Shown here: positions 1 to 64,000 of the stretch, piece by piece | Layout of the letters: each line of letters begins with the position of its first letter | Position numbering within the stretch: the stretch's first letter is position 1 | Assembly (NCBI RefSeq): GCF_025717065.2 | Contig: NZ_JAOVZO020000015.1 | Coordinates: 1 to 64,000 of the forward strand | Reading direction: 5' to 3' | DNA from: Tahibacter soli | GTDB lineage: Bacteria > Pseudomonadota > Gammaproteobacteria > Xanthomonadales > Rhodanobacteraceae | DNA length: 64,000 bases | Notes under the pieces: model-generated | The model's input: only the letters and a program-made list of their open reading frames with translations | Told to the model about the DNA's origin: nothing | Databases searched by the model: none | Position numbers and translations under genes: made by a program

Positions 1-17
1 ACTGTTGCAACATTGTC

Positions 18-242
18 GTGTTCGGGTTGGCCGAAAAGATCGATGCGAAGGCCGAACAGGTGCGCGAGACGGTCGCGCGTTCACGCGCGGCAGTCGGTCC
101 GAGTCCGGCGCGGCTGGCCGAAAGCCCGACAGAGGCGCACCTGCGTTGGCTGCGGCAGTTGTTCGAACACGGGCGTTTGAGCGACGACGAGTATCAGAAC
201 GCCGTCGCCGAAGCGAAATCCAAGACGGGACAAAACGTATGA
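18..242 (+). CDS. Small phage protein with SHOCT-like C-terminus, possibly 5'-partial
   Basis: A 74-residue product is read from a GTG at 18, but the frame stays open to the left edge, so the true start may be upstream. The first half is charged and probably helical. The last 30 residues (LRWLRQLFEHGRLSDDEYQ) resemble the SHOCT short C-terminal domain, which often ends small phage or membrane-associated proteins. The stop overlaps the ATG of the mor-like gene (gtATGA), so the two are translationally coupled. No specific function is recognised. Confidence 0.5.
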   Translation: MFGLAEKIDAKAEQVRETVARSRAAVGPSPARLAESPTEAHLRWLRQLFEHGRLSDDEYQNAVAEAKSKTGQNV

Positions 243-655
243 GCGGACAAGGCGAGATGTTCGACGCGTTGACGTGTGACCCTCTCGATTTGATCGAGCG
301 TGGCGGCGAGGTGATCGCCGATAAGTCCCGCTGGCCGCAACGGCTAGTCGACTTGTACGACGTTTTGTTCGCGTACGCACGGAAAACTGGCGCCGACGCA
401 GAAACCGCAGCACGCGACGCGAGCGCGCGTGCCGTGCTCATCGCGGACTATCTTGGCGGGGCCGTCGTCTACTTGCCGCGCGGCGATGCGATGCGCAAGG
501 CTGTTCGCGATAGCGAAGCATACAGAAGGCATGATGGTCGGAACACCAACGTGCTAGCGCGCGAGTATGGAATGACGACAACAAAGTTCTATGAGCTGCT
601 CGCCAGGGAACGGAAAAGACGTCTTCGGAAGATGCAGGGGCGGCTCTTCCAGTAG
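239..655 (+). CDS. mor: Mor/C-type transcription activator
   Basis: This 138-residue protein matches the Mor family, the Mu middle/late transcription activators. The C-terminal helix-turn-helix region is recognisable: GRNTNVLAREYGMTTTKFYE followed by a basic tail. The central part (VVYLPRGDAMRK) corresponds to the beta-strand dimerisation segment. The start at 239 is chosen because it overlaps the preceding stop and gives the usual family length; an in-frame extension upstream has no family similarity. Family members bind dyad sites and activate late promoters. Two dyad-containing promoters found at 2885 and 12906 are the obvious targets (inference). Confidence 0.85.
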   Translation: MSGQGEMFDALTCDPLDLIERGGEVIADKSRWPQRLVDLYDVLFAYARKTGADAETAARDASARAVLIADYLGGAVVYLPRGDAMRKAVRDSEAYRRHDGRNTNVLAREYGMTTTKFYELLARERKRRLRKMQGRLFQ

Positions 656-681
656 CAACGCAGTCATCGGGCTGCAATTAC

Positions 682-1332
682 CTACAGCACGGCCAATTTC
701 TTTCGAATTGCTCGCAAGGCTTTAGACCTGTCGTTTGGAGTTTTGGCGTCCATATACTCTGCGCACTCCGCAGCGATATCGGCATCATATGCCGCATCCC
801 ATCCAAACATACGCATTTTCCTGTTCAGCTTGCAGGCGCCAATGGTGAAGTGTCCTTTGTCAGATTTGTCAACGTAGAATTGGCCAAATATTTCAATATG
901 ATCGTCATAGGTGTCAAAATGCGGATGCACGATTAGAAATGCGCTTCCTGCCCGAGGGTATCTCTTGCGTTCTTTCTGGCCCGAGATCGTGTCGGGCTCT
1001 TGCTGATGCACTTCTTGTTCTCGTTTAATTGAATTGCAGTCAGCGCAAATAACACAAAGATTCTTTGGCTCAAACATAAACATCCGATATTTCGACTTCG
1101 GCGCGATATGCTCAACATGGCAGTTTGCTGCCGAGTGCAATGAAACATTGCACTTGCAATACGCGCACACCCCAAGTTGCACTGAGCGATAGTGGCATCG
1201 TATATAGTGTCGCAAACCCTCCAGCTCGTCCCCGCTCCAGTCGCGATAGCAAAAAGCAACGTCAACGAGTTTGGTTGCGATAAGCTGCTGCATTTCGGTC
1301 GAATACTTGACCGCGCTTTTGATATCAGCCAT
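682..1332 (-). CDS. HNH endonuclease, Septu PtuB-like
   Basis: The 216-residue protein carries a zinc-framed HNH nuclease fold. CAYC lies at residues 56-59, the catalytic HVEHIAPKS at about 72-80, and CADCN at 96-100. The two C-x2-C pairs should bind the structural zinc and the conserved Asn closes the motif. Its start overlaps the end of the upstream ATPase gene by 8 nt (ATGGCTGA), so the two are coupled. An ATPase plus HNH pair is the layout of Septu (PtuA/PtuB) anti-phage systems and also occurs as retron effectors. No reverse transcriptase is nearby. It lies antisense to all phage genes and is AT-richer, which fits a defence cassette carried by the prophage. Confidence 0.75.
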   Translation of the reverse strand: MADIKSAVKYSTEMQQLIATKLVDVAFCYRDWSGDELEGLRHYIRCHYRSVQLGVCAYCKCNVSLHSAANCHVEHIAPKSKYRMFMFEPKNLCVICADCNSIKREQEVHQQEPDTISGQKERKRYPRAGSAFLIVHPHFDTYDDHIEIFGQFYVDKSDKGHFTIGACKLNRKMRMFGWDAAYDADIAAECAEYMDAKTPNDRSKALRAIRKKLAVL

Positions 1333-2686
1333 ACGCTATTACCATCTCTTCGAGAGCGGCAATTAAATCACGGAGTGGATCAAGTCGATCCAAATTGGAG
1401 AGGGATTTTCTAAGCGCATTGATCTCCTGGCGGCTCTGATCGTCGAATCGCTTCGCTTTTGAAACCTTCGCAAATACATTCAAAGCAATTCTATTTAGGT
1501 ACTCGTTCCTATAACCCGGAGCTTCAAACACTTCTGCCAGTTGAAAGTCAATAGATCGACGAGAATAGTCATGCGCATGCTTCGCAATCCCGTCCTCCAT
1601 AGACATAACGTAGCAATTGCCGTCCGGAATCTGCGCAACGATTTGTGGCGAGTGCGTAGCGATCAAAAAGTGACAGCCGCGGCGCATGCTAAATGCATGA
1701 AAGAGAAGATCAATGTATCGCTCTTGCCAAGCAGGATGCAGGCATACCTCGGGCTCGTCAATGCAAACGAGTGCGTTCTCTGTTATCTGACTACTAATTC
1801 CAAGTAGGCCCAGAATAACTGCTTGCTCACCCGAACTAGTTTCACTGAGCTTCACCGGCACGAGATCCTTGTAGAGCAGCACATGCCTCAACCTCATCAG
1901 TCCGGAACAAGCAAGCAAAACTATATCCTTTTGTGCATCCAATGCACCGGACACGCCGGTAATCCCACCGGGGCCAATAGAAATCTCAGTGGGGCCGCGA
2001 GGCAAACGCAAGCGCATTCGATACAAAGCCTCGGTTACTTCTTCAAGCTTGTGCCTATCGGTGTCGAGCTGGCGAAGGCCGAAGAGATGGTCAGCGAAGA
2101 ACATCATGGGTCTTGGCCGAATTAGGTAATCGGCGAGGAATCGATCCGGATGCGGCGACATCAAGCCGTGAAGAATTTCTTCGTTTGGAGCCGAGAATAT
2201 GACACTCATGGAGCCATCGTACTGTAAAAATTGCAGTGTCCGTATTACGGCCTCCGCTTGTTCGGGGCTTTTGTCTATGGTTGCCAGTAGTGTCGAAACG
2301 ATTCGCGACATATATGCGATGCCCAAATTTGCGCTGGGCAGTCCGCGCAAGCCTAGGTAGCTATAGTGCTCTAGGAAGGAATCTCGACGCAGGAGCGGAA
2401 ATCGATCGAATGGGCTAGTTGAAACGCAAATAATGCGAGTAGGTGCGCGCTCGACATCCAAATACTCTTGGGAATCAGGCTTCAAGTGCGCACGATCTTC
2501 GCGCACGAACCATCCATCGTCTGTGATGTTGTGCAAAAGGCACGTGACCACGGATCGCAGCAGCCGACTTTTGCCTGTGCCATTTCGGCCGACAATTATC
2601 GTATATGTGTTAGCGCCTATTTGGCGCGCGTCGCCTGAATGCACGAATTCATAGGTCCGCAATCGAGAATTGTATGCTCGCAGCAT
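1325..2686 (-). CDS. AAA/ABC-type ATPase, Septu PtuA-like
   Basis: The 453-residue protein has Walker A GRNGTGKS at residues 33-40, a signature-like SSGEQ in the segment before Walker B, Walker B LVCIDEPEVCLHP at 306-318, and an H-switch in FLIATHSPQ. This is the OLD/SMC-like ATPase type found in Septu PtuA and related systems. The ATG at 2686 is preferred because AAAGGA lies 6 nt upstream; an ATG at 2701 is also possible, and a longer in-frame extension has no family features. The gene is followed directly, with overlap, by the HNH gene. A promoter for the pair should lie within 2687-2880. In Septu the ATPase is thought to sense infection and control the nuclease (family knowledge). Confidence 0.75.
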   Translation of the reverse strand: MLRAYNSRLRTYEFVHSGDARQIGANTYTIIVGRNGTGKSRLLRSVVTCLLHNITDDGWFVREDRAHLKPDSQEYLDVERAPTRIICVSTSPFDRFPLLRRDSFLEHYSYLGLRGLPSANLGIAYMSRIVSTLLATIDKSPEQAEAVIRTLQFLQYDGSMSVIFSAPNEEILHGLMSPHPDRFLADYLIRPRPMMFFADHLFGLRQLDTDRHKLEEVTEALYRMRLRLPRGPTEISIGPGGITGVSGALDAQKDIVLLACSGLMRLRHVLLYKDLVPVKLSETSSGEQAVILGLLGISSQITENALVCIDEPEVCLHPAWQERYIDLLFHAFSMRRGCHFLIATHSPQIVAQIPDGNCYVMSMEDGIAKHAHDYSRRSIDFQLAEVFEAPGYRNEYLNRIALNVFAKVSKAKRFDDQSRQEINALRKSLSNLDRLDPLRDLIAALEEMVIAYG

Positions 2687-2884
2687 TTTCGATCCTTTCA
2701 TGCACAGACTAGGTAAAGGAGAATAAGCCCTCGAACAGCTAATACGCTCTACTGAGCGAATCCGAGCCGGTGGTGTACGAGGCTTATAATCGAATCCCGC
2801 TAAAATTTCGACTATCAAGCTTCATTTCCGCCTGTCCGGCCGCCGCATTCTTTTGATGGGCGAATAAGGGGCGCGCCATCATGA

Positions 2885-2930
2885 TGGCACGACAGTGAAA
2901 CTCCTCCCATAGTCCACACCGCGCACTCTA
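2885..2930 (+). promoter_or_regulatory. Late promoter, Plys-like, with activator dyad
   Basis: Contains an imperfect dyad TGGCAC-N4-GTGAAA (2885-2900), then 28 nt ending in GCACTCTA (to 2930). The same arrangement with identical spacing recurs at 12906-12951 upstream of the protease gene. In Mu the C protein activates Plys and PI at just these two places. It lies about 90 nt upstream of the holin start. The rest of 2687-3020 holds the start region of the divergent ATPase gene and no other gene. Confidence 0.6.
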
Positions 2931-3020
2931 GCACTGCCGGGTAGCTCCCCCGTCCCGGCGTCGCGCGGGCGGCGGCCCTCCTCAAGACTCCTACGCCGCC
3001 CGCGCCTTTTTGGAGGCGCG

Positions 3021-3320
3021 ATGAATCCCAAGACCCGGTTACCGGCGATGCTGCGCGACAAGCTGCGCGCAAGCCCGCTGCTCGTTCTGTTTGTCGTGAC
3101 GTTCGCGATCACGGCGTTTCTCAACCCCGCGAAGGTCGGCCTGACTGTCTGGGGCATCGCCAAGCTCGGCATGGGCGGCTACGTCGGTTACTGGATTGAC
3201 CGGCTGATCTTTCCTTACGCCCGTCCGCACGATCTGATTGGCGTGGAAGCCGGCACGTCGTGGAAGCGCCGCGCCGCGATCGTGTCGGCGACGATCCTCG
3301 CTGCGGCGTTCACGCCGTGA
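3021..3320 (+). CDS. Putative phage holin
   Basis: A 99-residue membrane protein with hydrophobic segments at roughly 19-35, 41-60 and 84-97, and a basic N-terminus. It matches the small 2/3-TM holins of Mu-like and related prophages, including a VGLTVWGIAKLGMGGYVGYW-type segment. A strong GGAGG lies 5 nt before the ATG. The stop overlaps the GTG start of the endolysin gene. By position it should make the inner-membrane lesion that starts lysis. Confidence 0.7.
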   Translation: MNPKTRLPAMLRDKLRASPLLVLFVVTFAITAFLNPAKVGLTVWGIAKLGMGGYVGYWIDRLIFPYARPHDLIGVEAGTSWKRRAAIVSATILAAAFTP

Positions 3321-3931
3321 AGCGCCTGCTCGTCGCTATCACGCTCGTCGCAGCGAGCGCCCTTGCTGCCGCCGCGTCGCCGGTGCGCATCCCCGAAGCA
3401 TCGGCACGCTACCGGTTCGCACTCGAACGCGAAGCCGTGGCGCGATTCGGCCTCGACGCCCCGATCGCGCGCATCGCCGCGCAGATTCACGCCGAAAGCA
3501 CCTGGGAGCCGACCGCCGAAAGTGCCTACGCACAGGGCCTGTCGCAGTTCACGCCGCCCACGGCCGCATGGCTGCCGACGGTATGCCCCGAAGTCGGCCC
3601 GCCCGATCCGTGGGATGCCGGCTGGTCGCTGCGCGCGATCACCTGTTACGACGCATGGCTGTTGCAGCGCGTCGACGGCGCGACCGTCTGTGACGAATGG
3701 GCGTTCGCATTGTCCGGCTACAACGGCGGTTTGACGTGGGTTTATCGTGATCGTGCACGAGCATCGGCTAAGGGAGCCGACCCGGCTCGCTGGTTCGATC
3801 ACGTCGAGAAGCAATCCGGGCGCGGCGCCGCGCACATGGTCGAGAACCGCTCCTACGTCGCTCGCATTCTGAGGCGGTTCGAACCGGCCTACATCGCCGC
3901 CGGCTGGCCCGGCGAGGCGGCGTGTCCATGA
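3317..3931 (+). CDS. Endolysin, lytic transglycosylase with signal sequence
   Basis: A 204-residue exported SLT-type transglycosylase. The first 22 residues form a signal or signal-arrest sequence (KRLLVAITLVAASALAAAA). The probable catalytic Glu is in HAESTWEP, followed by AYAQGLSQFTPPTAAW and SGYNGG, the usual lysozyme-like core motifs. The GTG at 3317 is chosen because it overlaps the holin stop (GTGA) and begins the signal sequence; an upstream in-frame start would lie inside the holin gene. A signal sequence suggests Sec-dependent export, so the holin may act as a pinholin or simply time lysis (inference). Confidence 0.8.
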   Translation: MKRLLVAITLVAASALAAAASPVRIPEASARYRFALEREAVARFGLDAPIARIAAQIHAESTWEPTAESAYAQGLSQFTPPTAAWLPTVCPEVGPPDPWDAGWSLRAITCYDAWLLQRVDGATVCDEWAFALSGYNGGLTWVYRDRARASAKGADPARWFDHVEKQSGRGAAHMVENRSYVARILRRFEPAYIAAGWPGEAACP

Positions 3932-4368
3932 AGCTCCCGACGCTTTCACAACCTCTCGTTTCCTACGCGCTGGCGGCGGCGGTCGTCGCCGCCGGCTTCG
4001 CGGGCGGTTGGACCGCGCGCGGCTGGCGCGAAGCCAAGGCCGACTTGAAGGCCGTCCGCGCCGACGCCGCCGCGATCGAGAAGGAAACCGCTCGCCGCCA
4101 AATCATCGGAGCCCGCTATGAGCAAGAGCGCGAAGCCGTCGACCAGTTCTACCGCGCGCTGCCCTATTGGTGGCCTCGCGTCGTGGCTGATCGTCCTGAC
4201 CTTGAGCACGTCGATATCGGCCCTGTCGGGTTGTGCGTCTGGAACCGCTGGAACGCGGGACCGGGCAGCGTTCACACCTGCGCTGCTGGTGAAGGCACCG
4301 ACGACGTTGCCGGCGGCCAAGAGCGCGGCGCTGCCGGCCCTGATGGCGAACCACGCGGAGACCGCTGA
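3928..4368 (+). CDS. Inner-membrane spanin, Rz-like
   Basis: A 146-residue protein with one N-terminal membrane anchor (about residues 11-32), then a charged helical stretch ending near ARYEQEREAVDQFYRALPYW. This is the i-spanin layout. The ATG overlaps the endolysin stop (ATGA). A second frame inside it, starting at 4118, encodes the lipoprotein partner. The C-terminal residues after that overlap look like an out-of-frame shadow of the partner gene, as is usual in Rz/Rz1 pairs. Confidence 0.7.
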   Translation: MKLPTLSQPLVSYALAAAVVAAGFAGGWTARGWREAKADLKAVRADAAAIEKETARRQIIGARYEQEREAVDQFYRALPYWWPRVVADRPDLEHVDIGPVGLCVWNRWNAGPGSVHTCAAGEGTDDVAGGQERGAAGPDGEPRGDR

Positions 4369-4483
4369 GCAATACCACAAGGTCGCGCGGCGCCTGAACG
4401 CGCTGATCGACGAAGTCACCACGCCGGAAGAACCGGCCGCGCGCTGGTGGCAGGTTTGGCGCCGCGCGTGGTGGCGGCGATGA
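4118..4483 (+). CDS. Outer-membrane lipoprotein spanin, Rz1-like
   Basis: A 121-residue lipoprotein read in another frame within the Rz-like gene and running 115 nt beyond it. A hydrophobic signal ends in the lipobox LSGC (Cys at about residue 39). Rz1 proteins are small, Pro/Ala-containing lipoproteins that pair with Rz to fuse inner and outer membranes at the end of lysis. The signal is longer than usual, so translation may start at an internal codon. The stop overlaps the next ATG. Confidence 0.65.
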   Translation: MSKSAKPSTSSTARCPIGGLASWLIVLTLSTSISALSGCASGTAGTRDRAAFTPALLVKAPTTLPAAKSAALPALMANHAETAEQYHKVARRLNALIDEVTTPEEPAARWWQVWRRAWWRR

Positions 4484-4671
4484 AGGCACACAAGCCCGCC
4501 GACCTGATCGACAAATGGAACAACGACGCGCGCGACCTCGAACGCGACGCGGGCCGTGCAACAACAACCCCTGATCAAAAACGCCTGCTCAACATGCACG
4601 CGCGCGTGAAGCGTGCCTGCGCCATCGAGCTGCGCGCACTGCTGGAAAGAGGAAAAGATGGACGAAGCTGA
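4480..4671 (+). CDS. Hypothetical phage protein
   Basis: A 63-residue basic, probably helical protein of unknown function. Its ATG overlaps the Rz1 stop (ATGA) and its end overlaps the next gene by 14 nt, so it belongs to the lysis-to-head transcript. No motif is recognised. The tight coupling on both sides is the main evidence that it is real. Confidence 0.55.
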   Translation: MKAHKPADLIDKWNNDARDLERDAGRATTTPDQKRLLNMHARVKRACAIELRALLERGKDGRS

Positions 4672-4891
4672 CCGCGCGCAGGCGGCCGAAGAACGCGACC
4701 GCGCAATCGCATTGCAGATGACGCTCGCGCGCATGCCGCCGAAGTCGCCGCGCACCGCCGACGACGCCTGCACCGAATGCGGCGAGCCGATCGAAGCGGA
4801 GCGTTTGCGCGTGCTCGGCGCGACGGATTATTGCGCGAGCTGCGCACACGAGAGCGCACGGCGTACGCGAGGCTTCGCATGGTCTCGCTAG
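4658..4891 (+). CDS. DksA/TraR-type C4 zinc-finger protein
   Basis: A 77-residue protein with a C4 zinc finger CTECGEPIEAERL...CASC near residues 40-65, preceded by a charged helix. This is the TraR/DksA short form common in Mu-like phages just before the terminase genes. Short forms such as TraR can bind the RNA polymerase secondary channel (family knowledge). The ATG at 4658 follows GAAAGAGGAAAAG, a good ribosome site, and gives the normal TraR length. Confidence 0.75.
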   Translation: MDEADRAQAAEERDRAIALQMTLARMPPKSPRTADDACTECGEPIEAERLRVLGATDYCASCAHESARRTRGFAWSR

Positions 4892-5280
4892 ATTCGCTCG
4901 ACAACGTATTGCGATCGGTGCAGATCGCGGTGTTGCTCGGCAGCGTCGGCGTGAACGTCTGGCTGTGGGTGCGCGGTCGCAACGACAAAGCGCTGGACGC
5001 GCTCAAGGCCAAGGACGCGGAGCTGAGTCGCCAGCTCGGCGACACGGCCAATACGACGACCACGCAGCTTGTCGCGCTGACGGCCAACGTCGCCGCGCTC
5101 GGCACTCGCGTCGCCGTGCTCGAAACGACCGTGCGCCACATGCCGACGCACAACGACCTGCAAGCAATCCAGCGCGAGCTGCGCGACATCAACGGCACAG
5201 TGTCGGCGGTATCCGAGCGCAGCGAAGCGACCTTGGAAATGGTGCGCACGATCCAAGCGCATCTGTTGGAGTCCAAATGA
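4879..5280 (+). CDS. DUF2730-family membrane protein
   Basis: A 133-residue protein with an N-terminal membrane segment (about 13-32, VQIAVLLGSVGVNVWLWV) followed by a long coiled-coil-like region. Size, topology and position between TraR-like and ArsR-like genes match the DUF2730 family of Mu-like phages, whose role is unknown. The ATG overlaps the previous gene by 13 nt and its stop overlaps the next start. Confidence 0.65.
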   Translation: MVSLDSLDNVLRSVQIAVLLGSVGVNVWLWVRGRNDKALDALKAKDAELSRQLGDTANTTTTQLVALTANVAALGTRVAVLETTVRHMPTHNDLQAIQRELRDINGTVSAVSERSEATLEMVRTIQAHLLESK

Positions 5281-5576
5281 GCACAAAGACTTTCGAAGAA
5301 CGTCTGACCGAAGATCGCCGGCTCGTGATCCTGCGCGTCCTGAACGAACAGATCGAGTACCGCGCGAACAGCAGCGTCATCACGGTCGCGTTGAATCACT
5401 TCGGTCATAGCATCAGCCGCGATCAGGTGAAGACAGAACTGCACTGGCTCGCCGAACAACGCCTGCTCACGATCGACGATATCGGCCCGGTGATCGTTGC
5501 GACGCTCGGCGAGCGCGGCCAGGACGTCGCGCGCGGCCGTGCAATCGTGCCGGGCGTATCGCGGCCGGGCAGCTGA
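5277..5576 (+). CDS. VpaChn25_0724-family phage protein, winged-helix-like
   Basis: A 99-residue protein beginning STKTFEERLTEDRRLVILR and ending in RGRAIVPGVSRP. These ends are hallmarks of the VpaChn25_0724 family of Mu-like phages, which resembles ArsR-type winged helices (HSISRDQVKTELHWLAEQ as the recognition segment). The ATG overlaps the preceding stop. In Mu this position corresponds to the gp26 area. DNA binding is an inference. Confidence 0.7.
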   Translation: MSTKTFEERLTEDRRLVILRVLNEQIEYRANSSVITVALNHFGHSISRDQVKTELHWLAEQRLLTIDDIGPVIVATLGERGQDVARGRAIVPGVSRPGS

Positions 5577-5577
5577 C

Positions 5578-6123
5578 GTGCCGCGCAAGTCCGCGATTTC
5601 GCGTCTCCCGGCCGAGGCACGCACCTACATCGAAAAGCTGCTCCGCAACGACCAACTGACGCTCGATGAAATGCTCGCGGACATCCGCGCGCGGTTCCCG
5701 GCGGCGGAGCCGAGTCGTAGCAGCCTGCACCGCTACCAAGTCAGCTTGAAAGAGCTGACCGGCCGCATGCGCGATATCGACACCGTCGCGCGCGCCGTCG
5801 TCGGCGAACTCGGCGAGAGTCCCGACGAGAAGGCCGGCGCGCTGTTGTGCCAGGCCATCACGACGTTGGCGACGCACGCCGCGCTGTCGGCGAGCGAGCG
5901 CGACGACGTATCGATCGACGAAGTGCGCAAGCTCGCGCGCGCCGCCAAGGACACGATCGCGGCGCGCACGCTGAGCCTCAAAGAACGACAGGCGATCGAA
6001 CAGGCCGCGCGCGAGAAGTTGCAGCGCGAGCAAGCCGAGCGCCTGGACGAAACCGCACGCGCCCAAGGCATGGACGACGCGCAGGTGCGCTTCTGGCGCG
6101 AGAAGGTCTTGGGGATTCAGTGA
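5578..6123 (+). CDS. DUF3486, Mu gp27-like, probable small terminase
   Basis: A 181-residue helical protein. Its N-terminus (PRKSAISRLPAEARTYIEKL) and the SSLHRYQ motif match DUF3486, the Mu gp27 family placed directly before the large terminase and thought to act as the small terminase. The GTG at 5578 follows the previous stop by one base; the family usually starts with this basic R-K-S-x-I segment. The stop overlaps the terminase ATG (TGATG). Confidence 0.8.
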   Translation: MPRKSAISRLPAEARTYIEKLLRNDQLTLDEMLADIRARFPAAEPSRSSLHRYQVSLKELTGRMRDIDTVARAVVGELGESPDEKAGALLCQAITTLATHAALSASERDDVSIDEVRKLARAAKDTIAARTLSLKERQAIEQAAREKLQREQAERLDETARAQGMDDAQVRFWREKVLGIQ

Positions 6124-7778
6124 TGGTCGACGTAACCAAGCCCCTTGCCAGTACGGTACGCGTCGTCGAGTGGGACGAACTGCCGCCGCGTGCGCGCGAG
6201 ATTCCGAACGGCTTCGATCCGCTCGCGGACGGCATTCTGATGCGGCATCAGGTGCAGTGCTTGGCGATCCGCGCCTCGATCCTCGTTGTCCCCAAGGGGC
6301 GACGCACCGGCATGACGTTCGCGTTTGCCTTGAACAAGACGATCACCGCCGCGTCGCGCAAGTCGGCCGGCGGCGATAACGTCTATTACATCGGCGACAC
6401 CAAGGAGAAGGGTCTAGAGTTCGTCGGCTACTGCGCCAAGTTCGCGCGCGTGATCGCGCAGGCGCAGGGACAAGGCAATTCGCGGATCGAAGAATTCCTG
6501 TTCGAAGATCAGGACGACGACGGCCGCACCAAGTACATCACGGCCTATCGCATCCGCTTTGCGTCGGGTTTCCAGATCACCGCGTTGTCGTCGCGGCCGG
6601 CGAACATTCGCGGTCTGCAAGGTCACGTCATCATCGACGAAGCGGCGTTCCATCCGGACGTGCAAGGCGTGCTCGACGCTGCTACGGCGCTCCTGATCTG
6701 GGGCGGCGAAATCGTCATCATCAGTTCGCACAACGGCATTCGGAACCCGTTCAATCTGTTGATCAAGGACATCGAGAACGGATGCTACGGGGATGACGCC
6801 GTCGTCTTTCGGGTGACCTTCGACGATGCCGTCGGCAATGGTCTGTACGAGCGCGTTTGCCTCATCAAAGGCTGGACGCCGAGCGTCGACGGCAAGCGCG
6901 CGTGGTACGAGAGAAACCGCAACGGCTATGGCGCGCGCAAAGCGGCGATGCGCGAAGAGCTGGACGCGATTCCGCGCGATGGTGGTGGCCGGTGCATTCC
7001 GGGCATCTGGATCGAGAATGCGATGCCGGAGGTTCGCCCGGTGCTGCGCCTCGCGCTCGACAGCCCGTTCCAAGCCAAGCCGAATCACGAGCGTGAATCG
7101 CTGATCGGCGAATGGATCGAACGCGAGTTGAAGCCGCTGTTTCGGCTGTTCGATCCACGCTTCAAGACCGTGTTTGGCGAAGACTTCGCGCGGCATCGCG
7201 ACTTCTCGGCGATCGTGCCGATGCAGATCACGCACACGCTGTCGCGCAATGTGCCGTTCGTGGTCGAGCTGCACAACGTGCCGACGCGGCAGCAGGAACA
7301 GATTCTGTGGGCGATCGTCGACGCGCTGCCGAATCGCTGCGGCGGCGCGATGGACGCGACCGGCGCCGGCCAGACCTTGGCCGAATACACGGGTGACAAG
7401 TTTGGCCGACCGCATATCGCGGAAGTCGTGCTGTCGCGCGCGTGGTACGGCGCCTGGATGCCCAAGCTCGTGCAGGCGTTCGAAGACGGCGTGATTTTTA
7501 TGCCACGCGACGACGGCGTCGCCGACGACTTGCGCGCGATCGAAGACGTCGACGGCATTCCGATGGTGTCGGCGATCCGTCGCGAGGACATCAAAGACCC
7601 CGACCTCATGCGGCACGGCGATGTCGCCATCGCAACGGCGCTCGCGTACTTCGCGAGCCTGAATTTGTCGGCGCAAATCGCCTTCATTCCGGTGCCGGCG
7701 CGTTCGCGCGGCTTCGACAACGTCATCGGCAACGACGTCGACGACGACTTCTACATCGCGGAACCTTCCACATGGTAG
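6123..7778 (+). CDS. Terminase large subunit, Mu gp28-like
   Basis: A 551-residue packaging motor. An N-terminal ATPase domain carries a degenerate Walker A near VPKGRRTGMT and a Walker B at VIIDEAAFHPD. The C-terminal half is an RNase H-like nuclease with FGEDFARHRDFSAIVP as the first acidic strand and MDATGAGQ as the second. Length and order match Mu gp28. It should package DNA headful from the integrated copy with the DUF3486 protein and the DUF935 portal. Confidence 0.9.
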   Translation: MVDVTKPLASTVRVVEWDELPPRAREIPNGFDPLADGILMRHQVQCLAIRASILVVPKGRRTGMTFAFALNKTITAASRKSAGGDNVYYIGDTKEKGLEFVGYCAKFARVIAQAQGQGNSRIEEFLFEDQDDDGRTKYITAYRIRFASGFQITALSSRPANIRGLQGHVIIDEAAFHPDVQGVLDAATALLIWGGEIVIISSHNGIRNPFNLLIKDIENGCYGDDAVVFRVTFDDAVGNGLYERVCLIKGWTPSVDGKRAWYERNRNGYGARKAAMREELDAIPRDGGGRCIPGIWIENAMPEVRPVLRLALDSPFQAKPNHERESLIGEWIERELKPLFRLFDPRFKTVFGEDFARHRDFSAIVPMQITHTLSRNVPFVVELHNVPTRQQEQILWAIVDALPNRCGGAMDATGAGQTLAEYTGDKFGRPHIAEVVLSRAWYGAWMPKLVQAFEDGVIFMPRDDGVADDLRAIEDVDGIPMVSAIRREDIKDPDLMRHGDVAIATALAYFASLNLSAQIAFIPVPARSRGFDNVIGNDVDDDFYIAEPSTW

Positions 7779-9346
7779 CTATCGTCGACCGCTACGGCCG
7801 GCCGTTCGAACAACGCACGCTCGACGAACCGCAGACCGCGAGCATGGTGCATCTGCAACGCGAGTTCGCCGGACACCCGACGCGCGGCCTGACGCCGTCG
7901 AAGCTCGCGCGCATCCTTGACGACGCCGAGCAAGGCGACATCCGCGCGCAGTACGAAGCATTCGAAGACATGGAGGAGAAAGACGGCCACGTCGCCTCCG
8001 AGATGGGGAAGCGCCGCCGAGCCGTCGCGGGCCTTGAATGGTCGATCGAACCTCCGTTGAACCCGACGGCCGCCGAATCCACCGCCGCCGCGCGCGTGGC
8101 CGAACTGGTCGCCGGCATCGCCGGGTGGCAGACGATGCTGTTCGATGCGACCGACGCGATCGGCAAGGGTTTCGCCTGCCTGGAAATCGAGTGGCGCCGT
8201 ACCGGCCGCAGCTGGCTGCCGCTCGCGATCGATCATCGGCCGCAGACCTGGTTCCAGCTCCACCGCGGCAGTCGGCAAGAGATACGCCTGCGCGACCACA
8301 GCGCGGACGGCGCGCCGTTGAACCCGTTCGGGTGGATCACGCACGTACATCGCGCCAAGTCCGGCTACATCGAGCGCGCGGCGCTGATGCGCGTGCTGAT
8401 CTGGCCGTTCGTGTTCAAGAACTACTCGGTCGGCGATCTGGCGGAATTCCTCGAGATTTACGGTATCCCGATGCGCCTGGGTAAGTACCCGTCGGGGGCG
8501 ACCGAGGCGGACAAGCGCACCTTGATGCGCGCGCTCGTGCACATCGGCCACAACGCCGCCGGCATCATCCCGGCCGGCATGGAAGTCGACTTCCACGACA
8601 TCGCCAACGGCGACGCCAAGGCGTTCGAAGTCATGCTGGACTGGTGCGAGCGCACGCAGAGCAAGGCAATTCTGGGTGGCACGCTGACCAGTCAGGCCGA
8701 CCGGGGATCGAACACCAACGCGCTCGGCAACGTACACAACGACGTGCGTATCGATCTGCGCGATTCCGACGCGTTGCAGGTGGCCGCGACGGTGACGCGT
8801 GATTTGATCTATCCGGTCGCGGTGCTGAACGGGCTCGCGCCCGACAGTCCCGAACGTTCGCCGCGCCTCGTCTTCAATACGCGGCAGCCGGAAGACTTGA
8901 AGCTGTATGCCGATGCGCTGCCGAAGCTCGTACAGATGGGAATGGACGTGCCTGTCGATTGGGCGCGGCAGCAGCTGCGCGTGCCGAAGCCCAAGGACGG
9001 CGAAGCCGTCCTGACGTTCGCAAAGGCGGCACCGGCGACGGCAACCGCAGCGGCGACGGCGCAGGTTCGCTTCACCGCGCAGCCGGAGCGCGCCGACGCG
9101 ATCACCGACACGTTGTCCGAGCTGCTGCAGGACGCGGCCGATCCGATCGTTGCCGAATGGGTCGATCAGATCCGGGGCATGCTCGCGTCGGCATCGTCGC
9201 TGGAAGAATTTCGCGATGCGCTGCTCGCGCAGTTTGAAGAGCTGCCGACCGACCAGTTGCAGACGCTCATGCGTCAGGCGCTCATGGGTGCCGATCTGGC
9301 GGGTCGATCGGTCGTGAAGTCGCAATCGTCCGGCCGGGGTGTCTGA
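7772..9346 (+). CDS. Portal protein, DUF935 (Mu gp29-like)
   Basis: A 524-residue portal protein of the DUF935 family. Characteristic parts are the N-terminal VDRYGRPF segment, SEMGKRRRAVAGLEW, the FLEIYGIPMRLGKYPSG stretch, and TSQADRGSNTNALGNVHNDV. The ATG overlaps the terminase stop by 7 nt. It forms the ring through which DNA enters the head and to which the gpF-like protein binds. Confidence 0.9.
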   Translation: MVAIVDRYGRPFEQRTLDEPQTASMVHLQREFAGHPTRGLTPSKLARILDDAEQGDIRAQYEAFEDMEEKDGHVASEMGKRRRAVAGLEWSIEPPLNPTAAESTAAARVAELVAGIAGWQTMLFDATDAIGKGFACLEIEWRRTGRSWLPLAIDHRPQTWFQLHRGSRQEIRLRDHSADGAPLNPFGWITHVHRAKSGYIERAALMRVLIWPFVFKNYSVGDLAEFLEIYGIPMRLGKYPSGATEADKRTLMRALVHIGHNAAGIIPAGMEVDFHDIANGDAKAFEVMLDWCERTQSKAILGGTLTSQADRGSNTNALGNVHNDVRIDLRDSDALQVAATVTRDLIYPVAVLNGLAPDSPERSPRLVFNTRQPEDLKLYADALPKLVQMGMDVPVDWARQQLRVPKPKDGEAVLTFAKAAPATATAAATAQVRFTAQPERADAITDTLSELLQDAADPIVAEWVDQIRGMLASASSLEEFRDALLAQFEELPTDQLQTLMRQALMGADLAGRSVVKSQSSGRGV

Positions 9347-10644
9347 TGGGGTCGCCGAGCCGACCCGGAACGACGTTTAAAACCGCTTCAAAACGACCGC
9401 TGCTGCGTTCGAACCCTCAAGGGGGTATCCGAGTCGCAGCCAGGGGGTTCCAGGCGGTTCTGGCGGGCGATTCGCCGACCCCGAAAATTCGGGGCAACTT
9501 CCGCACGATGCCCGAAGCCGTTCGATACTTCGGCGAGAAGGCGAACGTACCGTCGGCGACGTGGCGCGACCTGTGGCAAGGCCAGCATGCGCGCGCCTTT
9601 ACGGTTGCCGGCGCGATGAAGGCCGATCTGCTGGCCGATCTGCGGCAGGCGGTCGACGGTGCGATCCGCGACGGCGAAAGTCTTGGCAAGTTCCGCCAGC
9701 GCTTCGACGACATTGTCGCGCGGCACGGCTGGGCGCACACCGGCTCGCGTAACTGGCGCACGAAGGTCATCTACGACACGAACGTCCGCACGTCGTTCAT
9801 GGCCGGCAAATACGCGCAGCTCACCGACCCGGACATGCTCGCGCGACATCCGTATTGGGAGTATCGCCACTTCACGCGCGACAACCCGCGTCTGGAACAC
9901 AAGGCTTGGAGCGGCCTGATCCTGCGACACGATGATCCGTGGTGGCAGGTGCATTTCCCGCCGAACGGCTGGGGGTGCCATTGCGACGTGCTGCCGGCGA
10001 CGGCGCGACGTCTGCGCGAACTCGGCAAGGACGGGCCGGATACCGCGCCGGCCGGCGTGGGAGATGTTCGGCCCGAATGGCAGTACAACGTCGGCGAGGC
10101 GGCGTGGGGCCGTCCGATTGCGGATACCGCGCTGCGCGACTTGACCGATGGCGGCTGGTCGCCCCCCGGCACAGCCCCAGCTGGAGGCAATGCGTTGCCG
10201 GCGCTACCGGTCGACACCGCTGTCGCCTCGCCGCTGCCCGCGACTTCCGACCCGACATCTATAAGGAACGTTTGGCGCGACCTCTACGGCGAACAATCCG
10301 TACTGGCCGACGCCAACGGCGGCCGAGTCGTATTGAGCGATCGTGTGGTCGAGCATTGGCTAGACGCACCGGCCGAACGGCTCGGCGGGCGCGAACGGTT
10401 CCTGCCGCTGCTGCGCGAGCTGATCGAGCAGCCGGCGGAAATCTGGACGAACTGGATCGTCAACGCACGCGGCCGGTACGAGCTGCGGCGGCGCTTCGTG
10501 AAGGCGGTGACGCTCGACGACAACCAGCCGGTCGAGCTAGTCGCCGAGTCGACAGCCGGTGGCGTCTGGCTGCGCCTAGCCTTTGATGCCGACACCGTCG
10601 CGTTGGCGCGGCAAGGTCTGCTCGTATGGAAGCGCAGCGAATGA
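9346..10644 (+). CDS. Minor head protein gpF-like with C-terminal PBECR-like nuclease domain
   Basis: A 432-residue protein. The first two-thirds is the SPP1 gp7/Mu gpF head-morphogenesis domain: SATWRDLWQGQHARAFTVAG, TKVIYDTNVRTSF, and the C/H-rich end HFPPNGWGCHC. After a Pro/Ala linker near residues 280-300, residues about 305-432 resemble the PBECR2 barnase/EndoU/colicin-like nuclease domain (RERFLPLLRELIEQPAEIW, YELRRRFVKAV). Such domains are attached to capsid proteins of several Mu-like phages; ejected with the DNA they might act in the host (inference). The start overlaps the portal stop. Confidence 0.8.
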   Translation: MGSPSRPGTTFKTASKRPLLRSNPQGGIRVAARGFQAVLAGDSPTPKIRGNFRTMPEAVRYFGEKANVPSATWRDLWQGQHARAFTVAGAMKADLLADLRQAVDGAIRDGESLGKFRQRFDDIVARHGWAHTGSRNWRTKVIYDTNVRTSFMAGKYAQLTDPDMLARHPYWEYRHFTRDNPRLEHKAWSGLILRHDDPWWQVHFPPNGWGCHCDVLPATARRLRELGKDGPDTAPAGVGDVRPEWQYNVGEAAWGRPIADTALRDLTDGGWSPPGTAPAGGNALPALPVDTAVASPLPATSDPTSIRNVWRDLYGEQSVLADANGGRVVLSDRVVEHWLDAPAERLGGRERFLPLLRELIEQPAEIWTNWIVNARGRYELRRRFVKAVTLDDNQPVELVAESTAGGVWLRLAFDADTVALARQGLLVWKRSE

Positions 10645-11096
10645 GCGGCGGTTTCGTCATGGAGTGGGAGGATGCCGCCGCTCGCGTCAGGTTGACCGAG
10701 TTGATCAAGCGTGGGACGAACACGCGACCGCTGATGCTGGAAATCGGCTACGAGCTTGTGCGGTCGACGTTGCAACGGTTTGACGATGAAGTCGATCCGG
10801 ACGGCAACCCCTGGGTGGAGCTGAAGCCGGCGACGCTGGCGCGGAAGAAAGGCAGCAAGAAGCTCATAGAGGATGGGTTCTTGCGTGGCGGGATCGCAGT
10901 GCTTGAGGCGACTGATGGCTTTGTGGAAATCGGCGCAGACCGCGAGTACGCTGCAATTCATCAGTTTGGCGGAAGCTCGAATATGGCGCCAGGTGCCGCC
11001 GCAATTTTGCCTAGACCGTACTTGGGGATAAGCAGCGAGGACGCACGTCGGGTCAGCAGAATCATCGTTGAGAACCTTGTGCAAGCTTCACTTTAG
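10641..11096 (+). CDS. Virion morphogenesis protein, Mu gpG-like
   Basis: A 151-residue protein of the phage virion morphogenesis/tail completion family. The middle segment VRSTLQRFDDEVDPDGNPW with LKPATLARKKGS, and the late DREYAAIHQFGG, are family signatures. The ATG at 10641 overlaps the gpF stop; an ATG 15 nt upstream is less likely. It is the last structural gene before the accessory insertion. Base composition drops across this gene. Confidence 0.8.
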   Translation: MSGGFVMEWEDAAARVRLTELIKRGTNTRPLMLEIGYELVRSTLQRFDDEVDPDGNPWVELKPATLARKKGSKKLIEDGFLRGGIAVLEATDGFVEIGADREYAAIHQFGGSSNMAPGAAAILPRPYLGISSEDARRVSRIIVENLVQASL

Positions 11097-11115
11097 TTTT
11101 GCTGGGAGCGAGAGC

Positions 11116-11688
11116 ATGCAGCCTATCGAGCAATACAAGCGCAAAGTGGACGCGTCGGACCGAGTTGTGAACAGAATGCTGGTTCCGATGACCACGAGTC
11201 TTAGCAGGGCGGCGCTTGATTTCGCTGGCTGGCTCGTGGCAGGCGCTGGGGCGGCGATCGGCGTTATCGTGGCAAACATCGACAAGCTGGAAAAGTACGT
11301 TCTCGTGAGCGGGATAAAGACATCTGCATATATCTACCTCGGTGCCCTTGCACTTCACGGAATTCAACGATATCTGTCGATGTTTACTACGGTCGTCGCA
11401 GCGTTAGATGTCGACAAAGCGCTAGCCGAATCCGAAGTCGAGGGGGACGGCAGCCCATCGGATCTGTCGATGAGCTATCAGGCGCGTGTGATGCAGCGAC
11501 TCGACAGCGCCTTGTTCTGGCCGGCTCGATGGTACTCGCGGAGGAAGCTTCGCAACCCTAATGCACAAAACGGGAATGCGCTAGCCGACAAGAGCTTTCG
11601 TCGGGCCCAGATAGAAGCTGCCTTGATGACAGCGCAAGTTCCTATTGTTCTACTTGCGCTCTTCTGGCTCGTTCAAGCGATAAAGTGA
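11116..11688 (+). CDS. Hypothetical membrane protein, prophage cargo
   Basis: A 190-residue protein with predicted membrane segments at about 34-54, 69-97 and 168-189, and a soluble loop between the second and third. Start chosen at the ATG after GGGAGCGAGAG. No family is recognised. It is the first of three consecutive AT-richer genes encoding membrane proteins between the gpG-like gene and the second late promoter, a place where Mu has no conserved gene. Superinfection exclusion or lysogenic conversion is possible but unproven. Confidence 0.6.
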   Translation: MQPIEQYKRKVDASDRVVNRMLVPMTTSLSRAALDFAGWLVAGAGAAIGVIVANIDKLEKYVLVSGIKTSAYIYLGALALHGIQRYLSMFTTVVAALDVDKALAESEVEGDGSPSDLSMSYQARVMQRLDSALFWPARWYSRRKLRNPNAQNGNALADKSFRRAQIEAALMTAQVPIVLLALFWLVQAIK

Positions 11689-11712
11689 AAGGCGCATTTC
11701 TGAGGTAAGCAC

Positions 11713-12147
11713 ATGGCTAGAGTCGAACTGAGACGCAAATTGCTGGAGAGGATTGCTGCCGGTGAAAAGTTCTTCCAGCTGGATGGCCAGACCGAGGAAG
11801 AGCAGCAGCGGTTTGACGAAGAGGTCGAGTGCTTGAGCTATCTGAGTCGCAAGGGATATGTGAGTGGATTCAAGGCGCAAGGGCAGACTACCCGTGCGAC
11901 TGGGGTCTACGAGCATGCTGTTGTGCGAGGACTGACCGAGGAAGGTCGTCAGGCCCTTAGCAATCCCCCGAACAGGTTTTCGACGGGAAAAATTGCGACA
12001 CTTCTACTTTTGTTGGTAACGGCGGGCGTGGGCATTGTTTGGGGGGTTACCGGCGACGGCCGATGGGAACCCCTCTATGCGCTTCTCGGACTTGTACCTT
12101 TGCTGGGGGCGGCGATCTATGCTCTTCGTGACAGAAGGGACATCTAA
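11713..12147 (+). CDS. Hypothetical protein, soluble N-domain plus two TM segments
   Basis: A 144-residue protein. The first 85 residues look like a helical, possibly winged-helix-type domain (EVECLSYLSRKGYVSGF, VVRGLTEEGRQAL). Two membrane segments follow near 93-111 and 119-137, with a short charged tail. A TGAGGTAAG element precedes the ATG. It lies 24 nt after the previous cargo gene. Similar domain layouts are seen in uncharacterised bacterial proteins. No function is assigned. Confidence 0.6.
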   Translation: MARVELRRKLLERIAAGEKFFQLDGQTEEEQQRFDEEVECLSYLSRKGYVSGFKAQGQTTRATGVYEHAVVRGLTEEGRQALSNPPNRFSTGKIATLLLLLVTAGVGIVWGVTGDGRWEPLYALLGLVPLLGAAIYALRDRRDI

Positions 12148-12184
12148 ATGAACGCTCCCTTCCAAACAATTGGGGGAACCTTTT

Positions 12185-12805
12185 GTGAAGATGACAAAGA
12201 GAATGTATTCGCGGTTCACATGGCGACAATCTGGCGACCGCATCGCTTTTCTGGTCGGATGGGGGCTCGCATTGCTTGTGGGCGGAGGGGCTGTCTTGTA
12301 TGCGATGGTCACCCTTTCTGACAACATTGTGAAGCTAGCCGTGGCTGTACTCGCGGCTGCCGCGGGTATAGCTACAGCAATCGTTGCGCACTCGTTAAAC
12401 CGAGTCCGCGAAATTGAGGCGGAACAACGTAGGCGCAAGGAAGAAAACTACAAGTCCATCCTTGCCCTTGTCGGTCAATATGTGCGCAACCCCAAAGGTC
12501 ACCGCGATGCAATGGCCTCGGCAAACTTGGGTTCTTGGATCGTTGGATCGAAAGAGGTTGTCAGGCTGACGATCGAGTTTCTGGACCCATATTCGCAAAT
12601 TTACTTCGTCTTCCGTGATGAGTTCCACCAATTTCCGCCCGAGCCCGTGTCACTGCGTGATCCAGCAGAAATCTTGCACGATCTTCTATTGCAAATGAGG
12701 CTAGAACTTGGCCTTGAGTGGTTCAGATCTGATGACCGGGCTGTTCGTGCGCTGTTTCCACCGCCGGAACCAGACTCCGCCGGTTCTTTTAAACCTCGCA
12801 ATTGA
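12185..12805 (+). CDS. Hypothetical membrane protein, prophage cargo
   Basis: A 206-residue protein with two adjacent membrane segments (about 20-43 and 50-69), a highly charged helix (REIEAEQRRRKEENYK) and a soluble C-terminal domain rich in aromatic residues. The GTG at 12185 lies 6 nt after GGGGGAA and is preferred; an ATG follows two codons later. This two-TM-plus-cytoplasmic-domain plan resembles membrane effectors in some defence modules, but no catalytic motif is visible. It ends about 100 nt before the PI-like promoter. Confidence 0.6.
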   Translation: MKMTKRMYSRFTWRQSGDRIAFLVGWGLALLVGGGAVLYAMVTLSDNIVKLAVAVLAAAAGIATAIVAHSLNRVREIEAEQRRRKEENYKSILALVGQYVRNPKGHRDAMASANLGSWIVGSKEVVRLTIEFLDPYSQIYFVFRDEFHQFPPEPVSLRDPAEILHDLLLQMRLELGLEWFRSDDRAVRALFPPPEPDSAGSFKPRN

Positions 12806-12905
12806 ATCACCGCTTTTCCACAAGTTGCTCGCCTGCACAAGCGCCACACTTGAACGTGGATTTCCTTGGTCATCCGGTTTGTACTGCGAGCGCCTCGGGT
12901 GCCGA

Positions 12906-12951
12906 TTTCACAGCAGTGAAACTCTCTCCCTAATTCCAAAGTAGCACTCTA
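12906..12951 (+). promoter_or_regulatory. Late promoter, PI-like, with perfect activator dyad
   Basis: A perfect dyad TTTCAC-AGCA-GTGAAA (12906-12921) is followed by CT and 28 nt ending in GCACTCTA (12944-12951). The right half-site, the 28-nt spacing and the GCACTCTA box are identical to the copy at 2885-2930. Its place before the protease gene equals Mu PI. The Mor/C-like protein at 239-655 is the likely activator (inference). The remainder of 12806-13010 has no gene. Confidence 0.65.
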
Positions 12952-13010
12952 CGCCGGCAATGACCGGCGCAGACCTCACTCCCCACGCAATCGAACGACC
13001 GACCCGCAGG

Positions 13011-14138
13011 ATGGGGGTCGCGTCTTCCCTCCCGAGCATCGCCGTACTCACGGCCGTGACACCGGGTATCGCGATCGCCGCCTGTGCGTTCGCATTGCCC
13101 ACGCTCGGCGATTCCCCGCTCGTCGCAATCCAGCTCACCCCCGCCGGATCGTTCCGGCCGCGCGACGGCCGCGAGATGTCCGTCGACGCGTGGCATATCG
13201 ATGCCGCCAAGGCTGCGCGGGTCATTGCGGCTTTCCAGCAACTGGCGACACCGCCGGTACTCGACTACGAACACCAGACCTTGCTGGCCGAAGAAAACGG
13301 CCAGCCGGCGCCGGCCGCCGGCTGGTTTCGCAATCTCGTCTGGCGCGAAGGCGAAGGCTTGTTCGGTGACGTCGAGCTGACGGCGCGCGCTCGCCAGTAC
13401 ATCGCCGACGGCGAATACCGCTACTTCTCTCCCGTCATCCGCTACGACCCGAAGACGGGCGACGTGCTCGCGTTCGTGATGGGCGCGCTGACGAACAACC
13501 CGGCGATTGACGGCATGCAGGCCGTCGCGTTGCGCGCCGCCGCGAGCTTTCGCCTCCAACCCCCGAAGGAAACCCCCATGGATAAACTGCTCGCGGCGGT
13601 CATCGCCGCGCTGTCGCTGCACGCCAACGCGACGGAAGACGAAGCTGCGACGGCGCTCAAGGCCAAGCATGTGCCGGCCGACCGCGTGCGTACCGCGCTG
13701 GGCCTCGGCGCCGACGCCGACGGCGAAGCCGTCGTCGCCGCATGCACGTCGCTGCGCCAGAAGGCCAATGCGACCAAGCCCGACCCGGCCGAGTACGTGC
13801 CGCGCGCGGCCGTCGACGAGCTGCGCACGGAAATCGCCTCCCTCAAGTCCGAGAACACCGAACGCGATGTCGACGCGCTCGTCAAAGACGCGCTGACCGA
13901 CGGCCGCCTGCTGCCCGCGCTCGAATCGTGGGCGCGCGACCTCGGCAAGTCCGACGTTGCGCAGCTTCGCGCCTACCTCAAGACGGCCCAGCCGATCGCG
14001 GCGCTTTCCGGCACGCAGACGCGCGGCATTGCGCCGAACGCCGATCCCAACGCGCACGGCCTCAACGCCGACGAGCTGGCGATCTGCCGCGCCGCCGGCA
14101 TCGCGCCGGCCGACTTCGCCAAGAACCGCCGGGCCTGA
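13011..14138 (+). CDS. Prohead protease, Mu gpI-like
   Basis: A 375-residue protease of the Mu I family. Recognisable blocks are QLTPAGSFRPRDGR, VLDYEHQTLLAEENG (the YEHQT active region), APAAGWFRNLVWREGEGLFG, EYRYFSPVIRYDP and ALTNNPAIDGM. An in-frame ATG at 12960 exists but would leave almost no leader after the promoter, so 13011 is preferred. The C-terminal half from Met190 is also made separately as scaffold, as in Mu I/Z. The protease should cleave the scaffold during prohead maturation. Confidence 0.85.
   Translation: MGVASSLPSIAVLTAVTPGIAIAACAFALPTLGDSPLVAIQLTPAGSFRPRDGREMSVDAWHIDAAKAARVIAAFQQLATPPVLDYEHQTLLAEENGQPAPAAGWFRNLVWREGEGLFGDVELTARARQYIADGEYRYFSPVIRYDPKTGDVLAFVMGALTNNPAIDGMQAVALRAAASFRLQPPKETPMDKLLAAVIAALSLHANATEDEAATALKAKHVPADRVRTALGLGADADGEAVVAACTSLRQKANATKPDPAEYVPRAAVDELRTEIASLKSENTERDVDALVKDALTDGRLLPALESWARDLGKSDVAQLRAYLKTAQPIAALSGTQTRGIAPNADPNAHGLNADELAICRAAGIAPADFAKNRRA
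13578..14138 (+). CDS. Scaffold protein from internal in-frame start, Mu gpZ-like
   Basis: An internal ATG at 13578 is preceded by GAAGGAAACCCCC, a good ribosome site inside the protease gene. It would give a 186-residue helical, acidic protein (DKLLAAVIAALSLHANATED...) identical to the protease C-terminus. Mu makes its scaffold Z in just this way from gene I. The change from globular protease to low-complexity helix just before this codon supports it. Confidence 0.65.
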   Translation: MDKLLAAVIAALSLHANATEDEAATALKAKHVPADRVRTALGLGADADGEAVVAACTSLRQKANATKPDPAEYVPRAAVDELRTEIASLKSENTERDVDALVKDALTDGRLLPALESWARDLGKSDVAQLRAYLKTAQPIAALSGTQTRGIAPNADPNAHGLNADELAICRAAGIAPADFAKNRRA

Positions 14139-14163
14139 TCGGCCGCCACACGGAGAGTTACGC

Positions 14164-14574
14164 ATGTCTGCCGCCACACAGGAACGCAACACCATTCGCC
14201 GCGCCGGCAATACCGAGTTCGTTTTCGGGGTCGGCGCGGGCAAGAAGATTTATGCCGGCACGATCGCCGTGCTCGCCGCGACCGGCTACGCCGAAGCCGG
14301 TACGACCGCCACCGGCAAACGTACGGTCGGCGTCGCTCAGGAAACCGTCGACAACACCGGCGGCGCAGCCGGCGACGTTTCGGTGCGCATCAAACGCGGC
14401 ATTTTCCCGTTTTCCAACTCCGCCGCCGCCGACGCGATCACGAACGGCGACTACGGCACGAACTGCTACGTGGCCGACGACCAGACCGTCGCCAAGACTG
14501 ACGCGGGCGGTACGCGCTCCATTGCTGGCGTCGTGCGCGGCGTCGACGCGGTCGGCGTCTGGGTCGAGTTCTGA
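14164..14574 (+). CDS. Capsid decoration protein, DUF2190-like
   Basis: A 136-residue protein rich in Gly, Ala and Thr with beta-type repeats (GKKIYAGTIAVLAATGYAE, RTVGVAQETVDNTGG, VRIKRGIFPF). Size and position between scaffold and major head match capsid cement proteins of the DUF2190 type. It should bind the expanded head surface. The ATG follows GGAGAGTTACGC. Confidence 0.65.
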   Translation: MSAATQERNTIRRAGNTEFVFGVGAGKKIYAGTIAVLAATGYAEAGTTATGKRTVGVAQETVDNTGGAAGDVSVRIKRGIFPFSNSAAADAITNGDYGTNCYVADDQTVAKTDAGGTRSIAGVVRGVDAVGVWVEF

Positions 14575-14608
14575 GCCCAGTCCGCCTACCCAACACGAGG
14601 AACACGCA

Positions 14609-15502
14609 TTGATCATCACCCGTCAAAATCTCGCCACGCTCAACACCGCCTATCGCACCGCGTATCAGATCGGTTTCGATGGCGCGCCGAGCGAGTGGGA
14701 GGAAATCGCGACTGAAGTGCCGTCGACGACCGGCTCGGAGGAATACGGCTGGCTCGGCCAGATTCCGGGCATGCGCGAGTGGATCGGCGAACGCCAGATC
14801 AACAATCTGCAGCAGCACGGCTACACGATCCGCAACAAGTCGTGGGAAGACACGGTCGCCGTGCCGGTGCCCGTGATCGAAGACGACCAGTACGGCACGT
14901 ATACGCCGCTGATGACCGAACTCGGCCGCGCCGCGAAGACGCATCCGAACCAGCTCGTTTTCGGGCTGCTCAAGAACGGCTTCGCTACGCGCTGTTACGA
15001 CCAGCAATACTTCTTCGACACCGATCACCCGGTCGTCGGCGAAGACGGCAGCGTGCAATCGGTGAGCAACTTCGGCGGCGGTTCGGGCCAGCCGTGGTTC
15101 GTGCTCGACACGACGCGCGCGCTGAAGCCGCTGATTCTGCAGATGCGCAAGCGCCCGGCGTTCGTCGCGAAGAATCAGCCCAACGACGATAACGTGTTCG
15201 AGAAGAACGAAGCCGTGTTCGGCGTCGATGGTCGCTGGAATGTGGGCCTCGGCTTCTGGCAGATGGCGTATGCGTCGAAACAGACACTCGACGAAGCCGC
15301 GCTGTCGGCGGCGATCGCCACGATCAAGAGCCAGAAAGGCGACGGCGGCCGACCGCTCGGCATCACGCCGAACATCCTCGTCGTGCCGCCGGTGCTCGAA
15401 ACCGCCGCCGAAAAACTCGTCACCGCGATCTATGCGGCGAACGGCGCGTCGAACGTGATGGCCGGCAAGCTCAAGGTGCGCGCACCGGCCTGGATGGCCT
15501 GA
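14609..15502 (+). CDS. Major head subunit, Mu gpT-like
   Basis: A 297-residue major capsid protein. The N-terminus (IITRQNLATLNTAYRTAYQ), WLGQIPGMREWIGERQINN and the YFFDTDHPV segment are typical of the Mu T family. The only reasonable start is TTG at 14609, preceded by GAGG at 7 nt; no ATG or GTG is available at the family N-terminus. A rare start for a very abundant protein is unusual. It should form the T=7-type shell with the decoration protein. Confidence 0.9.
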   Translation: MIITRQNLATLNTAYRTAYQIGFDGAPSEWEEIATEVPSTTGSEEYGWLGQIPGMREWIGERQINNLQQHGYTIRNKSWEDTVAVPVPVIEDDQYGTYTPLMTELGRAAKTHPNQLVFGLLKNGFATRCYDQQYFFDTDHPVVGEDGSVQSVSNFGGGSGQPWFVLDTTRALKPLILQMRKRPAFVAKNQPNDDNVFEKNEAVFGVDGRWNVGLGFWQMAYASKQTLDEAALSAAIATIKSQKGDGGRPLGITPNILVVPPVLETAAEKLVTAIYAANGASNVMAGKLKVRAPAWMA

Positions 15503-15558
15503 TCTCACCACCGCCGCTGATGCGCTCGCGGCGTCCGCCGCGAGCGCTGGAGACCCCC

Positions 15559-15780
15559 ATGTATAAATTGCGCATCGCATCCAAGTGCGATCAGTTCCGC
15601 CGTGCCGGTTTCGTGTTCACGCGCGAAGGTCGCGACTTCCATGTCGGCGAGCTGACCGAGCCGCAGCTGCGTGCCATCGCCGAAGAATCGATGCTGGCGG
15701 TGACCGTGCTGTCGGCCGACGAGCCGGAGAACGATCCCGGCGCCGCGTCGAGCGACAAACCGGCGAAGAAGGTCCGCTAA
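15559..15780 (+). CDS. HI1506-like small phage protein
   Basis: A 73-residue protein. The pattern (RIASKCDQFRRAGFVFTREG, ELTEPQLRAIAEE, acidic then Lys-rich tail) matches the HI1506/Mu gp35-related proteins between major head and gp36. Function is unknown, and a head-tail joining role is guessed from position. The ATG at 15559 follows GGAGACCCCC. Confidence 0.6.
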   Translation: MYKLRIASKCDQFRRAGFVFTREGRDFHVGELTEPQLRAIAEESMLAVTVLSADEPENDPGAASSDKPAKKVR

Positions 15781-15783
15781 GCG

Positions 15784-16299
15784 ATGTCGTACGTCACGCC
15801 GCTGCAACTGGCGGAGAAGCCCGGCGCGCGCGAACTTGCACAGGTCGCCAGCACGGAGCATCGCGCCGTGGTCGACGCCGAGCTGATGGATCGCACGCTG
15901 CGCGGCGGCGATCGGTCGAGCTACGACGCCGATGACATGGCGAGCGCGGATGCGGCCCTCGCGCGTATCACGCAAGTGATCGTCGAGACCGACGAACTGA
16001 TGGACGGCTACCTCGCCGCGCGCTTGTCGCTGCCGCTCGCCTCGGTGCCGCTGACGTTGACGCGCGTTGCGCGTGCGGTCGTGCGCTACGAGCTGCACAA
16101 GGACCGTGTGACGGACGCCAAGACCGATCCGATCGCGCGCGACTACTACGACGCGCTGCGGCTGCTCGACGCGATCCGCGACGGCAAGGTGACGCTGGGC
16201 GTTTCCGATCCGTCGAGCGCGGATTCGCCGGCCTTGGACGTGCGTATCGAAAGCGGTCGCAAGACGTTCGGCGGCGACGAGCTACGGGGGTTCCGGTGA
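15784..16299 (+). CDS. DUF1320, Mu gp36-like head-tail connector
   Basis: A 171-residue helical protein that begins SYVTPLQLAEKPGARELAQV and carries VVRYELHKDRVTD, both DUF1320 features. The family is the gp36 group of Mu-like phages and resembles head-tail adaptor proteins. It starts 3 nt after the previous stop and overlaps the next GTG. Confidence 0.8.
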   Translation: MSYVTPLQLAEKPGARELAQVASTEHRAVVDAELMDRTLRGGDRSSYDADDMASADAALARITQVIVETDELMDGYLAARLSLPLASVPLTLTRVARAVVRYELHKDRVTDAKTDPIARDYYDALRLLDAIRDGKVTLGVSDPSSADSPALDVRIESGRKTFGGDELRGFR

Positions 16300-16748
16300 G
16301 CTTCGTCGGCCCGTATCCGGTCGCCGATGCGATTGCCCGTTTGCGCGCCGTCGCGATGCTGCGCTTCGTCGGCAATTGCGCCGATCTGGAAACCGCGTTG
16401 AAGCAATCGCCGCGTGTTCTGCCAGCCGCCTACGTCGTCGCCCGCGAACAAGGCAGCGAGCCGAAAGGCGCGAGCGGCGGCGTGTTGATCCAGCAAGTCA
16501 CCGTGTCGTTGTGCGTCGTCCTCTACGTCAACAACTACGCCGCGCAGGACACGGGCGCCGCCGCGCGCGACGAGATGGACGCGCTGATTCGCGCCGTGCG
16601 CGGCGCGCTGCTCAATCGGCGTCCCGCGAGCGCGCCGGCCGTTCACCCCCTGAGCTTCCACGCGAACCGCGACGAGATGTATTCGGGCGGCAGCTTGGTC
16701 ACGCAGGAAATCTATCGCTCGTCCTACCGCATTGAGGTCCGCCCATGA
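16296..16748 (+). CDS. DUF1834, Mu gp37-like tail completion protein
   Basis: A 150-residue protein of the gp37/DUF1834 type (PYPVADAIARLRAV, then a beta-rich core with VTVSLCVVLYVNN). These resemble tail terminator proteins. GTG start overlaps the gp36-like stop (GTGA) and the stop overlaps the next ATG. Confidence 0.75.
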   Translation: MSFVGPYPVADAIARLRAVAMLRFVGNCADLETALKQSPRVLPAAYVVAREQGSEPKGASGGVLIQQVTVSLCVVLYVNNYAAQDTGAAARDEMDALIRAVRGALLNRRPASAPAVHPLSFHANRDEMYSGGSLVTQEIYRSSYRIEVRP

Positions 16749-16981
16749 GCAACACCCGACCGCGCTATCCGTCATCCGGCGGCAGCTACATCGACGACGG
16801 CAAGACGCTGACGCGCGTTACCGAGCCGACCGTCGCCGATCCCGGCAAGACCGCGCGCACCGCCGCATCGCCGCCGCCGGCCAAGGAACGCGCCGCGCGC
16901 ACGAAGGCGCCGAAGGCTGCGCCGTCCACGCCGACCGTCGACGAAAACACCCACGGCCCGGCCGCGCCGGCCGACGCGTAA
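16745..16981 (+). CDS. Small Pro/Ala/Lys-rich phage protein
   Basis: A 78-residue hydrophilic, low-complexity protein (PPPAKERAARTKAPKAAPST). It sits where Mu has gp38/DUF2635, but similarity is weak. Coupled by ATGA overlap to gp37 and followed after 10 nt by the tail tube gene. Unknown function. Confidence 0.5.
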   Translation: MSNTRPRYPSSGGSYIDDGKTLTRVTEPTVADPGKTARTAASPPPAKERAARTKAPKAAPSTPTVDENTHGPAAPADA

Positions 16982-16991
16982 GGAGCCCGAT

Positions 16992-17951
16992 TTGTCCCTG
17001 GAATCTTTCGAAAACCGAGCGATGCTGCTCAAGCTCGAAACGGTCGAGAACACCGATGCGGCGCCGACCGCTACGGCGAACGCGTTTCAGCTGATGAACG
17101 GTCGTTCGGGCCTGCAAGCCGATTCGATCAAACGCCAGCTCGACCGGCCGTTCTTCGGCGGCGATCCGTCCACGCCGGTGAACATTCGCGGCTTCATCGA
17201 AGGCGAAGTCGAGATGGTCGGCGCGCTGACGCCCGGCCAACCTTCGCCGCTGTCGCCGCTGTTGCAGGTCTGCGGCATGGCCGAAACGCTGGTCACGTCG
17301 CCGGCTCCGGCGCTCGCGCGCTACAACGTCATCTCGCGCGGCATCCCCTCGGCGTCGAGCTACTTCTTTCACGCCGGCACGCTCAAGAAGCTCCTGGGCG
17401 CACGCGGCAACCTGTCGGGCCTCGCCTACGAAATCGGCAAGACGTATACGGCGAAGCTGCGCCTGGAAGGCAACTGCATCGACGTCGAAGAAGACGACTT
17501 GCCGTCGGACCTCGACTATGACGCATTCGTCGAGCCGATGCCGTACACGACCGAGTACGGCGAATTGAAGGTCAACGGCTTCAACGTCGACGGCATTTCG
17601 CTGTCGGTCGACTTCGGCAACGAACTTGCCGTGAAGCAGCACACCGAGGCGCGCATCGCGCGCATCAGCGACCGCAAGCCGACCTTCACCGTGCGTTTCT
17701 ACCGGCCCGCGCACGCGAACCTCAACGCGTGGGCGTTGTGGAAAAGTCGCACGATCCTGCCGATCGTCGCTTCGGTCGGCATCGGTGCCGGTGCCGGTCG
17801 CGGCGTTCGCACCTTGCTGCGCGCGCAGATCGTCGAGCCGCCGCAGGAAGTCGAGCACGAAAAGGACACGGCCGTCGAAATCAAAGGCGAGCTGGTCCCC
17901 AGCTCCAGCGGCAACGACGAACTGGTCTTCGAATTTCTCACGCTGCCGTAA
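16992..17951 (+). CDS. Major tail tube protein, siphophage type
   Basis: A 319-residue protein that fits the tail tube proteins of transposable siphophages: SLESFENRAMLLKLETVENT at the start, RGFIEGEVEMVGAL, and alternating beta segments to the end. The start is TTG at 16992, 7 nt after AAGGAG; no other start keeps the N-terminus. No sheath gene precedes it, so the tail is probably non-contractile. It polymerises around the tape measure. Confidence 0.75.
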   Translation: MSLESFENRAMLLKLETVENTDAAPTATANAFQLMNGRSGLQADSIKRQLDRPFFGGDPSTPVNIRGFIEGEVEMVGALTPGQPSPLSPLLQVCGMAETLVTSPAPALARYNVISRGIPSASSYFFHAGTLKKLLGARGNLSGLAYEIGKTYTAKLRLEGNCIDVEEDDLPSDLDYDAFVEPMPYTTEYGELKVNGFNVDGISLSVDFGNELAVKQHTEARIARISDRKPTFTVRFYRPAHANLNAWALWKSRTILPIVASVGIGAGAGRGVRTLLRAQIVEPPQEVEHEKDTAVEIKGELVPSSSGNDELVFEFLTLP

Positions 17952-17989
17952 GCGCGGCGCCCCCTCCGACCCCAGCAACAGGAAGCTGC

Positions 17990-18352
17990 ATGAAACTCAA
18001 GAAATCGAACAACTTTACCGTTGACGTCAAGTACAGCGAGCCGGGCTCGGCGCCGGGCACGTGGCGGAACGTCGAGTTCAAGGCCGAGTTCAAGACCGTT
18101 CCCGGTGACGAACAGGACGCGCTGAAGCGCGACCAGGAAGAGCGCGGCGTCATCGTCGGCCTTCTCGATCGCGTGCTCGTCGACGTGTTCGGTGTCGAGA
18201 CCGACGAGAGGAAGGACGACGGCACGCCGTACACGCCGGTCGAAATCGTGAAGGTCAATCAGCTCGCCTCGCAGGCCTGCGTCCTGACGTTCTGGGACAA
18301 CGTCAATCGCGACGTCGAAGCAAAAAACTCGAAGCGGTCGCGCAAGCCCTGA
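17990..18352 (+). CDS. Tail assembly chaperone, short form (gpG-like)
   Basis: A 120-residue protein (KLKKSNNFTVDVKYSEPGS...) placed between tube and tape measure, where siphophages encode the tail assembly chaperone. Near its end is the heptamer A AAA AAC, in the correct phase for -1 slippage. Ribosomes that do not shift stop at 18352 and make this form. Confidence 0.75.
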   Translation: MKLKKSNNFTVDVKYSEPGSAPGTWRNVEFKAEFKTVPGDEQDALKRDQEERGVIVGLLDRVLVDVFGVETDERKDDGTPYTPVEIVKVNQLASQACVLTFWDNVNRDVEAKNSKRSRKP

Positions 18353-18696
18353 CGATCGGCAAACGATCGCGCGGTGTCGCTCGTGAGCACATCAACACGA
18401 GCGGCACCGCGGCAGAGTTCTTGCGCAGTTTCGAGCGGCAAGGAGCCGGACCGCTCGGCGACTCGACCGAAATTGACGTGCTCGAAAGCAACTGGAACAC
18501 GGTGATCGTGTATCGCGATTGCCAATGGTCAACGGCGAGCGGCGTCAACGGGCTCGTCTTCCTCGGCATCTCTGCCGCCGAAATCCACACCGCCGCCGTG
18601 ATGCATCGCGTGCCCGCCGACGAGTGGCCGCGCGTGCTGTTCGGCATCCAGCAAATCATGGTCCCGACGGCGCGCGCACTGCTCAACCGGAAATGA
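17990..18696 (+). CDS. Tail assembly chaperone, -1 frameshift product (gpGT-like)
   Basis: Shifting back one base at 18322-18328 continues into a frame that is open from the slip site to 18696. The joined product is 235 residues: 113 from the first frame and 122 from the second. The second frame has no good start of its own (a TTG at 18421 has no ribosome site), which supports expression by frameshift. Its C-terminal part (SNWNTVIVYRDCQW, MHRVPADEWPRVLFGIQ) would correspond to the T domain that binds the tape measure. The stop overlaps the tape-measure ATG. Confidence 0.75.
18322..18328 (+). other. Programmed -1 ribosomal frameshift slippery site
   Basis: The heptamer AAAAAAC is read in the zero frame as gcA AAA AAC, the exact X XXY YYZ pattern. 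It lies 8 codons before the zero-frame stop and the -1 frame remains open. A short hairpin (CGATCG-gcaaa-CGATCG, 18353-18369) lies downstream but is farther than the usual spacing. Confidence 0.75.
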
Positions 18697-21600
18697 CAGA
18701 TCCCGTCGTCAAGCTTCGCCTCACTCTCGATTCGGGCCAGTTCGTCGGCGACGTGCGCGTGAGTCAACGCGCGCTCGCCGACCTTAGCGGATCGGCCGGT
18801 CAGACGGGCAACACGCTCCGCAGCAGCACGAACGATCTCGAACGTTTCGGCTCGGCGGCCGAGCGTGTTTCGCGTCAGAACATCAGCGGCTTGAACGCCG
18901 GTCTGACGACCGGCGCCGGCTTGGCGCGGCAGATGGGCGGCGCGCTTGCCGGCATCGGCGTGGCCGCCTTCGCCAACGAGCTGGCCTCGACCGCCGACGA
19001 ATACACGAACCTGTCGAGCAAGGTTCGGCTGGTCACGAACAGCGAACAGAACCTGATCGACGTTCGTCGCAAGCTGTACGGCATCGCGCAGGACACGCGT
19101 GCGGATTTGTCCGCGACCTCCGATCTGTACACGCGCCTGACCCGCGCGACGACCACGCTGTTTATCGCCGAGCAAGACCGTTTGCGGATTTCCGAGACGG
19201 TCAATAAATCGTTCGCGGTGAGCGGCGCGAGCGCGACCGAAGCCGGCGCCGCGATCACGCAGTTCAGTCAGGGCTTGCAGTCCGGTGCGCTGCGCGGCGA
19301 CGAGTTCAACTCGGTCGCCGAACAAGCGCCCATTCTGATGGAGCTGTTCGCCAAGAGCCTGGGCAAGACACGCGGCGAATTGCGCGCGATGGCCGAAGCC
19401 GGACAACTCACGGCCGGCATTTTGACGCGCGCCTTGCTCGACGGCAGCCGCGATATCGACAAGCAATTCGCGCAGATGTCGCTGACGATCGGCGGCGCGT
19501 CGACGCAACTGGCGAATGCGTGGACACGCTGGATCGGCGAATCGAACGAAGGCGTCGGCGCCTCGCGCCTGGCTGCGTCGGCCATCTCGCTGCTCGCGGA
19601 CAATCTCGGCACCGTCGCCACACTCGTTTTGGGTATCGCAACGGTCTGGGGCGTGCGCTACGTCGCCGGTATCACCGCCGCCGCACTCGCGACGCGCGCA
19701 CAGGCGGCCGCAGTTGCCGCTGCCGCTGCGACGAATACCACCGCGCAGCTCGCGGAGGCCCGCGCCGCTGAAACCGCTGCTGTGGCGCATCTGGCGCGCA
19801 TGCGTGCGCTCGAAGCCGGTATCAGTTCGACCGGCCGCGCCATTGCCGCCGAACAAGCATTGGCAGTCGCACAAGCCCGCACGATCGCCGCGACCGAAGC
19901 GGCGACCGCTGCGGCCATAACGAAGGTCGGCGCACTGAGTCGTCTGGGCTCCGGCTTGTCGGCATTGGTCGGCGGTCCGTTGGGCGCTGCGGTCATCGCG
20001 CTCGGTGCGCTCTATCTCGCTTACGAGTCCGTCAACAAGGCGGCAAAGGATTGGGAAGACGGCATTGCAGCCAGTAGCGCGCAGCTCGACAGCGCGGCGG
20101 CGAAAACCGTCAGTCTCGACAACGCGATGAAGCAATTGTCGAAGGCGCCGATTCCGCCGATCGCCGATGTCGCGAAGCAGTACATCGACAACGTCGATCT
20201 GATTCTCGTCAAGCACACGGAACTGCGCGACCGCACCGCGGCATTGAACGACGCGATCGGCGGCGACTGGCGTGCGCTATTCGCGTCCGGCAACTACACG
20301 GCGCCGCCCGAAGTACAGGCGGTTATCGATCAGGTCGTGAAGCTGGAAAACGATCTGCACCGTCTGGAAGCGGCGCAGGCGTCTTTGGGTGCAAGTCTGC
20401 GCGGCACGGTCGGCCCGGCGCTCGACGATGCCAGCGCGGCATTCGCGCGCTTTAGGGCGAACGCGGATGTCGGATCGATATTGCTCGGCATCGGCGAAGG
20501 ATTTACCGCGATCGTCAGCGGCACGCGCACGCTCGCGGCGAATGCGAGTGCCACGGCGTTTTTTGGTGACCTGTCGAAGAAGGCCGCCGACGCCAACGAG
20601 AAACTGAAAACCGCCGGCAAGTCGTCGACGGAAATCGCGCGCGCGTATGTCGAACAGGGTTTGGCGGCGGCGCGGCTTGCCGGCCTTTCGGCCGAATTGA
20701 TCGCGCAGAAGGAGCGCGAAGGCAACGCGTATATCGCGACCGTCGCCGCACTCGATCGCGCGAAGGCGTCGCACACGTCGACGGCATCGGCCGAGCGTTT
20801 GCACGACCAGCAGGCGCGCCAGCTCGAAAAGACGATTGAAGCGCAGGCCCAAGCCACCGACGATTTGACGGACATTCAAACCGACCTTGCGGCTGGTTTG
20901 AACGGACCTGTCGCGCGTGCGATGAACGAGCATCAGCGTTTGCTTGATCGCATCGCGAAGGCCGCGAAAGTCTGGCTCGACCAGGGACCGCCGACGGCCG
21001 CCGTGCAAGCCGAACTCGCGCGCGTGCTCGCCGATGCGAACGCGCAATACGACGTGCGTTTGCGGCAGGCCGAAGACGAAGCCGACGTGGTCGCGCGCAC
21101 GCTCGAACAGCTCGATCAGGAAATCAGCCTGCGCGGCTTGAGCAACGAAGCGCGCACGGCCGAAGAAGTCGTGATCCAAGCGGTTAATCGCGCGAAGGAA
21201 CAAGGCAAGCCGCTTTCTGAGGAAGAAATCCGCCAGTTGCGCGCGGGCGTTGTTGCACGTCAGGAAATGCTTCGCAGCATCGACGGCGCACGCGAGGCGT
21301 ACGAGAACAACCAGCGTGCCTACGGCAACATGGTCAACAGCATGGCCGACCTGGGCGCGGACGTGCTGACGCGCCAGATTCGGACGTGGAGCGATTTTCG
21401 CGATGCGCTCGTCGGCATCGTCGTCGACATGGTGCGCCAGATCATCGCGAACTGGCTGCGCGTGCAAATGCTCGGCAATGGTGGCGGCGGCGGATTCATG
21501 AATTCCGTCGTGCAGATGTTCAGCGGCGCGGGCGGCGGCGGTGCGAGCGGCGGCGGCTTCAACGCCGGCAATAACTCGCTGACGAGTCGCGCCGGTCAGG

Positions 21601-24600
21601 CCGTCGCGCCGTGGCTGGCGAACAATCCCGGCTTCGTCGGCAACGTCGGCGCATGGGGCGGCGCAATTGCCGGCGCGAACTACGGTTGGAACAACCGCGG
21701 TTCGGGTAACGGCAGCGGTGGTTCTATCGCAGGCGCCGCGACGTATGGCGTTGCCGGTTGGGCGGCGGGCACGGTCGCGGCCGGCGCCGTGCTCGGCGGT
21801 TCGGCTGCCGTTGCTGCCGGCGGCACGGCCGTGGCCGGCGCCGCGACCGGCGCGATGGGCGCCATGGCGGCGATCCCGGTGATCGGCTGGATCGCGCTTG
21901 CCATTGCGCTGATCGACAAGTTCACCGGTGGAAAAATCTTCGGCTCGCGCTTCAAGCCCGATTGGGCGACGGTCGCACTCAACGTCGGCGAATCCGGCGG
22001 CGACGCGACGACGACGATTCGCGAAGTGCGCAACCGCTCGTTGTTCCGTGGCCGCGAGTGGCAGAACCGCGAGGTGGAATCCACCGAAGACGCCGAGCGC
22101 GCCGCCGACGAGTTGTTCGAATCGATCGGCCGCGTCATGAAGGACGATGCGCGCCGGCTCGGCATCGAAGTGCCGCCGATCCTCGCCGCGTCGTTGCAGA
22201 CGATTCAAGACCTCGACGAAAAGGGCCGCATCAAGTCGACCAAGTACGTCGTCGAAATGCTCGGCCGTACCTGGGAGGAAGCGACCGGCGAACTCGCGGC
22301 GCTGCGTATCACCGCCGAAGAACGCATTGCCGTTGCCGCTGCCGCGTCGGGCGGCGAAGCCAGCCGCATTGCCGAGCAATGGCGCGACAGCGCCGAGAAG
22401 CTGGCCGAAGGCGCGGAATTTCTCATCAACGCGCAGACCGACATCGGTCAAGGGCGCGGCTTGCTCGGCGCGAACTCGACGCTGACGGAAGTCACCGAAC
22501 TCGTGCAGGACTTGGCGAACGCCGGTGAAACGCTGTCGCAGACGTATGCGCGTCTGACCGTGTCGGCCGAGTCGTGGCGGCGTGCTATCGACATTCTCGG
22601 CGTCGACATGCGCACGAGCGGCGATGCGTTCGTGCGCTTCTCGGCCGACATCGTGGAAGCTGCCGGCGGCATCGATCGCGCCAACGCGTTGTGGTCGTCG
22701 TTCTTCGAGAACTTCGGCGGCAGCGACCTGATGCAATACCAGCTCGATTCCGTCGTCAACGCGGCCGAGCGCGAGTTGAACGATATCGGCATCGACGGCC
22801 TGATCTCGCTCGACGAGTTCAAACAGCGCTTCAAGACCGCGTTGCCGACGCTGACGCCCGAGCAGGTCGTGCAATGGCTCGAAGCCGGCAACGCGTTGGC
22901 GGAAGCGACGCGCGCGCAGGAGTCGTACGCGAACGCGCTCAAGGCGTACGACGATTTTGTGTCGGGCCTGCGCGCATCGTTGGAGCCGTTCGCCGAAACG
23001 CCGTTCGAAACGGAAATGCGCGCGATCGATCAGTGGCGGCTCGACACGATCGACAGCATGCATCAGCTCGCGCGTGCCGCCGGTCTCGCGGCTGCGAAAG
23101 AAGAAGACTTGGCGCTGGTCGAAATGCGCGCTGCGCAGTTGCGTGCACAGGCGATTCGCCAGCTCGAAATCAGCACGCGTGATCTGGTGAGCCGGCTGTA
23201 TGGCGGCGCGCCGGGCAGCCTCGACGAAGTCACGCGCCGTATCCAGGAATTGGAAGCCGCGCAGTCCGGTGCGATGGCCGGCGTGGGCGACGTCGCCGAC
23301 GCGAGCGCGCAGCGCTACGAAGACGAGCTGGCAGCGATCGAGCGCATCCGAGGTTTCGTCAATTCGCTGTTGCTCAATCAACAGTTGACGACGCTCACGC
23401 CCGAACAGCAACTGGCCGAGGCGCAGCGGCAGTACGACCTCGTCTTGGCGCGTGCGCGCGCCGGTGACGCGCAAGCGATGCAGCAGCTGCCGGACTTGGC
23501 GCAACAGCTGCTCGACCGCGCGCGCGGCTACTACAGCTCGGGCGATCAGTACCAAGCCATCTTCGATGCGGTGCGTTCGCAACTGCTCGGCATTTCGCCG
23601 TCGTCGCAACCAGGCGGCGGATACGGCACCGGTGGCGCGGTGACGTTTACGGCAAGTGCGGAGCTGCAAGCGCTGTACGAGCGGCGCGATGAACTCCTCG
23701 CCGAACAGGAACGCGAAACGCGCCTTGCGATGGCGCAGCAGCTCGCGGTGCAGTTGCGCGAGCTGGGCGAGTCGAGCGGCCGGCCGATTCTGGAACTGGC
23801 GGCCTCGCTCGGCGTGAAGCTCGACCAGTTCGTGCGCGATCTGGGTATCGACGTCGCGGACGTGACGGCGCAAACGGTGCTGCAGCTGGCCGACCTTGCT
23901 AGCACGCTCGGTATCAGCCTGGGCGAGCTGGCCGGCGCGGTCGGCGCCTCGCTCGGCGAACTGGCCGACGCGAACAGCGCGATCAATGACGCGTTGGAGC
24001 AGCGCATCAACGCGCTGCCGGCGGCCGAACGGGCGTTGCTCGAACCGTTGTTCCGCGCGGTCGAAGCCGCCACGAACGCGGCCGATGCGAACGCCGCCAT
24101 CGCGAGCTTGCAGACAGCGACCAACGCGCTGCCGGCGCAATACCGCGATCTGCTCGCGCCGCTCCTGGGTATGCCGCAGTCGACGCAAACGGCGATCGGC
24201 AATACGGCGTCGATGACGGCCGACGTCGCCAGCAACACCGCGAAGTTTGCCGAGGCTGCGTACCACGGCGGCATGTCGCTGGCTTTCCAAGGTGACGTGA
24301 GCAATGCATCGCTCGTCGAGATGCATAGCCGCCTCGCCGAGATTCGTGACGCGCTCACCAACGGCGCCGGCATCAACAGCGGCAGCTACGCCGATGCGAT
24401 CCCGGCATCGAAGACGAGCGGCATCGTCCCGATACGCAACGCGGCGAACGAAGCGACCTTCGGCGCGAGCTGGAACGCATCGAACGCACTGGCCGCGTTC
24501 ACCCAGACGAACCGCGAGACGCAGCGCGCCATCGCCGACGAACTCAAGCGGCTGCGCGAAGAAGTCGCCGCGCTGCGCGCCGAGCGGCGCGAAGGCGATC

Positions 24601-24701
24601 GAAGCGTCGTTCGCGCCGTCGAGCGCGTGGAACTGGCGACGAGCGAAAGCGCGCAGACACAGGCGCGTGAATTCCGGCGCGCAAAGGAGAGAGGCGCATA
24701 G
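18693..24701 (+). CDS. Tail tape measure protein
   Basis: A 2002-residue tape measure protein, the longest gene in the window. The N-terminal third has the tape-measure N-domain (VRLVTNSEQNLIDVRRKLYG, SATEAGAAITQFSQGLQSG, RGDEFNSVAEQAPILMELFA). Ala-rich coiled coils dominate. A Gly-rich and hydrophobic stretch lies near residues 925-1080 (GAMAAIPVIGWIALAIALID) and could enter the host membrane. Repeating AASLGVKLDQFV/LASTLGISLGELAGA units occur near 1700-1760. Start at 18693 overlaps the chaperone stop (ATGA). Length sets tail length; this predicts a long tail. Confidence 0.9.
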   Translation: MTDPVVKLRLTLDSGQFVGDVRVSQRALADLSGSAGQTGNTLRSSTNDLERFGSAAERVSRQNISGLNAGLTTGAGLARQMGGALAGIGVAAFANELASTADEYTNLSSKVRLVTNSEQNLIDVRRKLYGIAQDTRADLSATSDLYTRLTRATTTLFIAEQDRLRISETVNKSFAVSGASATEAGAAITQFSQGLQSGALRGDEFNSVAEQAPILMELFAKSLGKTRGELRAMAEAGQLTAGILTRALLDGSRDIDKQFAQMSLTIGGASTQLANAWTRWIGESNEGVGASRLAASAISLLADNLGTVATLVLGIATVWGVRYVAGITAAALATRAQAAAVAAAAATNTTAQLAEARAAETAAVAHLARMRALEAGISSTGRAIAAEQALAVAQARTIAATEAATAAAITKVGALSRLGSGLSALVGGPLGAAVIALGALYLAYESVNKAAKDWEDGIAASSAQLDSAAAKTVSLDNAMKQLSKAPIPPIADVAKQYIDNVDLILVKHTELRDRTAALNDAIGGDWRALFASGNYTAPPEVQAVIDQVVKLENDLHRLEAAQASLGASLRGTVGPALDDASAAFARFRANADVGSILLGIGEGFTAIVSGTRTLAANASATAFFGDLSKKAADANEKLKTAGKSSTEIARAYVEQGLAAARLAGLSAELIAQKEREGNAYIATVAALDRAKASHTSTASAERLHDQQARQLEKTIEAQAQATDDLTDIQTDLAAGLNGPVARAMNEHQRLLDRIAKAAKVWLDQGPPTAAVQAELARVLADANAQYDVRLRQAEDEADVVARTLEQLDQEISLRGLSNEARTAEEVVIQAVNRAKEQGKPLSEEEIRQLRAGVVARQEMLRSIDGAREAYENNQRAYGNMVNSMADLGADVLTRQIRTWSDFRDALVGIVVDMVRQIIANWLRVQMLGNGGGGGFMNSVVQMFSGAGGGGASGGGFNAGNNSLTSRAGQAVAPWLANNPGFVGNVGAWGGAIAGANYGWNNRGSGNGSGGSIAGAATYGVAGWAAGTVAAGAVLGGSAAVAAGGTAVAGAATGAMGAMAAIPVIGWIALAIALIDKFTGGKIFGSRFKPDWATVALNVGESGGDATTTIREVRNRSLFRGREWQNREVESTEDAERAADELFESIGRVMKDDARRLGIEVPPILAASLQTIQDLDEKGRIKSTKYVVEMLGRTWEEATGELAALRITAEERIAVAAAASGGEASRIAEQWRDSAEKLAEGAEFLINAQTDIGQGRGLLGANSTLTEVTELVQDLANAGETLSQTYARLTVSAESWRRAIDILGVDMRTSGDAFVRFSADIVEAAGGIDRANALWSSFFENFGGSDLMQYQLDSVVNAAERELNDIGIDGLISLDEFKQRFKTALPTLTPEQVVQWLEAGNALAEATRAQESYANALKAYDDFVSGLRASLEPFAETPFETEMRAIDQWRLDTIDSMHQLARAAGLAAAKEEDLALVEMRAAQLRAQAIRQLEISTRDLVSRLYGGAPGSLDEVTRRIQELEAAQSGAMAGVGDVADASAQRYEDELAAIERIRGFVNSLLLNQQLTTLTPEQQLAEAQRQYDLVLARARAGDAQAMQQLPDLAQQLLDRARGYYSSGDQYQAIFDAVRSQLLGISPSSQPGGGYGTGGAVTFTASAELQALYERRDELLAEQERETRLAMAQQLAVQLRELGESSGRPILELAASLGVKLDQFVRDLGIDVADVTAQTVLQLADLASTLGISLGELAGAVGASLGELADANSAINDALEQRINALPAAERALLEPLFRAVEAATNAADANAAIASLQTATNALPAQYRDLLAPLLGMPQSTQTAIGNTASMTADVASNTAKFAEAAYHGGMSLAFQGDVSNASLVEMHSRLAEIRDALTNGAGINSGSYADAIPASKTSGIVPIRNAANEATFGASWNASNALAAFTQTNRETQRAIADELKRLREEVAALRAERREGDRSVVRAVERVELATSESAQTQAREFRRAKERGA

Positions 24702-27127
24702 TGGACAAGGAAAGAGTGCTGCTCGTCGACATCGGCGAGGAAATCGCCTTCGATTCGGCATGGCGGCAGAACGGCGTGCAGGTGACCAATGTCGGCCGCA
24801 CGCTGCGCCGCACGAGCGGCGCGAGCCTGAACTTCGGTATGACGCGCGTGCTACGGCCGCGCGATAGCGGAAAGCTGTACGCGCGTTTCCGCATCGATTT
24901 TCTGCCGGTGAGCGGCGGCCTGCTGGTCGGCTTGGCGACGCCCGCGCTGTTGCCGAATGCCGGTTTCAATATCGGCTCCGAGGCGAACGGCTGGAGCTAC
25001 GCGGCCGACGGCTTCGTCTGGAACAGCGGCACGCCGACCGGCTTTGTTGCGTCGGTCGTCGGCGACATCATCGACATGGCCGTCGACCTCGACAACGGCA
25101 AGCTTTGGTTCGGCCGCAACGGCGTGTGGTTCGGCAGCGGCAATCCAGTGACCGGTGCGGCACCGCAGTTTTCCAATCTGTCGGGGCCGCTGTATCTGGC
25201 CATGTCGTGCTACAGCCTCGGCGCCGGTGCCACGGTGTTGCCCGACGACGCCGAGCTACGCGCGACGTGTCCGGCGGGCTTCACGCCGTTCGGCAATCTC
25301 GCGCGCATCGCGAGCCGGGGCTTTGCGACAAGTCCGAGCGACACGCCAGCGAGCGTGTACTACGAAGGATGCATCGCGGCCGACGGCGATCCCGTCTACG
25401 ACCGGCGCGTGTCGTGCGTGATCTGGGATCGCGGTCAGCGCAGCAGCACGACGCTCGGCGATCTGGAACTGATCAACGTCGAAGGCACGTTGGACTACCT
25501 CATCGACTACGACTGCCACGACGTGCCGGTGCGCATTCGTCGCGGCTATCTGGGCGATGCGGTATCCGCGTTTATCGATCGCGCGGCGGCGCGCATCGAG
25601 CGCATCGACATCTCGACCGAGGAACGCTCGCGCGTCGTGTTCGCCGATCCGGGCGCCGCGCTGCAACGGCCAGTACCGCGCGCGACCTTCGCCGCGACCG
25701 TTCCGAATACCGCCGTTGCGAACACGCCGCAGCCGCTCGCACTCGGCAATGTGCGATGGGCGCCGCTGACGATCGTCGATGCGCCGAACCTCGAATACGC
25801 ATTGGCCGACAGCGCGCCGTTCGGCGGCATCGTCGAAGTGCGCGACCAGGGCGTCGTGCTGACGCCGATGATCGGCTACGGCCCGTCGTCACGCGCCGAC
25901 ACGCTCGGCCTGCGGCGGCTCACGAATCCGGCCGGTCGCCAGTGCGCGAGCCTGCGCGGTGCGTGCAAGGTCGTCGCGACGATCGTCAACGACGATTTTG
26001 CGTTGTGGACCGGCGACAACCCGAACGGCTGGACATTGCTCAACGGCCCTGAAACAGCGGCCGTCAGCGTGTCTCAGGTTGGCAGCTTGGCGCGCTTGCG
26101 TAGCGACGGCAGCAAGTTCATCGGCATTCAAATCGGCGCGCTCACAGCCGGCAAGCTCTACGCGTATGAGCTGGTGATCAATTCGCGTATCGCGGGCAAA
26201 GTCAGGGTCACGATGCCCGGCTTCGGCGACTGCGCGCGTGCCGACCGCATCGGTACGCATCGCGGCGCGTTCGTTGCCGCCGGATCGGGACCGATCGCGC
26301 TGGCGACGGATGCCGAGGCGACGGATATTTACGTCGATCGCTTCGTGCTGCAGGAAGTCCAAGTCATCGAGCGCCTCCCGGACTGGATGACGGAGCTTTG
26401 CATCACGCGTGCCGGCATCCCGGCCGACAAGGTCGATATTGCCGGCACCATCACGGCGTTGGACACGGCCGCGCCGGTGCCGCTCGCGGTGTTCAGCGAC
26501 AAGGCGCTGCAACTGGCCGATTTGCTGAAGCAGACGCTCGACAGCTTCGCCGGCTGGTACTGGTGGGATCGCTTCGGCGTCCTGCGCGTCGGCCGTCTGT
26601 CGCTGCTCAACAAGGTGAACTCGGTCGCGACGTTTACCGACATCGAGCTGCACGGCCCGATCGGCGTCGAACTGGATACCGCGCCGGGTTTGTCCGACAC
26701 GGTCGCTGCGCTGCGCAACTACTCGCCGCACGAGACGAGCGAAATTGCCGGCAGCGTGCAGGCGACGGCGGACGCGGGTCTGCTCGCGGCCGAATACCTC
26801 ATCCGCAAGACCACGACCAATCGCCTTGCGGCGGCGTATGCGCGTGCGAGAGGCGCCGAACCGATCGTGTCGCTGCTCACCACGGAAACAGCCGCACAGA
26901 CGCTCGTGAACTACCTCGCGACGTTCTACGCCGTGCCGCGCCAATTCTTCACGTTCAGCGCCTTCGTCGACGACGCCGACATCGCCGCGACCGAGCCGGG
27001 CCAGATCGTCACGATCAAGACCGACCGCACGCGCCGCTACGGCCTCAAGGACGGCCGGCAGGTGCAAATCCTCGGCGTGAATTCGCGCCTGCTCTCCAAT
27101 CTCTGCAACTTCGTGGCAATCGGATAA
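24701..27127 (+). CDS. Tail tip/hub protein with N-terminal SPRY-like domain
   Basis: An 808-residue protein starting at GTG that overlaps the tape-measure stop by one base. Residues about 60-180 resemble a SPRY/concanavalin fold (GWSYAADGFVWNSG, DIIDMAVDLDNGKLWFGRNG). The rest contains a hub-like region (WYWWDRFGVLRVGRLSLLN) and ends with an oligosaccharide-fold-like segment (PGQIVTIKTDRTRRYGLKDG). Placement after the tape measure suggests a distal tail or receptor-contact protein. The SPRY-like part may bind host surface glycans or proteins (inference). Confidence 0.65.
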   Translation: MDKERVLLVDIGEEIAFDSAWRQNGVQVTNVGRTLRRTSGASLNFGMTRVLRPRDSGKLYARFRIDFLPVSGGLLVGLATPALLPNAGFNIGSEANGWSYAADGFVWNSGTPTGFVASVVGDIIDMAVDLDNGKLWFGRNGVWFGSGNPVTGAAPQFSNLSGPLYLAMSCYSLGAGATVLPDDAELRATCPAGFTPFGNLARIASRGFATSPSDTPASVYYEGCIAADGDPVYDRRVSCVIWDRGQRSSTTLGDLELINVEGTLDYLIDYDCHDVPVRIRRGYLGDAVSAFIDRAAARIERIDISTEERSRVVFADPGAALQRPVPRATFAATVPNTAVANTPQPLALGNVRWAPLTIVDAPNLEYALADSAPFGGIVEVRDQGVVLTPMIGYGPSSRADTLGLRRLTNPAGRQCASLRGACKVVATIVNDDFALWTGDNPNGWTLLNGPETAAVSVSQVGSLARLRSDGSKFIGIQIGALTAGKLYAYELVINSRIAGKVRVTMPGFGDCARADRIGTHRGAFVAAGSGPIALATDAEATDIYVDRFVLQEVQVIERLPDWMTELCITRAGIPADKVDIAGTITALDTAAPVPLAVFSDKALQLADLLKQTLDSFAGWYWWDRFGVLRVGRLSLLNKVNSVATFTDIELHGPIGVELDTAPGLSDTVAALRNYSPHETSEIAGSVQATADAGLLAAEYLIRKTTTNRLAAAYARARGAEPIVSLLTTETAAQTLVNYLATFYAVPRQFFTFSAFVDDADIAATEPGQIVTIKTDRTRRYGLKDGRQVQILGVNSRLLSNLCNFVAIG

Positions 27128-27130
27128 CCC

Positions 27131-28030
27131 ATGGCCGGCGCATATTTCCTCTACAACGACATCTTGGCTGCCGCAAACGCGGTGCCGACCTTGAGCCACG
27201 TCAACGTCGGCAGCAGCGTATCGGTGCCGACGCTGCCGCTCGCGAATCTCTTGGATCGCCGTGTCGCGAAGGTCGCGCGCGTGCAACGGCCGAATGCGGC
27301 GGTCGACTCGACGTCGGTCTTTTCCTTTCCGCTCGCGACCTTTGGCGGCGACAAGCGCATATCGGCTATCGCGATCGTCGGGTTCAAGCTGACGGCCAGC
27401 AACGGCCAGGACATCACGACCCGCGCACGTTTCACCGTCGACGTATACGGCACGCCGTCGCTGATCGTTCACAGCAGTCCGCAGTTCGGCATCATTGGCA
27501 CGGCCGGTGCGGTGCCGGCTGGCGCGCCGTCCATCGTCGTCTACGTGTTCCCGACGCCGGTCACGGCGACGGACAAGATCGTGCTGTCGGTGACGCAGCC
27601 GTTCCCGACGTCGACGGGGACGGAGATTCTGGACATCGGCCGCGTGTATGCGGCTGACGGCGTCGCCTTCAGCGAAGGCGTCGATGCCGACTGGAATATG
27701 ACGATGGCCGACTCGGCGCGCGTGATGCGCAGTCGCGGTCAGCAAATTTACGCCGAAGCCGTACCGCGCTACCGCGTCGGTCAGTTCCGGCTACCGAGCG
27801 TCCCGGAAGCGCTGGCGATCGGCACAGTCAGTCAGCCGAACCGGCCGAACCTGCAATTGATGGGGCTTCAAGTGGGCGTTAGCGGCGAAGTGCTGGTGGT
27901 GCCGCGCAGCGATGACGCGCTCGCGCTGGGGCGCCTCGCGATCTATGGGCGCTTTACGCGGCCTGTACAGGTGCGGCATCTGTCGGGCGAGCTATTTTCG
28001 TGCGATCTTGAAGTAGAGGAAGGTCTGTAG
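27131..28030 (+). CDS. Hypothetical tail protein
   Basis: A 299-residue beta-rich protein (AGAYFLYNDILAAANAVPTL...) without a recognised domain. It follows the tail-tip gene after 3 nt and is the last gene of the structural transcript. Paired beta segments and the lack of a signal suggest a tail-tip or adsorption component. Fibre and chaperone genes typical of myophages are absent after it. Confidence 0.6.
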   Translation: MAGAYFLYNDILAAANAVPTLSHVNVGSSVSVPTLPLANLLDRRVAKVARVQRPNAAVDSTSVFSFPLATFGGDKRISAIAIVGFKLTASNGQDITTRARFTVDVYGTPSLIVHSSPQFGIIGTAGAVPAGAPSIVVYVFPTPVTATDKIVLSVTQPFPTSTGTEILDIGRVYAADGVAFSEGVDADWNMTMADSARVMRSRGQQIYAEAVPRYRVGQFRLPSVPEALAIGTVSQPNRPNLQLMGLQVGVSGEVLVVPRSDDALALGRLAIYGRFTRPVQVRHLSGELFSCDLEVEEGL

Positions 28031-28051
28031 CAACGCGCTAGTGTCTATGGG

Positions 28052-28079
28052 CTGGAGTGGCAATCTCCAGTTCCTTGTT
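28052..28079 (+). terminator. Candidate intrinsic terminator of the tail operon
   Basis: Hairpin CTGGAG-tggcaat-CTCCAG (28052-28070) followed by TTCCTTGTT. The stem is short and the T-tract interrupted, so strength is uncertain. Confidence 0.4.
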
Positions 28080-28140
28080 AGCCTTCGCTACACCGGTCTT
28101 CCGGAAATGAATGCCAAGCCCCCAAGTGTAGGAACGCCGC

Positions 28141-28980
28141 ATGTCATCTTCCGACTACATAGGGTACGCACCGCTGTACCATTTTTCGTGTGATTGCGAG
28201 AGCTTTGCCATCACGCCAGACGTTTACATACAGCGCCTCGTTGGAAACGATGACGTTGAACTCAACGAGTTGACAACGCATGAGCGAAGCAAGCTCTCCT
28301 ACGACGTACAGTACTGGTTGGTGGTCAAAGACGCCGCAAGTAAACACTCGCTTCAAGTACGCGTAAATGATTGGATGCTCGCGCTATGGGTTGTGCGGCC
28401 GACGCGGCTAGAGCTGCGCTTTCTCTTTAAGAATTTCCCTGACGGACGGAAGGGCTTCTCTAGGCTGTGTCCGATCGATTGGAACAGAGAAGACGTCGAG
28501 CACGGCCCGTTCACCTCAACCGAGTTGCACCAGGCACAGAAAGTGTTTGCAGTGTTTGAGTCGATCACGCCCGAATCGCGCTTGGGGATGGCGCTTTCGC
28601 TTACGTACGAAGCAATTTCGCAGCATCGCTGGCACGCAGGCATCGTCCTGTATAGCGCCGCTGTAGAAACATTGCTCACCAACGATCGCAAGGAAAGGGT
28701 GACGCTTCAGCTTGCAAAGGCCTATTCAGCCTTAGTTGCTCCGGGTGCGGCTGATCGCAGCAAGGCTGAGAAGGCGCTTCGAGCAGCCTATGTTGTGCGC
28801 TCGGATATCGTGCACGGCCGGAACCAGCTAGAAGAAAAAAACAACGAGCGACTGCGTGCATTGGCGTTGTGGGCTGCCATCACGCGCGACATCTGGCAGG
28901 TCGTAGTCGTCGAGCCGGCGGCACTGCAAGCATTGCAGGACACTGACCCCGTGCGAAAGGCGTTCTTGGACAAGCGATGA
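28141..28980 (+). CDS. HEPN-like domain protein, prophage right-end cargo
   Basis: A 279-residue soluble protein. The C-terminal half reads like an Apea-type HEPN domain: YEAISQHRWHAGIVLYSAAV, then the R-x4-H motif in AYVVRSDIVHGRNQ (Arg and His separated by four residues), the usual RNase motif of HEPN proteins. The N-terminal half is unrecognised. It is AT-richer than the tail genes and lies between their terminator and the prophage end, the usual place for host-benefit genes. A single-gene RNase defence role is possible. The HEPN call rests on the motif only. Confidence 0.55.
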   Translation: MSSSDYIGYAPLYHFSCDCESFAITPDVYIQRLVGNDDVELNELTTHERSKLSYDVQYWLVVKDAASKHSLQVRVNDWMLALWVVRPTRLELRFLFKNFPDGRKGFSRLCPIDWNREDVEHGPFTSTELHQAQKVFAVFESITPESRLGMALSLTYEAISQHRWHAGIVLYSAAVETLLTNDRKERVTLQLAKAYSALVAPGAADRSKAEKALRAAYVVRSDIVHGRNQLEEKNNERLRALALWAAITRDIWQVVVVEPAALQALQDTDPVRKAFLDKR

Positions 28981-29015
28981 CCGAAGAACCCCGGGCGCAT
29001 GCCCGACGCAACTCT

Positions 29016-29049
29016 CGGGTTGTAGTAGCTCGCGGGTTGTAGTAGCTCG
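29016..29049 (+). repeat. 17-bp tandem direct repeat near prophage right end
   Basis: Two exact adjacent copies of CGGGTTGTAGTAGCTCG (29016-29032 and 29033-29049). Position 70-100 bp inside the inferred end fits subterminal transposase-binding sites of Mu-like phages. Confidence 0.6.
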
Positions 29050-29080
29050 GTCGAAATCCTTTGAGTAACTAGATCACACC

Positions 29081-29117
29081 AGTTGTCGCCGACGATCAAC
29101 CAACTTGTCGCGCTACA
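29081..29117 (+). other. Inferred right terminus of the prophage
   Basis: Two similar boxes, aGTTGTCGC (from 29082) and aCTTGTCGC (from 29103), end at CTACA. On the other strand the end reads TGTAGCGCGACAAG, giving the 5'-TG terminus of Mu-type elements. The left end is out of the window, so target duplication cannot be tested. Confidence 0.45.
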
Positions 29118-29118
29118 A

Positions 29119-29292
29119 TCAGGCCCGCAGGGGACGCACACGGATGTGCGTCGTCCGCCGTGGTCCATGGATGGACCATCGGCGGACCCCGCCGGGCGCT
29201 TGCGGTCCCCGTAGGGCAGGATGCCCGGAGGGGCGCGGCAGCTGGGGTGGTTTTCTTTGCTTACTTTCTTTGTCCACCACAAAGAAAGTAAG
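29119..29292. repeat. Interspersed palindromic element with three hairpins
   Basis: Three inverted repeats lie in series: GACGCACA-cgga-TGTGCGTC (29133-29152), GTCCGCCG/CGGCGGAC with inner GGTCCAT/ATGGACC (29153-29187), and a perfect 14-bp stem CTTACTTTCTTTGT-ccacc-ACAAAGAAAGTAAG (29260-29292). Elements ending in such an AAAGAAAGTAA palindrome are dispersed in many proteobacterial genomes (from memory). 29293-29480 shows no gene. Confidence 0.6.
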
Positions 29293-29480
29293 ACGCACGC
29301 CGGCAGGCGGGCGGAACGCTTTGTTCAACGCCAAACGAATACTACGAAGTGGAAACGAAACCTGTTGTCGAAAGTCGAACGAAAACTACAAAGCGACCGT
29401 CAAAAACAACAACGACGCCAAAAGCTGCGCCCCAGCTCGCACCGAGTTGAAGAGAAAAGGAAAGAAGAAGCGAGTGTGGG

Positions 29481-31880
29481 TTACGACCCGAACCCATCCT
29501 CGAAAATCCGATCGACCACCGCCGACCGACAAGCCGCGCCACCGGCCTCGATGCGAACGTTGTCGATCGACCAACCCTCGTCCGTCACGCCCGTGTCGCT
29601 CGTCAGGCGAAAACGCACCTTGACGTTCGCCTGGTTCGCCGCCTGCGGCAGCGGCACGCTCGCGTTCTGCCACGCCGTCTGGCCGTCGCAGCGCATCACT
29701 TCCGTCCAGGCACCGCCGTTCGCCGAAATCTCGACGCGGCCGTAATCGTAGCCCGCCTCGGTGCGGCACTTGTGGTCGAAGCGCAGCACCGCTTCGTCGT
29801 AGCCGGTGAAGTCGATCGCAGGCGACGTCAGGCTGACGTCGATATTGTTGCCGTAGCTGCCGGCCGGGCTGTCGGTCCATACCTTCGTCGCGTTGCCGGA
29901 CACGTTGTTCGCAACGGCCCAGGGCGACTGCGCGACCCAGCCGGGGTTCGCACCTTCCACGTTGTCGGCGAACCGCGCGCACTTGGGCAGCAGCGCGAAA
30001 TCGCGCGTCACGTCGCTGCCGCCGGCCAACACCAGGCCGCTCACGCGCTCGGTCATGTAGCCCGGCGCGCTCGCTTCAACGTCGAGCGTACCGGCGCGCA
30101 ACGCCCGCGTGTACCCGCCGTTCGCGGCGGTCGCGAACGTGGCGGTGCCGATCTTCATCTGCGCGACGAGCGGCGCTTGCGTCGATCCGTCGGTCACGTT
30201 GCCGTGCACCGTCGCGATCTCGTTCGCCTGCGCGACTTCCACGAACACGGCCTGCGGCGCACCTTTGGCGCCGCCGCTGTCGACGCCCTGCACGTAGACG
30301 AGATGCTTGCCGCTCGCCATGCCGGTCGTGTCGAGCGTCGCCTGCACGGCTTCGCTGCCGCTGTTGAACGTGCCGTCCGTCGCCGTCATCGGCCGGTCGA
30401 CGGCGCCGATCTCCCACGGCAGGGCGTCGATCGTATAGCTCGCCGACGCGATGTTCTGCGTCGTCGGCACCGGCGGGGCGCCGGCTTGCGGCTGCGGTGT
30501 GGTGTTGATGCGCGTATCGTCGACGCGCGCGGTCAGCGCGACCGGCTGGCCTGCGACCACGAGTTCGGGCGTCGCCGCGATCGTCGTCGTATCGGGACCG
30601 AACGGCAGCTTGTACGGTGCGTACGTCGTGCGCGCGGCGTAGCGCAGCGCGTCGAAGTTGATAGGAAATGTGGAACTTTCAAAACTGGAGCAGCTCTCGA
30701 AGAAATCGACGCCGAGTTCGATCGTGTAGCCGGGAACGCCGAGCTTGCCGTACGCGGTGTCGTCGGTCGTGCCGGTGGTGGGATAAAGGCCGATCGACTG
30801 CTGCGGGTCGTAATTGTTGAACCAGCCGATGCGCCGGCCCAGGATCTCCAGCGCGGCGCCGTTCGGCGCGACCGTCGTCGTATCGCCCCACGGCCACAGT
30901 ACGAGTCTTGAGAAGCTGTGGATGTCGAAGAACAGGCCCTGCGTCGTGTCCGGCGCGGGCGTCGCGGTGTCGTCGGGCCGCAGATCGGGAAAGATGCTCT
31001 CGATGTAGCTCACGACCGACTGCGTTTCCGGTTCAGACGCGCCGCCCGGACCGCGGTACGTGGGATCGCATTGCGAACTGCTCGCGCCCGCGCCGCCCCA
31101 ATGGAACGGAAAGTTGCGGTTGAGGTCGACGCCGGGACCCGGCTGGTTCGGGTTCGAGCCGCAGTACGTGGTGTTCGCGTTCTTGCGCCACGACAGGCCC
31201 GTTTCCGCCTTCTTGCGGCCGTCGGGATTGGACTGCAGCAGCAGGTGGAATTCGGTGTGGTCGAGCAGCCACGTCGCCTCGGCGTTCGTGCCGTAACCGT
31301 TGACGAGCCATTCGGCGAAGCGCGTATTGAGTTCGGCCGTCGTGTATTCGCGCGCATGGATCGCGGTCATCGCGAAGAACTTCGGCTTCGGTTGCGTGTT
31401 CGCGGTGTTGGTGAGCTTGAGCACGACGAGGTCGTAGCCGGGATTGCCGCCGGCCGTGACCTTGTCCCAGGTGTCGCCAATGTCGATCTTGCTGGCGAGT
31501 TCGGGGTGCGCGGCGATCAGCGCGTCGACCGACGCCTGCGTTTCTTCGACCGTGCGATAGCACGCGAAGCCGGGAATGCTCTTGAGCGAAACGCCCGGTT
31601 TCTGCAGCGCCAGCGACGCGGTCGCCGGCTTGTCGGTTTCCACGCGCACGCGCTGCTGCGCAAGCCATTGCCGCTGCGCGGCGTCGGCCTCGACCGTGAC
31701 GACGCCTTTCTTGCGGTCGACGCGCATGTGCCCGAACTGCTCGCTCATGCGCGCGATCAGCGCGGGGTCGAGCGAATAGACCTGCACGATCTCGGGCGAC
31801 TCGGGTTGCGCGGCCGAGGCGACGCCGACGGCGAGCGCGCCGGAAACGGCGGCAGCGAGTAACCAACCTGGATGGCGCAT
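29481..31880 (-). CDS. Secreted M14 zinc carboxypeptidase
   Basis: A 799-residue exported metallopeptidase. A signal peptide covers about residues 1-24. Zinc ligands are H175 and E178 (HAREYTT) and H321 (FFDIHSFSR); DLNRNFPFH (252-260) supplies substrate-binding residues and E388 in YTIELG is the catalytic base. A propeptide precedes the domain. Then come Ig-like and carboxypeptidase regulatory-like segments (VHGNVTDGSTQAPLVAQMKI) and a jelly-roll domain near 640-785. The protein ends in VDRIFEDGFGS, a short aromatic/acidic end seen on many exported proteins of this bacterial group (from memory). It probably degrades extracellular peptides. Confidence 0.85.
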   Translation of the reverse strand: MRHPGWLLAAAVSGALAVGVASAAQPESPEIVQVYSLDPALIARMSEQFGHMRVDRKKGVVTVEADAAQRQWLAQQRVRVETDKPATASLALQKPGVSLKSIPGFACYRTVEETQASVDALIAAHPELASKIDIGDTWDKVTAGGNPGYDLVVLKLTNTANTQPKPKFFAMTAIHAREYTTAELNTRFAEWLVNGYGTNAEATWLLDHTEFHLLLQSNPDGRKKAETGLSWRKNANTTYCGSNPNQPGPGVDLNRNFPFHWGGAGASSSQCDPTYRGPGGASEPETQSVVSYIESIFPDLRPDDTATPAPDTTQGLFFDIHSFSRLVLWPWGDTTTVAPNGAALEILGRRIGWFNNYDPQQSIGLYPTTGTTDDTAYGKLGVPGYTIELGVDFFESCSSFESSTFPINFDALRYAARTTYAPYKLPFGPDTTTIAATPELVVAGQPVALTARVDDTRINTTPQPQAGAPPVPTTQNIASASYTIDALPWEIGAVDRPMTATDGTFNSGSEAVQATLDTTGMASGKHLVYVQGVDSGGAKGAPQAVFVEVAQANEIATVHGNVTDGSTQAPLVAQMKIGTATFATAANGGYTRALRAGTLDVEASAPGYMTERVSGLVLAGGSDVTRDFALLPKCARFADNVEGANPGWVAQSPWAVANNVSGNATKVWTDSPAGSYGNNIDVSLTSPAIDFTGYDEAVLRFDHKCRTEAGYDYGRVEISANGGAWTEVMRCDGQTAWQNASVPLPQAANQANVKVRFRLTSDTGVTDEGWSIDNVRIEAGGAACRSAVVDRIFEDGFGS

Positions 31881-32230
31881 GCGTGACCCCGGATGCCGAT
31901 ACAGCATGCGATCTTAAGCGCCGGCACTGCTGCGGTGTTGTTACCGCAGTGCAGCATTTCGCAAATTTTGATGCGTCCCGCGCCTTGCGGCGGAGGGCGG
32001 TTCGTCCGTTTCGTCCGATGTTTCGGTCGCCAGTCGGGCAGCGTGCTAGCCGGCTTGCGCGGTTCCGGGGAAGTCGCCGGCGCTTGCGCACTGCCTTCGG
32101 CGTGCGGACGCTCGACCGGCGATACGGCGGGCGCGAGCGCGGGAGTGCGCGGCATGTAAGTCGCGGTGAGCCGGTCGGTGCAGCAGAACAACGCTGCGAC
32201 GGCGGCGGCAACAATCCACTTGTTTGCCAT
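31757..32230 (-). CDS. Possible small exported protein
   Basis: A 157-residue frame whose first 25 residues look like a signal sequence (ANKWIVAAAVAALFCC) and whose middle is Pro-rich. It overlaps the start of the M14 gene by 124 nt in another frame, which is suspicious; the C-terminal part is probably not conserved. No ribosome site is strong. Kept only because the N-terminus looks genuine. Confidence 0.3.
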   Translation of the reverse strand: MANKWIVAAAVAALFCCTDRLTATYMPRTPALAPAVSPVERPHAEGSAQAPATSPEPRKPASTLPDWRPKHRTKRTNRPPPQGAGRIKICEMLHCGNNTAAVPALKIACCIGIRGHACAIQVGYSLPPFPARSPSASPRPRNPSRPRSCRSIRSTPR

Positions 32231-32412
32231 GATGTGTTCCGGTTTCTTCGGGTGCGACGATTGTCGGCGCGAGCGCGAGCAAAAAGACGTAGCGCCCGTA
32301 AGCGATGCGGCGTGACACGCGTCATGTGCGGGCGACTGTTCGGATGCGCGCGTGCGCGGCGTTCGGTTTTCGGTTCGCATCCTTCGCTGCGAAGGTCGAC
32401 GGGAGTGCCGCG

Positions 32413-33039
32413 ATGGGCTTGTGGGTGTGCGTCGGGTTGCTGTCCCGGATGATCGAAAACGAATCGGAGTTCGTCGACGCGATTCGCGCGGAATTCGCCG
32501 TGATCGACGCCATGCTGCGTGCGCGCGGACTGCCGGGATTCGTCGAGCCCGAGCGCGTGTCGCCGCCGCCGTCGCGTGCGGGTCTCGATACGGTCTCGTA
32601 TTCGTCGCTGCACTATCTGCGCCGTGCATACGCGCACATCGTCGCGTACGGCGAACTGCCGTCGCTGCCCGACGGGGCCGAGGCGGCGAGCCGGGATCCG
32701 GTGGTGGATATGATCTCGTTGCCCGAACATCACCTGCTTTGGCATTCCGACGCCGACGGCTACTACGTGCCGGTCGATTTCGAGGAGGCGATCGACGATC
32801 AAGGCATGCCGGGCTGGGCGCTCGGATCGAGCGTGCGTCTGCGCGACGAGCTGGCCGGCATCGCGCCTTTTCTCGGCATACGGCTCGAAGACGGTCGCCT
32901 GAGCGATGCCGAGGCCGCGAGAATCAACGATCTCGTCGACGCGAACGCGCCCTGGTTCGTCGAGCTGATGGTGTGGCTGGCACTGTTCGAAGCGGCACGC
33001 CTGAGCATCGAGCATCGTACGGCGATCGTTTTCTGTTGA
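32413..33039 (+). CDS. Hypothetical protein
   Basis: A 208-residue acidic, probably cytosolic protein of unknown function. Features are YSSLHYLRRAYAHIV, LPEHHLLWHSDADGYYVPVD and ELMVWLALFEAARLS. The ATG at 32413 follows GGGAG at 7 nt; a second ATG at 32449 is possible. The C-terminal tail IEHRTAIVFC ends in Cys. No operon partner on this strand: 158 nt separate it from the cupredoxin gene. Confidence 0.55.
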   Translation: MGLWVCVGLLSRMIENESEFVDAIRAEFAVIDAMLRARGLPGFVEPERVSPPPSRAGLDTVSYSSLHYLRRAYAHIVAYGELPSLPDGAEAASRDPVVDMISLPEHHLLWHSDADGYYVPVDFEEAIDDQGMPGWALGSSVRLRDELAGIAPFLGIRLEDGRLSDAEAARINDLVDANAPWFVELMVWLALFEAARLSIEHRTAIVFC

Positions 33040-33197
33040 GGCTTCGATCGGGGCGACGTCCGGCCCCGATGCGCGTGCGACGACAACCCTGCGGCACGCG
33101 GTGCGCACTCAGTCGGTGCGGGCGCCGCGCGTTCGCGGCGTGCGCGCAACGCATCCGGGCGTCGCGGCAACGCGGCGCCGTCCGGTACGGCGGCACG

Positions 33198-34061
33198 ATG
33201 AAACTCCAGGCTTTGGTACGACTGGCCGCGCTCGCGTGCGTGCCGGCGGCGTCCGCGTTCGCGGCGGACCACGAGGTATCGGTCGGCGGCGGCGCGATGC
33301 GTTTCGCGCCGTCGGATCTGACGATACGCGTCGGCGACACGGTGACGTTCGTCAACGCCGGCGGCACGCACAACGTCGTCGCCGACGACGGCTCGTTCCG
33401 CTGCGCCGCGGGGTGTTCGACCGACGGCCCGAACCGCGCGGCCGTGGGCTGGTACACGACGCTCAAGGCCGAGGGGGCGGACCCCGACGGCTACTGCGGC
33501 CCGTATGGCGGTTACGGTTGCGACGACGCGCCGGGCGACCCGAGTTCGGCCGCGTGGCGCACGACGCTGACGTTCGGCGCGCCGGGCACGGTCGGCTATC
33601 ACTGCGAAGCGCACGGCGGGCCCGGTTCGGGCATGTTCGGCCGCATCGTCGTCGAGGCGTCGGGCGGGGGCGGTTTCCGCATCGGCCCGTCGATCACCGG
33701 CAACTGGTACGACCCGTCGCAGAACGGCCATGGCGTCCAGCTCGAGATGATCGGCGAAACCCTCGTCACGGCGATCTGGTTCACGTTCGACGCCGCCGGC
33801 GCGCCGGCGTGGATCGTCGGTTCGGGAACGGTCGACGGCAATCGCATCGCGATGCAGGCCGGCCGCTCGAGCGGCGGACGCTTTCCCCCGAACTTCGATC
33901 CGGCGGCGATCGTCGCGCGACCGTGGGGAACCCTGACGTTCACGTTCGACGGATGCGCGAGCGGCAAGGTCGACTGGACCTCAACCGACCCCTCGTTCAC
34001 CGCCGCGGGCACCTTGCCGCTGGTGCGTCTGACGCAGGTGCAGGGCATGGCTTGTCCTTAG
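33198..34061 (+). CDS. Secreted cupredoxin with C-terminal GxWYDP-type domain
   Basis: A 287-residue exported protein with a signal peptide (about 1-22). Residues 25-155 form a plastocyanin/azurin-like domain whose copper ligands would be H58 (GGTHNVV), C136, H139 and M146 (YHCEAHGGPGSGMFG). A Cys/Gly-rich insertion lies between. After a Gly-rich linker, residues about 160-285 form a domain starting SITGNWYDPSQNGHGVQLE, a module repeated on exported proteins of Xanthomonadales relatives (from memory). The function could be periplasmic electron transfer or copper handling. Confidence 0.75.
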   Translation: MKLQALVRLAALACVPAASAFAADHEVSVGGGAMRFAPSDLTIRVGDTVTFVNAGGTHNVVADDGSFRCAAGCSTDGPNRAAVGWYTTLKAEGADPDGYCGPYGGYGCDDAPGDPSSAAWRTTLTFGAPGTVGYHCEAHGGPGSGMFGRIVVEASGGGGFRIGPSITGNWYDPSQNGHGVQLEMIGETLVTAIWFTFDAAGAPAWIVGSGTVDGNRIAMQAGRSSGGRFPPNFDPAAIVARPWGTLTFTFDGCASGKVDWTSTDPSFTAAGTLPLVRLTQVQGMACP

Positions 34062-34195
34062 CGCCAAGGCGCGCTCGAACTGCGACATTTGTTCGTACGA
34101 AACTTTTCGTTGACTGCGCAAAAGTCGCGACATAGCATGCGGTCACGCGATGACGGCCGACACCGCGTCGGCCGCGCGAACCCGAGGGGGTGTCT

Positions 34196-34720
34196 ATGTA
34201 TCGCTGGATAGTGCATGTGGTGCTGGCGGCGGGTTTGGCGGCGGCCGCGACGGCCGGCGCCGCGAACGACAAGACCGAGCGCGTGCTGACCGCCGAAACC
34301 AGGAGTGCGTTCGAGGATCAGGTCGCGGCCATCCGCACCCAGCTCGGCAGCGGAGGGCACTATGAATTCGCGACGCCTGCCGATCGCCAGGTGATCGACC
34401 GGCGCTTCGACGAAATCGCGGCGATCCTCGCCCGCTACGAGATCGGCGCGCCGCTCGCGAACGACGACAAGGTTGCGCTGTTCGTCGCACAAGAAGACGT
34501 CAACGCGATCCTGACCAAGCGCGACGGACGCCGGTTGATCTGCGAGTCCGTGACGATTTCGGGCTCTCACCGCAAGCAGAAAGAATGCGTGACGCTCGCC
34601 GAGCGCGAACGCGCACGCCGCGACGGCCAGCAGTATCTGCACGAATCGAATCGCAAGACGGTGTGCCTCAAGTGCGGCGAAACCGAAGTGTGGGGCGGCG
34701 GAACGCCCTTCGGGCGCTGA
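34196..34720 (+). CDS. Hypothetical exported protein
   Basis: A 174-residue protein with a clear signal peptide (YRWIVHVVLAAGLAAAATAGA). The mature part is helical and charged, with Cys at LICESVTISGS, KQKECVTL and VCLKCGETE, the last looking like a metal or disulphide site. GAGGGGG lies 5 nt before the ATG. It stands alone and converges on the glycosyltransferase gene across a repeat-filled gap. No family assigned. Confidence 0.6.
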   Translation: MYRWIVHVVLAAGLAAAATAGAANDKTERVLTAETRSAFEDQVAAIRTQLGSGGHYEFATPADRQVIDRRFDEIAAILARYEIGAPLANDDKVALFVAQEDVNAILTKRDGRRLICESVTISGSHRKQKECVTLAERERARRDGQQYLHESNRKTVCLKCGETEVWGGGTPFGR

Positions 34721-34750
34721 GCGCGACGTTTCGTCCGCGCGGCGGGTTTT

Positions 34751-34920
34751 CGCGCGGATCGGGACAGACGAGAAAAGGATCTCGAATCGCGCGGATCGGG
34801 ACAGACGAGAAAAGGATCTCGAATCGGGACAGACAGAAAATCGTTGGTCGAGCTTGTCCGCCGGACGGGCGCGAACCCTCGGATCGTGTCTGTCCCGATT
34901 CGTCGCGCGTGCGGACAAGC
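34751..34920. repeat. GGGACAG-type tandem and inverted repeats between convergent genes
   Basis: Two exact 37-bp copies (34751-34787, 34788-34824) contain CGGGACAGACGAGAAAAGGA. A third partial copy at 34820-34835 forms a perfect 16-bp inverted repeat with 34887-34902. A second pair, GCTTGTCCGC (34852-34861) and GCGGACAAGC (34911-34920), is interleaved with it. Its place between convergent genes suggests a REP-type or terminator role. Confidence 0.7.
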
Positions 34921-34932
34921 GCGGGTTGCCCG

Positions 34933-36033
34933 CTAGGCGACCCTGGCCGCGTCGGCAGGCTCGCCGACGACGTCGATGCTGGCGGTCGCGATCAGCGCTT
35001 GCGCGGCTTGTTCGGCTGACAATCCGGCCGCGTCGACCACGGTCGCGCCTTCGCCGTACGGCCCCCATTCGGCGATATCGGTCTGCGTGAAGATCGCCGC
35101 CGTGCGCGTGCCGCTGGCGCGGGCAAGGTGCATCACGCCGCAGTCCAGGCAGATCAGCAGCGATAGTTGGGACAGCACCGACGCAAGCTTGCGCACGTGA
35201 CTGGAGTAGTACGCCGGATAGCGCGAATCGAGCATCGATACGGCGTTCATCGGCACGATCTCGACGATCGCGAATTCGCTGAAATGCGCGTCGATCGCGG
35301 GCATGAACTCGCGCCACCAGGCAGGGCTCAACAGCTTGGCGCCGGTGGCGTTGGCGAACACGCCGATGACGCCGCGACGACCGCACCCGGGCGCCGCCTG
35401 CGCCGCCAGCCGGGCGAGCACCTGCGCACCCGACTCGCGCTCGGACGGGTTCAACCGCAGATCCAGCGGCGGGTAGGGCATCGCTGCGCGCCGCAGTGCC
35501 GAGCGCAAGAGGTACACCGGATATTGCCCGTTGTGTCGCGGCGCCTCGTCGGGAGAAACGGCGCAACTGATTTCACCGCTTTTTCGTTCCCCGGCAAAAC
35601 CGAGCTTGTAGTGCGCGCGGCTGCGCAACAGCAGCGCGCGACCGGTTTGCGAGCGCGGATCGGTGTCGATGGCCAGGTCGTATTCGGCGCGCTGCAGCCG
35701 GCGCAGACAGCGCAGCAATGCCAGGGGATGACGCAATCCCCGCCGCGGCAGGCAGATCACGTCGCGTACGCAGGCGTAGCCGCGAAAAATCTCCGGCGCG
35801 ATCGGATTGCGCGAGACGATGTCGACCTCGGCGCCCGGCCAGATGGCTTCGATCTCCTGCAGCAACGGCGTGATCAGCAAGGTATTGCCGAGACTGTGGC
35901 TGATGCGGCAGATAAGAATGCGGAACACGCCGCGCGGCAGCAGAACCCCGGCGTCGGCGGTGTCGCCCGGACCAGCGAGGAGACGCATGCCGCGAGCGGC
36001 GAGGCGGCTACGCAAAGCGTGAATGTCCATCAT
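34933..36033 (-). CDS. Glycosyltransferase family 9 (heptosyltransferase-like)
   Basis: A 366-residue GT-B enzyme of family 9. The N-terminal ILICRISHSLGNTLLITPLL and EAIWPGAEVDIVSRN, and the C-terminal LSQLSLLICLDCGVMHLARA with FTQTDIAEWGPYG, are the ADP-heptose:LPS heptosyltransferase signatures. It should act at the inner face of the inner membrane on LPS core or another glycan; sugar specificity cannot be told. The double ATG at 36033/36030 is chosen because the frame upstream has no family similarity. No LPS genes flank it. Confidence 0.8.
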   Translation of the reverse strand: MMDIHALRSRLAARGMRLLAGPGDTADAGVLLPRGVFRILICRISHSLGNTLLITPLLQEIEAIWPGAEVDIVSRNPIAPEIFRGYACVRDVICLPRRGLRHPLALLRCLRRLQRAEYDLAIDTDPRSQTGRALLLRSRAHYKLGFAGERKSGEISCAVSPDEAPRHNGQYPVYLLRSALRRAAMPYPPLDLRLNPSERESGAQVLARLAAQAAPGCGRRGVIGVFANATGAKLLSPAWWREFMPAIDAHFSEFAIVEIVPMNAVSMLDSRYPAYYSSHVRKLASVLSQLSLLICLDCGVMHLARASGTRTAAIFTQTDIAEWGPYGEGATVVDAAGLSAEQAAQALIATASIDVVGEPADAARVA

Positions 36034-36623
36034 CGCGGCGACCGCCGAGGGTGGGTGCACGAGTACGCCGCCGGCGTCGCCGCGGCCGGAACGGCGCGCG
36101 TGCTTGCAGCCGTTCGACAGAAGGACATTCTCGCGGTGCGACGGGTGTCTAAAGGCGAAAATGCCGAGGAAGGTTCTAGCAGCGGCAACATGAACAAAGC
36201 CGGATCGGCGGGGGAGGGAGCGCTCGGATCGTATCTGCCAGATTGTTCGATACGATACGGTACGCATGGATGAAAGCGATGGTGTGACCGCAAGATTGGT
36301 ACATTCCGGGTCTTCCGTGCAGGCGTACTGTGAGGTGCGGGCCGGATGTTTATTGTTGTCCATATCCATTTGTTAAAAATTGGATATGAACTGCGGGCGC
36401 GGCTGCAAAGACGTGCCGGCAGGCGGGACCGTCGCATGAACGGGGAAGGCGTTGAAGTCGCGATCGCGGGCTTGAGGTTTCCGTGCGTTGGCGTGTGCGG
36501 TTCGGGACAGTCACGAGTCGGGACAGCCACGAATCAGGACAGCCACGAATTCCGGGCGCACGAATCTTGACTGTCCCTATTCCAATTGGACTGTCCCTAT
36601 TCCAGTTGCATCCGTATAGATGC
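36034..36623. repeat. Intergenic region with 16-bp and 20-bp GGGACAG repeats
   Basis: No gene is supported. 36361-36388 holds an 8-bp inverted repeat CATATCCA/TGGATATG with an AT-rich loop. Three 16-bp units start at 36503, 36519 and 36535 (CGGGACAGCCACGAAT type). Two inverted 20-bp units (GACTGTCCCTATTCCAATTG type) lie at 36569-36588 and 36589-36608. The unit length and core match the large array at 37348. Confidence 0.65.
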
Positions 36624-37208
36624 TCAGCGATGCGCGCCGGATGACGCGGCGTCGGAACCGCCGCTGCCGCGCACGCGTCGCACGATGCGTTGCAGTAGGG
36701 CGTAGGGCGGATAGTCGCGGCATCGCCAGTATCGGCGCTGACGGTAGTAATGGCCCCAATAGCTCGCGGCCCGCGATTGCGTCGTCGCGACGAACGCGGG
36801 GTTGTCGCGAGCCAGCGCATCGAGCAGCGCCGGATTCACGGCTTCCAGCGCAGCTGCGGCGCGTTCTGCGATGTCGTTGACGTAGTCGCCAAGCAGCGCG
36901 ACGACGAACGGCACCACCCAGGGGTATTCGACGCCGGTGAGTTTGCCCAGGCAGTCTTCACGAACGTAGCCGTCGTAGTCTCGCGTGCCGAGGCACAACG
37001 CGAGCAGCCGTACGTCGCCGGCTGCCGTCGAGAGGGTGGCCCGCAGCCTTTCCGGGTCGAGGCGGATGCGATAGGGCACCGACAGCTTTTCGCCGGCGAC
37101 GGAGACGGCGAAACCGGCGTCCAAGGGGCCCGACGGGCGGACGAGAGCGCCGAACAGCGCGGTAGCGATCGGTTCGATAGCGGCGGGAAACGAAGGAACG
37201 TATTGCAC
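36624..37208 (-). CDS. Hypothetical protein
   Basis: A 194-residue protein of unknown function. The GTG at 37208 is chosen because GAGG precedes it by 5 nt. Notable parts are FALVRPSG-like beta strands, LALCLGTRDYDGYVREDCLG, a probable helix YVNDIAERAAAALEAVN, and a basic aromatic end (SYWGHYYRQRRYWRCRDYPP). No signal or membrane segment. It stands alone between two repeat clusters. Confidence 0.5.
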   Translation of the reverse strand: MQYVPSFPAAIEPIATALFGALVRPSGPLDAGFAVSVAGEKLSVPYRIRLDPERLRATLSTAAGDVRLLALCLGTRDYDGYVREDCLGKLTGVEYPWVVPFVVALLGDYVNDIAERAAAALEAVNPALLDALARDNPAFVATTQSRAASYWGHYYRQRRYWRCRDYPPYALLQRIVRRVRGSGGSDAASSGAHR

Positions 37209-37347
37209 AGCAACCTCATGCCGGTGTTCGTCATTCGCCGACGTTTGCGCCTGCACCGGTTTCGTTGCCGCAGGGGCCGGATGCTACGCCCGAACGCGCG
37301 CTTTGCAAGTTCCGGCGCCGGTCATGCTCGAATCGCGGAATCCCGGG

Positions 37348-37859
37348 CCTGAATCCGGGACAGCCTGAATCCGGGACAGCCTGAATCCGGGACAGCCTGA
37401 ATCCGGGACAGCCTGAATCCGGGACAGCCTGAATCCGGGACAGCCTGAATCCGGGACAGCCTGAATCCGGGACAGCCTGAATCCGGGACAGCCTGAATCC
37501 GGGACAGCCTGAATCCGGGACAGCCTGAATCCGGGACAGCCTGAATCCGGGACAGCCTGAATCCGGGACAGCCTGAATCCGGGACAGCCTGAATCCGGGA
37601 CAGCCTGAATCCGGGACAGCCTGAAACCGGGACAGCCTGAAACCGGGACAGCCTGAAACCGGGACAGCCTGAAACCGGGACAGCCTGAAACCGGGACAGC
37701 CTGAAACCGGGACAGCCTGAAACCGGGACAGCCTGAAACCGGGACAGCCTGAAACCGGGACAGCCTGAAACCGGGACAGCCTGAAACCGGGACAGCCTGA
37801 ATCCGGGACAGCCTGAATCCGGGACAGCCTGAATCCGGGACAGCCTGAATCCGGGACCG
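37348..37859. repeat. 32-copy tandem array of a 16-bp unit
   Basis: The unit CCTGAATCCGGGACAG repeats without spacers for 512 bp. Units 1-17 read GAATCC, units 18-28 read GAAACC and units 29-32 again GAATCC; the last ends GGGACCG. The minus strand lacks stops in all frames across the array, giving long repetitive frames (GCPGFRLSRIQAVPDS), which are judged non-coding. There are no CRISPR-type spacers. Confidence 0.95.
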
Positions 37860-38024
37860 CCAGGATCCGTCGCAGGCCGGATCGAACGAAAGCCATTCTT
37901 CGTGGCAAAAGCCGTACGTCCCGCGCCACGCCTGTCGCCGCGCGATACCCGCCGAACTCGCCGACCGTCGAAATCTGGCATCCTGCCGGGTTTACTCCGC
38001 CGTCCGTCGTGAGCTACTATCGTC

Positions 38025-38050
38025 CAATGTACTAATGCGCTATTACATTG
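38025..38050. promoter_or_regulatory. Putative TrpR-family operator upstream of the his operon
   Basis: CAATGTA (38025-38031) and TACATTG (38044-38050) form a 7-bp inverted repeat. The centre reads GTACTAATGCGCTATTAC (38029-38046), like the GNACTAG-type half-sites of TrpR operators. It lies 43 nt before the start of a TrpR-family gene. An AT-rich promoter core overlaps it in otherwise GC-rich DNA. Confidence 0.5.
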
Positions 38051-38092
38051 AATGATCCGCCCCCGCGCTGTCGCCCGATCGCAGGCATCACC

Positions 38093-38515
38093 ATGAAAAG
38101 ACGTTTCCTCGAGCCTGAAAACCTGTCGATTCCGGCCGACGAAAGCCTGTGCCGCGCGCTGCTGTCGCTCGATACGCCGCAGGAGATGCTCGCGTTCCTG
38201 CGCGACCTGTGCACGCCGGCCGAGCTCGAAGCGCTGGTCGATCGCTGGCGCGTCGTGCCGTATCTGCTGCAAGGCTACGCGTACCGCGAAATCCACGATC
38301 GCACGTCGGTCAGCGTCACCACGATCGGCCGCGTCGCGCGCTTCCTGCAGCAGGGCAACGGCGGCTATCTCGCGGTCGTCGCGCACCACGCGCTGCCCGC
38401 GCTGCCGAAACCGATCCGCCGCCGCGCGGGAGCACCGATCGTTCCGCCCGCGGCGCCGGCCGCAAAAGCCGCTTCCGCGCCGGCCGCGCGCTCGCGCACC
38501 GGAGGCAAGTCATGA
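38093..38515 (+). CDS. TrpR-like regulator, YerC/YecD family
   Basis: A 140-residue protein. Residues about 20-95 match the YerC/YecD TrpR-related fold: [57 protein letters not shown] as the helix-turn-helix. An Ala/Pro/Lys-rich tail follows, unlike the short classical TrpR. The stop overlaps the hisG ATG, so it is the first gene of the his operon. It probably senses an amino acid and controls this operon through the palindrome upstream (inference). Confidence 0.75.
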
Positions 38516-39411
38516 AGCCGCGCGACCGCCTGCGCATCGCCGTGCAGAAATCGGGCCGCCTCGGCGATCCGTCGCAGGACTTGCTCGCGCGCTGCGGCCT
38601 CAAATTCCGTCAGAGCCGCGACAAGCTGTTCTGCTTCGGCGAAAGCCTCGCGATCGACCTGCTGCTCGTACGCGACGACGACATCCCCGGCCTCATCGCC
38701 GACGGCGTGTGCGATCTCGGCATCGTCGGCCGCAACGTGCTCGCCGAACAGCAGGCCGCGGTCGCGGCACGCGGCGAAACGCCCGCCGTCGACGAACTGC
38801 GTCCGCTCGGCTTCGGCCGCTGCCGATTGTCGATCGCGGTGCCGCAGGAGCTCGACTACGCCGGTCCGTCGTCGCTGGCCGGACTGCGCGTGGCCACGAC
38901 ATACCCCGCGCTGACGGCGGCGTGGTTCGCGGCGAACGGCGTCGACGCAAAGGTCGTGCTGCTCAAGGGCTCGGTCGAGATCGCACCGAAGCTCGGCACG
39001 GCCGACGCGATCTGCGATCTCGTGTCGACCGGCTCGACGCTCGTGGCGAACCAGCTGCGCGAGGCGGCGGCCATTCTCGACAGCGAAGCCGTGCTCGCCG
39101 GCGCCGGCGTCGCGCCGAACGACGAACGCGGCGAACTTCTGGAATTGTTGCTGCGGCGCATCGACGGCGTGATCCAGGTGCGCGAATCGAAACTCGTGAT
39201 GCTGCACGCGCCACGCGCGTCGATCGCCGGCATCGCGCGCCTGCTGCCGCCCGGGCAGCGTCCGACGATCACGCCGATCGAAGGCAGTCCGGACGAGGTC
39301 GCGCTGCAGGCCGTGTGCCACGGCGCGATCACCTGGCAGCACCTGGAAGACATGAAGCGCGCGGGTGCCAGCGGCATGCTGGTGCTGCCGGTGGAGAAAA
39401 TGCTCGCATGA
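38512..39411 (+). CDS. hisG: ATP phosphoribosyltransferase, long form
   Basis: A 299-residue enzyme joining ATP and PRPP in the first step of histidine synthesis. [12 protein letters not shown] begins the family, [13 protein letters not shown] and the PRPP loop [11 protein letters not shown] are conserved, and the C-terminal third (about 225-299) is the ACT-like regulatory domain of long HisG, the site of histidine feedback. No HisZ is needed for this form. ATGA overlaps with both neighbours. Confidence 0.95.
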
Positions 39412-40718
39412 ACATTGTGGAATGGTCGGCATTGGACGCGACGGCGCGCGCCGCGATGCTCGAACGCGCGCCGGAGGCGCAGAGCGTCGAACTGCGCGAC
39501 GGCGTCGCGCGCCTGATCGCGCAGGTGCGCGCCGACGGCGATTCGACGCTGCGTGCACTGACGCGTCGCTACGACGGCTGCGAACTCGGCGCGCTGGCGG
39601 TGTCGGCCGGCGAGTTCGACGCCGCCGACGCGCTGGTGGCGCCCGAACTCAAGCGGGCGATCGGCGAGGCGCGCGAACGCATCGAACGCTTTCATCGCGC
39701 GACGGCACCGGCCGACGTCGCGCTCGACACGGCGCCCGGCGTGCGCTGCGAGCGCGTGCTGCGCCCGCTGCGCCGCGTGGGCCTGTACGTGCCGTCGGGC
39801 AGCGCGCCGTTGCCGTCGACCGTCCTGATGCTCGCCGTGCCGGCCGCGATCGCCGGCTGCCACGACGTCGTCATGTGCACGCCGGCGAACGCGCAGGGCG
39901 ACTGCGATCCGCTCGTGCTGCATGCGGCGCGCGCGTGCGGCGTCAAGCGCGTGTTCAAGCTCGGCGGCGCGCAGGCGATCGCCGCGATGGCGTACGGCAC
40001 CGAGTCGGTGCCGCGTTGCGACAAGCTGTTCGGCCCCGGCAACGCGTGGGTGACCGAAGCGAAGCGACAGGTGGCGCTCGATCCGCAAGGCGCCGCGATC
40101 GACCTGCCGGCCGGTCCGTCCGAGGTGCTCGTGATCGCCGACGCATCGGCCGATCCCGGCTTCGTCGCGGCCGATCTGTTGTCGCAGGCCGAACACGGTC
40201 CCGATTCGCAGGCCATCCTGCTGTCGCCGTCGAGCGCGCTGATCATGGCCGTGGAAGCGGCGATCGAAGCGCAGCTCGCCGACCTGCCGCGCGCCGATCT
40301 CGCGCGCCGGGCGCTCGCGCACAGTCGCCTGATCCACGTGCCGGATCTCGCGACCGCGGTGCGCGTCAGCAACGACTACGCGCCGGAACACCTCATTCTC
40401 AATGTGGAAAACGCACGTTCGTGGCTCGCGCAGGTCGACAATGCCGGGTCGATCTTTCTCGGTCCGTGGTCGCCCGAGGCGGTCGGCGACTACTGCAGCG
40501 GCACCAACCACGTGCTGCCGACGTACGGCCATGCGCGCGCGTGGAGCGGCGTGTCGGTCGCGAGTTTCGTCAAGCTCGTGACGGTGCAGGAGCTGAGCGC
40601 GGACGGCCTGCGCGCGATCGGGCCGTGCGCGGCGACGCTCGCGCGCGCCGAAGGGCTCGACGCGCACGAACGCGCCGTGACGCGCCGCCTGCGCCGCCTG
40701 GCGGAGAACGCGGTATGA
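39408..40718 (+). CDS. hisD: Histidinol dehydrogenase
   Basis: A 436-residue zinc enzyme oxidising L-histidinol to histidine with two NAD+. Signatures include [32 protein letters not shown], the zinc-site [13 protein letters not shown], and [15 protein letters not shown]. Full length. Overlaps hisG and hisC by ATGA. Confidence 0.95.
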
Positions 40719-41776
40719 GCATCGTCGATCTCGCGCGGACGGAAATCCGCGCGCTCGCGCCGTATTCGTCCGCACGCATGGAGGCGAGCGGCGGCACCGT
40801 TCTGCTCAACGCGAACGAATCGCCCTGGGCGCCGATGGACGGCGACGGCCTCAATCGCTACCCCGATCCGCAGCCGCGCGCGCTCGTCGAAGGTCTCGCC
40901 GCGCTGTACGGCGTCGACGCGGCGAACGTGCTCGTCGGCCGCGGCAGCGACGAGGCGATCGATCTGCTCGTGCGCGCGTTCTGCCGCGCGGGATACGACG
41001 CGGTCGTCGTTTCGCCGCCGACGTTCGGCATGTACGCGGTCGCGGCGAACATCCAGGGCGCGACGGTGATTGAAGCGCCGCTGGCGGACGATTTCTCGCT
41101 CGACGCGGATGCGCTGCTCGGGCGCGTCACGCCGGCGGTGAAGCTCGTCTTCGTCTGCACGCCGAACAACCCGACCGGAAACGTCGTGGAACTTTCCACG
41201 ATTGAACGTATCGCCGACGCGCTCGCCGGCCGCGCGCTCGTCGTCGTCGACGAGGCATACGCGGAATTCGCGGGTTCGCCGAGCGCCGCGACGCTGCTCG
41301 ATCGCCACGACAACGTCGCCGTGCTGCGCACGCTGTCGAAGGCGTACGCGCTCGCCGGCGCGCGCGTCGGTACGCTCGTGGCACGCGCCGACGTCGTCGC
41401 GCTGCTGCGCAAGATCATCGCGCCGTACCCGTTGCCGCAGGCGAGCGTCGACGCGGCGCTGCGCGCGATCGATGCCGACGGCCTCGCGCTGACGCGCCGC
41501 CGCATCGCAACGCTCGTCGCCGAACGCGAGCGCCTGCGCACGCTGCTGCCGACGCTGCCGGGCGTGCGCGGCGTGCTGCCGTCGTCGGCCAATTTCCTGA
41601 CCGTGCGATTCGACGATCCGCGCGGCACGTATGCGGCATTGCTCGCGGCGGGCATCGTCGTGCGCGACGTCGGACGGTATCGCGGCCTCGGCGACTGCCT
41701 GCGCATCAGCATCGGTACGCCCGACGAGAACGCGCGCGTCGTCGGCGTGCTCGCGGCACGACGGGAGGCCGCATGA
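40715..41776 (+). CDS. hisC: Histidinol-phosphate aminotransferase
   Basis: A 353-residue class II aminotransferase using pyridoxal phosphate. LLNANESPW at the N-terminus, [22 protein letters not shown] and the PLP lysine in [15 protein letters not shown] are present. It converts imidazole acetol phosphate to histidinol phosphate with glutamate. ATGA overlaps on both sides. Confidence 0.95.
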
Positions 41777-42879
41777 GCCGCCGCAAGATCCTGTTCGTCG
41801 ACCGCGACGGCACGTTGATCGTCGAGCCCCCGGACTTCCAGATCGACGCGTACGAGAAGCTCGCGCTGCTGCCGGGCGTGATCGGCGCGCTGCGCCGCTG
41901 CGTCGACGCCGGCTACGAACTCGTCATGGTCACGAACCAGGACGGCCTCGGCACGCCGGGCTTTCCGCAGGACGCGTTCGACGGCCCGCACCGGCTGATG
42001 CTGCAGCTGTTTCAATCGCAGGGCGTGCGCTTCGCCGACGTGCTGATCGATCGCAGCTTCGCGCACGAAGGTCTCGATACGCGCAAGCCCGGCACCGGCC
42101 TGATGCGCGCGTATCTCGCCGACGACGGCTGGAGCCGCGCCGACTCGGCGATGGTCGGCGATCGCGACACCGATATCGCGTTCGCGGCGAACCTCGGCGT
42201 GCGCGGCTTCAAGCTCGACGACGACGTCGACTGGAACGAGATCGCGCACGTGCTGTGCGCCGCGCCGCGCCGCGCGAGCGTCGAGCGCGTCACGCGCGAG
42301 ACCCGCGTGCGCGTGCGCGTCGATCTCGATCGCCGTGCCGACCCGGTCGTCGCCACCGGCAACGGCTTCTTCGACCACATGCTCGAGCAGCTCGGCAAGC
42401 ACGGCGGCTTCGCGCTCGATCTCACCTGCGCCGGCGATACGCACATCGACGAACACCACACCGTCGAAGACAGCGCGCTCGCGCTCGGCCAGGCGCTGCG
42501 CCAGGCGCTCGGCGACAAGCGCGGCATCGCGCGCTACGGCGATGCCGCGCTCGATGCGAACGACGCCCCCGCGACGACGACGATCGTGCTGCCGATGGAC
42601 GAGACGCTCGCGCGCGCTGCGCTCGATCTTTCGGGCCGGCCGTGGTTCGTGTTCGACGGTGCGTATCCGCGCGAACGCGTCGGCGATCTCGCGACGGAAA
42701 TGGTGCCGCATTTTTTCCGCTCGCTGTGCGAAACGCTCGGCGCCAATCTGCATCTGGCGGTGCGCGGCGAGAACGCGCACCACATGGTCGAGGCGTGCTT
42801 CAAGGCCGTCGCGCGCGCGCTGCGCGCCGCGATCGCGCGCGACGGCACCGATCTGCCGAGCACGAAGGGGGCGCTGTGA
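41773..42879 (+). CDS. hisB: Bifunctional histidinol-phosphatase/imidazoleglycerol-phosphate dehydratase
   Basis: A 368-residue fusion. Residues 1-165 form a HAD phosphatase ([19 protein letters not shown], the zinc loop region, MVGDRDTD). Residues 175-368 form the dehydratase with [30 protein letters not shown], and [15 protein letters not shown], the two metal-binding His motifs. The fusion is typical of gammaproteobacteria. It does steps six and eight of the pathway. Confidence 0.95.
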
Positions 42880-43466
42880 GCGTCGTTCTCGTCGACGGCG
42901 GCGGCACGAACCTCGGTTCGGTGCGCTACGCGCTGCAGCGCCTGGGCGTCGATGCGAGCCTCGTCGCCGACGCGGCGAGCGTGCGCGCCGCGGACCATGT
43001 GATCCTGCCCGGCGTCGGCGCCGCCGCGCCCGGCATGGCGCGTTTGCAGGAACTCGGTCTCGTGGAAACGTTGCGTTCGCTGACGCAGCCGGTGCTCGGC
43101 GTGTGCCTCGGCATGCAGCTCTTGTTCGACGCATCGGACGAGAGCGACACCGCGTGCCTCGGCGTGATTGCCGCGCGCGTCGCGCGCATGGCCGGCGCGC
43201 CCGGCGCGCGCGTGCCGCACATGGGCTGGAACGCGCTCGTGCGCGAACGCGACGGCGCGCTCGCCGACGCGCTGCGGCCCGGCGATCACGCGTACTTCGT
43301 GCATGGCTACGCCGCGCCGCTCGGCCCCTGGACCGTCGCCAGCGCCGATCACGCCGGACGTTTTTCGGCGATCGTGCAGCAGGGCAACTTTCACGGCATG
43401 CAGTTTCACCCCGAGCGCTCGGCGGCCGTCGGCGCGCGCCTGCTCAAGAGGTTTCTCGAACTGTGA
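42876..43466 (+). CDS. hisH: Imidazole glycerol phosphate synthase, glutaminase subunit
   Basis: A 196-residue class I glutamine amidotransferase. The catalytic Cys is in [11 protein letters not shown] and the His-Glu pair in [28 protein letters not shown] begins the family. GTG start overlaps the hisB stop. It supplies ammonia to HisF through a tunnel. Confidence 0.95.
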
Positions 43467-44191
43467 CCTTCACCGTCATTCCCGCCATCGACCTGCGATC
43501 CGGCAACGTCGTGCGCCTGCGCCAGGGCGACTACGCGCAGCAGACCAGCTATCGCGTCGACCCGCTGACGCTCGCGCACGACTACGCCGCGGCCGGCGCG
43601 ACGTGGCTGCACGTCGTCGATCTCGACGGCGCCCGTGCCGGCAATCTCGCCAACCTGCGCACGATCGAAGCGCTCGCGGCCGGCCGCCTCGCGGTGCAGG
43701 CCGGCGGCGGCGTGCGCAGCGAGGACGACGTCGAACGCCTGCTCGACGCGGGCGTGTCGCGCGTCGTCGTCGGCAGCATCGCGATACGCGATCCCGATCG
43801 CGTCATCGAGTGGATCGCGCGCCACGGGGCCGAGCGCATCTGCGTCGCGCTCGATACGCGCAACGAAGCCGGGCGCTGGCGTCTGCCGAGTGCGGGCTGG
43901 ACCGAAAACGAGCACGCGACGCTCGACGATCTGGCGCCGCGCTACGCCGCGGCGGGCGCGATGCACCTGTTGTGCACCGACATCTCGCGCGACGGCATGC
44001 TCGCCGGACCCAATGTGGACTTGTACCGCCACGTGCGCGCGCTGGCGCCGTCGCTCGCGCTGCAGGCGTCGGGCGGCGTGCGCGACCTCGCCGACATCCG
44101 TGCCGTGCGCGACGCGGGTTGCGCCGGCGTCGTGCTCGGGCGCAGCCTGCTCGAAGGTCATCTGACGCTCGCGGACGCCCTGGCATGCTGA
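43463..44191 (+). CDS. hisA: ProFAR isomerase
   Basis: A 242-residue TIM-barrel enzyme ([59 protein letters not shown]). It opens the ribose ring of ProFAR. GTG start overlaps the hisH stop. The first catalytic Asp is in AIDLR and the second in TDISRDG. Confidence 0.95.
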
Positions 44192-44955
44192 CCCGGCGAC
44201 TGATTCCCTGCCTCGACGTGAAGGACGGCAAGGTCGTCAAGGGCGTGCGCTTTCGCGACCACGTCGTGATGGGCGACATCGAGGAACTCGCGCTCGCGTA
44301 CCGCGAGCAGGGCGCCGACGAGCTCGTGTTCTACGACATCACGGCGAGCCCCGAGGGACGCCGCGTCGACCGCGCGTGGGTCGACCGCGTCGCGCGCGCG
44401 ATCGACATTCCGTTCTGCGTCGCCGGCGGCATACGCAGCGTCGACGACGCGCGCGACGTGCTGCATGCCGGTGCCGACAAGGTGTCGATCAATTCGCCGG
44501 CGCTCGAACGGCCGACGCTCGTGGACGAACTCGCCGCGGCGTTCGGCGTGCAGTGCGTCGTCGTAGGCATCGACAGCCTGCGCGACGACGACGGCCAGTG
44601 GCGCGTGCGGCAATACACCGGCGATCCGTCGCGCACGCGCGCGCTCGCGCGGCGCACGCTCGACTGGGTGCGCGAGGCGCAGTCGCGCGGCGCCGGCGAA
44701 ATCGTGCTCAACTGCATGGGGTCGGACGGCGTGCGCGAGGGCTACGACATCGAACAGCTCGCCGCGGTGCGCGACGTCTGCGACGTGCCGCTGGTCGCGT
44801 CCGGCGGGGCCGGCGCGCCGCAGCATTTCGCGGACGCGTTCGCGCGCGCGGACGTCGACGGCGCGCTCGCCGCGACCGTATTCCATTCCGGCGCGATCGC
44901 GATACCGGACCTGAAAGCATTCCTGCGCGCGCAGGGCGTGGCGGTGAGGCCATGA
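44185..44955 (+). CDS. hisF: Imidazole glycerol phosphate synthase, cyclase subunit
   Basis: A 256-residue TIM barrel with [58 protein letters not shown], and [16 protein letters not shown]. Catalytic Asp residues are in CLDV and SDGVREG. It overlaps hisA by 7 nt and pairs with HisH. Confidence 0.95.
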
Positions 44956-45557
44956 ACGCCGATCTCGCGCTCGACTGGGACAAGGGCGCCGGGCTGCTGC
45001 CGGCGATCGTGCAGCATTGGCGCAGCGGCGTCGTGCTGATGCAGGGCTGGATGAACGCCGAGGCGCTGGCTGCGACGCGCGCTTCGGAAAAAGTCACTTT
45101 CTACAGTCGTAGCAAGCGCCGGTTGTGGACGAAGGGCGAGACGTCGGGGCATTGGCTCGTCGCGAAGGACATCCGCGCCGACTGCGACGGCGACGCGATT
45201 CTCGTGCTGGCCGAACCGCAGGGGCCGACCTGCCACACCGGCACGGCGAGCTGCTTCGGCGACGAAGCCAGGCCGGCGTTCGCGTTTCTCGCCGAACTCG
45301 ACGCGCTCGTCGAGACGCGCGAGCGCGAGCGGCCCGAAGGCAGCTATACCACGCGGCTGTTCGAGGGCGGCGTGCGGCGCATCGCGCAGAAGGTGGGCGA
45401 GGAGGGCGTCGAGACGGCGCTCGCGGCGGTGGCGCAGACGCCCGACGACCTCGCCGGCGAAGCGGCCGACCTGTTGTTCCACCTGACGGTGCTCTTGCGC
45501 GCGCGGGGCTTGTCGCTCGCCGACGCCGTCGCGGTTCTTGCGCGGCGCCATCGCTGA
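44952..45557 (+). CDS. hisI: PRA-CH cyclohydrolase/PRA-PH pyrophosphatase fusion
   Basis: A 201-residue HisIE fusion. The HisI part holds [35 protein letters not shown] and the zinc motif [10 protein letters not shown]...GPTCHTG. The HisE part has [30 protein letters not shown], and EAADLLFHL. It performs steps two and three, so all enzymes of the pathway are encoded in this operon. It is the last gene; about 110 nt without a gene follow. Confidence 0.95.
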
Positions 45558-45669
45558 TCGTGCGCGCGCGGCTCAGGCACGAAACGGCGCTGCGGCGGCG
45601 TGACGGTTTCGTTGCGGGGCGGTTGCGCCGAACACTAGACTGACGCCGTTTCTACGACAGCGGGACGAC

Positions 45670-47283
45670 ATGCCACGCGCCGGACCCACGCTTTCCGCCC
45701 GGGATCGCGAAGCACGCCAGCTTGCGCTGATTCACCGCGTCGCGCGCATCGCGACCGGCGCCCTGCCGCTGCGCGACAAGCTGCAGCGCGTCGTGCTGGC
45801 GCTCAAGCAGCATCTGCGCTGCGAGTTCGTCGCCTGCGTCGCGATCGACGGCGCGGCGGGGCGTTTTCGCTGCGAGGCGCTGTCGACCGACGTGCCGACG
45901 ATGATCCACGTCGGCTACGGCCGCGAGATCGGCAGCGGCGTGGTCGGCGAAGTCGCCGCGACCGGCCGCACGCTGTACGTGCCGGACGTCGGCAAACATC
46001 CCAACTACATCGAGACGATGCCGGGCGCGCGCTCCGAGCTGTGCGTGCCGGTGTGCCACAACCGCGAGGTGATCGGCGCGCTGAACGCCGAATGCCGCCG
46101 CGAGGACGCGTTCGCCGACAGCGTCGACCTCGTCGCGACCGTGGCCGAACAGGTCGCCGGCATCTTCGCGTCGGAGGCGCTCGACGAAGAACAGCGCCGC
46201 CGCACGGCGCTGCTCGGCATGGTCGGCGAGCTGATGCGTGCGGCACTGGAAGCCGACGGCCTCGACCAGACTCTGCAGCGCATCGTGGATTTTTTCCTTT
46301 CGCGCTTTCGTCTCGAAAACTGCTGCGTGGCGCTGGTCGACGACGCCGGCGAGCAGTTGCGCCTGTCGGCGCACGCGGGCGAGTCGGTGTTCCACGCCGG
46401 CGGCGGGCGCGAATGGCCGCCGGCCCTCGGGGTGATCGGTCGCGCGTTCCGCACGGGCGACGCGCAGTACGTCGCCGACGTCGGCACCGATCCCGACTAT
46501 GTGACGGGCAGCGGCGCCGTCGTCGCCGAGTTCGCGCTGCCGGTGCGGTTTCGCGACCGCGTGATCGGCGTGCTGAATCTTGAAAGCGCGCACGCCGAAA
46601 CGTTCGACGCGTCGAACCGGCAGATGCTGTCCGTGCTGGCCGAACAGATCGCCGGGGCGATCCACGTCGCCGGCATCAACGAACGCCTGAGCCAGACGAA
46701 CCGGCTGGTCGAGGAGAAGTCGGCCGCACTGATGCAGGCGAACGCACGGCTGCGCGAAGTCAACGCGCGGCTCGAGCGGCTGTCGCATATGGACGGCCTG
46801 ACCGGCATCGCGAACCGCCGCCGCTTCGACGAGGCGCTGACGAGCGAATGGCGCCGCGCGGCTCGCCACGGCCATGCGCTCGGTCTGCTCCTCGTCGACA
46901 TCGACGAGTTCAAGCAGTACAACGACGGCTACGGGCATCTCGCGGGCGACGATGCGCTGCGGCGCGTCGCCGCGGCGCTGTCGGGCGCGGCGACGCGCAG
47001 CGAAGATCTCGTCGCGCGCTACGGCGGCGAGGAATTCGCGGTGCTGCTGCCCGAAACCGGCCCCGACGAGGCGCTGCGCGTGGCGGGGCACCTGCGCGAC
47101 GCGGTGCGCCGGCTGCGTCTGACGCACGCGCACACGACGCGCGGCGTACTCACGGTCAGCATCGGCGTGGCGAGCGTATGGCCAGGTGAGTCGCTGTCGC
47201 CGGCCGAGTTCGTCGCCCGCGCCGACCGGGCGCTGTACCGCGCGAAGGCGGAAGGGCGCGACCGCATCGGCGCCGGCGAATAG
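45670..47283 (+). CDS. GAF-GAF-GGDEF diguanylate cyclase
   Basis: A 537-residue cytosolic signalling protein. Two GAF domains cover about 15-170 (GREIGSGVVGEVAATGRTLY) and 185-340 (RAFRTGDAQYVADVGTDPDY). A short coiled coil (EEKSAALMQANARLREVNAR) leads to the GGDEF domain (about 370-535) with active-site RYGGEEF and an upstream inhibitory RSED (R-x2-D, five residues before). The enzyme should make c-di-GMP from two GTP with product inhibition. The GAF ligands are unknown. No operon partner; the next gene starts 25 nt later. Confidence 0.85.
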   Translation: MPRAGPTLSARDREARQLALIHRVARIATGALPLRDKLQRVVLALKQHLRCEFVACVAIDGAAGRFRCEALSTDVPTMIHVGYGREIGSGVVGEVAATGRTLYVPDVGKHPNYIETMPGARSELCVPVCHNREVIGALNAECRREDAFADSVDLVATVAEQVAGIFASEALDEEQRRRTALLGMVGELMRAALEADGLDQTLQRIVDFFLSRFRLENCCVALVDDAGEQLRLSAHAGESVFHAGGGREWPPALGVIGRAFRTGDAQYVADVGTDPDYVTGSGAVVAEFALPVRFRDRVIGVLNLESAHAETFDASNRQMLSVLAEQIAGAIHVAGINERLSQTNRLVEEKSAALMQANARLREVNARLERLSHMDGLTGIANRRRFDEALTSEWRRAARHGHALGLLLVDIDEFKQYNDGYGHLAGDDALRRVAAALSGAATRSEDLVARYGGEEFAVLLPETGPDEALRVAGHLRDAVRRLRLTHAHTTRGVLTVSIGVASVWPGESLSPAEFVARADRALYRAKAEGRDRIGAGE

Positions 47284-47308
47284 GCGCGACAAGTACAAGG
47301 TTATATCG

Positions 47309-47959
47309 ATGAACTATGCGGTTTCGTGGAGCGGCGGCAAGGACTGCGCCTTGTCGATGTGGCGCGTATGGCGCGAGCACGGACCGCCGGCCGCGCTCGT
47401 GACGACGTACGAGGAGGACGGCTCGCGCAGCCGCGCGCACGGCCTCGCGCCCGCGCTGCTCGCGGCGCAGGCCGCCGCGCTCGGCGTGCCGCTCGTCGAC
47501 GTGCCGACCAGCCTGCCGGGCTACGCGGCGAACTTCGGCGCCGCGCTCGCGCGCCTGCGCGACGAGGCCCGCGTGACCGCGGCCGTGTTCGGCGACATCG
47601 AACTCGAGGCGCACCGGTCGTGGTTCCGCAAGCTGTGCGGGGACATCGGCATCGACTGCCTGCATCCGATCTGGGCAGTGCCGCGCGAGGCGCTGCTGCG
47701 CGAGTTTCTCGACGCGGGCTTCGTCACGCGCCTCGTCGCCGTACAGGACGGCAGGCTCGCTCCGGCGCTGCTCGGCCGCACGCTCGACGAAGCGCTCATC
47801 GACGAATTTCGTGCCGCCGGCATCGATCTGGCCGGCGAGAACGGCGAATACCACAGCATCGTCGTCGACGGACCGTGCTTTGCGCGGCCCGTCGCGCTCG
47901 CCGAACGCGCGCGCGAACGCCGCGACGGCTACTGGTTTCTCGACCTGGCTCTGGACTGA
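47309..47959 (+). CDS. PP-loop ATPase, Dph6-like
   Basis: A 216-residue protein of the diphthine-ammonia ligase-like family. The PP-loop SGGKDCALSMWR is at the N-terminus; AVFGDIELEAHRSWFRKLC, PIWAVPREALLREFLDAGF and LAGENGEYHSIVVDGP are the family blocks. In archaea and eukaryotes relatives amidate diphthine on EF2, but bacteria lack diphthamide, so the real substrate is unknown. It overlaps the convergent C13 peptidase gene by 31 nt. Confidence 0.8.
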   Translation: MNYAVSWSGGKDCALSMWRVWREHGPPAALVTTYEEDGSRSRAHGLAPALLAAQAAALGVPLVDVPTSLPGYAANFGAALARLRDEARVTAAVFGDIELEAHRSWFRKLCGDIGIDCLHPIWAVPREALLREFLDAGFVTRLVAVQDGRLAPALLGRTLDEALIDEFRAAGIDLAGENGEYHSIVVDGPCFARPVALAERARERRDGYWFLDLALD

Positions 47960-48987
47960 GCCTCGCCGTCGGGTTTTGCCGCCGGCGCGAACGGCACCGG
48001 CGCGCCGAGCTTGAGATCCTTGCGCCAGCTCGCGAGCTTCGCCTCGATCAGCGGCGTCGACGCGATCTGCGGTTCGGACGCCTTGGCGTCGTCGTGTTCG
48101 GCTTCCCATTCGGCGACGAGCCGCGTGGCGACGTCGAACGCGCCGCGGAAGCTGTCGGTTTCGTTCAGGCCGTGCGCGAAAAACGCCTTGCCGAAGTAGG
48201 TGATGTCCGAGTCGGCGCCGCAGCCGAACGACGTGCGGTCCGCGCGCGCCGCGGTGACGACCATCGTCGTCGCGTTTTTCAGCGGCGCGACGAAGCCGCC
48301 GGAATAGCAGGCCGAAACGATCACGACCTTCCAGCGCACGGGATGCGCGGCGAGGATGTCGGCGAGGTCTTCGGCGTTGATCGGGTCGAGCGGCAGCGTG
48401 CCCATGCCGACGTAGAGGTCGTGTTCTTCGCTGCCGTGGCTCGTCATGAACAGGACGAGGATGTCTTCCTCGGGGTCCATCACGCGCGTGGTCAGGCGTT
48501 CGAGCGCGTCTTCTAGATTCGTCCAGGTCGCCAGCGGCCGCGTGCCGACGGTGGCCGGATTGTTTTCGAGCACGAGCGTGCGGCCTTTCGCGCCGAAGCG
48601 CTGCGAAAACAACGTTTCCGCGTATTCCACTTCGTTGCGGAACACGTCCTCGTCGCCGTCGCCGCCGAACGCGACGAGATACAGGTCGGTCTTGCCCGGC
48701 GTATGGCGCACAAGGTGCGCGAACGCCTCGTCCATCAGGCGCGGCTGGTCGTACATCACGACCTCGGGGCTGTAGTCGGGCGGCTCGTCGGCGCGGCGCG
48801 GCTCGTTGCCGGGGAGCAGGTCTGCGAGAAACTGCCGGAATTGCGCGAGGTCTGCGCCGGTCGGCGCCGCGTCGGGCGCAGGCGTTGCGACGACGCGCGG
48901 GGCGGGCGCCGTCGTCGACAGCGTCCAGCCGATGGCGACGCCGGCGGCGAGAGCCAGCAGCAGCCGGGCGGCCTCGCGCGCGTGCAT
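47929..48987 (-). CDS. C13 (legumain/caspase clan) cysteine peptidase
   Basis: A 352-residue protein with an N-terminal membrane anchor or signal (ARLLLALAAGVAIGWTL). The catalytic pair is H184 in FMTSHGSEEHD and C227 in VIVSACYSGGF, the clan CD arrangement. The preceding LVLENNPATVGTRPLATWTN and VVTAARADRTSFGCG match bacterial C13 proteins. Substrate unknown; specificity of the family is often for Asn or Asp. It starts 5 nt after the mtnC stop on the same strand, so it may be the tail of that operon, and converges on the Dph6-like gene. Confidence 0.8.
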   Translation of the reverse strand: MHAREAARLLLALAAGVAIGWTLSTTAPAPRVVATPAPDAAPTGADLAQFRQFLADLLPGNEPRRADEPPDYSPEVVMYDQPRLMDEAFAHLVRHTPGKTDLYLVAFGGDGDEDVFRNEVEYAETLFSQRFGAKGRTLVLENNPATVGTRPLATWTNLEDALERLTTRVMDPEEDILVLFMTSHGSEEHDLYVGMGTLPLDPINAEDLADILAAHPVRWKVVIVSACYSGGFVAPLKNATTMVVTAARADRTSFGCGADSDITYFGKAFFAHGLNETDSFRGAFDVATRLVAEWEAEHDDAKASEPQIASTPLIEAKLASWRKDLKLGAPVPFAPAAKPDGEAQSRARSRNQ

Positions 48988-48991
48988 GGGC

Positions 48992-49672
48992 TTACGGCGT
49001 GATCGCGTCGAAGTCGGCGACGCACGGGTGGCGCGCGTCGGCGGGGCAGGCGAGCGGCGGGCGGCACAGCCACGTCGTGGCGAGACCGGCGGCGCGCGCG
49101 GCGTCGAGTTCTTCGACGATGTCGGACAGGAACAGGATGTCGGCCGGCGCGATGCCGATGTCGGCCGCGATGCGCGCGTACGACGCCGCGTCGCGCTTGC
49201 CGCCGATTTCCGTGTCGTAGTAGCCGCGGAACAGCGGCGTCAGATCGCCCGCTTCGCTGTAGCCGAAGAACAGCTTCTGCGCGGCGACCGAGCCCGACGA
49301 ATACACGTACAGCGGCAGGCCCCGCGCATGCCATGCGGCGAGCCGCGCCGGCACTTCGGGATAGACGTGCGCGCGGTACGCGCCGTTCGCGTAGCCGTCG
49401 GCCCAGATGAGGCCTTGCAGCGCCTTGAGCGGCGTCGCCTTGCGGTCTTCGTCGATCCAGCGCTGCAGCGTCGCGACGATCGCCGCTTCGTCGTCGCGCG
49501 CGATGCCGGCGTCGCCGGCCGCCGCATCGAGCCAGCGGCGCACTTCCGGATCGTCGCGATGCGCGGCGACGTAGGCGGGCAGGTGCTCGCGCGCATACGG
49601 GAACAGCACGTCCTTGACGAAGCTGATCGAACTCGTGGTGCCTTCGATGTCGGTGAGGATGGCGCGGGTCAT
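48992..49672 (-). CDS. mtnC: Enolase-phosphatase E1
   Basis: A 226-residue HAD enzyme of methionine salvage. [20 protein letters not shown] (nucleophile D), [28 protein letters not shown]-like [15 protein letters not shown] and [13 protein letters not shown] are diagnostic. It enolises and dephosphorylates DK-MTP-1-P to give the acireductone used by MtnD. ATG at 49672 gives the family N-terminus. A REP-like element separates it from mtnD. Confidence 0.95.
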
Positions 49673-49695
49673 TGAGGCGCGGTGACTTTCTTGAG

Positions 49696-49829
49696 CCCTC
49701 TCCCCCAAGCGTGCTTGGGGGAGAGGGTTGGGTGAGGGGGCGGGCGTTTGTGCTGCGGCAACGTCAACGAAGTGCGGAGCGTCGCCCCCTCACCCCGACC
49801 CTCTCCCCGACGGCCGTCGGGGGAGAGGG
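49696..49829. repeat. REP/BIME-like double hairpin between mtnD and mtnC
   Basis: Two GC-rich hairpins: CCCTCTCCCCCAAG-cgtg-CTTGGGGGAGAGGG (49696-49727) and a related one at 49799-49829 around CGACGGCCGTCG. Between them GGTGAGGGGGCG (49731-49742) pairs with CGCCCCCTCACC (49783-49794). The whole can fold as a cruciform-like BIME. It may lower mtnC expression or stabilise upstream mRNA. Confidence 0.75.
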
Positions 49830-49834
49830 AGCGA

Positions 49835-50380
49835 TCAGGCGACGAGCCGCGGAAACCGCTGCGCGATATCGTCGCCGGTGAAGTTCGCGACCCAGCCGGC
49901 GGCATTCGTGAACAGGCGGATCGCGACGAAATGCGGCGACTCGCTCATGTCGAACCAGTGGCGCGTGTTGTCCGGCACGCCGATGAGGTCGCCCTGTTCG
50001 CACAGCACTTCGTACACTTTTTCGCCGATGTGCAGCGTGAACAGGCCGCGTCCGGCGACGAAGAACCGCACCTCGTCTTCCGAATGCGTGTGCTCGTTCA
50101 GAAACTTCGCGCGCAGCGCGGCCTTGTCCGGATGTTCCGGGTTCAGGCTGATGACGTCGACGGCCTGGTAGCCCTCGTCGCGCATCAGGCGGTCGATGTC
50201 GTCGCGGTACGCGGCGATGACGGTTTCGGGCGCGTCGCCCGGCTTGATCGGCTGCGCGGCCCGCCACTGCTCGAAGCGCACGCCGACGGCGCCGAGCTCG
50301 CGCGAAATCGCGGCGTGGTCGTGCGAATCGAACTGCACGGCGGCGCCGTCGTTTTCCGAAAAGATGCGCAAGCGGCTCAT
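49835..50380 (-). CDS. mtnD: Acireductone dioxygenase
   Basis: A 181-residue cupin enzyme. Metal ligands are H97, H99, E103 and H141 ([25 protein letters not shown]). With Fe it yields the methionine precursor KMTB and formate; with Ni it gives an off-pathway product. The ATG overlaps the mtnB stop (4 nt). Confidence 0.95.
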
Positions 50381-51018
50381 GCGGTGAGTCTCCTCAAATC
50401 GAGTTCGCAGGCGAGCAGGAATTCGAACGCTTCGAGATGCCGCTTCGCCTCGGCCATGGTACGACCCCATGTGTAGATGCCGTGGCCGTCGATCAAGTAG
50501 CCGTGCAGCGGCTTGCCGGCATCGAGCCACGCATCGACGCGGTCGACGAGTTCGCCCATTTCCTGCGTGTTCGGAAACACCGGCAGGTCGAGTTCGCTTT
50601 CGTGCGTCGTATAGCCGGTGATCGCCTTCTGCAGTTCGTAGCCCGCGAAGCGCACGACGCCCGCCTGCGCGTACAGGCGCGAGGCGACGGTCTGGTTGTG
50701 CGAATGCGTGTGCAGCACCGCGCCGATCTGCGGGTCGCGCCGGTACATCTGCACGTGCAGCGCGGTCTCGGCGGACGGTTTGGACGCCGTGCCGACCGGC
50801 TTGCCGGCGAGGTCGACCACCATGACGTCGTCGACGCCGAGGCGGCCCTTGTCGCGGCCGGAGATCGTCACGACCGCATGCTGCGAGTCGTAGCGCATCG
50901 AGAAGTTGCTGCTGGTCGCCGGAGTCCAGCCGCGGGCGCCGAGCTCGCGGCCGGCGTCGGCGATGTCGCGCGCGCAGGAGGCCAGGCGCGCATGATCGAG
51001 ACGAGGGGTGTCGGGCAT
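50377..51018 (-). CDS. mtnB: Methylthioribulose-1-phosphate dehydratase
   Basis: A 213-residue class II aldolase-like zinc enzyme. [26 protein letters not shown], and the zinc motif VLHTHSHNQ (H103, H105), with a third His in [10 protein letters not shown], are present. First gene of the mtnB-mtnD-mtnC operon. A -10-like TATAGT (complement of 51050-51055) lies about 30 nt upstream. mtnA and mtnP are not in the window. Confidence 0.95.
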
Positions 51019-51181
51019 GGGACGAAAACTGCTGAGCCAACGGGAGGCAACTATAACCGATAGGTTGCGACGGGCTAACGACGGCGCGGCATGTCGAAAC
51101 GCTGCGGCGTCGCGCCGCACGCACGATGCGCGTCGCGCGCGGTACGATTCGGGCTCCCCCAGCCAGGACCGGAGCTTTCCG

Positions 51182-51523
51182 ATGTCTCAGCCAACCACGT
51201 CCCGACCCAAAACGGTCTGCGGCACGCGCCGCGAATTTCTTGCCGCCGTCGCCGGTGTCGCCGCGATCGCGGCGCTGCCTCTCGCTGCGCGCGCCGACGA
51301 TCTGCCGGCGCTGTCCGAATCCGACCCGACCGGCAGCGCGCTCGGCTACAAGGAAGACGCGAGCAAGGTCGAGGCCGCGAAGTTTCCGACGCACAAGCCG
51401 ACCCAGACCTGCGCCGGCTGCAGTTTCTACCAGGGCACGGGCCCCCGCGGCGCCTGCACGCTGTTTCCGGGCAAGTCGGTCGCCGGCAAGGGCTGGTGCT
51501 CGGCGTTCGCGCAGAAGACCTGA
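51182..51523 (+). CDS. High-potential iron-sulfur protein (HiPIP)
   Basis: A 113-residue protein exported by the Tat route: [20 protein letters not shown] carries the RR motif. The mature part has four Cys at 77, 80, 92 and 106 (C-x2-C-x11-C-x13-C) binding a 4Fe-4S cluster, with [11 protein letters not shown] and CTLFPGKSV typical of HiPIPs. It carries electrons in the periplasm. GGAG precedes the ATG by 7 nt; a TACGAT -10 candidate is at 51142-51147. A strong terminator follows. Confidence 0.9.
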
Positions 51524-51538
51524 CCGGACGCGTCGCTC

Positions 51539-51581
51539 GGAAACGAAAAACGCCGGGCTGGTCCCGGCGTTTTTCGTTTCC
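51539..51581 (+). terminator. Strong intrinsic terminator after the HiPIP gene
   Basis: A perfect 19-bp stem, GGAAACGAAAAACGCCGGG with its complement (51539-51557/51563-51581) and loop ctggt. T-runs on one arm and A-runs on the other allow action in both directions. Confidence 0.85.
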
Positions 51582-51990
51582 GATTCAGAGACTTGCGGCA
51601 ATCGCCGCAGGCCGATAGCGCTGCCCGGGTGCGCCCAGACCGAGGAGCTAACCCGTCTGGACGCACCCGAGCCGCATTCCGAGGGGCCCACTGCCAAGTG
51701 AAAAATCCCGCGGAACCCGATCATAACCGTTCGGGTCGTCAGGGGCTAACCAGGGGCTGTTGATAAGCCGTGGATTGCTTGTGGGTCTACGGCCGAAAAT
51801 CTTGAATTTTCAGCGCCTTGTCGCGACGGCTCGGGGATTCGTGAAAGTGTGGACTGTTTGAGCCGTCCTGAGCCGCTACTGCGAAAGACCCCGCTAAGTC
51901 ATTGAAGAACAACGGGGTCGTTTCAACGCGCACGAACCGCAACCGCGCGGTTGCGCGGTTGCGGTTCAAGTGCTTGATCGGCAAGGCAAA
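51582..51990. other. Gene-free region with unexplained hairpins
   Basis: No coding frame is supported. 51626-51669 forms an 8+6-bp stem (CGGGTGCG, CCAGAC) with loop cgaggagctaaccc. 51934-51967 is a perfect 15-bp hairpin with loop ggtt. GACCCCG/CGGGGTC lie around 51886-51920. A small RNA is possible; nothing known was matched. Confidence 0.4.
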
Positions 51991-52011
51991 GCCCGGTTCG
52001 ACGAACCGGGC
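51991..52011 (-). terminator. Intrinsic terminator of the permease gene
   Basis: GCCCGGTTCG and CGAACCGGGC pair immediately after the permease stop, followed on the minus strand by TTTGCCTT. The U-tract is weak but the position is right. Confidence 0.6.
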
Positions 52012-52018
52012 AGGTGCG

Positions 52019-53533
52019 TCAGGCGGAGCCGCCGGCCTTGGCCGCGGCGGCGGCGGCCAGATTGCTCTTGGCGAGCTGGCTGCGGCCGAAGCCGTACAGC
52101 GAGTAGACCACGCCGCCGATCGCCGCCCAGACGAAGAACACGGTCAGCGCCTTCTGCGACAGGTTGACGAACAGCAGCAGGCAGCCGGCGACGGCGAGCG
52201 GGCAGACCACCCACACGAGCGGCGTGCGGAACGGACGGGCGCGGCCCGGCTGCGTGCGGCGCAGGATCATCACGCCGATGGCGACCATGATGAACGCGAA
52301 CAGCGTGCCCGAGTTCGAGATGTCGGCAAGGATGCCGACCGGGAACAGCGCCGCGAACAGCGACACGCCGATGCCGGTGATGATCGTGATGACGTGCGGC
52401 GTATGGAAGGTCGGATGCACCTTCGAGAACGCTTCCGGCAGCAGGCCGTCGCGCGACATCACGAAGAAGATGCGGGTCTGGCCGTAGATCATCATCAGGA
52501 TCACCGACGGCAGGGCAAGGCTGGCCGCCGCGCCGACGAAGTAGGCAACCTTCGGAGAACCGAGCGAGTGCAGCACGTGCGCGAGCGGTTCCTTGCTGCA
52601 GACGAGCTGGGTCGAGTTGACGCAGGCCGCGGCGAGGTCGGGCGAACCGGCTTCGATCAGCTTGCCGGCGGCGTCGTAGATCGGCTGCGCGCCGGCGGCG
52701 CCGACGGCGCCGTAGCCCACCAGCATGTAGAAGACGGTGCAGACCGCGAGCGAGGCGATCAGGCCGATCGGGATGTTGCGGTTCGGGTTGCGCGTTTCTT
52801 CCGAGGCCGTCGACACTGCGTCGAAGCCGACGTAGGCGAAGAAGATCGACGCCGCGGCGCCGAGGACGCCGATGCCGCCCATCGGGGTGCCCCAGCCGGT
52901 CGGCGTGAACGGCTGGAAGTTGTCCAGGTTCGCGGCCGGCACGGCGATGATGCAGAAGAGGATCAGCGCGGCGATCTTGATCGCGACGAGGAACGCGTTG
53001 ACCCACGCGCTCTTGGAGGTGCCGATGACGAGGAGGGCCGTGATCACCAGCGAGATGATGCACGCCATCAGATTGAAGCCGCCGCCGTCGTACGGGCCGG
53101 TGCGCAGGAATGCGGGCAGGCCGAATCCGGCGTTCGCCATCAGCCCGTTGATATAGCCCGACCAGCCCACGGCGACCGCGCCGGCCGCCACCGCGTACTC
53201 GAGCACGAGCGCCCAGCCGACGGTCCAGGCGAGCGCTTCGCCGAGCACCGCATAGGTATACGTGTACGCGGAGCCGGAAACCGGCACCATTGCCGCGAGT
53301 TCGGCGTAGGCGAGGGCGGCGAGCGCGCAGACGACCGCGGCGATCACGAACGCGACCATCATCGCCGGACCCGCCTTCTGCGCCGCTTCGGCGGTCAGCA
53401 CGAAAATACCGGTGCCGATGATCGCGCCGATGCCGAGCAGCGTCAGCTGCACGGGGCCGAGCTGACGTTTCAGACTTTTCCGTTCCGCGTTTTCGAGAAT
53501 CTGATCGAGCGGCTTTACGCGCCAGAAAATCAT
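52019..53533 (-). CDS. APC-family amino acid permease (cationic amino acid transporter type)
   Basis: A 504-residue inner-membrane protein with about 12 helices. GIGAIIGTGIFVLTAEAAQK is the substrate-binding unwound helix of the APC superfamily. FAYVGFDAVSTASEETRNPN and GQTRIFFVMSRDGLLPEAF are blocks of the CAT/YfnA subgroup. A periplasmic loop near 285-330 contains Cys. It probably imports amino acids; the substrate cannot be told. GGAGGGG precedes the ATG. Confidence 0.85.
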   Translation of the reverse strand: MIFWRVKPLDQILENAERKSLKRQLGPVQLTLLGIGAIIGTGIFVLTAEAAQKAGPAMMVAFVIAAVVCALAALAYAELAAMVPVSGSAYTYTYAVLGEALAWTVGWALVLEYAVAAGAVAVGWSGYINGLMANAGFGLPAFLRTGPYDGGGFNLMACIISLVITALLVIGTSKSAWVNAFLVAIKIAALILFCIIAVPAANLDNFQPFTPTGWGTPMGGIGVLGAAASIFFAYVGFDAVSTASEETRNPNRNIPIGLIASLAVCTVFYMLVGYGAVGAAGAQPIYDAAGKLIEAGSPDLAAACVNSTQLVCSKEPLAHVLHSLGSPKVAYFVGAAASLALPSVILMMIYGQTRIFFVMSRDGLLPEAFSKVHPTFHTPHVITIITGIGVSLFAALFPVGILADISNSGTLFAFIMVAIGVMILRRTQPGRARPFRTPLVWVVCPLAVAGCLLLFVNLSQKALTVFFVWAAIGGVVYSLYGFGRSQLAKSNLAAAAAAKAGGSA

Positions 53534-53726
53534 TACACCCCTCCCGGAGGCTGTGTGGTGGAACCCGGCGACGTAAGTTGCTCACGCGACATAGCGAGGC
53601 CTGGCGATAGTCGTACGGCATCTTGCGAACCGTTCATGGACGGCCCGCTCGTTGTCCCCCTGCCGGGGTGCGGTGAAGCGCGGCTAAAATACGCGACCCT
53701 CACTGGTGCAGCAAGCGGGCGCGGTC

Positions 53727-54299
53727 ATGAATACCACGAACGGACTCGAACCCTGGCAAATCGCCTGGCTGGCGCAGATAGAAGCGTATGCGCTGCAACA
53801 TGCCGGCGAGGCTGCGAGCATCGACGAATTCCGCGATTTCGTCACGCGGCACGCCGACGCCGCGCGGCGCGAGCTCGACTACGGGCACCTGACGGGCGGG
53901 GTGTGGCTCGTCAGCGCCGACGGGCGGCGCGTGCTGCTGACGCACCATCGCAAGCTCGAACGCTGGCTGCAGCTCGGCGGGCACGCCGACGGCGATACCG
54001 ATCTTGCGCGCGTCGCGCTGCGCGAAGCCGAGGAAGAATCGGGCCTGAGCGATCTTGCGGTCGAGCCGGCGATCTTCGACCTCGACCGCCACTGGATTCC
54101 CGAGCGGCGCGAAGTGCCGGGACACTGGCACTACGATGTGCGATTCGTCGTGCGCTGTCGCGGCAGCGAGGCGTTCACGGTCAGCGAGGAATCGCTCGAT
54201 CTCGCCTGGCGCGACATCCGCGCGATGCTCGACGATCCCGCATGCGACGAATCGATGCGGCGCATGGCGGGCAAGTGGCTCGCCCGCCACGCCGCCTAG
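53727..54299 (+). CDS. Nudix hydrolase
   Basis: A 190-residue protein. The Nudix box is GHADGDTDLARVALREAEEESGL: the REAEEESG core is intact but the first Glu of the consensus is Thr. VWLVSADGRRVLLTHHRKLERWLQLGG precedes it. Substrate unknown. A TAAAAT -10 candidate lies at about 53687-53692. The ATG at 53727 is preferred over a GTG at 53706 without a ribosome site. It converges on efpL with a 4-nt gap. Confidence 0.8.
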   Translation: MNTTNGLEPWQIAWLAQIEAYALQHAGEAASIDEFRDFVTRHADAARRELDYGHLTGGVWLVSADGRRVLLTHHRKLERWLQLGGHADGDTDLARVALREAEEESGLSDLAVEPAIFDLDRHWIPERREVPGHWHYDVRFVVRCRGSEAFTVSEESLDLAWRDIRAMLDDPACDESMRRMAGKWLARHAA

Positions 54300-54303
54300 C
54301 GAC

Positions 54304-54866
54304 TACTCGCGACCGGCGTATTCGCCGGTCACCGTGCTCACGAGAATGCGCGAGCCGTTGACGATGTATTCCGGCACGAGGATTTCGATGCCGGTGTCGA
54401 GCTTGGCGGGCTTGGGGCGTTTCGTCGCAGTGGCGCCCTTCATTTCCGGCGCGGTGTCGACGACGGTCAGCGTGACGGTCGCCGGCAGCTGCAGCGCGAC
54501 CGGCGCGTCGTCGATCAACTGCACGTAGCACGCTTCCATGCCGTCGATGATGTAGCCGGCCGAATCGCCGAGCGTCGTCGCGTCGAGGATGTACTGCGTG
54601 TAGTCTTCCACATCCATAAAGATGAACGTGTCGCCTTCGCGATACGAAAACGTCGCCTGGCGGCGCACGAGTTCGGTTTCTTTCAGCTCGTCGTCGGCGC
54701 GCAGCGACAGGTCGAGCTTCTGGCCGCCCGGCACGGAGTACATCTGGAAGCGGTAGGTGACGTTGCCGCCGCGACCCTGCGGCGAGCTGCGCTCGATGTC
54801 GCGCACCTGATAGACCTTGCCGTCGTGCTCGACGACGTTGCCTTTCTTGATTTCGAAAGCTTTCAT
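54304..54866 (-). CDS. efpL: Elongation factor P-like protein EfpL (YeiP)
   Basis: A 187-residue three-domain protein of the EF-P/eIF5A fold. The tip loop reads SSPQGRGG with Arg32, where true EF-P has a modified Lys or Arg in a different context; [29 protein letters not shown] and [18 protein letters not shown] fit the YeiP branch. It should rescue ribosomes stalled at proline or other difficult motifs without needing modification. Monocistronic. Confidence 0.85.
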
Positions 54867-54925
54867 GGGTTGTCGGGGTGTCGGAGTGAGGTGCGTAATG
54901 CCGCAGTTTACTTGTCAAGAGCTGG

Positions 54926-54981
54926 ATCCCGTATCGCCGGCCATCCATGGCCTGTACGGGATGACTTCATCCTGAAGTCAT
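54926..54981. repeat. Two adjacent palindromes, REP-like/terminator
   Basis: ATCCCGTA...TACGGGAT with inner GGCCAT-cc-ATGGCC (54926-54962) and ATGACTTC-atcct-GAAGTCAT (54961-54981). The second overlaps the dehydrogenase stop codon. Likely ends both flanking minus-strand transcripts or stabilises them. Confidence 0.55.
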
Positions 54982-55745
54982 TTCGGCTGCAGACGAATCG
55001 CGCCGTCGACGCGGATCGTCTCGCCGTTGAGATAGCGGTTCTGCGCGATGAACGCGACGGTCGCGGCGAATTCCTCGGGCTTGCCCAGGCGCGACGGATA
55101 CGGCACCTGCGCGCACAGCGACTGGTATACGTTTTCCGGCATGCCGTCGACCATCGGGGTGTGGAAGACGCCCGGCGCGACGGTCATCACGCGCACGCCG
55201 ATGCGGGCGAATTCGCGTGCCATCGGCAGCGTCATGCCGATCACGCCGCCCTTCGACGCGGAATACGCGGCTTGGCCGATCTGGCCTTCGTACGCGGCGA
55301 CCGACGCGGTGTTGACGATGAAACCGCGCTCGCCGTCTTCGCCCGGCGCGTTGTGCTGCATGAGGTCGGCGGCGGCCTTGGCGACGTTGAACGAGCCGAT
55401 CAGGTTGACCATGACCGTGGTCTGGAACGTCTTGAGCGGCATCGGGCCTTCTTTGCCGAGCACGCGGCCGGCGCCGAGGATGCCGGCGCAGTTGATCGCG
55501 GCGTTGAGCCCGCCCATCGCCTCGTGCGCGGCCTTGAGCGTCGCGGCGACGCCGTCCTCGTTCGTGACGTCGACCTTCAGGAAGCGCGCCGCGGCGCCGA
55601 GTTCGGCCGCGGCGGCGGCGCCTTTCTCGTCGTTGACGTCGAGCAGCGTGACTTGCGCGCCGTTCGCGACGAAGTGCCTGGCGACGGCATAGCCGAGGCC
55701 GGACGCGCCGCCGGTGACGACGGCCTTGATCTGGTTGAGTTCCAT
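54978..55745 (-). CDS. SDR 3-hydroxyacyl-CoA dehydrogenase-like enzyme
   Basis: A 255-residue short-chain dehydrogenase. TGGASGLG binds NAD, NCAG follows, and the catalytic Y-x3-K is YSASKGG after the Ser of NTASVAAYEG. The pattern RYLNGETIRVDGAIRL and the extended APGEDGERGFIVN loop match HSD17B10/FabG-like enzymes used in branched-chain and fatty acyl-CoA oxidation. This suits the nearby leucine-degradation operon (inference). Confidence 0.85.
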   Translation of the reverse strand: MELNQIKAVVTGGASGLGYAVARHFVANGAQVTLLDVNDEKGAAAAAELGAAARFLKVDVTNEDGVAATLKAAHEAMGGLNAAINCAGILGAGRVLGKEGPMPLKTFQTTVMVNLIGSFNVAKAAADLMQHNAPGEDGERGFIVNTASVAAYEGQIGQAAYSASKGGVIGMTLPMAREFARIGVRVMTVAPGVFHTPMVDGMPENVYQSLCAQVPYPSRLGKPEEFAATVAFIAQNRYLNGETIRVDGAIRLQPK

Positions 55746-55872
55746 GGGGTTACCTGGCGGTGGCGAAACGCCAATTGTAAACGGTTTGGCGCGGACGGTA
55801 TGGCGGGCTTGCTGCCGGCTTTGCGCGCCGACGGCTTTCCGCGTCCCGCGCTTATCCTCGGCACCGTCGGCG

Positions 55873-56355
55873 CTACAAGTCCCGGAGATAGTACCGATCG
55901 CAACTGAAATGCCCGGTTCCGCCCATCGGCGCGGCGATCCGTTGAAATCCCGCGCTTTCGTACAGGCGCTGCGCGCCATCCATGCCGGCCAGCGTTTCGA
56001 GATAGCAGCGGTGGTAGCCGAACGCGCGCGCGGCGTTGAGGCAGTTGAGGATCAGCGCGCGTCCCGCGCCGAGGCCGCGCAGCGACGGCAAGAAATACAT
56101 TTTGCGTAGTTCGCACACGTCGGGTTCGCCGCCGGCGAGCGCCGCGACACCGCCGCCGCCTTCGATCAGGCCGTTGCGCACGACGACGTAGTACGCCGCG
56201 CCGGGGATCGCATAGGCGCGCGACATGTGGTCGACCTCGGCGTCGTGGATCGCGAAGCCGGGGCCGTCGGCGCCGAATTCCGGCATGACCGTGCGGATGA
56301 TCGCGGCGACCGCGGCGTCGTCGTCGGGGCGGATCGGTCGCAGCGAGAATGACAT
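55873..56355 (-). CDS. GNAT-family N-acetyltransferase
   Basis: A 160-residue acetyltransferase. The acetyl-CoA loop is LPSLRGLGAGRALI (R/Q-x2-G-x-G/A), preceded by CELRKMYF, and the end GFQRIAAPMGGTGHFSCDRYYLRDL is characteristic of a common GNAT subgroup. Acceptor unknown. The stop of the next gene upstream on the strand lies 5 nt before this ATG, so the two are co-transcribed. Confidence 0.8.
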   Translation of the reverse strand: MSFSLRPIRPDDDAAVAAIIRTVMPEFGADGPGFAIHDAEVDHMSRAYAIPGAAYYVVVRNGLIEGGGGVAALAGGEPDVCELRKMYFLPSLRGLGAGRALILNCLNAARAFGYHRCYLETLAGMDGAQRLYESAGFQRIAAPMGGTGHFSCDRYYLRDL

Positions 56356-56360
56356 CGTCG

Positions 56361-57200
56361 TCACAGCGGCCTCCGGAAATCGAGGTCGTAGCGCGTGCCG
56401 TGCACCAGCACGTGCAGATGCAGGTTGGTGATCGAGATCGGCGCGCGCGGCCCGGCTTCGGCGATGTTCGACGCGCCGACGTCGCTCGGGTCGACCAGCG
56501 TCACGCCGCCGTGGCCGACGACTTCGAGCACGTTGTCCGGGCCGATGAACGCGCCGGTGTCGGCGTCGACGCCCAGGCCCAGCGCGAACGGGTTGAGCGC
56601 GAGCGCGCCGAGCAGTCGGCCGAGCCGGTCGCTCGCGGCGCCGCCCTGGTCGATGACGATGCGATTCGTGAGGCCCAGGCCCGGCGCGAGCGTGACCGCG
56701 CCCATGCGCGGCGTGATGCCGGTTTCGCCGGCCGCGAGCATGTGCTCGGCGAGTACCGCGGCGCCCGCGCCGAGGCCCGCGATCGCGACGCCGTCGGCGT
56801 TGCGCCGGCGCAGGAGCCGCGCGAGCGTCGTGCCGCCGATCGTCGTCGACAGCTGCAACGGCTGCGCGGCCGTCAGCAGCAACAGGTCGGCGCGTTCGAT
56901 CGCGCCGAGGTTGTCGCTGCGTTCGGCGTCGGTGCGGCCCGCGAGCGCGATGCGCTGCACGCCGCCGGCGCCGTGCGCGATCAGCGCGGTTTCGAGGTCG
57001 TCGAGCGCCGCGGCGTCGGGATCGCCGGCCGTGACGAACACGACGTGCGCACGTTGTGAACAAAGCGACAAAAGGCGGCGCGCGAGACGCTGCTCGGTGT
57101 CGAGGCCGGCGTAACTGCCGATCGCGACGAGCACGCCGCGCGATTGGTCGGGAGCGAGTCTGGCGGGCACGCGATCACCTCGAACTGGACGAATCGGCAC
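56361..57200 (-). CDS. Cyanophycinase-like protein, active site degenerate
   Basis: A 279-residue protein of the S51/cyanophycinase fold (GVLVAIGSYAG, NLGAIERADLLLLTAAQPLQL, GFIGPDN-like AFIGPDNVLEVVG). In active enzymes the nucleophile is the Ser of GTSAGA; here the segment is GLGAGAAVL with no Ser. The usual DQHF motif reads DQGGAASDRLGRL. It probably no longer cleaves cyanophycin and may be a binding protein or have changed chemistry. Co-transcribed with the GNAT gene. Confidence 0.7.
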   Translation of the reverse strand: MPIRPVRGDRVPARLAPDQSRGVLVAIGSYAGLDTEQRLARRLLSLCSQRAHVVFVTAGDPDAAALDDLETALIAHGAGGVQRIALAGRTDAERSDNLGAIERADLLLLTAAQPLQLSTTIGGTTLARLLRRRNADGVAIAGLGAGAAVLAEHMLAAGETGITPRMGAVTLAPGLGLTNRIVIDQGGAASDRLGRLLGALALNPFALGLGVDADTGAFIGPDNVLEVVGHGGVTLVDPSDVGASNIAEAGPRAPISITNLHLHVLVHGTRYDLDFRRPL

Positions 57201-57228
57201 ATGGTAGCAGGACGCGCCGCGCGCGCCG

Positions 57229-59847
57229 TCAGTGCCGCCGTCGGTTCCAGGCGTCGAAGAACTCGGCGAAGCGCGCCGGCGCGAGCGGCCGGCTGAACAG
57301 GAATCCCTGCGCGAGCGGCGTGCCCTGGCCGACGAGAAACTGGCGCTGCGCCTCGGTTTCGACGCCTTCGCCGGTGACGTTGAGGCCGAGGCTGCGCGCC
57401 ATGCGCACGATGGCCTCGCAGATCGCCGAGTCGGCGCGGTTGCCCGGGATGCCCTGCATGAACGTGTGGCTGATCTTGATGCCGTCGATCGGCAGCCGGC
57501 GCAGATAGTTGAGCGCGGAATAGCCTTCGCCGAAGTCGTCGATGGTCAGCGCGACGCCGGTCTGGCGCAGCGCCGCGAACGTTTCGAACGTGTCGGGCAC
57601 GTCGTCGATCAGCACGCGTTCGGTCATTTCGAGTTCGAGCGCGGCGCCGTCGAGCGCCGATTCGCGCAGCGCCGCGCGCACGGTGTCGACGAGGCTTTCA
57701 TTGAGAAACTGACGGTACGAAACGTTCACCGCGATGCGCGCGAGATCGATGCCGCGCGCGCGCCACTCGCGCAGCTGCCGGCACGCCTCGCGGATCACCC
57801 ACGCGCCGATGCGCACGATGTCGCCGGAGTTCTCGGCGTGGCTGACGAACTGCGCGGGCCCGAGTTCGCCGAGCTGGCGGTTGTTCCAGCGCAGCAGCGC
57901 TTCGGCCGCGACGGCGCGGCCGGTCGCAAGGTCGATCGTCGGCTGGTATTCGAGGCGGAATTCGCCGTTGTCGAGCGCGCGGCGCAGCTGCGACTCGATC
58001 ATCAGGCGGTCGGACAGGCCGCGCGCGAGCTGCGGATTGAATCCCTGCCACGTATTGCGACCGCGGCGCTTGGCCTCGTTCACGGCCGCGTCGGCGTGGT
58101 TGACGAGCTGCTGCGCGTTCGTGCCGTCGTCGGGCCAGCGTGCGATGCCGACCGATGCCGTGACCTGCAGTTCCTCGCCGGCGTAGTCGAACGGCTCGCC
58201 GAACGCGGCCGTGATGCGTTCGGCCAGGCGCTGCGGCGCTGCGGGGTCGGCGACGGCGGGGAGCAGCAGCAGGAACGCATCGCCGGCGAAGCGCGACACG
58301 TCGGCTTCGCCGGCGCAGTGGCGCAGGCGTTCGGCGGCGGCGGCAAGCAGGCGGTCGCCGGCGGCGTGACCGAGCATGTCGTTGACGATCTTGAAGCGGT
58401 CGAGGTCGACGAACAGCAGCGCCGGGCCGGCGCCGCCTTGCGCGCGTTCGATCGCGCGTTCGAGATCGGCGAGCGCCGTGTCGCGGCTGGCGAGGCCGGT
58501 CAGTACGTCGGTTTGCGCGAGGCGGCGCAGCTCGTCTTCGTGCAGCTTGCGTTCGGTGACGTCCTGCAGCGTGCCGCTGACGCCGTGGATGTTGCCGTGG
58601 CGGCGCAGGGGCTGGCCCTGCACGCACACCCAGCGGCGCCGTCCGATCGCGCTGACGAGCCGCAGCTCGAGTTCGAAGCTCTGCCCGCGCTGAGCGGCGG
58701 CCAGCGACGCCTCCAGGCGCGCGCGGTCGGCGTCGAGCACGAAGCCGAGCGCGCGTTCGATCGTGACCGGACTCGCCGCGGGCAGGTCGTGGATCCGGTA
58801 CATTTCTTCCGTCCAGAACAATTGCCCGCTTTGCGCATCGTATTCCCAGCCGCCGATGCTCGCGAGCGTCTGCGTCTTGGCGAAGAGTTCGCTCGCGCGC
58901 TTGAGCGCTGTGACGTCGCTGAACGTCGAGATCACCTGGAACGGCCGCGTCCTGCCGCCGTGGTATTGCGGCACGGTGCTGATGCTGAACCAGCGGTAGA
59001 TGCGCAGGTGCGGCAGCCATACGCCGACGAGCGTGCTTTCGATCGGCGCGGCGACGCGCAGCGAGCGCATGCCGGGCAATTCGTCGAACGGCAGCGGCTT
59101 GCCGTATTCGTCCTCGAAGCGCCACTCCTGCATCGTCTGCCGGTTCGCGCCCGTCAGTTCGACCTCGGTCAGGCCCAGGAGGCGGCAGCCGGCCGGATTG
59201 ACCGACGCGATGCGGCCGTGCGCGTCCTGCACGAGCACGCCTTTGTCCATCGCGCGCAACAGGCCGCGATAGCGCGCTTCGGACGCGCGCAGTTCGCGGT
59301 CGGCGGCATGCCGGTTGGTGATGTCGCGCACGATCGCCACGATGCGGCGCGCGTTGCCGTCGATGTACACGTTCGAGCGCACCTCGACCGGAAACGTCGT
59401 GCCGTCGGCACGGCGGTTCGTCGTCTCGACCGTATCGCTGTGGCCCGGCCGCACGCTGACCAGCACTTCGTTCAGGCGCGACGGCGCGAGGTCGGGATTG
59501 AGGTCGAATACGGTCAGTTGCTTCAAGCGCTCGAGCGAATAGCCGTATACGGCGCAGGCCGCGTCGTTCGCTTCGAGGATGCGGCCGGTTTCGTCGTGCA
59601 GCGTGACGGCGTCGGGCACGGCATCGATCAGGCTGCGATAGCGCGCGGCGACGGCCTCGGCGTCGCGCTCGACGCGATCGAGCGCATCGCGCGCGGCGGC
59701 AACCGCGTCGGCGACGAGCGGATCGTCGCCGCGTTCGCGCGCGAGCTCGGCCAGCGCGCCGAGCGCGGTGGCGCTCAGACTCGATTCCGGCGCGACGCGC
59801 GCGACGACGCGCGGCTTGGCCTCGCTAGGCTCGTGCTCCCAGTGCAT
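57229..59847 (-). CDS. PAS-PAS-PAS-GGDEF(degenerate)-EAL phosphodiesterase
   Basis: An 872-residue sensor. Three PAS-like domains cover about 70-185, 190-320 and 335-440 (DAVTLHDETGRILEANDAAC, GVLVQDAHGRIASVNPAGC, ASIGGWEYDAQSGQLFW). The GGDEF domain (about 450-605) has RFAGDAF in place of RYGGDEF and should be inactive as a cyclase. The EAL domain (about 615-865) keeps AAEALLRW, the DDFGEGYSALNYLRRLPIDG loop and TGEGVETEAQ, so it should hydrolyse c-di-GMP. ATG at 59847 is chosen; the frame continues upstream without family similarity. Confidence 0.85.
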   Translation of the reverse strand: MHWEHEPSEAKPRVVARVAPESSLSATALGALAELARERGDDPLVADAVAAARDALDRVERDAEAVAARYRSLIDAVPDAVTLHDETGRILEANDAACAVYGYSLERLKQLTVFDLNPDLAPSRLNEVLVSVRPGHSDTVETTNRRADGTTFPVEVRSNVYIDGNARRIVAIVRDITNRHAADRELRASEARYRGLLRAMDKGVLVQDAHGRIASVNPAGCRLLGLTEVELTGANRQTMQEWRFEDEYGKPLPFDELPGMRSLRVAAPIESTLVGVWLPHLRIYRWFSISTVPQYHGGRTRPFQVISTFSDVTALKRASELFAKTQTLASIGGWEYDAQSGQLFWTEEMYRIHDLPAASPVTIERALGFVLDADRARLEASLAAAQRGQSFELELRLVSAIGRRRWVCVQGQPLRRHGNIHGVSGTLQDVTERKLHEDELRRLAQTDVLTGLASRDTALADLERAIERAQGGAGPALLFVDLDRFKIVNDMLGHAAGDRLLAAAAERLRHCAGEADVSRFAGDAFLLLLPAVADPAAPQRLAERITAAFGEPFDYAGEELQVTASVGIARWPDDGTNAQQLVNHADAAVNEAKRRGRNTWQGFNPQLARGLSDRLMIESQLRRALDNGEFRLEYQPTIDLATGRAVAAEALLRWNNRQLGELGPAQFVSHAENSGDIVRIGAWVIREACRQLREWRARGIDLARIAVNVSYRQFLNESLVDTVRAALRESALDGAALELEMTERVLIDDVPDTFETFAALRQTGVALTIDDFGEGYSALNYLRRLPIDGIKISHTFMQGIPGNRADSAICEAIVRMARSLGLNVTGEGVETEAQRQFLVGQGTPLAQGFLFSRPLAPARFAEFFDAWNRRRH

Positions 59848-59987
59848 TCGACCCCCCGCCGGCGCGGCCGGCGACGCGCACGAGCATAGCATCGCGGTCG
59901 GGTCGGGCAAGCGCCGCGTGCGGATTCGCCACCGCACGTCGTTCGCGCGCGGCACAGGCGTTGCGGAAAGTGCAAAAAGCGCGCTTG

Positions 59988-60884
59988 TTACGCGGCGGCG
60001 CGGCCGACCTTGCTGCTCGTTTCGCGGCCGAGCCGCGCGCTGAGCCAGTTGCCGGTCTCGACCAGGCGCGGCAGGTCCACGCCGGTCGCGACGCCCATGC
60101 CTTCGAGCATGTAGACGACGTCCTCGCTCGCGACGTTGCCGGTCGCGCCGTTCGCGTACGGGCAGCCGCCCGCGCCCGACACCGCGGCGTCGACGACCGC
60201 GACGCCGAGTTCGAGGCACGCGAGGATGTTCGCGAGCGCCTGGCCGCGCGTGTCGTGGAAGTGGATCGCGAGCGCGCTCATCGGCACGGCCTCGCCGACG
60301 GCCGCGAGCATCGCACGCGCCTTCGTCGGCGTGCCGATGCCGATGGTGTCGCCGAGCGAGATCTCGTAGCAGCCGGCGTCGTGCAGGCGCCGCGCGACGC
60401 GCACCACGTCGGCGAGCGGCACGTCGCCCTGATACGGGCAGCCGAGCACGGTCGAGACGTAGCCGCGCACCTTGACGCCGTCGGCCCGCGCGCGTTCGAG
60501 CACCGGCGCGAAACGGTCGAGCGATTCGTCGATCGTCGCGTTGATGTTCTTGCGGCTGAACGCTTCGGACGCCGCCGCGAACACGGCGACTTCGCGCACG
60601 CCGACCGCGATCGCACGCTCGTAGCCCTGCAGGTTCGGCACGAGCACGGGATAGGCGATGCCGGGTTGCCTGTCGATGCCGGCGTAGACCTCGGCCGCGT
60701 CGGCGAGCTGCGGCACCCACCTGGGGCTGACGAAACTCGTCGCTTCGATGGTCTGCAGACCCGTGCGCGACAGGCGGTCGATCAGTTCGATCTTCGTCGC
60801 GGCCGGAACGATCGTCTTCTCGTTCTGCAGGCCGTCGCGCGGACCGACCTCGACGATGCGCACCGATGCGGGATACGCGCTCAT
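59988..60884 (-). CDS. Hydroxymethylglutaryl-CoA lyase
   Basis: A 298-residue TIM-barrel enzyme splitting HMG-CoA to acetyl-CoA and acetoacetate, the last step of leucine breakdown. VEVGPRDGLQNEK, the metal ligands in AIHFHDTRGQAL, and the catalytic Cys loop AGGCPYANGATGNVASEDVV are present. ATG overlaps the lipoprotein stop (ATGA), so it is the third gene of the operon. Confidence 0.95.
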   Translation of the reverse strand: MSAYPASVRIVEVGPRDGLQNEKTIVPAATKIELIDRLSRTGLQTIEATSFVSPRWVPQLADAAEVYAGIDRQPGIAYPVLVPNLQGYERAIAVGVREVAVFAAASEAFSRKNINATIDESLDRFAPVLERARADGVKVRGYVSTVLGCPYQGDVPLADVVRVARRLHDAGCYEISLGDTIGIGTPTKARAMLAAVGEAVPMSALAIHFHDTRGQALANILACLELGVAVVDAAVSGAGGCPYANGATGNVASEDVVYMLEGMGVATGVDLPRLVETGNWLSARLGRETSSKVGRAAA

Positions 60885-61548
60885 CGCGCACCCGCGCGCT
60901 GGCGCTCGAGCAGCGCCTTCTCGTACGCCTCGACCGACAGGTCGCTGCGCACGAGCGTCACCGGCTTGTCGGCGAAGATCGCGTGGCGGCGCACCATGTC
61001 GAGCATCGCCTGGCGGTTGCCGCGCACGTAGACGTGCAGCTCGGTCGCGGTCTTGTCGATCGTGCCGTCGAGTTTCGCGTCGAGGATGAGCTTGGCGACG
61101 CGCTCGGCGTCGACGTCGTACAGGTCGATGCGGCTGCCGTGCGTGCGATAGCGCGCGTAGAAGAACGACTTCTCGGGCACCGGCGCGACGGCGTGCGGCG
61201 GATCGAGCTTCACGAGGCCCTTCAGCTGCGCGTCGGAAACCACGAGATAGTGGTTGCCGCCGTCGTGCACGAAGTTCAGCGGCACGTGGATCTGCTTGAG
61301 CGGCGCGCCGCGCTCGGGCTGGTCGAGCACGCTGAAGCGGCATTCGTGGTCGACGAAGAACGCGTTCGCGTGCTCGGCGCCGGGGCCTTCGCCGGGCTTT
61401 TCGTCGGCCGGCGTCCACAGTCCTTTCCACTGCACGTCGCAGGTTTCGATGTTGTCGCCGAGCGGCGCCTCGAAGCGCGTCTCGTTGCAGCCGGCGAGCG
61501 CGAACGCGCAAGCGAGCGCGCAGGCGAGGGTACGCAAGGTTCGGATCA

Positions 61549-61552
<4 letters not shown>
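60881..61552 (-). CDS. Lipoprotein of unknown function in leucine-degradation operon
   Basis: A 223-residue lipoprotein: the signal ends in the lipobox LAGC (Cys about 23). The mature part is beta/alpha mixed with HANAFFVDHECRFSVLDQPE, NHYLVVSDAQLKGLVKLDPP and ELHVYVRGNRQAMLDMVRR. It overlaps both neighbours by ATGA, so it is firmly in the operon between biotin carboxylase and HMG-CoA lyase. An envelope protein between two cytosolic enzymes is odd. No family recognised. Confidence 0.75.
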
Positions 61553-63555
<2,003 letters not shown>

Positions 63556-63652
63556 TCCCTGCATCGGTCGCGTTCCTGTCGTGGGCATGGTGGCTTGCGA
63601 TGGTAGCGGCTGGCGGCCGGCGTTCGCTGCGGTACGTCGTTTGCGCCGACGC

Positions 63653-64000
63653 CTACTCGGGGCGGTGCGACACGGCTTCGAGATTGTGGCCGTCCGGATC
63701 GATCACGAACGCGCCGTAGTAGGTCGGGTGGTAGTGCTCGCGCAGGCCCGGCGCGCCGTTGTCCTTGCCGCCGGCTGCGAGCGCGGCCTGGTGGAACGCA
63801 TCGACCGAGGCGCGGTTCGGCGCGACGATCGCCACGTGCAGGCCGTGCCTGGTCGCCGGGCCGCCGGTGCCGATCCAGAAGTCCGGCTTGCCGCCGACGC
63901 CGTAGCCGAGGTGCGTGGAGCCGTCGCCCGTCATTTCGGGCGTCACTTCCATGACGAGGCCGTAGCCGAGCGGCGCGAGCGCGGCGTCGTAGAACGCGCG
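63653..64000 (-). CDS. VOC/glyoxalase-family protein, 5'-truncated by window edge
   Basis: The frame runs off the right edge; 115 residues are visible. The start of the visible part RAFYDAALAPLGYGLV and the end HYHPTYYGAFVIDPDGHNLEAV are typical of single-domain vicinal-oxygen-chelate proteins; the C-terminal Glu in NLEAV is a likely metal ligand. Function unknown. Confidence 0.8.
   Translation of the reverse strand, partial: RAFYDAALAPLGYGLVMEVTPEMTGDGSTHLGYGVGGKPDFWIGTGGPATRHGLHVAIVAPNRASVDAFHQAALAAGGKDNGAPGLREHYHPTYYGAFVIDPDGHNLEAVSHRPE

Follow-up and report, generated by a model that had tools for sequence, protein, structure and literature searches.

The question raised by this locus is what a short sequence pattern repeated at the heads of two operons of a Mu-like prophage does and which protein recognises it. 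An earlier note on the window (the whole 64-kb stretch of DNA that was analysed) had placed two copies at 2895-2930 and 12916-12951, at the Mu Plys and PI positions, and these coordinates proved correct. The exact-pattern scan of the window found exactly two occurrences of GTGAAACT-N20-GCACTCTA, with an inter-box gap of exactly 20 nt in both; the first lies upstream of the holin and endolysin genes and the second upstream of the Mu-like protease gene I. The features at the two places are as follows.

2885..2900, + strand: Plys operator dyad TGGCAC-GACA-GTGAAA, centre 2892.5, placed by symmetry and the repeat pattern
2924..2929, + strand: Plys -10 element CACTCT, 31.5 nt downstream of the dyad centre
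3021..3320, + strand: holin, first gene of the lysis operon (PHROG 1528, PF13272)
3260-3931, + strand: ORF of an SLT endolysin (profile matches)
3922-4368, + strand: Rz-like spanin (profile matches)
12906..12921, + strand: PI operator, perfect dyad TTTCAC-AGCA-GTGAAA (6+4+6), centre 12913.5
12945..12950, + strand: PI -10 element CACTCT, 31.5 nt downstream of the dyad centre
12960..14138, + strand: Mu-like I protease/scaffold gene, first of the head operon (PF10123, E 4e-109)

The downstream genes (holin, SLT endolysin and spanin at one copy, the Mu I protease at the other) bear out the assignment to the Mu Plys and PI positions, and the perfect TTTCAC-N4-GTGAAA dyad attributed to the second copy is present at 12906-12921. 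The Plys dyad is imperfect, with the right arm GTGAAA kept, the left arm TGGCAC and 4/6 pairs. Judged from the sequence, the prophage is Mu-like and has relatives of the B3/D3112 type, and the two elements are very probably its late promoters, Plys and PI, driven through the dyad by a Mor/C activator. The candidate activator gene lies at the start of the window.

239..655, + strand: Mor/C-family transcription activator gene (PF08765, E 9.3e-23; PHROG 532 'late transcriptional activator', E 6.2e-28)

The identification of this product as a Mor/C-like protein was upheld by the profile matches and by the nearest solved structures in PDB, which are Mu C (9l0x, 9vw8) and Mu Mor (1rr7), C being closest. 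It is the likely binder of both dyads, which suggests that one phage protein switches on the late genes. The Mor site is described as spanning 16 bp, with inverted repeats of 5 bp and its centre at -43.5, and as replacing the -35 element, and related C sites occur at Mu Plys, PI, PP and Pmom (available text of PMC4390567 and PMC4287176). The 31.5 nt from dyad centre to CACTCT in the window equals the distance that follows from the published Mor site. A dimer of the 239-655 activator would bind the 16-bp dyad, whose centre is near -43.5, stand in for the -35 element and help RNA polymerase with sigma-70 initiate at a poor -10 element (CACTCT retains only A-11 and T-7). After induction, the firing of Plys and PI would activate the late-phase expression of two operons, one for lysis and packaging and one for the head.

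The genome contains two PF08765 genes, one per prophage (239-655 and one in a remnant on contig C20), so the window activator may act on the late promoters directly, not through the Mor-to-C relay of Mu; the early half of the window prophage falls outside the contig, and its Mor/C gene count covers the rest. Among 30 related records, possibly fragments, 25 carried one such gene, one 75-kb record carried two and four carried none. Relatives of the window Mor protein were also sought by short peptide patterns, with no matches in viral contigs or genome contigs.

Consensus searches of the 500-nt Plys (2600-3100) and PI (12600-13100) regions found no sigma-70-like promoter pair. Transcription is predicted to start near 2936 at Plys, giving a predicted leader of about 85 nt upstream of the holin gene, which is preceded by GGAGG. 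At PI the start is predicted near 12957, which would put the ATG of gene I at about +4, with no evident ribosome site, so that the gene I mRNA would be nearly leaderless. In a larger, partly overlapping set of relatives, the -10 element was located 6-7 nt upstream of the gene I ATG in 67/85 loci and was missing from the expected place in 18/85, and a Shine-Dalgarno-like motif preceded gene I in 2 of 61 distinct PI regions. A leaderless head-operon mRNA is therefore predicted, and these positions suggest that the head-gene message begins at, or a few bases from, its first codon. The larger set comprised 85 of 114 loci, after removal of those without an ATG, with <80 nt upstream or with >=80% identity. 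It overlaps the first set in L012, the same locus as L059, and in L077, L097 and L128, which carry the Fc02, MP38 and LPB1 promoter types. L098 and L139, whose start codon or centre is probably wrong, were retained in the larger-set and second-copy counts.

Sought in related prophages, as the earlier note had envisaged, the pattern recurred as an architecture and not as a sequence: the operators differ among phages, and the dyad-to-hexamer spacing is held. In 25/29 hand-anchored promoters (12/14 groups), the dyad centre and an nAnnnT hexamer were separated by 30.5-32.5 nt, the centres having been chosen by symmetry, the anchors hand-picked and those of L065 being shifted out of register by one base. 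A second nAnnnT elsewhere within 20-50 nt of the centre was present in 8 of the 25 promoters that fit. For D3112 and L067, automatic placement put the centre wrongly, at 36-39 nt, and they fit only with the centre hand-placed on GAA-N4-TTC. The CACTCT hexamer itself also occurs at PI of B3, L048 and L049. The symmetry profile of the 61 distinct PI regions peaked at 31.5 and 30.5 nt, with 3.59 and 3.56 of 9 pairs, against a mean of 2.21 (sd 0.31) over all centres. Where the upstream sequence reached 7.5 kb or more (33 loci), the phage's own operator was repeated with a spaced -10 element in 24 (p<=0.05 vs 100 shuffled operators), and no significant second copy was found in nine. A within-phage 44-mer comparison with hand-chosen gaps in 16 loci beat all 60 shuffles in seven, tied with the best shuffle in three (LPB1, L048 and L049) and fell below it in six; of the latter, L046, L064 and L071 share a dyad by eye, and MP38, L061 and L066 show none. 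A scan of 233 family genomes for the pattern itself at <=2 mismatches matched 50, and it is uninformative because a backward-read control also matches many of the same genomes.

Operator similarity tracked the similarity of the Mor-family proteins (rho 0.56, Mantel p=0.0002, n=25), also after gene I similarity was removed (rho 0.54, n=25) and with all 30 proteins (rho 0.39, p=0.0002). The correlation with the operator was 0.61 for the Mor N-terminus and 0.56 for the HTH part, and gene I similarity was weakly related to operator similarity (0.21, p=0.018). Since the N-terminus correlates equally and gene I weakly, the tie is to the activator lineage and not to the recognition helix as such. For this analysis, merging Mor proteins with >90% identity left n=30, with the C20 Mor omitted and L061 lacking an operator; the run with n=25 additionally drops L085, L098, L139, L140, L144 and L132 and keeps L097, for which no second own copy was found. 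Hand-typed operators were used for the window, LPB1, Fc02, B3, L064, L067 and L071. These data bear on an alternative in which a different phage regulator, for instance a lysogeny repressor that keeps the late operons silent in the prophage, binds the repeats as its operators. Such a regulator would suit the perfect dyad, a form typically seen at repressor sites as well. This alternative is nevertheless very unlikely, since the dyad is tied to a -10 element at 30.5-32.5 nt in most promoters, as for an activator replacing the -35 element, operator similarity follows the Mor-family protein, the elements are placed at late operons, and no sigma-70-like promoter remains to be repressed.

One further exact GTGAAACT-N20-GCACTCTA was found in the rest of the genome, at C20:180636-180671 on the minus strand; it lies in a second Mu-like prophage, a degraded one, where a holin gene again follows downstream. 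This prophage retains TGGCAC-N4-GTGAAA with a different loop, and the DNA further upstream is unrelated (20/60 identical). The Mor spacing, the TGGCAC arm kept in C20 and the operator-Mor tracking point to the dyad as the probable operator of the Mor/C-like protein, as the earlier note had proposed for the whole pattern; the -10 element lies within the GCACTCTA box, which does not belong to the operator. The two prophages' homology stops at the Plys operator, and the two window copies lie just downstream of accessory genes: a PtuA/PtuB pair (Septu) at 682-2698 precedes the Plys copy and an ORFan at 12170-12805 the PI copy. Both observations would suit recombination or moron-insertion boundaries. 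That explanation is likewise very unlikely: the boxes alone are conserved and the spacer has diverged, D3112 and Fc02 carry an element at the same operon heads despite other genes there, and recombination needs no fixed spacing to a -10 element and an ATG.

Between the two window copies, all 16 box bases are alike, the spacers agree at 8/20 positions, and the flanks (40 nt on each side) show background identity (12/40 upstream, 9/40 downstream), which excludes a recent duplication. Shuffles of the window gave an expectation of 0 for the exact pattern and 0.17 at <=3 mismatches, where two matches were reached in 1/100 shuffles. The dyad alone (<=3 mismatches) gave 12 matches vs 11.1 expected in the window, with no excess over chance, so the statistical weight lies in the arm and box at fixed spacing. 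At 3 mismatches, four other places in the genome match, and the backward-read control pattern gives 12 at the same setting. The one exact match in viral contigs (L008) was taken as chance, the contig being AT-rich with no Mu-like lysis context, and no DNA similarity of 2700-3100 to phage records was found. Functionless strings arising by chance or recent local duplication are the least probable explanation of all, short as the pattern is and with the dyad alone at chance level, given the zero expectation, the diverged spacer and flanks, the third genomic copy at another lysis cassette and the architecture recurring in other phages.

With Plys and PI thus read as activator-driven late promoters, the window resembles Mu Pm and Mor in its 16-bp dyad, -10 element, missing -35 element and Mor-family activator, as far as the available text of the Mu papers gives the Pm geometry, but differs in operator sequence and in being used at late operons (lysis and I), whereas Pm serves the middle operon. 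A scan of the Mu Pm region gave two candidates, which were not judgeable. The likeness to the Mu C promoters extends to the operon positions, for two of the four, and to a predicted dyad-binding activator of the same family; unlike the Mu late promoters, the window shows two copies only and no separate Mor-to-C relay. For Mu's own Plys and PI, a strict geometry scan returned 0 candidates with >=5/8 pairs, a point against the reading, and Mu has AGGA just before gene I, in contrast to the ATG at about +1 to +4 in the window-type group. The late regions of B3/Fc02-like and D3112-like phages share the architecture at Plys and PI (for D3112 with the hand-placed centre only), but their operators are of the TTTTCG..CGAAAA and GAA-N4-TTC types. 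Unlike the window, where a third operator copy was sought before the tape-measure gene and not found, B3, Fc02 and JBD25 have the element there as well, so that Fc02 carries three, before lysis, I and tape measure. RNA-seq of Fc02 described three forward-strand gene clusters, the start named for the first being holin-endolysin (PMC9936078, section 3.2); the clusters are called sequential, the second leading the first at 20 min and the first and third keeping pace with each other (available text of PMC9936078). One shared activator does not alone account for this timing. Program-predicted promoters are given for Fc02 (pC1, pC2 and pE; PMC9936078) and for D3112-like phages (p1-p6, reported to agree with proposed Mu and D3112 sites; PMC4378225), and the available portions of these two papers describe no shared late operator. 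Literature found on these phages, as far as its text was available, likewise describes no late operator or leaderless gene I.

We lean towards a wider model in which many Mu-like phages have collapsed the Mor-to-C relay, a single Mor-family activator directly working two to three late promoters through a phage-private palindromic operator, with a leaderless head-operon mRNA starting at its first codon. The results provide a sequence rule for locating late promoters and matching activator-operator pairs in B3/D3112-type transposable phages, for which the available text of the Fc02 RNA-seq paper (PMC9936078) gives gene clusters and no late-promoter operator. About 25 activator-operator pairs of one family become material for studying specificity change, and a leaderless mRNA is predicted for the capsid gene across very different phages.

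The element GTGAAACT-N20-GCACTCTA was found at 2895-2930 and 12916-12951, as the earlier note had claimed, and at no other site in the window, the expected number being none. Between the two copies, the boxes are identical, the spacer agrees at 8 of 20 positions, and the flanks are at background level; thus, what is kept is two short blocks and their distance. The PI copy (before the Mu I protease gene) carries the perfect dyad TTTCAC-N4-GTGAAA also described in that note, and the Plys copy (before the lysis genes) carries TGGCAC-N4-GTGAAA. The claimed late operons and Mor/C-like protein were likewise supported by annotation, the solved relatives of this protein being Mu C and Mu Mor. The annotated features are:

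239-655: Mor-family activator gene
682-2698, minus strand: pair of Septu-type defence genes encoding the HNH protein PtuB and the ATPase PtuA (PADLOC E-values 1.6e-72 and 4.2e-122)
3' of the first (Plys) copy: holin, SLT endolysin, and spanin genes
3' of the second (PI) copy: Mu I protease gene, then gpT major head gene
Contig C20 of the same genome, about 179.5-185.3 kb: second, decayed Mu-like prophage (L009/L010)

The genome contains two Mor-family activator genes, at 239-655 and in the degraded prophage on C20. The contig start (window position 1) falls inside the prophage, just 5' of the activator, the early region being elsewhere or unassembled. The Septu-type pair separates the activator gene from the lysis promoter. 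A 211-aa ORF upstream of PI (12170-12805), without a match in PHROG, Pfam, or PADLOC, lies near the slot of the anti-CRISPR gene AcrF2 in phage D3112 (orf30, between G and I) and is a candidate counter-defence gene.

The -10 element usually occupies positions -12 to -7, and the hexamer CACTCT in the downstream box retains its A-11 and T-7. According to the portions of the Mu literature consulted, the Mor dimer sits, in place of a -35 element, on two 5-bp inverted repeats within a 16-bp element centred at -43.5, and related dyads are bound by C at the promoters Plys, PI, PP, and Pmom (PMC4390567, PMC4287176). The window dyads are centred at 2892.5 and 12913.5 and CACTCT begins at 2924 and 12945, a distance of 31.5 nt in both copies; a centre at -43.5 with a -10 element at -12 to -7 implies the same 31.5 nt. 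No sigma-70-like promoter was found at either window site.

Among related phages, an element common to the lysis gap and the gene I gap was present in many, with a sequence that varied from phage to phage. When the two gaps were compared within single phages, 7 of 16 loci scored above all 60 shuffles, 3 were tied, and 6 were not above. When anchors were picked by hand and symmetry was then used to fix the dyad centre, nAnnnT (the -10 hexamer pattern) lay 30.5-32.5 nt downstream of the centre in 25 of 29 promoters (14 groups); of these 25, 8 also had an nAnnnT at another distance in the range 20-50 nt. The remaining four (D3112 and L067) gave 31.5-32.5 nt only with the centre hand-placed on GAA-N4-TTC. 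Visual inspection of L045, L047-L049, L067, and L071 showed the -10 directly before the gene I ATG to be flanked by a short inverted repeat, for example GCCGCC..GGCGGC. In B3, Fc02, and JBD25, a third operator copy lies directly 5' of the tape-measure gene. The sections consulted of the Fc02 RNA-seq study describe three forward-strand gene clusters, the first beginning at holin-endolysin and the second mainly structural; they are called sequential, and the second precedes the first at 20 min (PMC9936078). This timing is not explained by a single shared activator alone.

A larger set was gathered by I protein alignment from viral contigs (best 80 loci among the matches listed) and 35 of 398 genomes; adding the loci of the first set brought the number examined to 114, from which 85 distinct starts were retained, a few entries repeating first-set promoters. 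For 61 distinct loci among those with nAnnnT 6-7 nt before an ATG, the symmetry profile had its peaks at 31.5 and 30.5 nt upstream of the hexamer. Where 7.5 kb or more of upstream sequence was available (33 loci), a further copy of the locus's own operator with a spaced -10 was detected in 24 (p ≤ 0.05 relative to 100 shuffled operators, for the best copy only). The best copy lay 7.3-9.5 kb upstream, the place of the lysis genes in annotated relatives, in 21 of the 24; in L087, L113, and L129, it was 5.1-5.8 kb downstream and the second-best 7.9-8.6 kb upstream. In 10 of the 24, a copy with no more than 7 mismatches was present 5-7 kb downstream; the p-values refer to the best copy of each locus alone.

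Among the 85 starts, the distance from nAnnnT to the first in-frame ATG was 6 nt in 39 and 7 nt in 13, and no other distance in the range 0-44 was seen more than 9 times. If an alternative in-frame ATG within 30 nt was accepted, the pattern stood 6-7 nt before ATG in 67 and was absent there in 18. With such spacing, +1 or +2 would be the position of the gene I start codon. Of 61 loci, 2 had an SD-like 4-mer ahead of gene I; for the starts of mechanically called ATG ORFs (100 aa or longer) following gene I, the count was 106 of 148, and 10 of the 148 had nAnnnT at 6-7 nt. In the window, the gene I ATG begins 9 nt after the -10 (predicted leader about 3 nt), and the predicted Plys leader is about 85 nt with GGAGG. 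In the D3112 record (L073, region 19793-19918), the annotated gene I start is 3' of the promoter-proximal ATG, whose frame is not open throughout, unlike LPB1, annotated from that ATG; this is possibly a sequence or an annotation difference.

A PF08765 (Mor-family) gene was present in 26 of 30 related virus records (exactly one in 25, two in one 75-kb record) and absent from four. Operator similarity correlated with similarity of the Mor HTH part (for n = 25, rho 0.56 with Mantel p = 0.0002; for n = 30, rho 0.39 with p = 0.0002) and weakly with gene I similarity (0.21, p = 0.018, n = 25); with the latter removed, the operator-Mor correlation was 0.54. The Mor N-terminus correlated equally (0.61). 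In sequence comparison, this ties the operator to the activator lineage, not to single residues.

A third exact copy of the element, with the dyad TGGCAC-TAAA-GTGAAA, was located in the C20 remnant, 5' of its truncated lysis cassette (93% identity, same operator). Relative to the window Plys copy, the arms are the same, the loop is new, and the DNA further upstream is unrelated. The C20 Mor looks to have been parted from its upstream portion by an insertion sequence, judging from a set of ORF sizes recurring in L009. The activator of the other prophage might fire the remnant lysis promoter.

On sequence grounds, the element is most probably a Mor/C-type late promoter, known in kind and confirmed here in detail. 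The pattern is extended to many phages and yields two testable predictions: that activation is direct, in one step, and that the head operon is leaderless.
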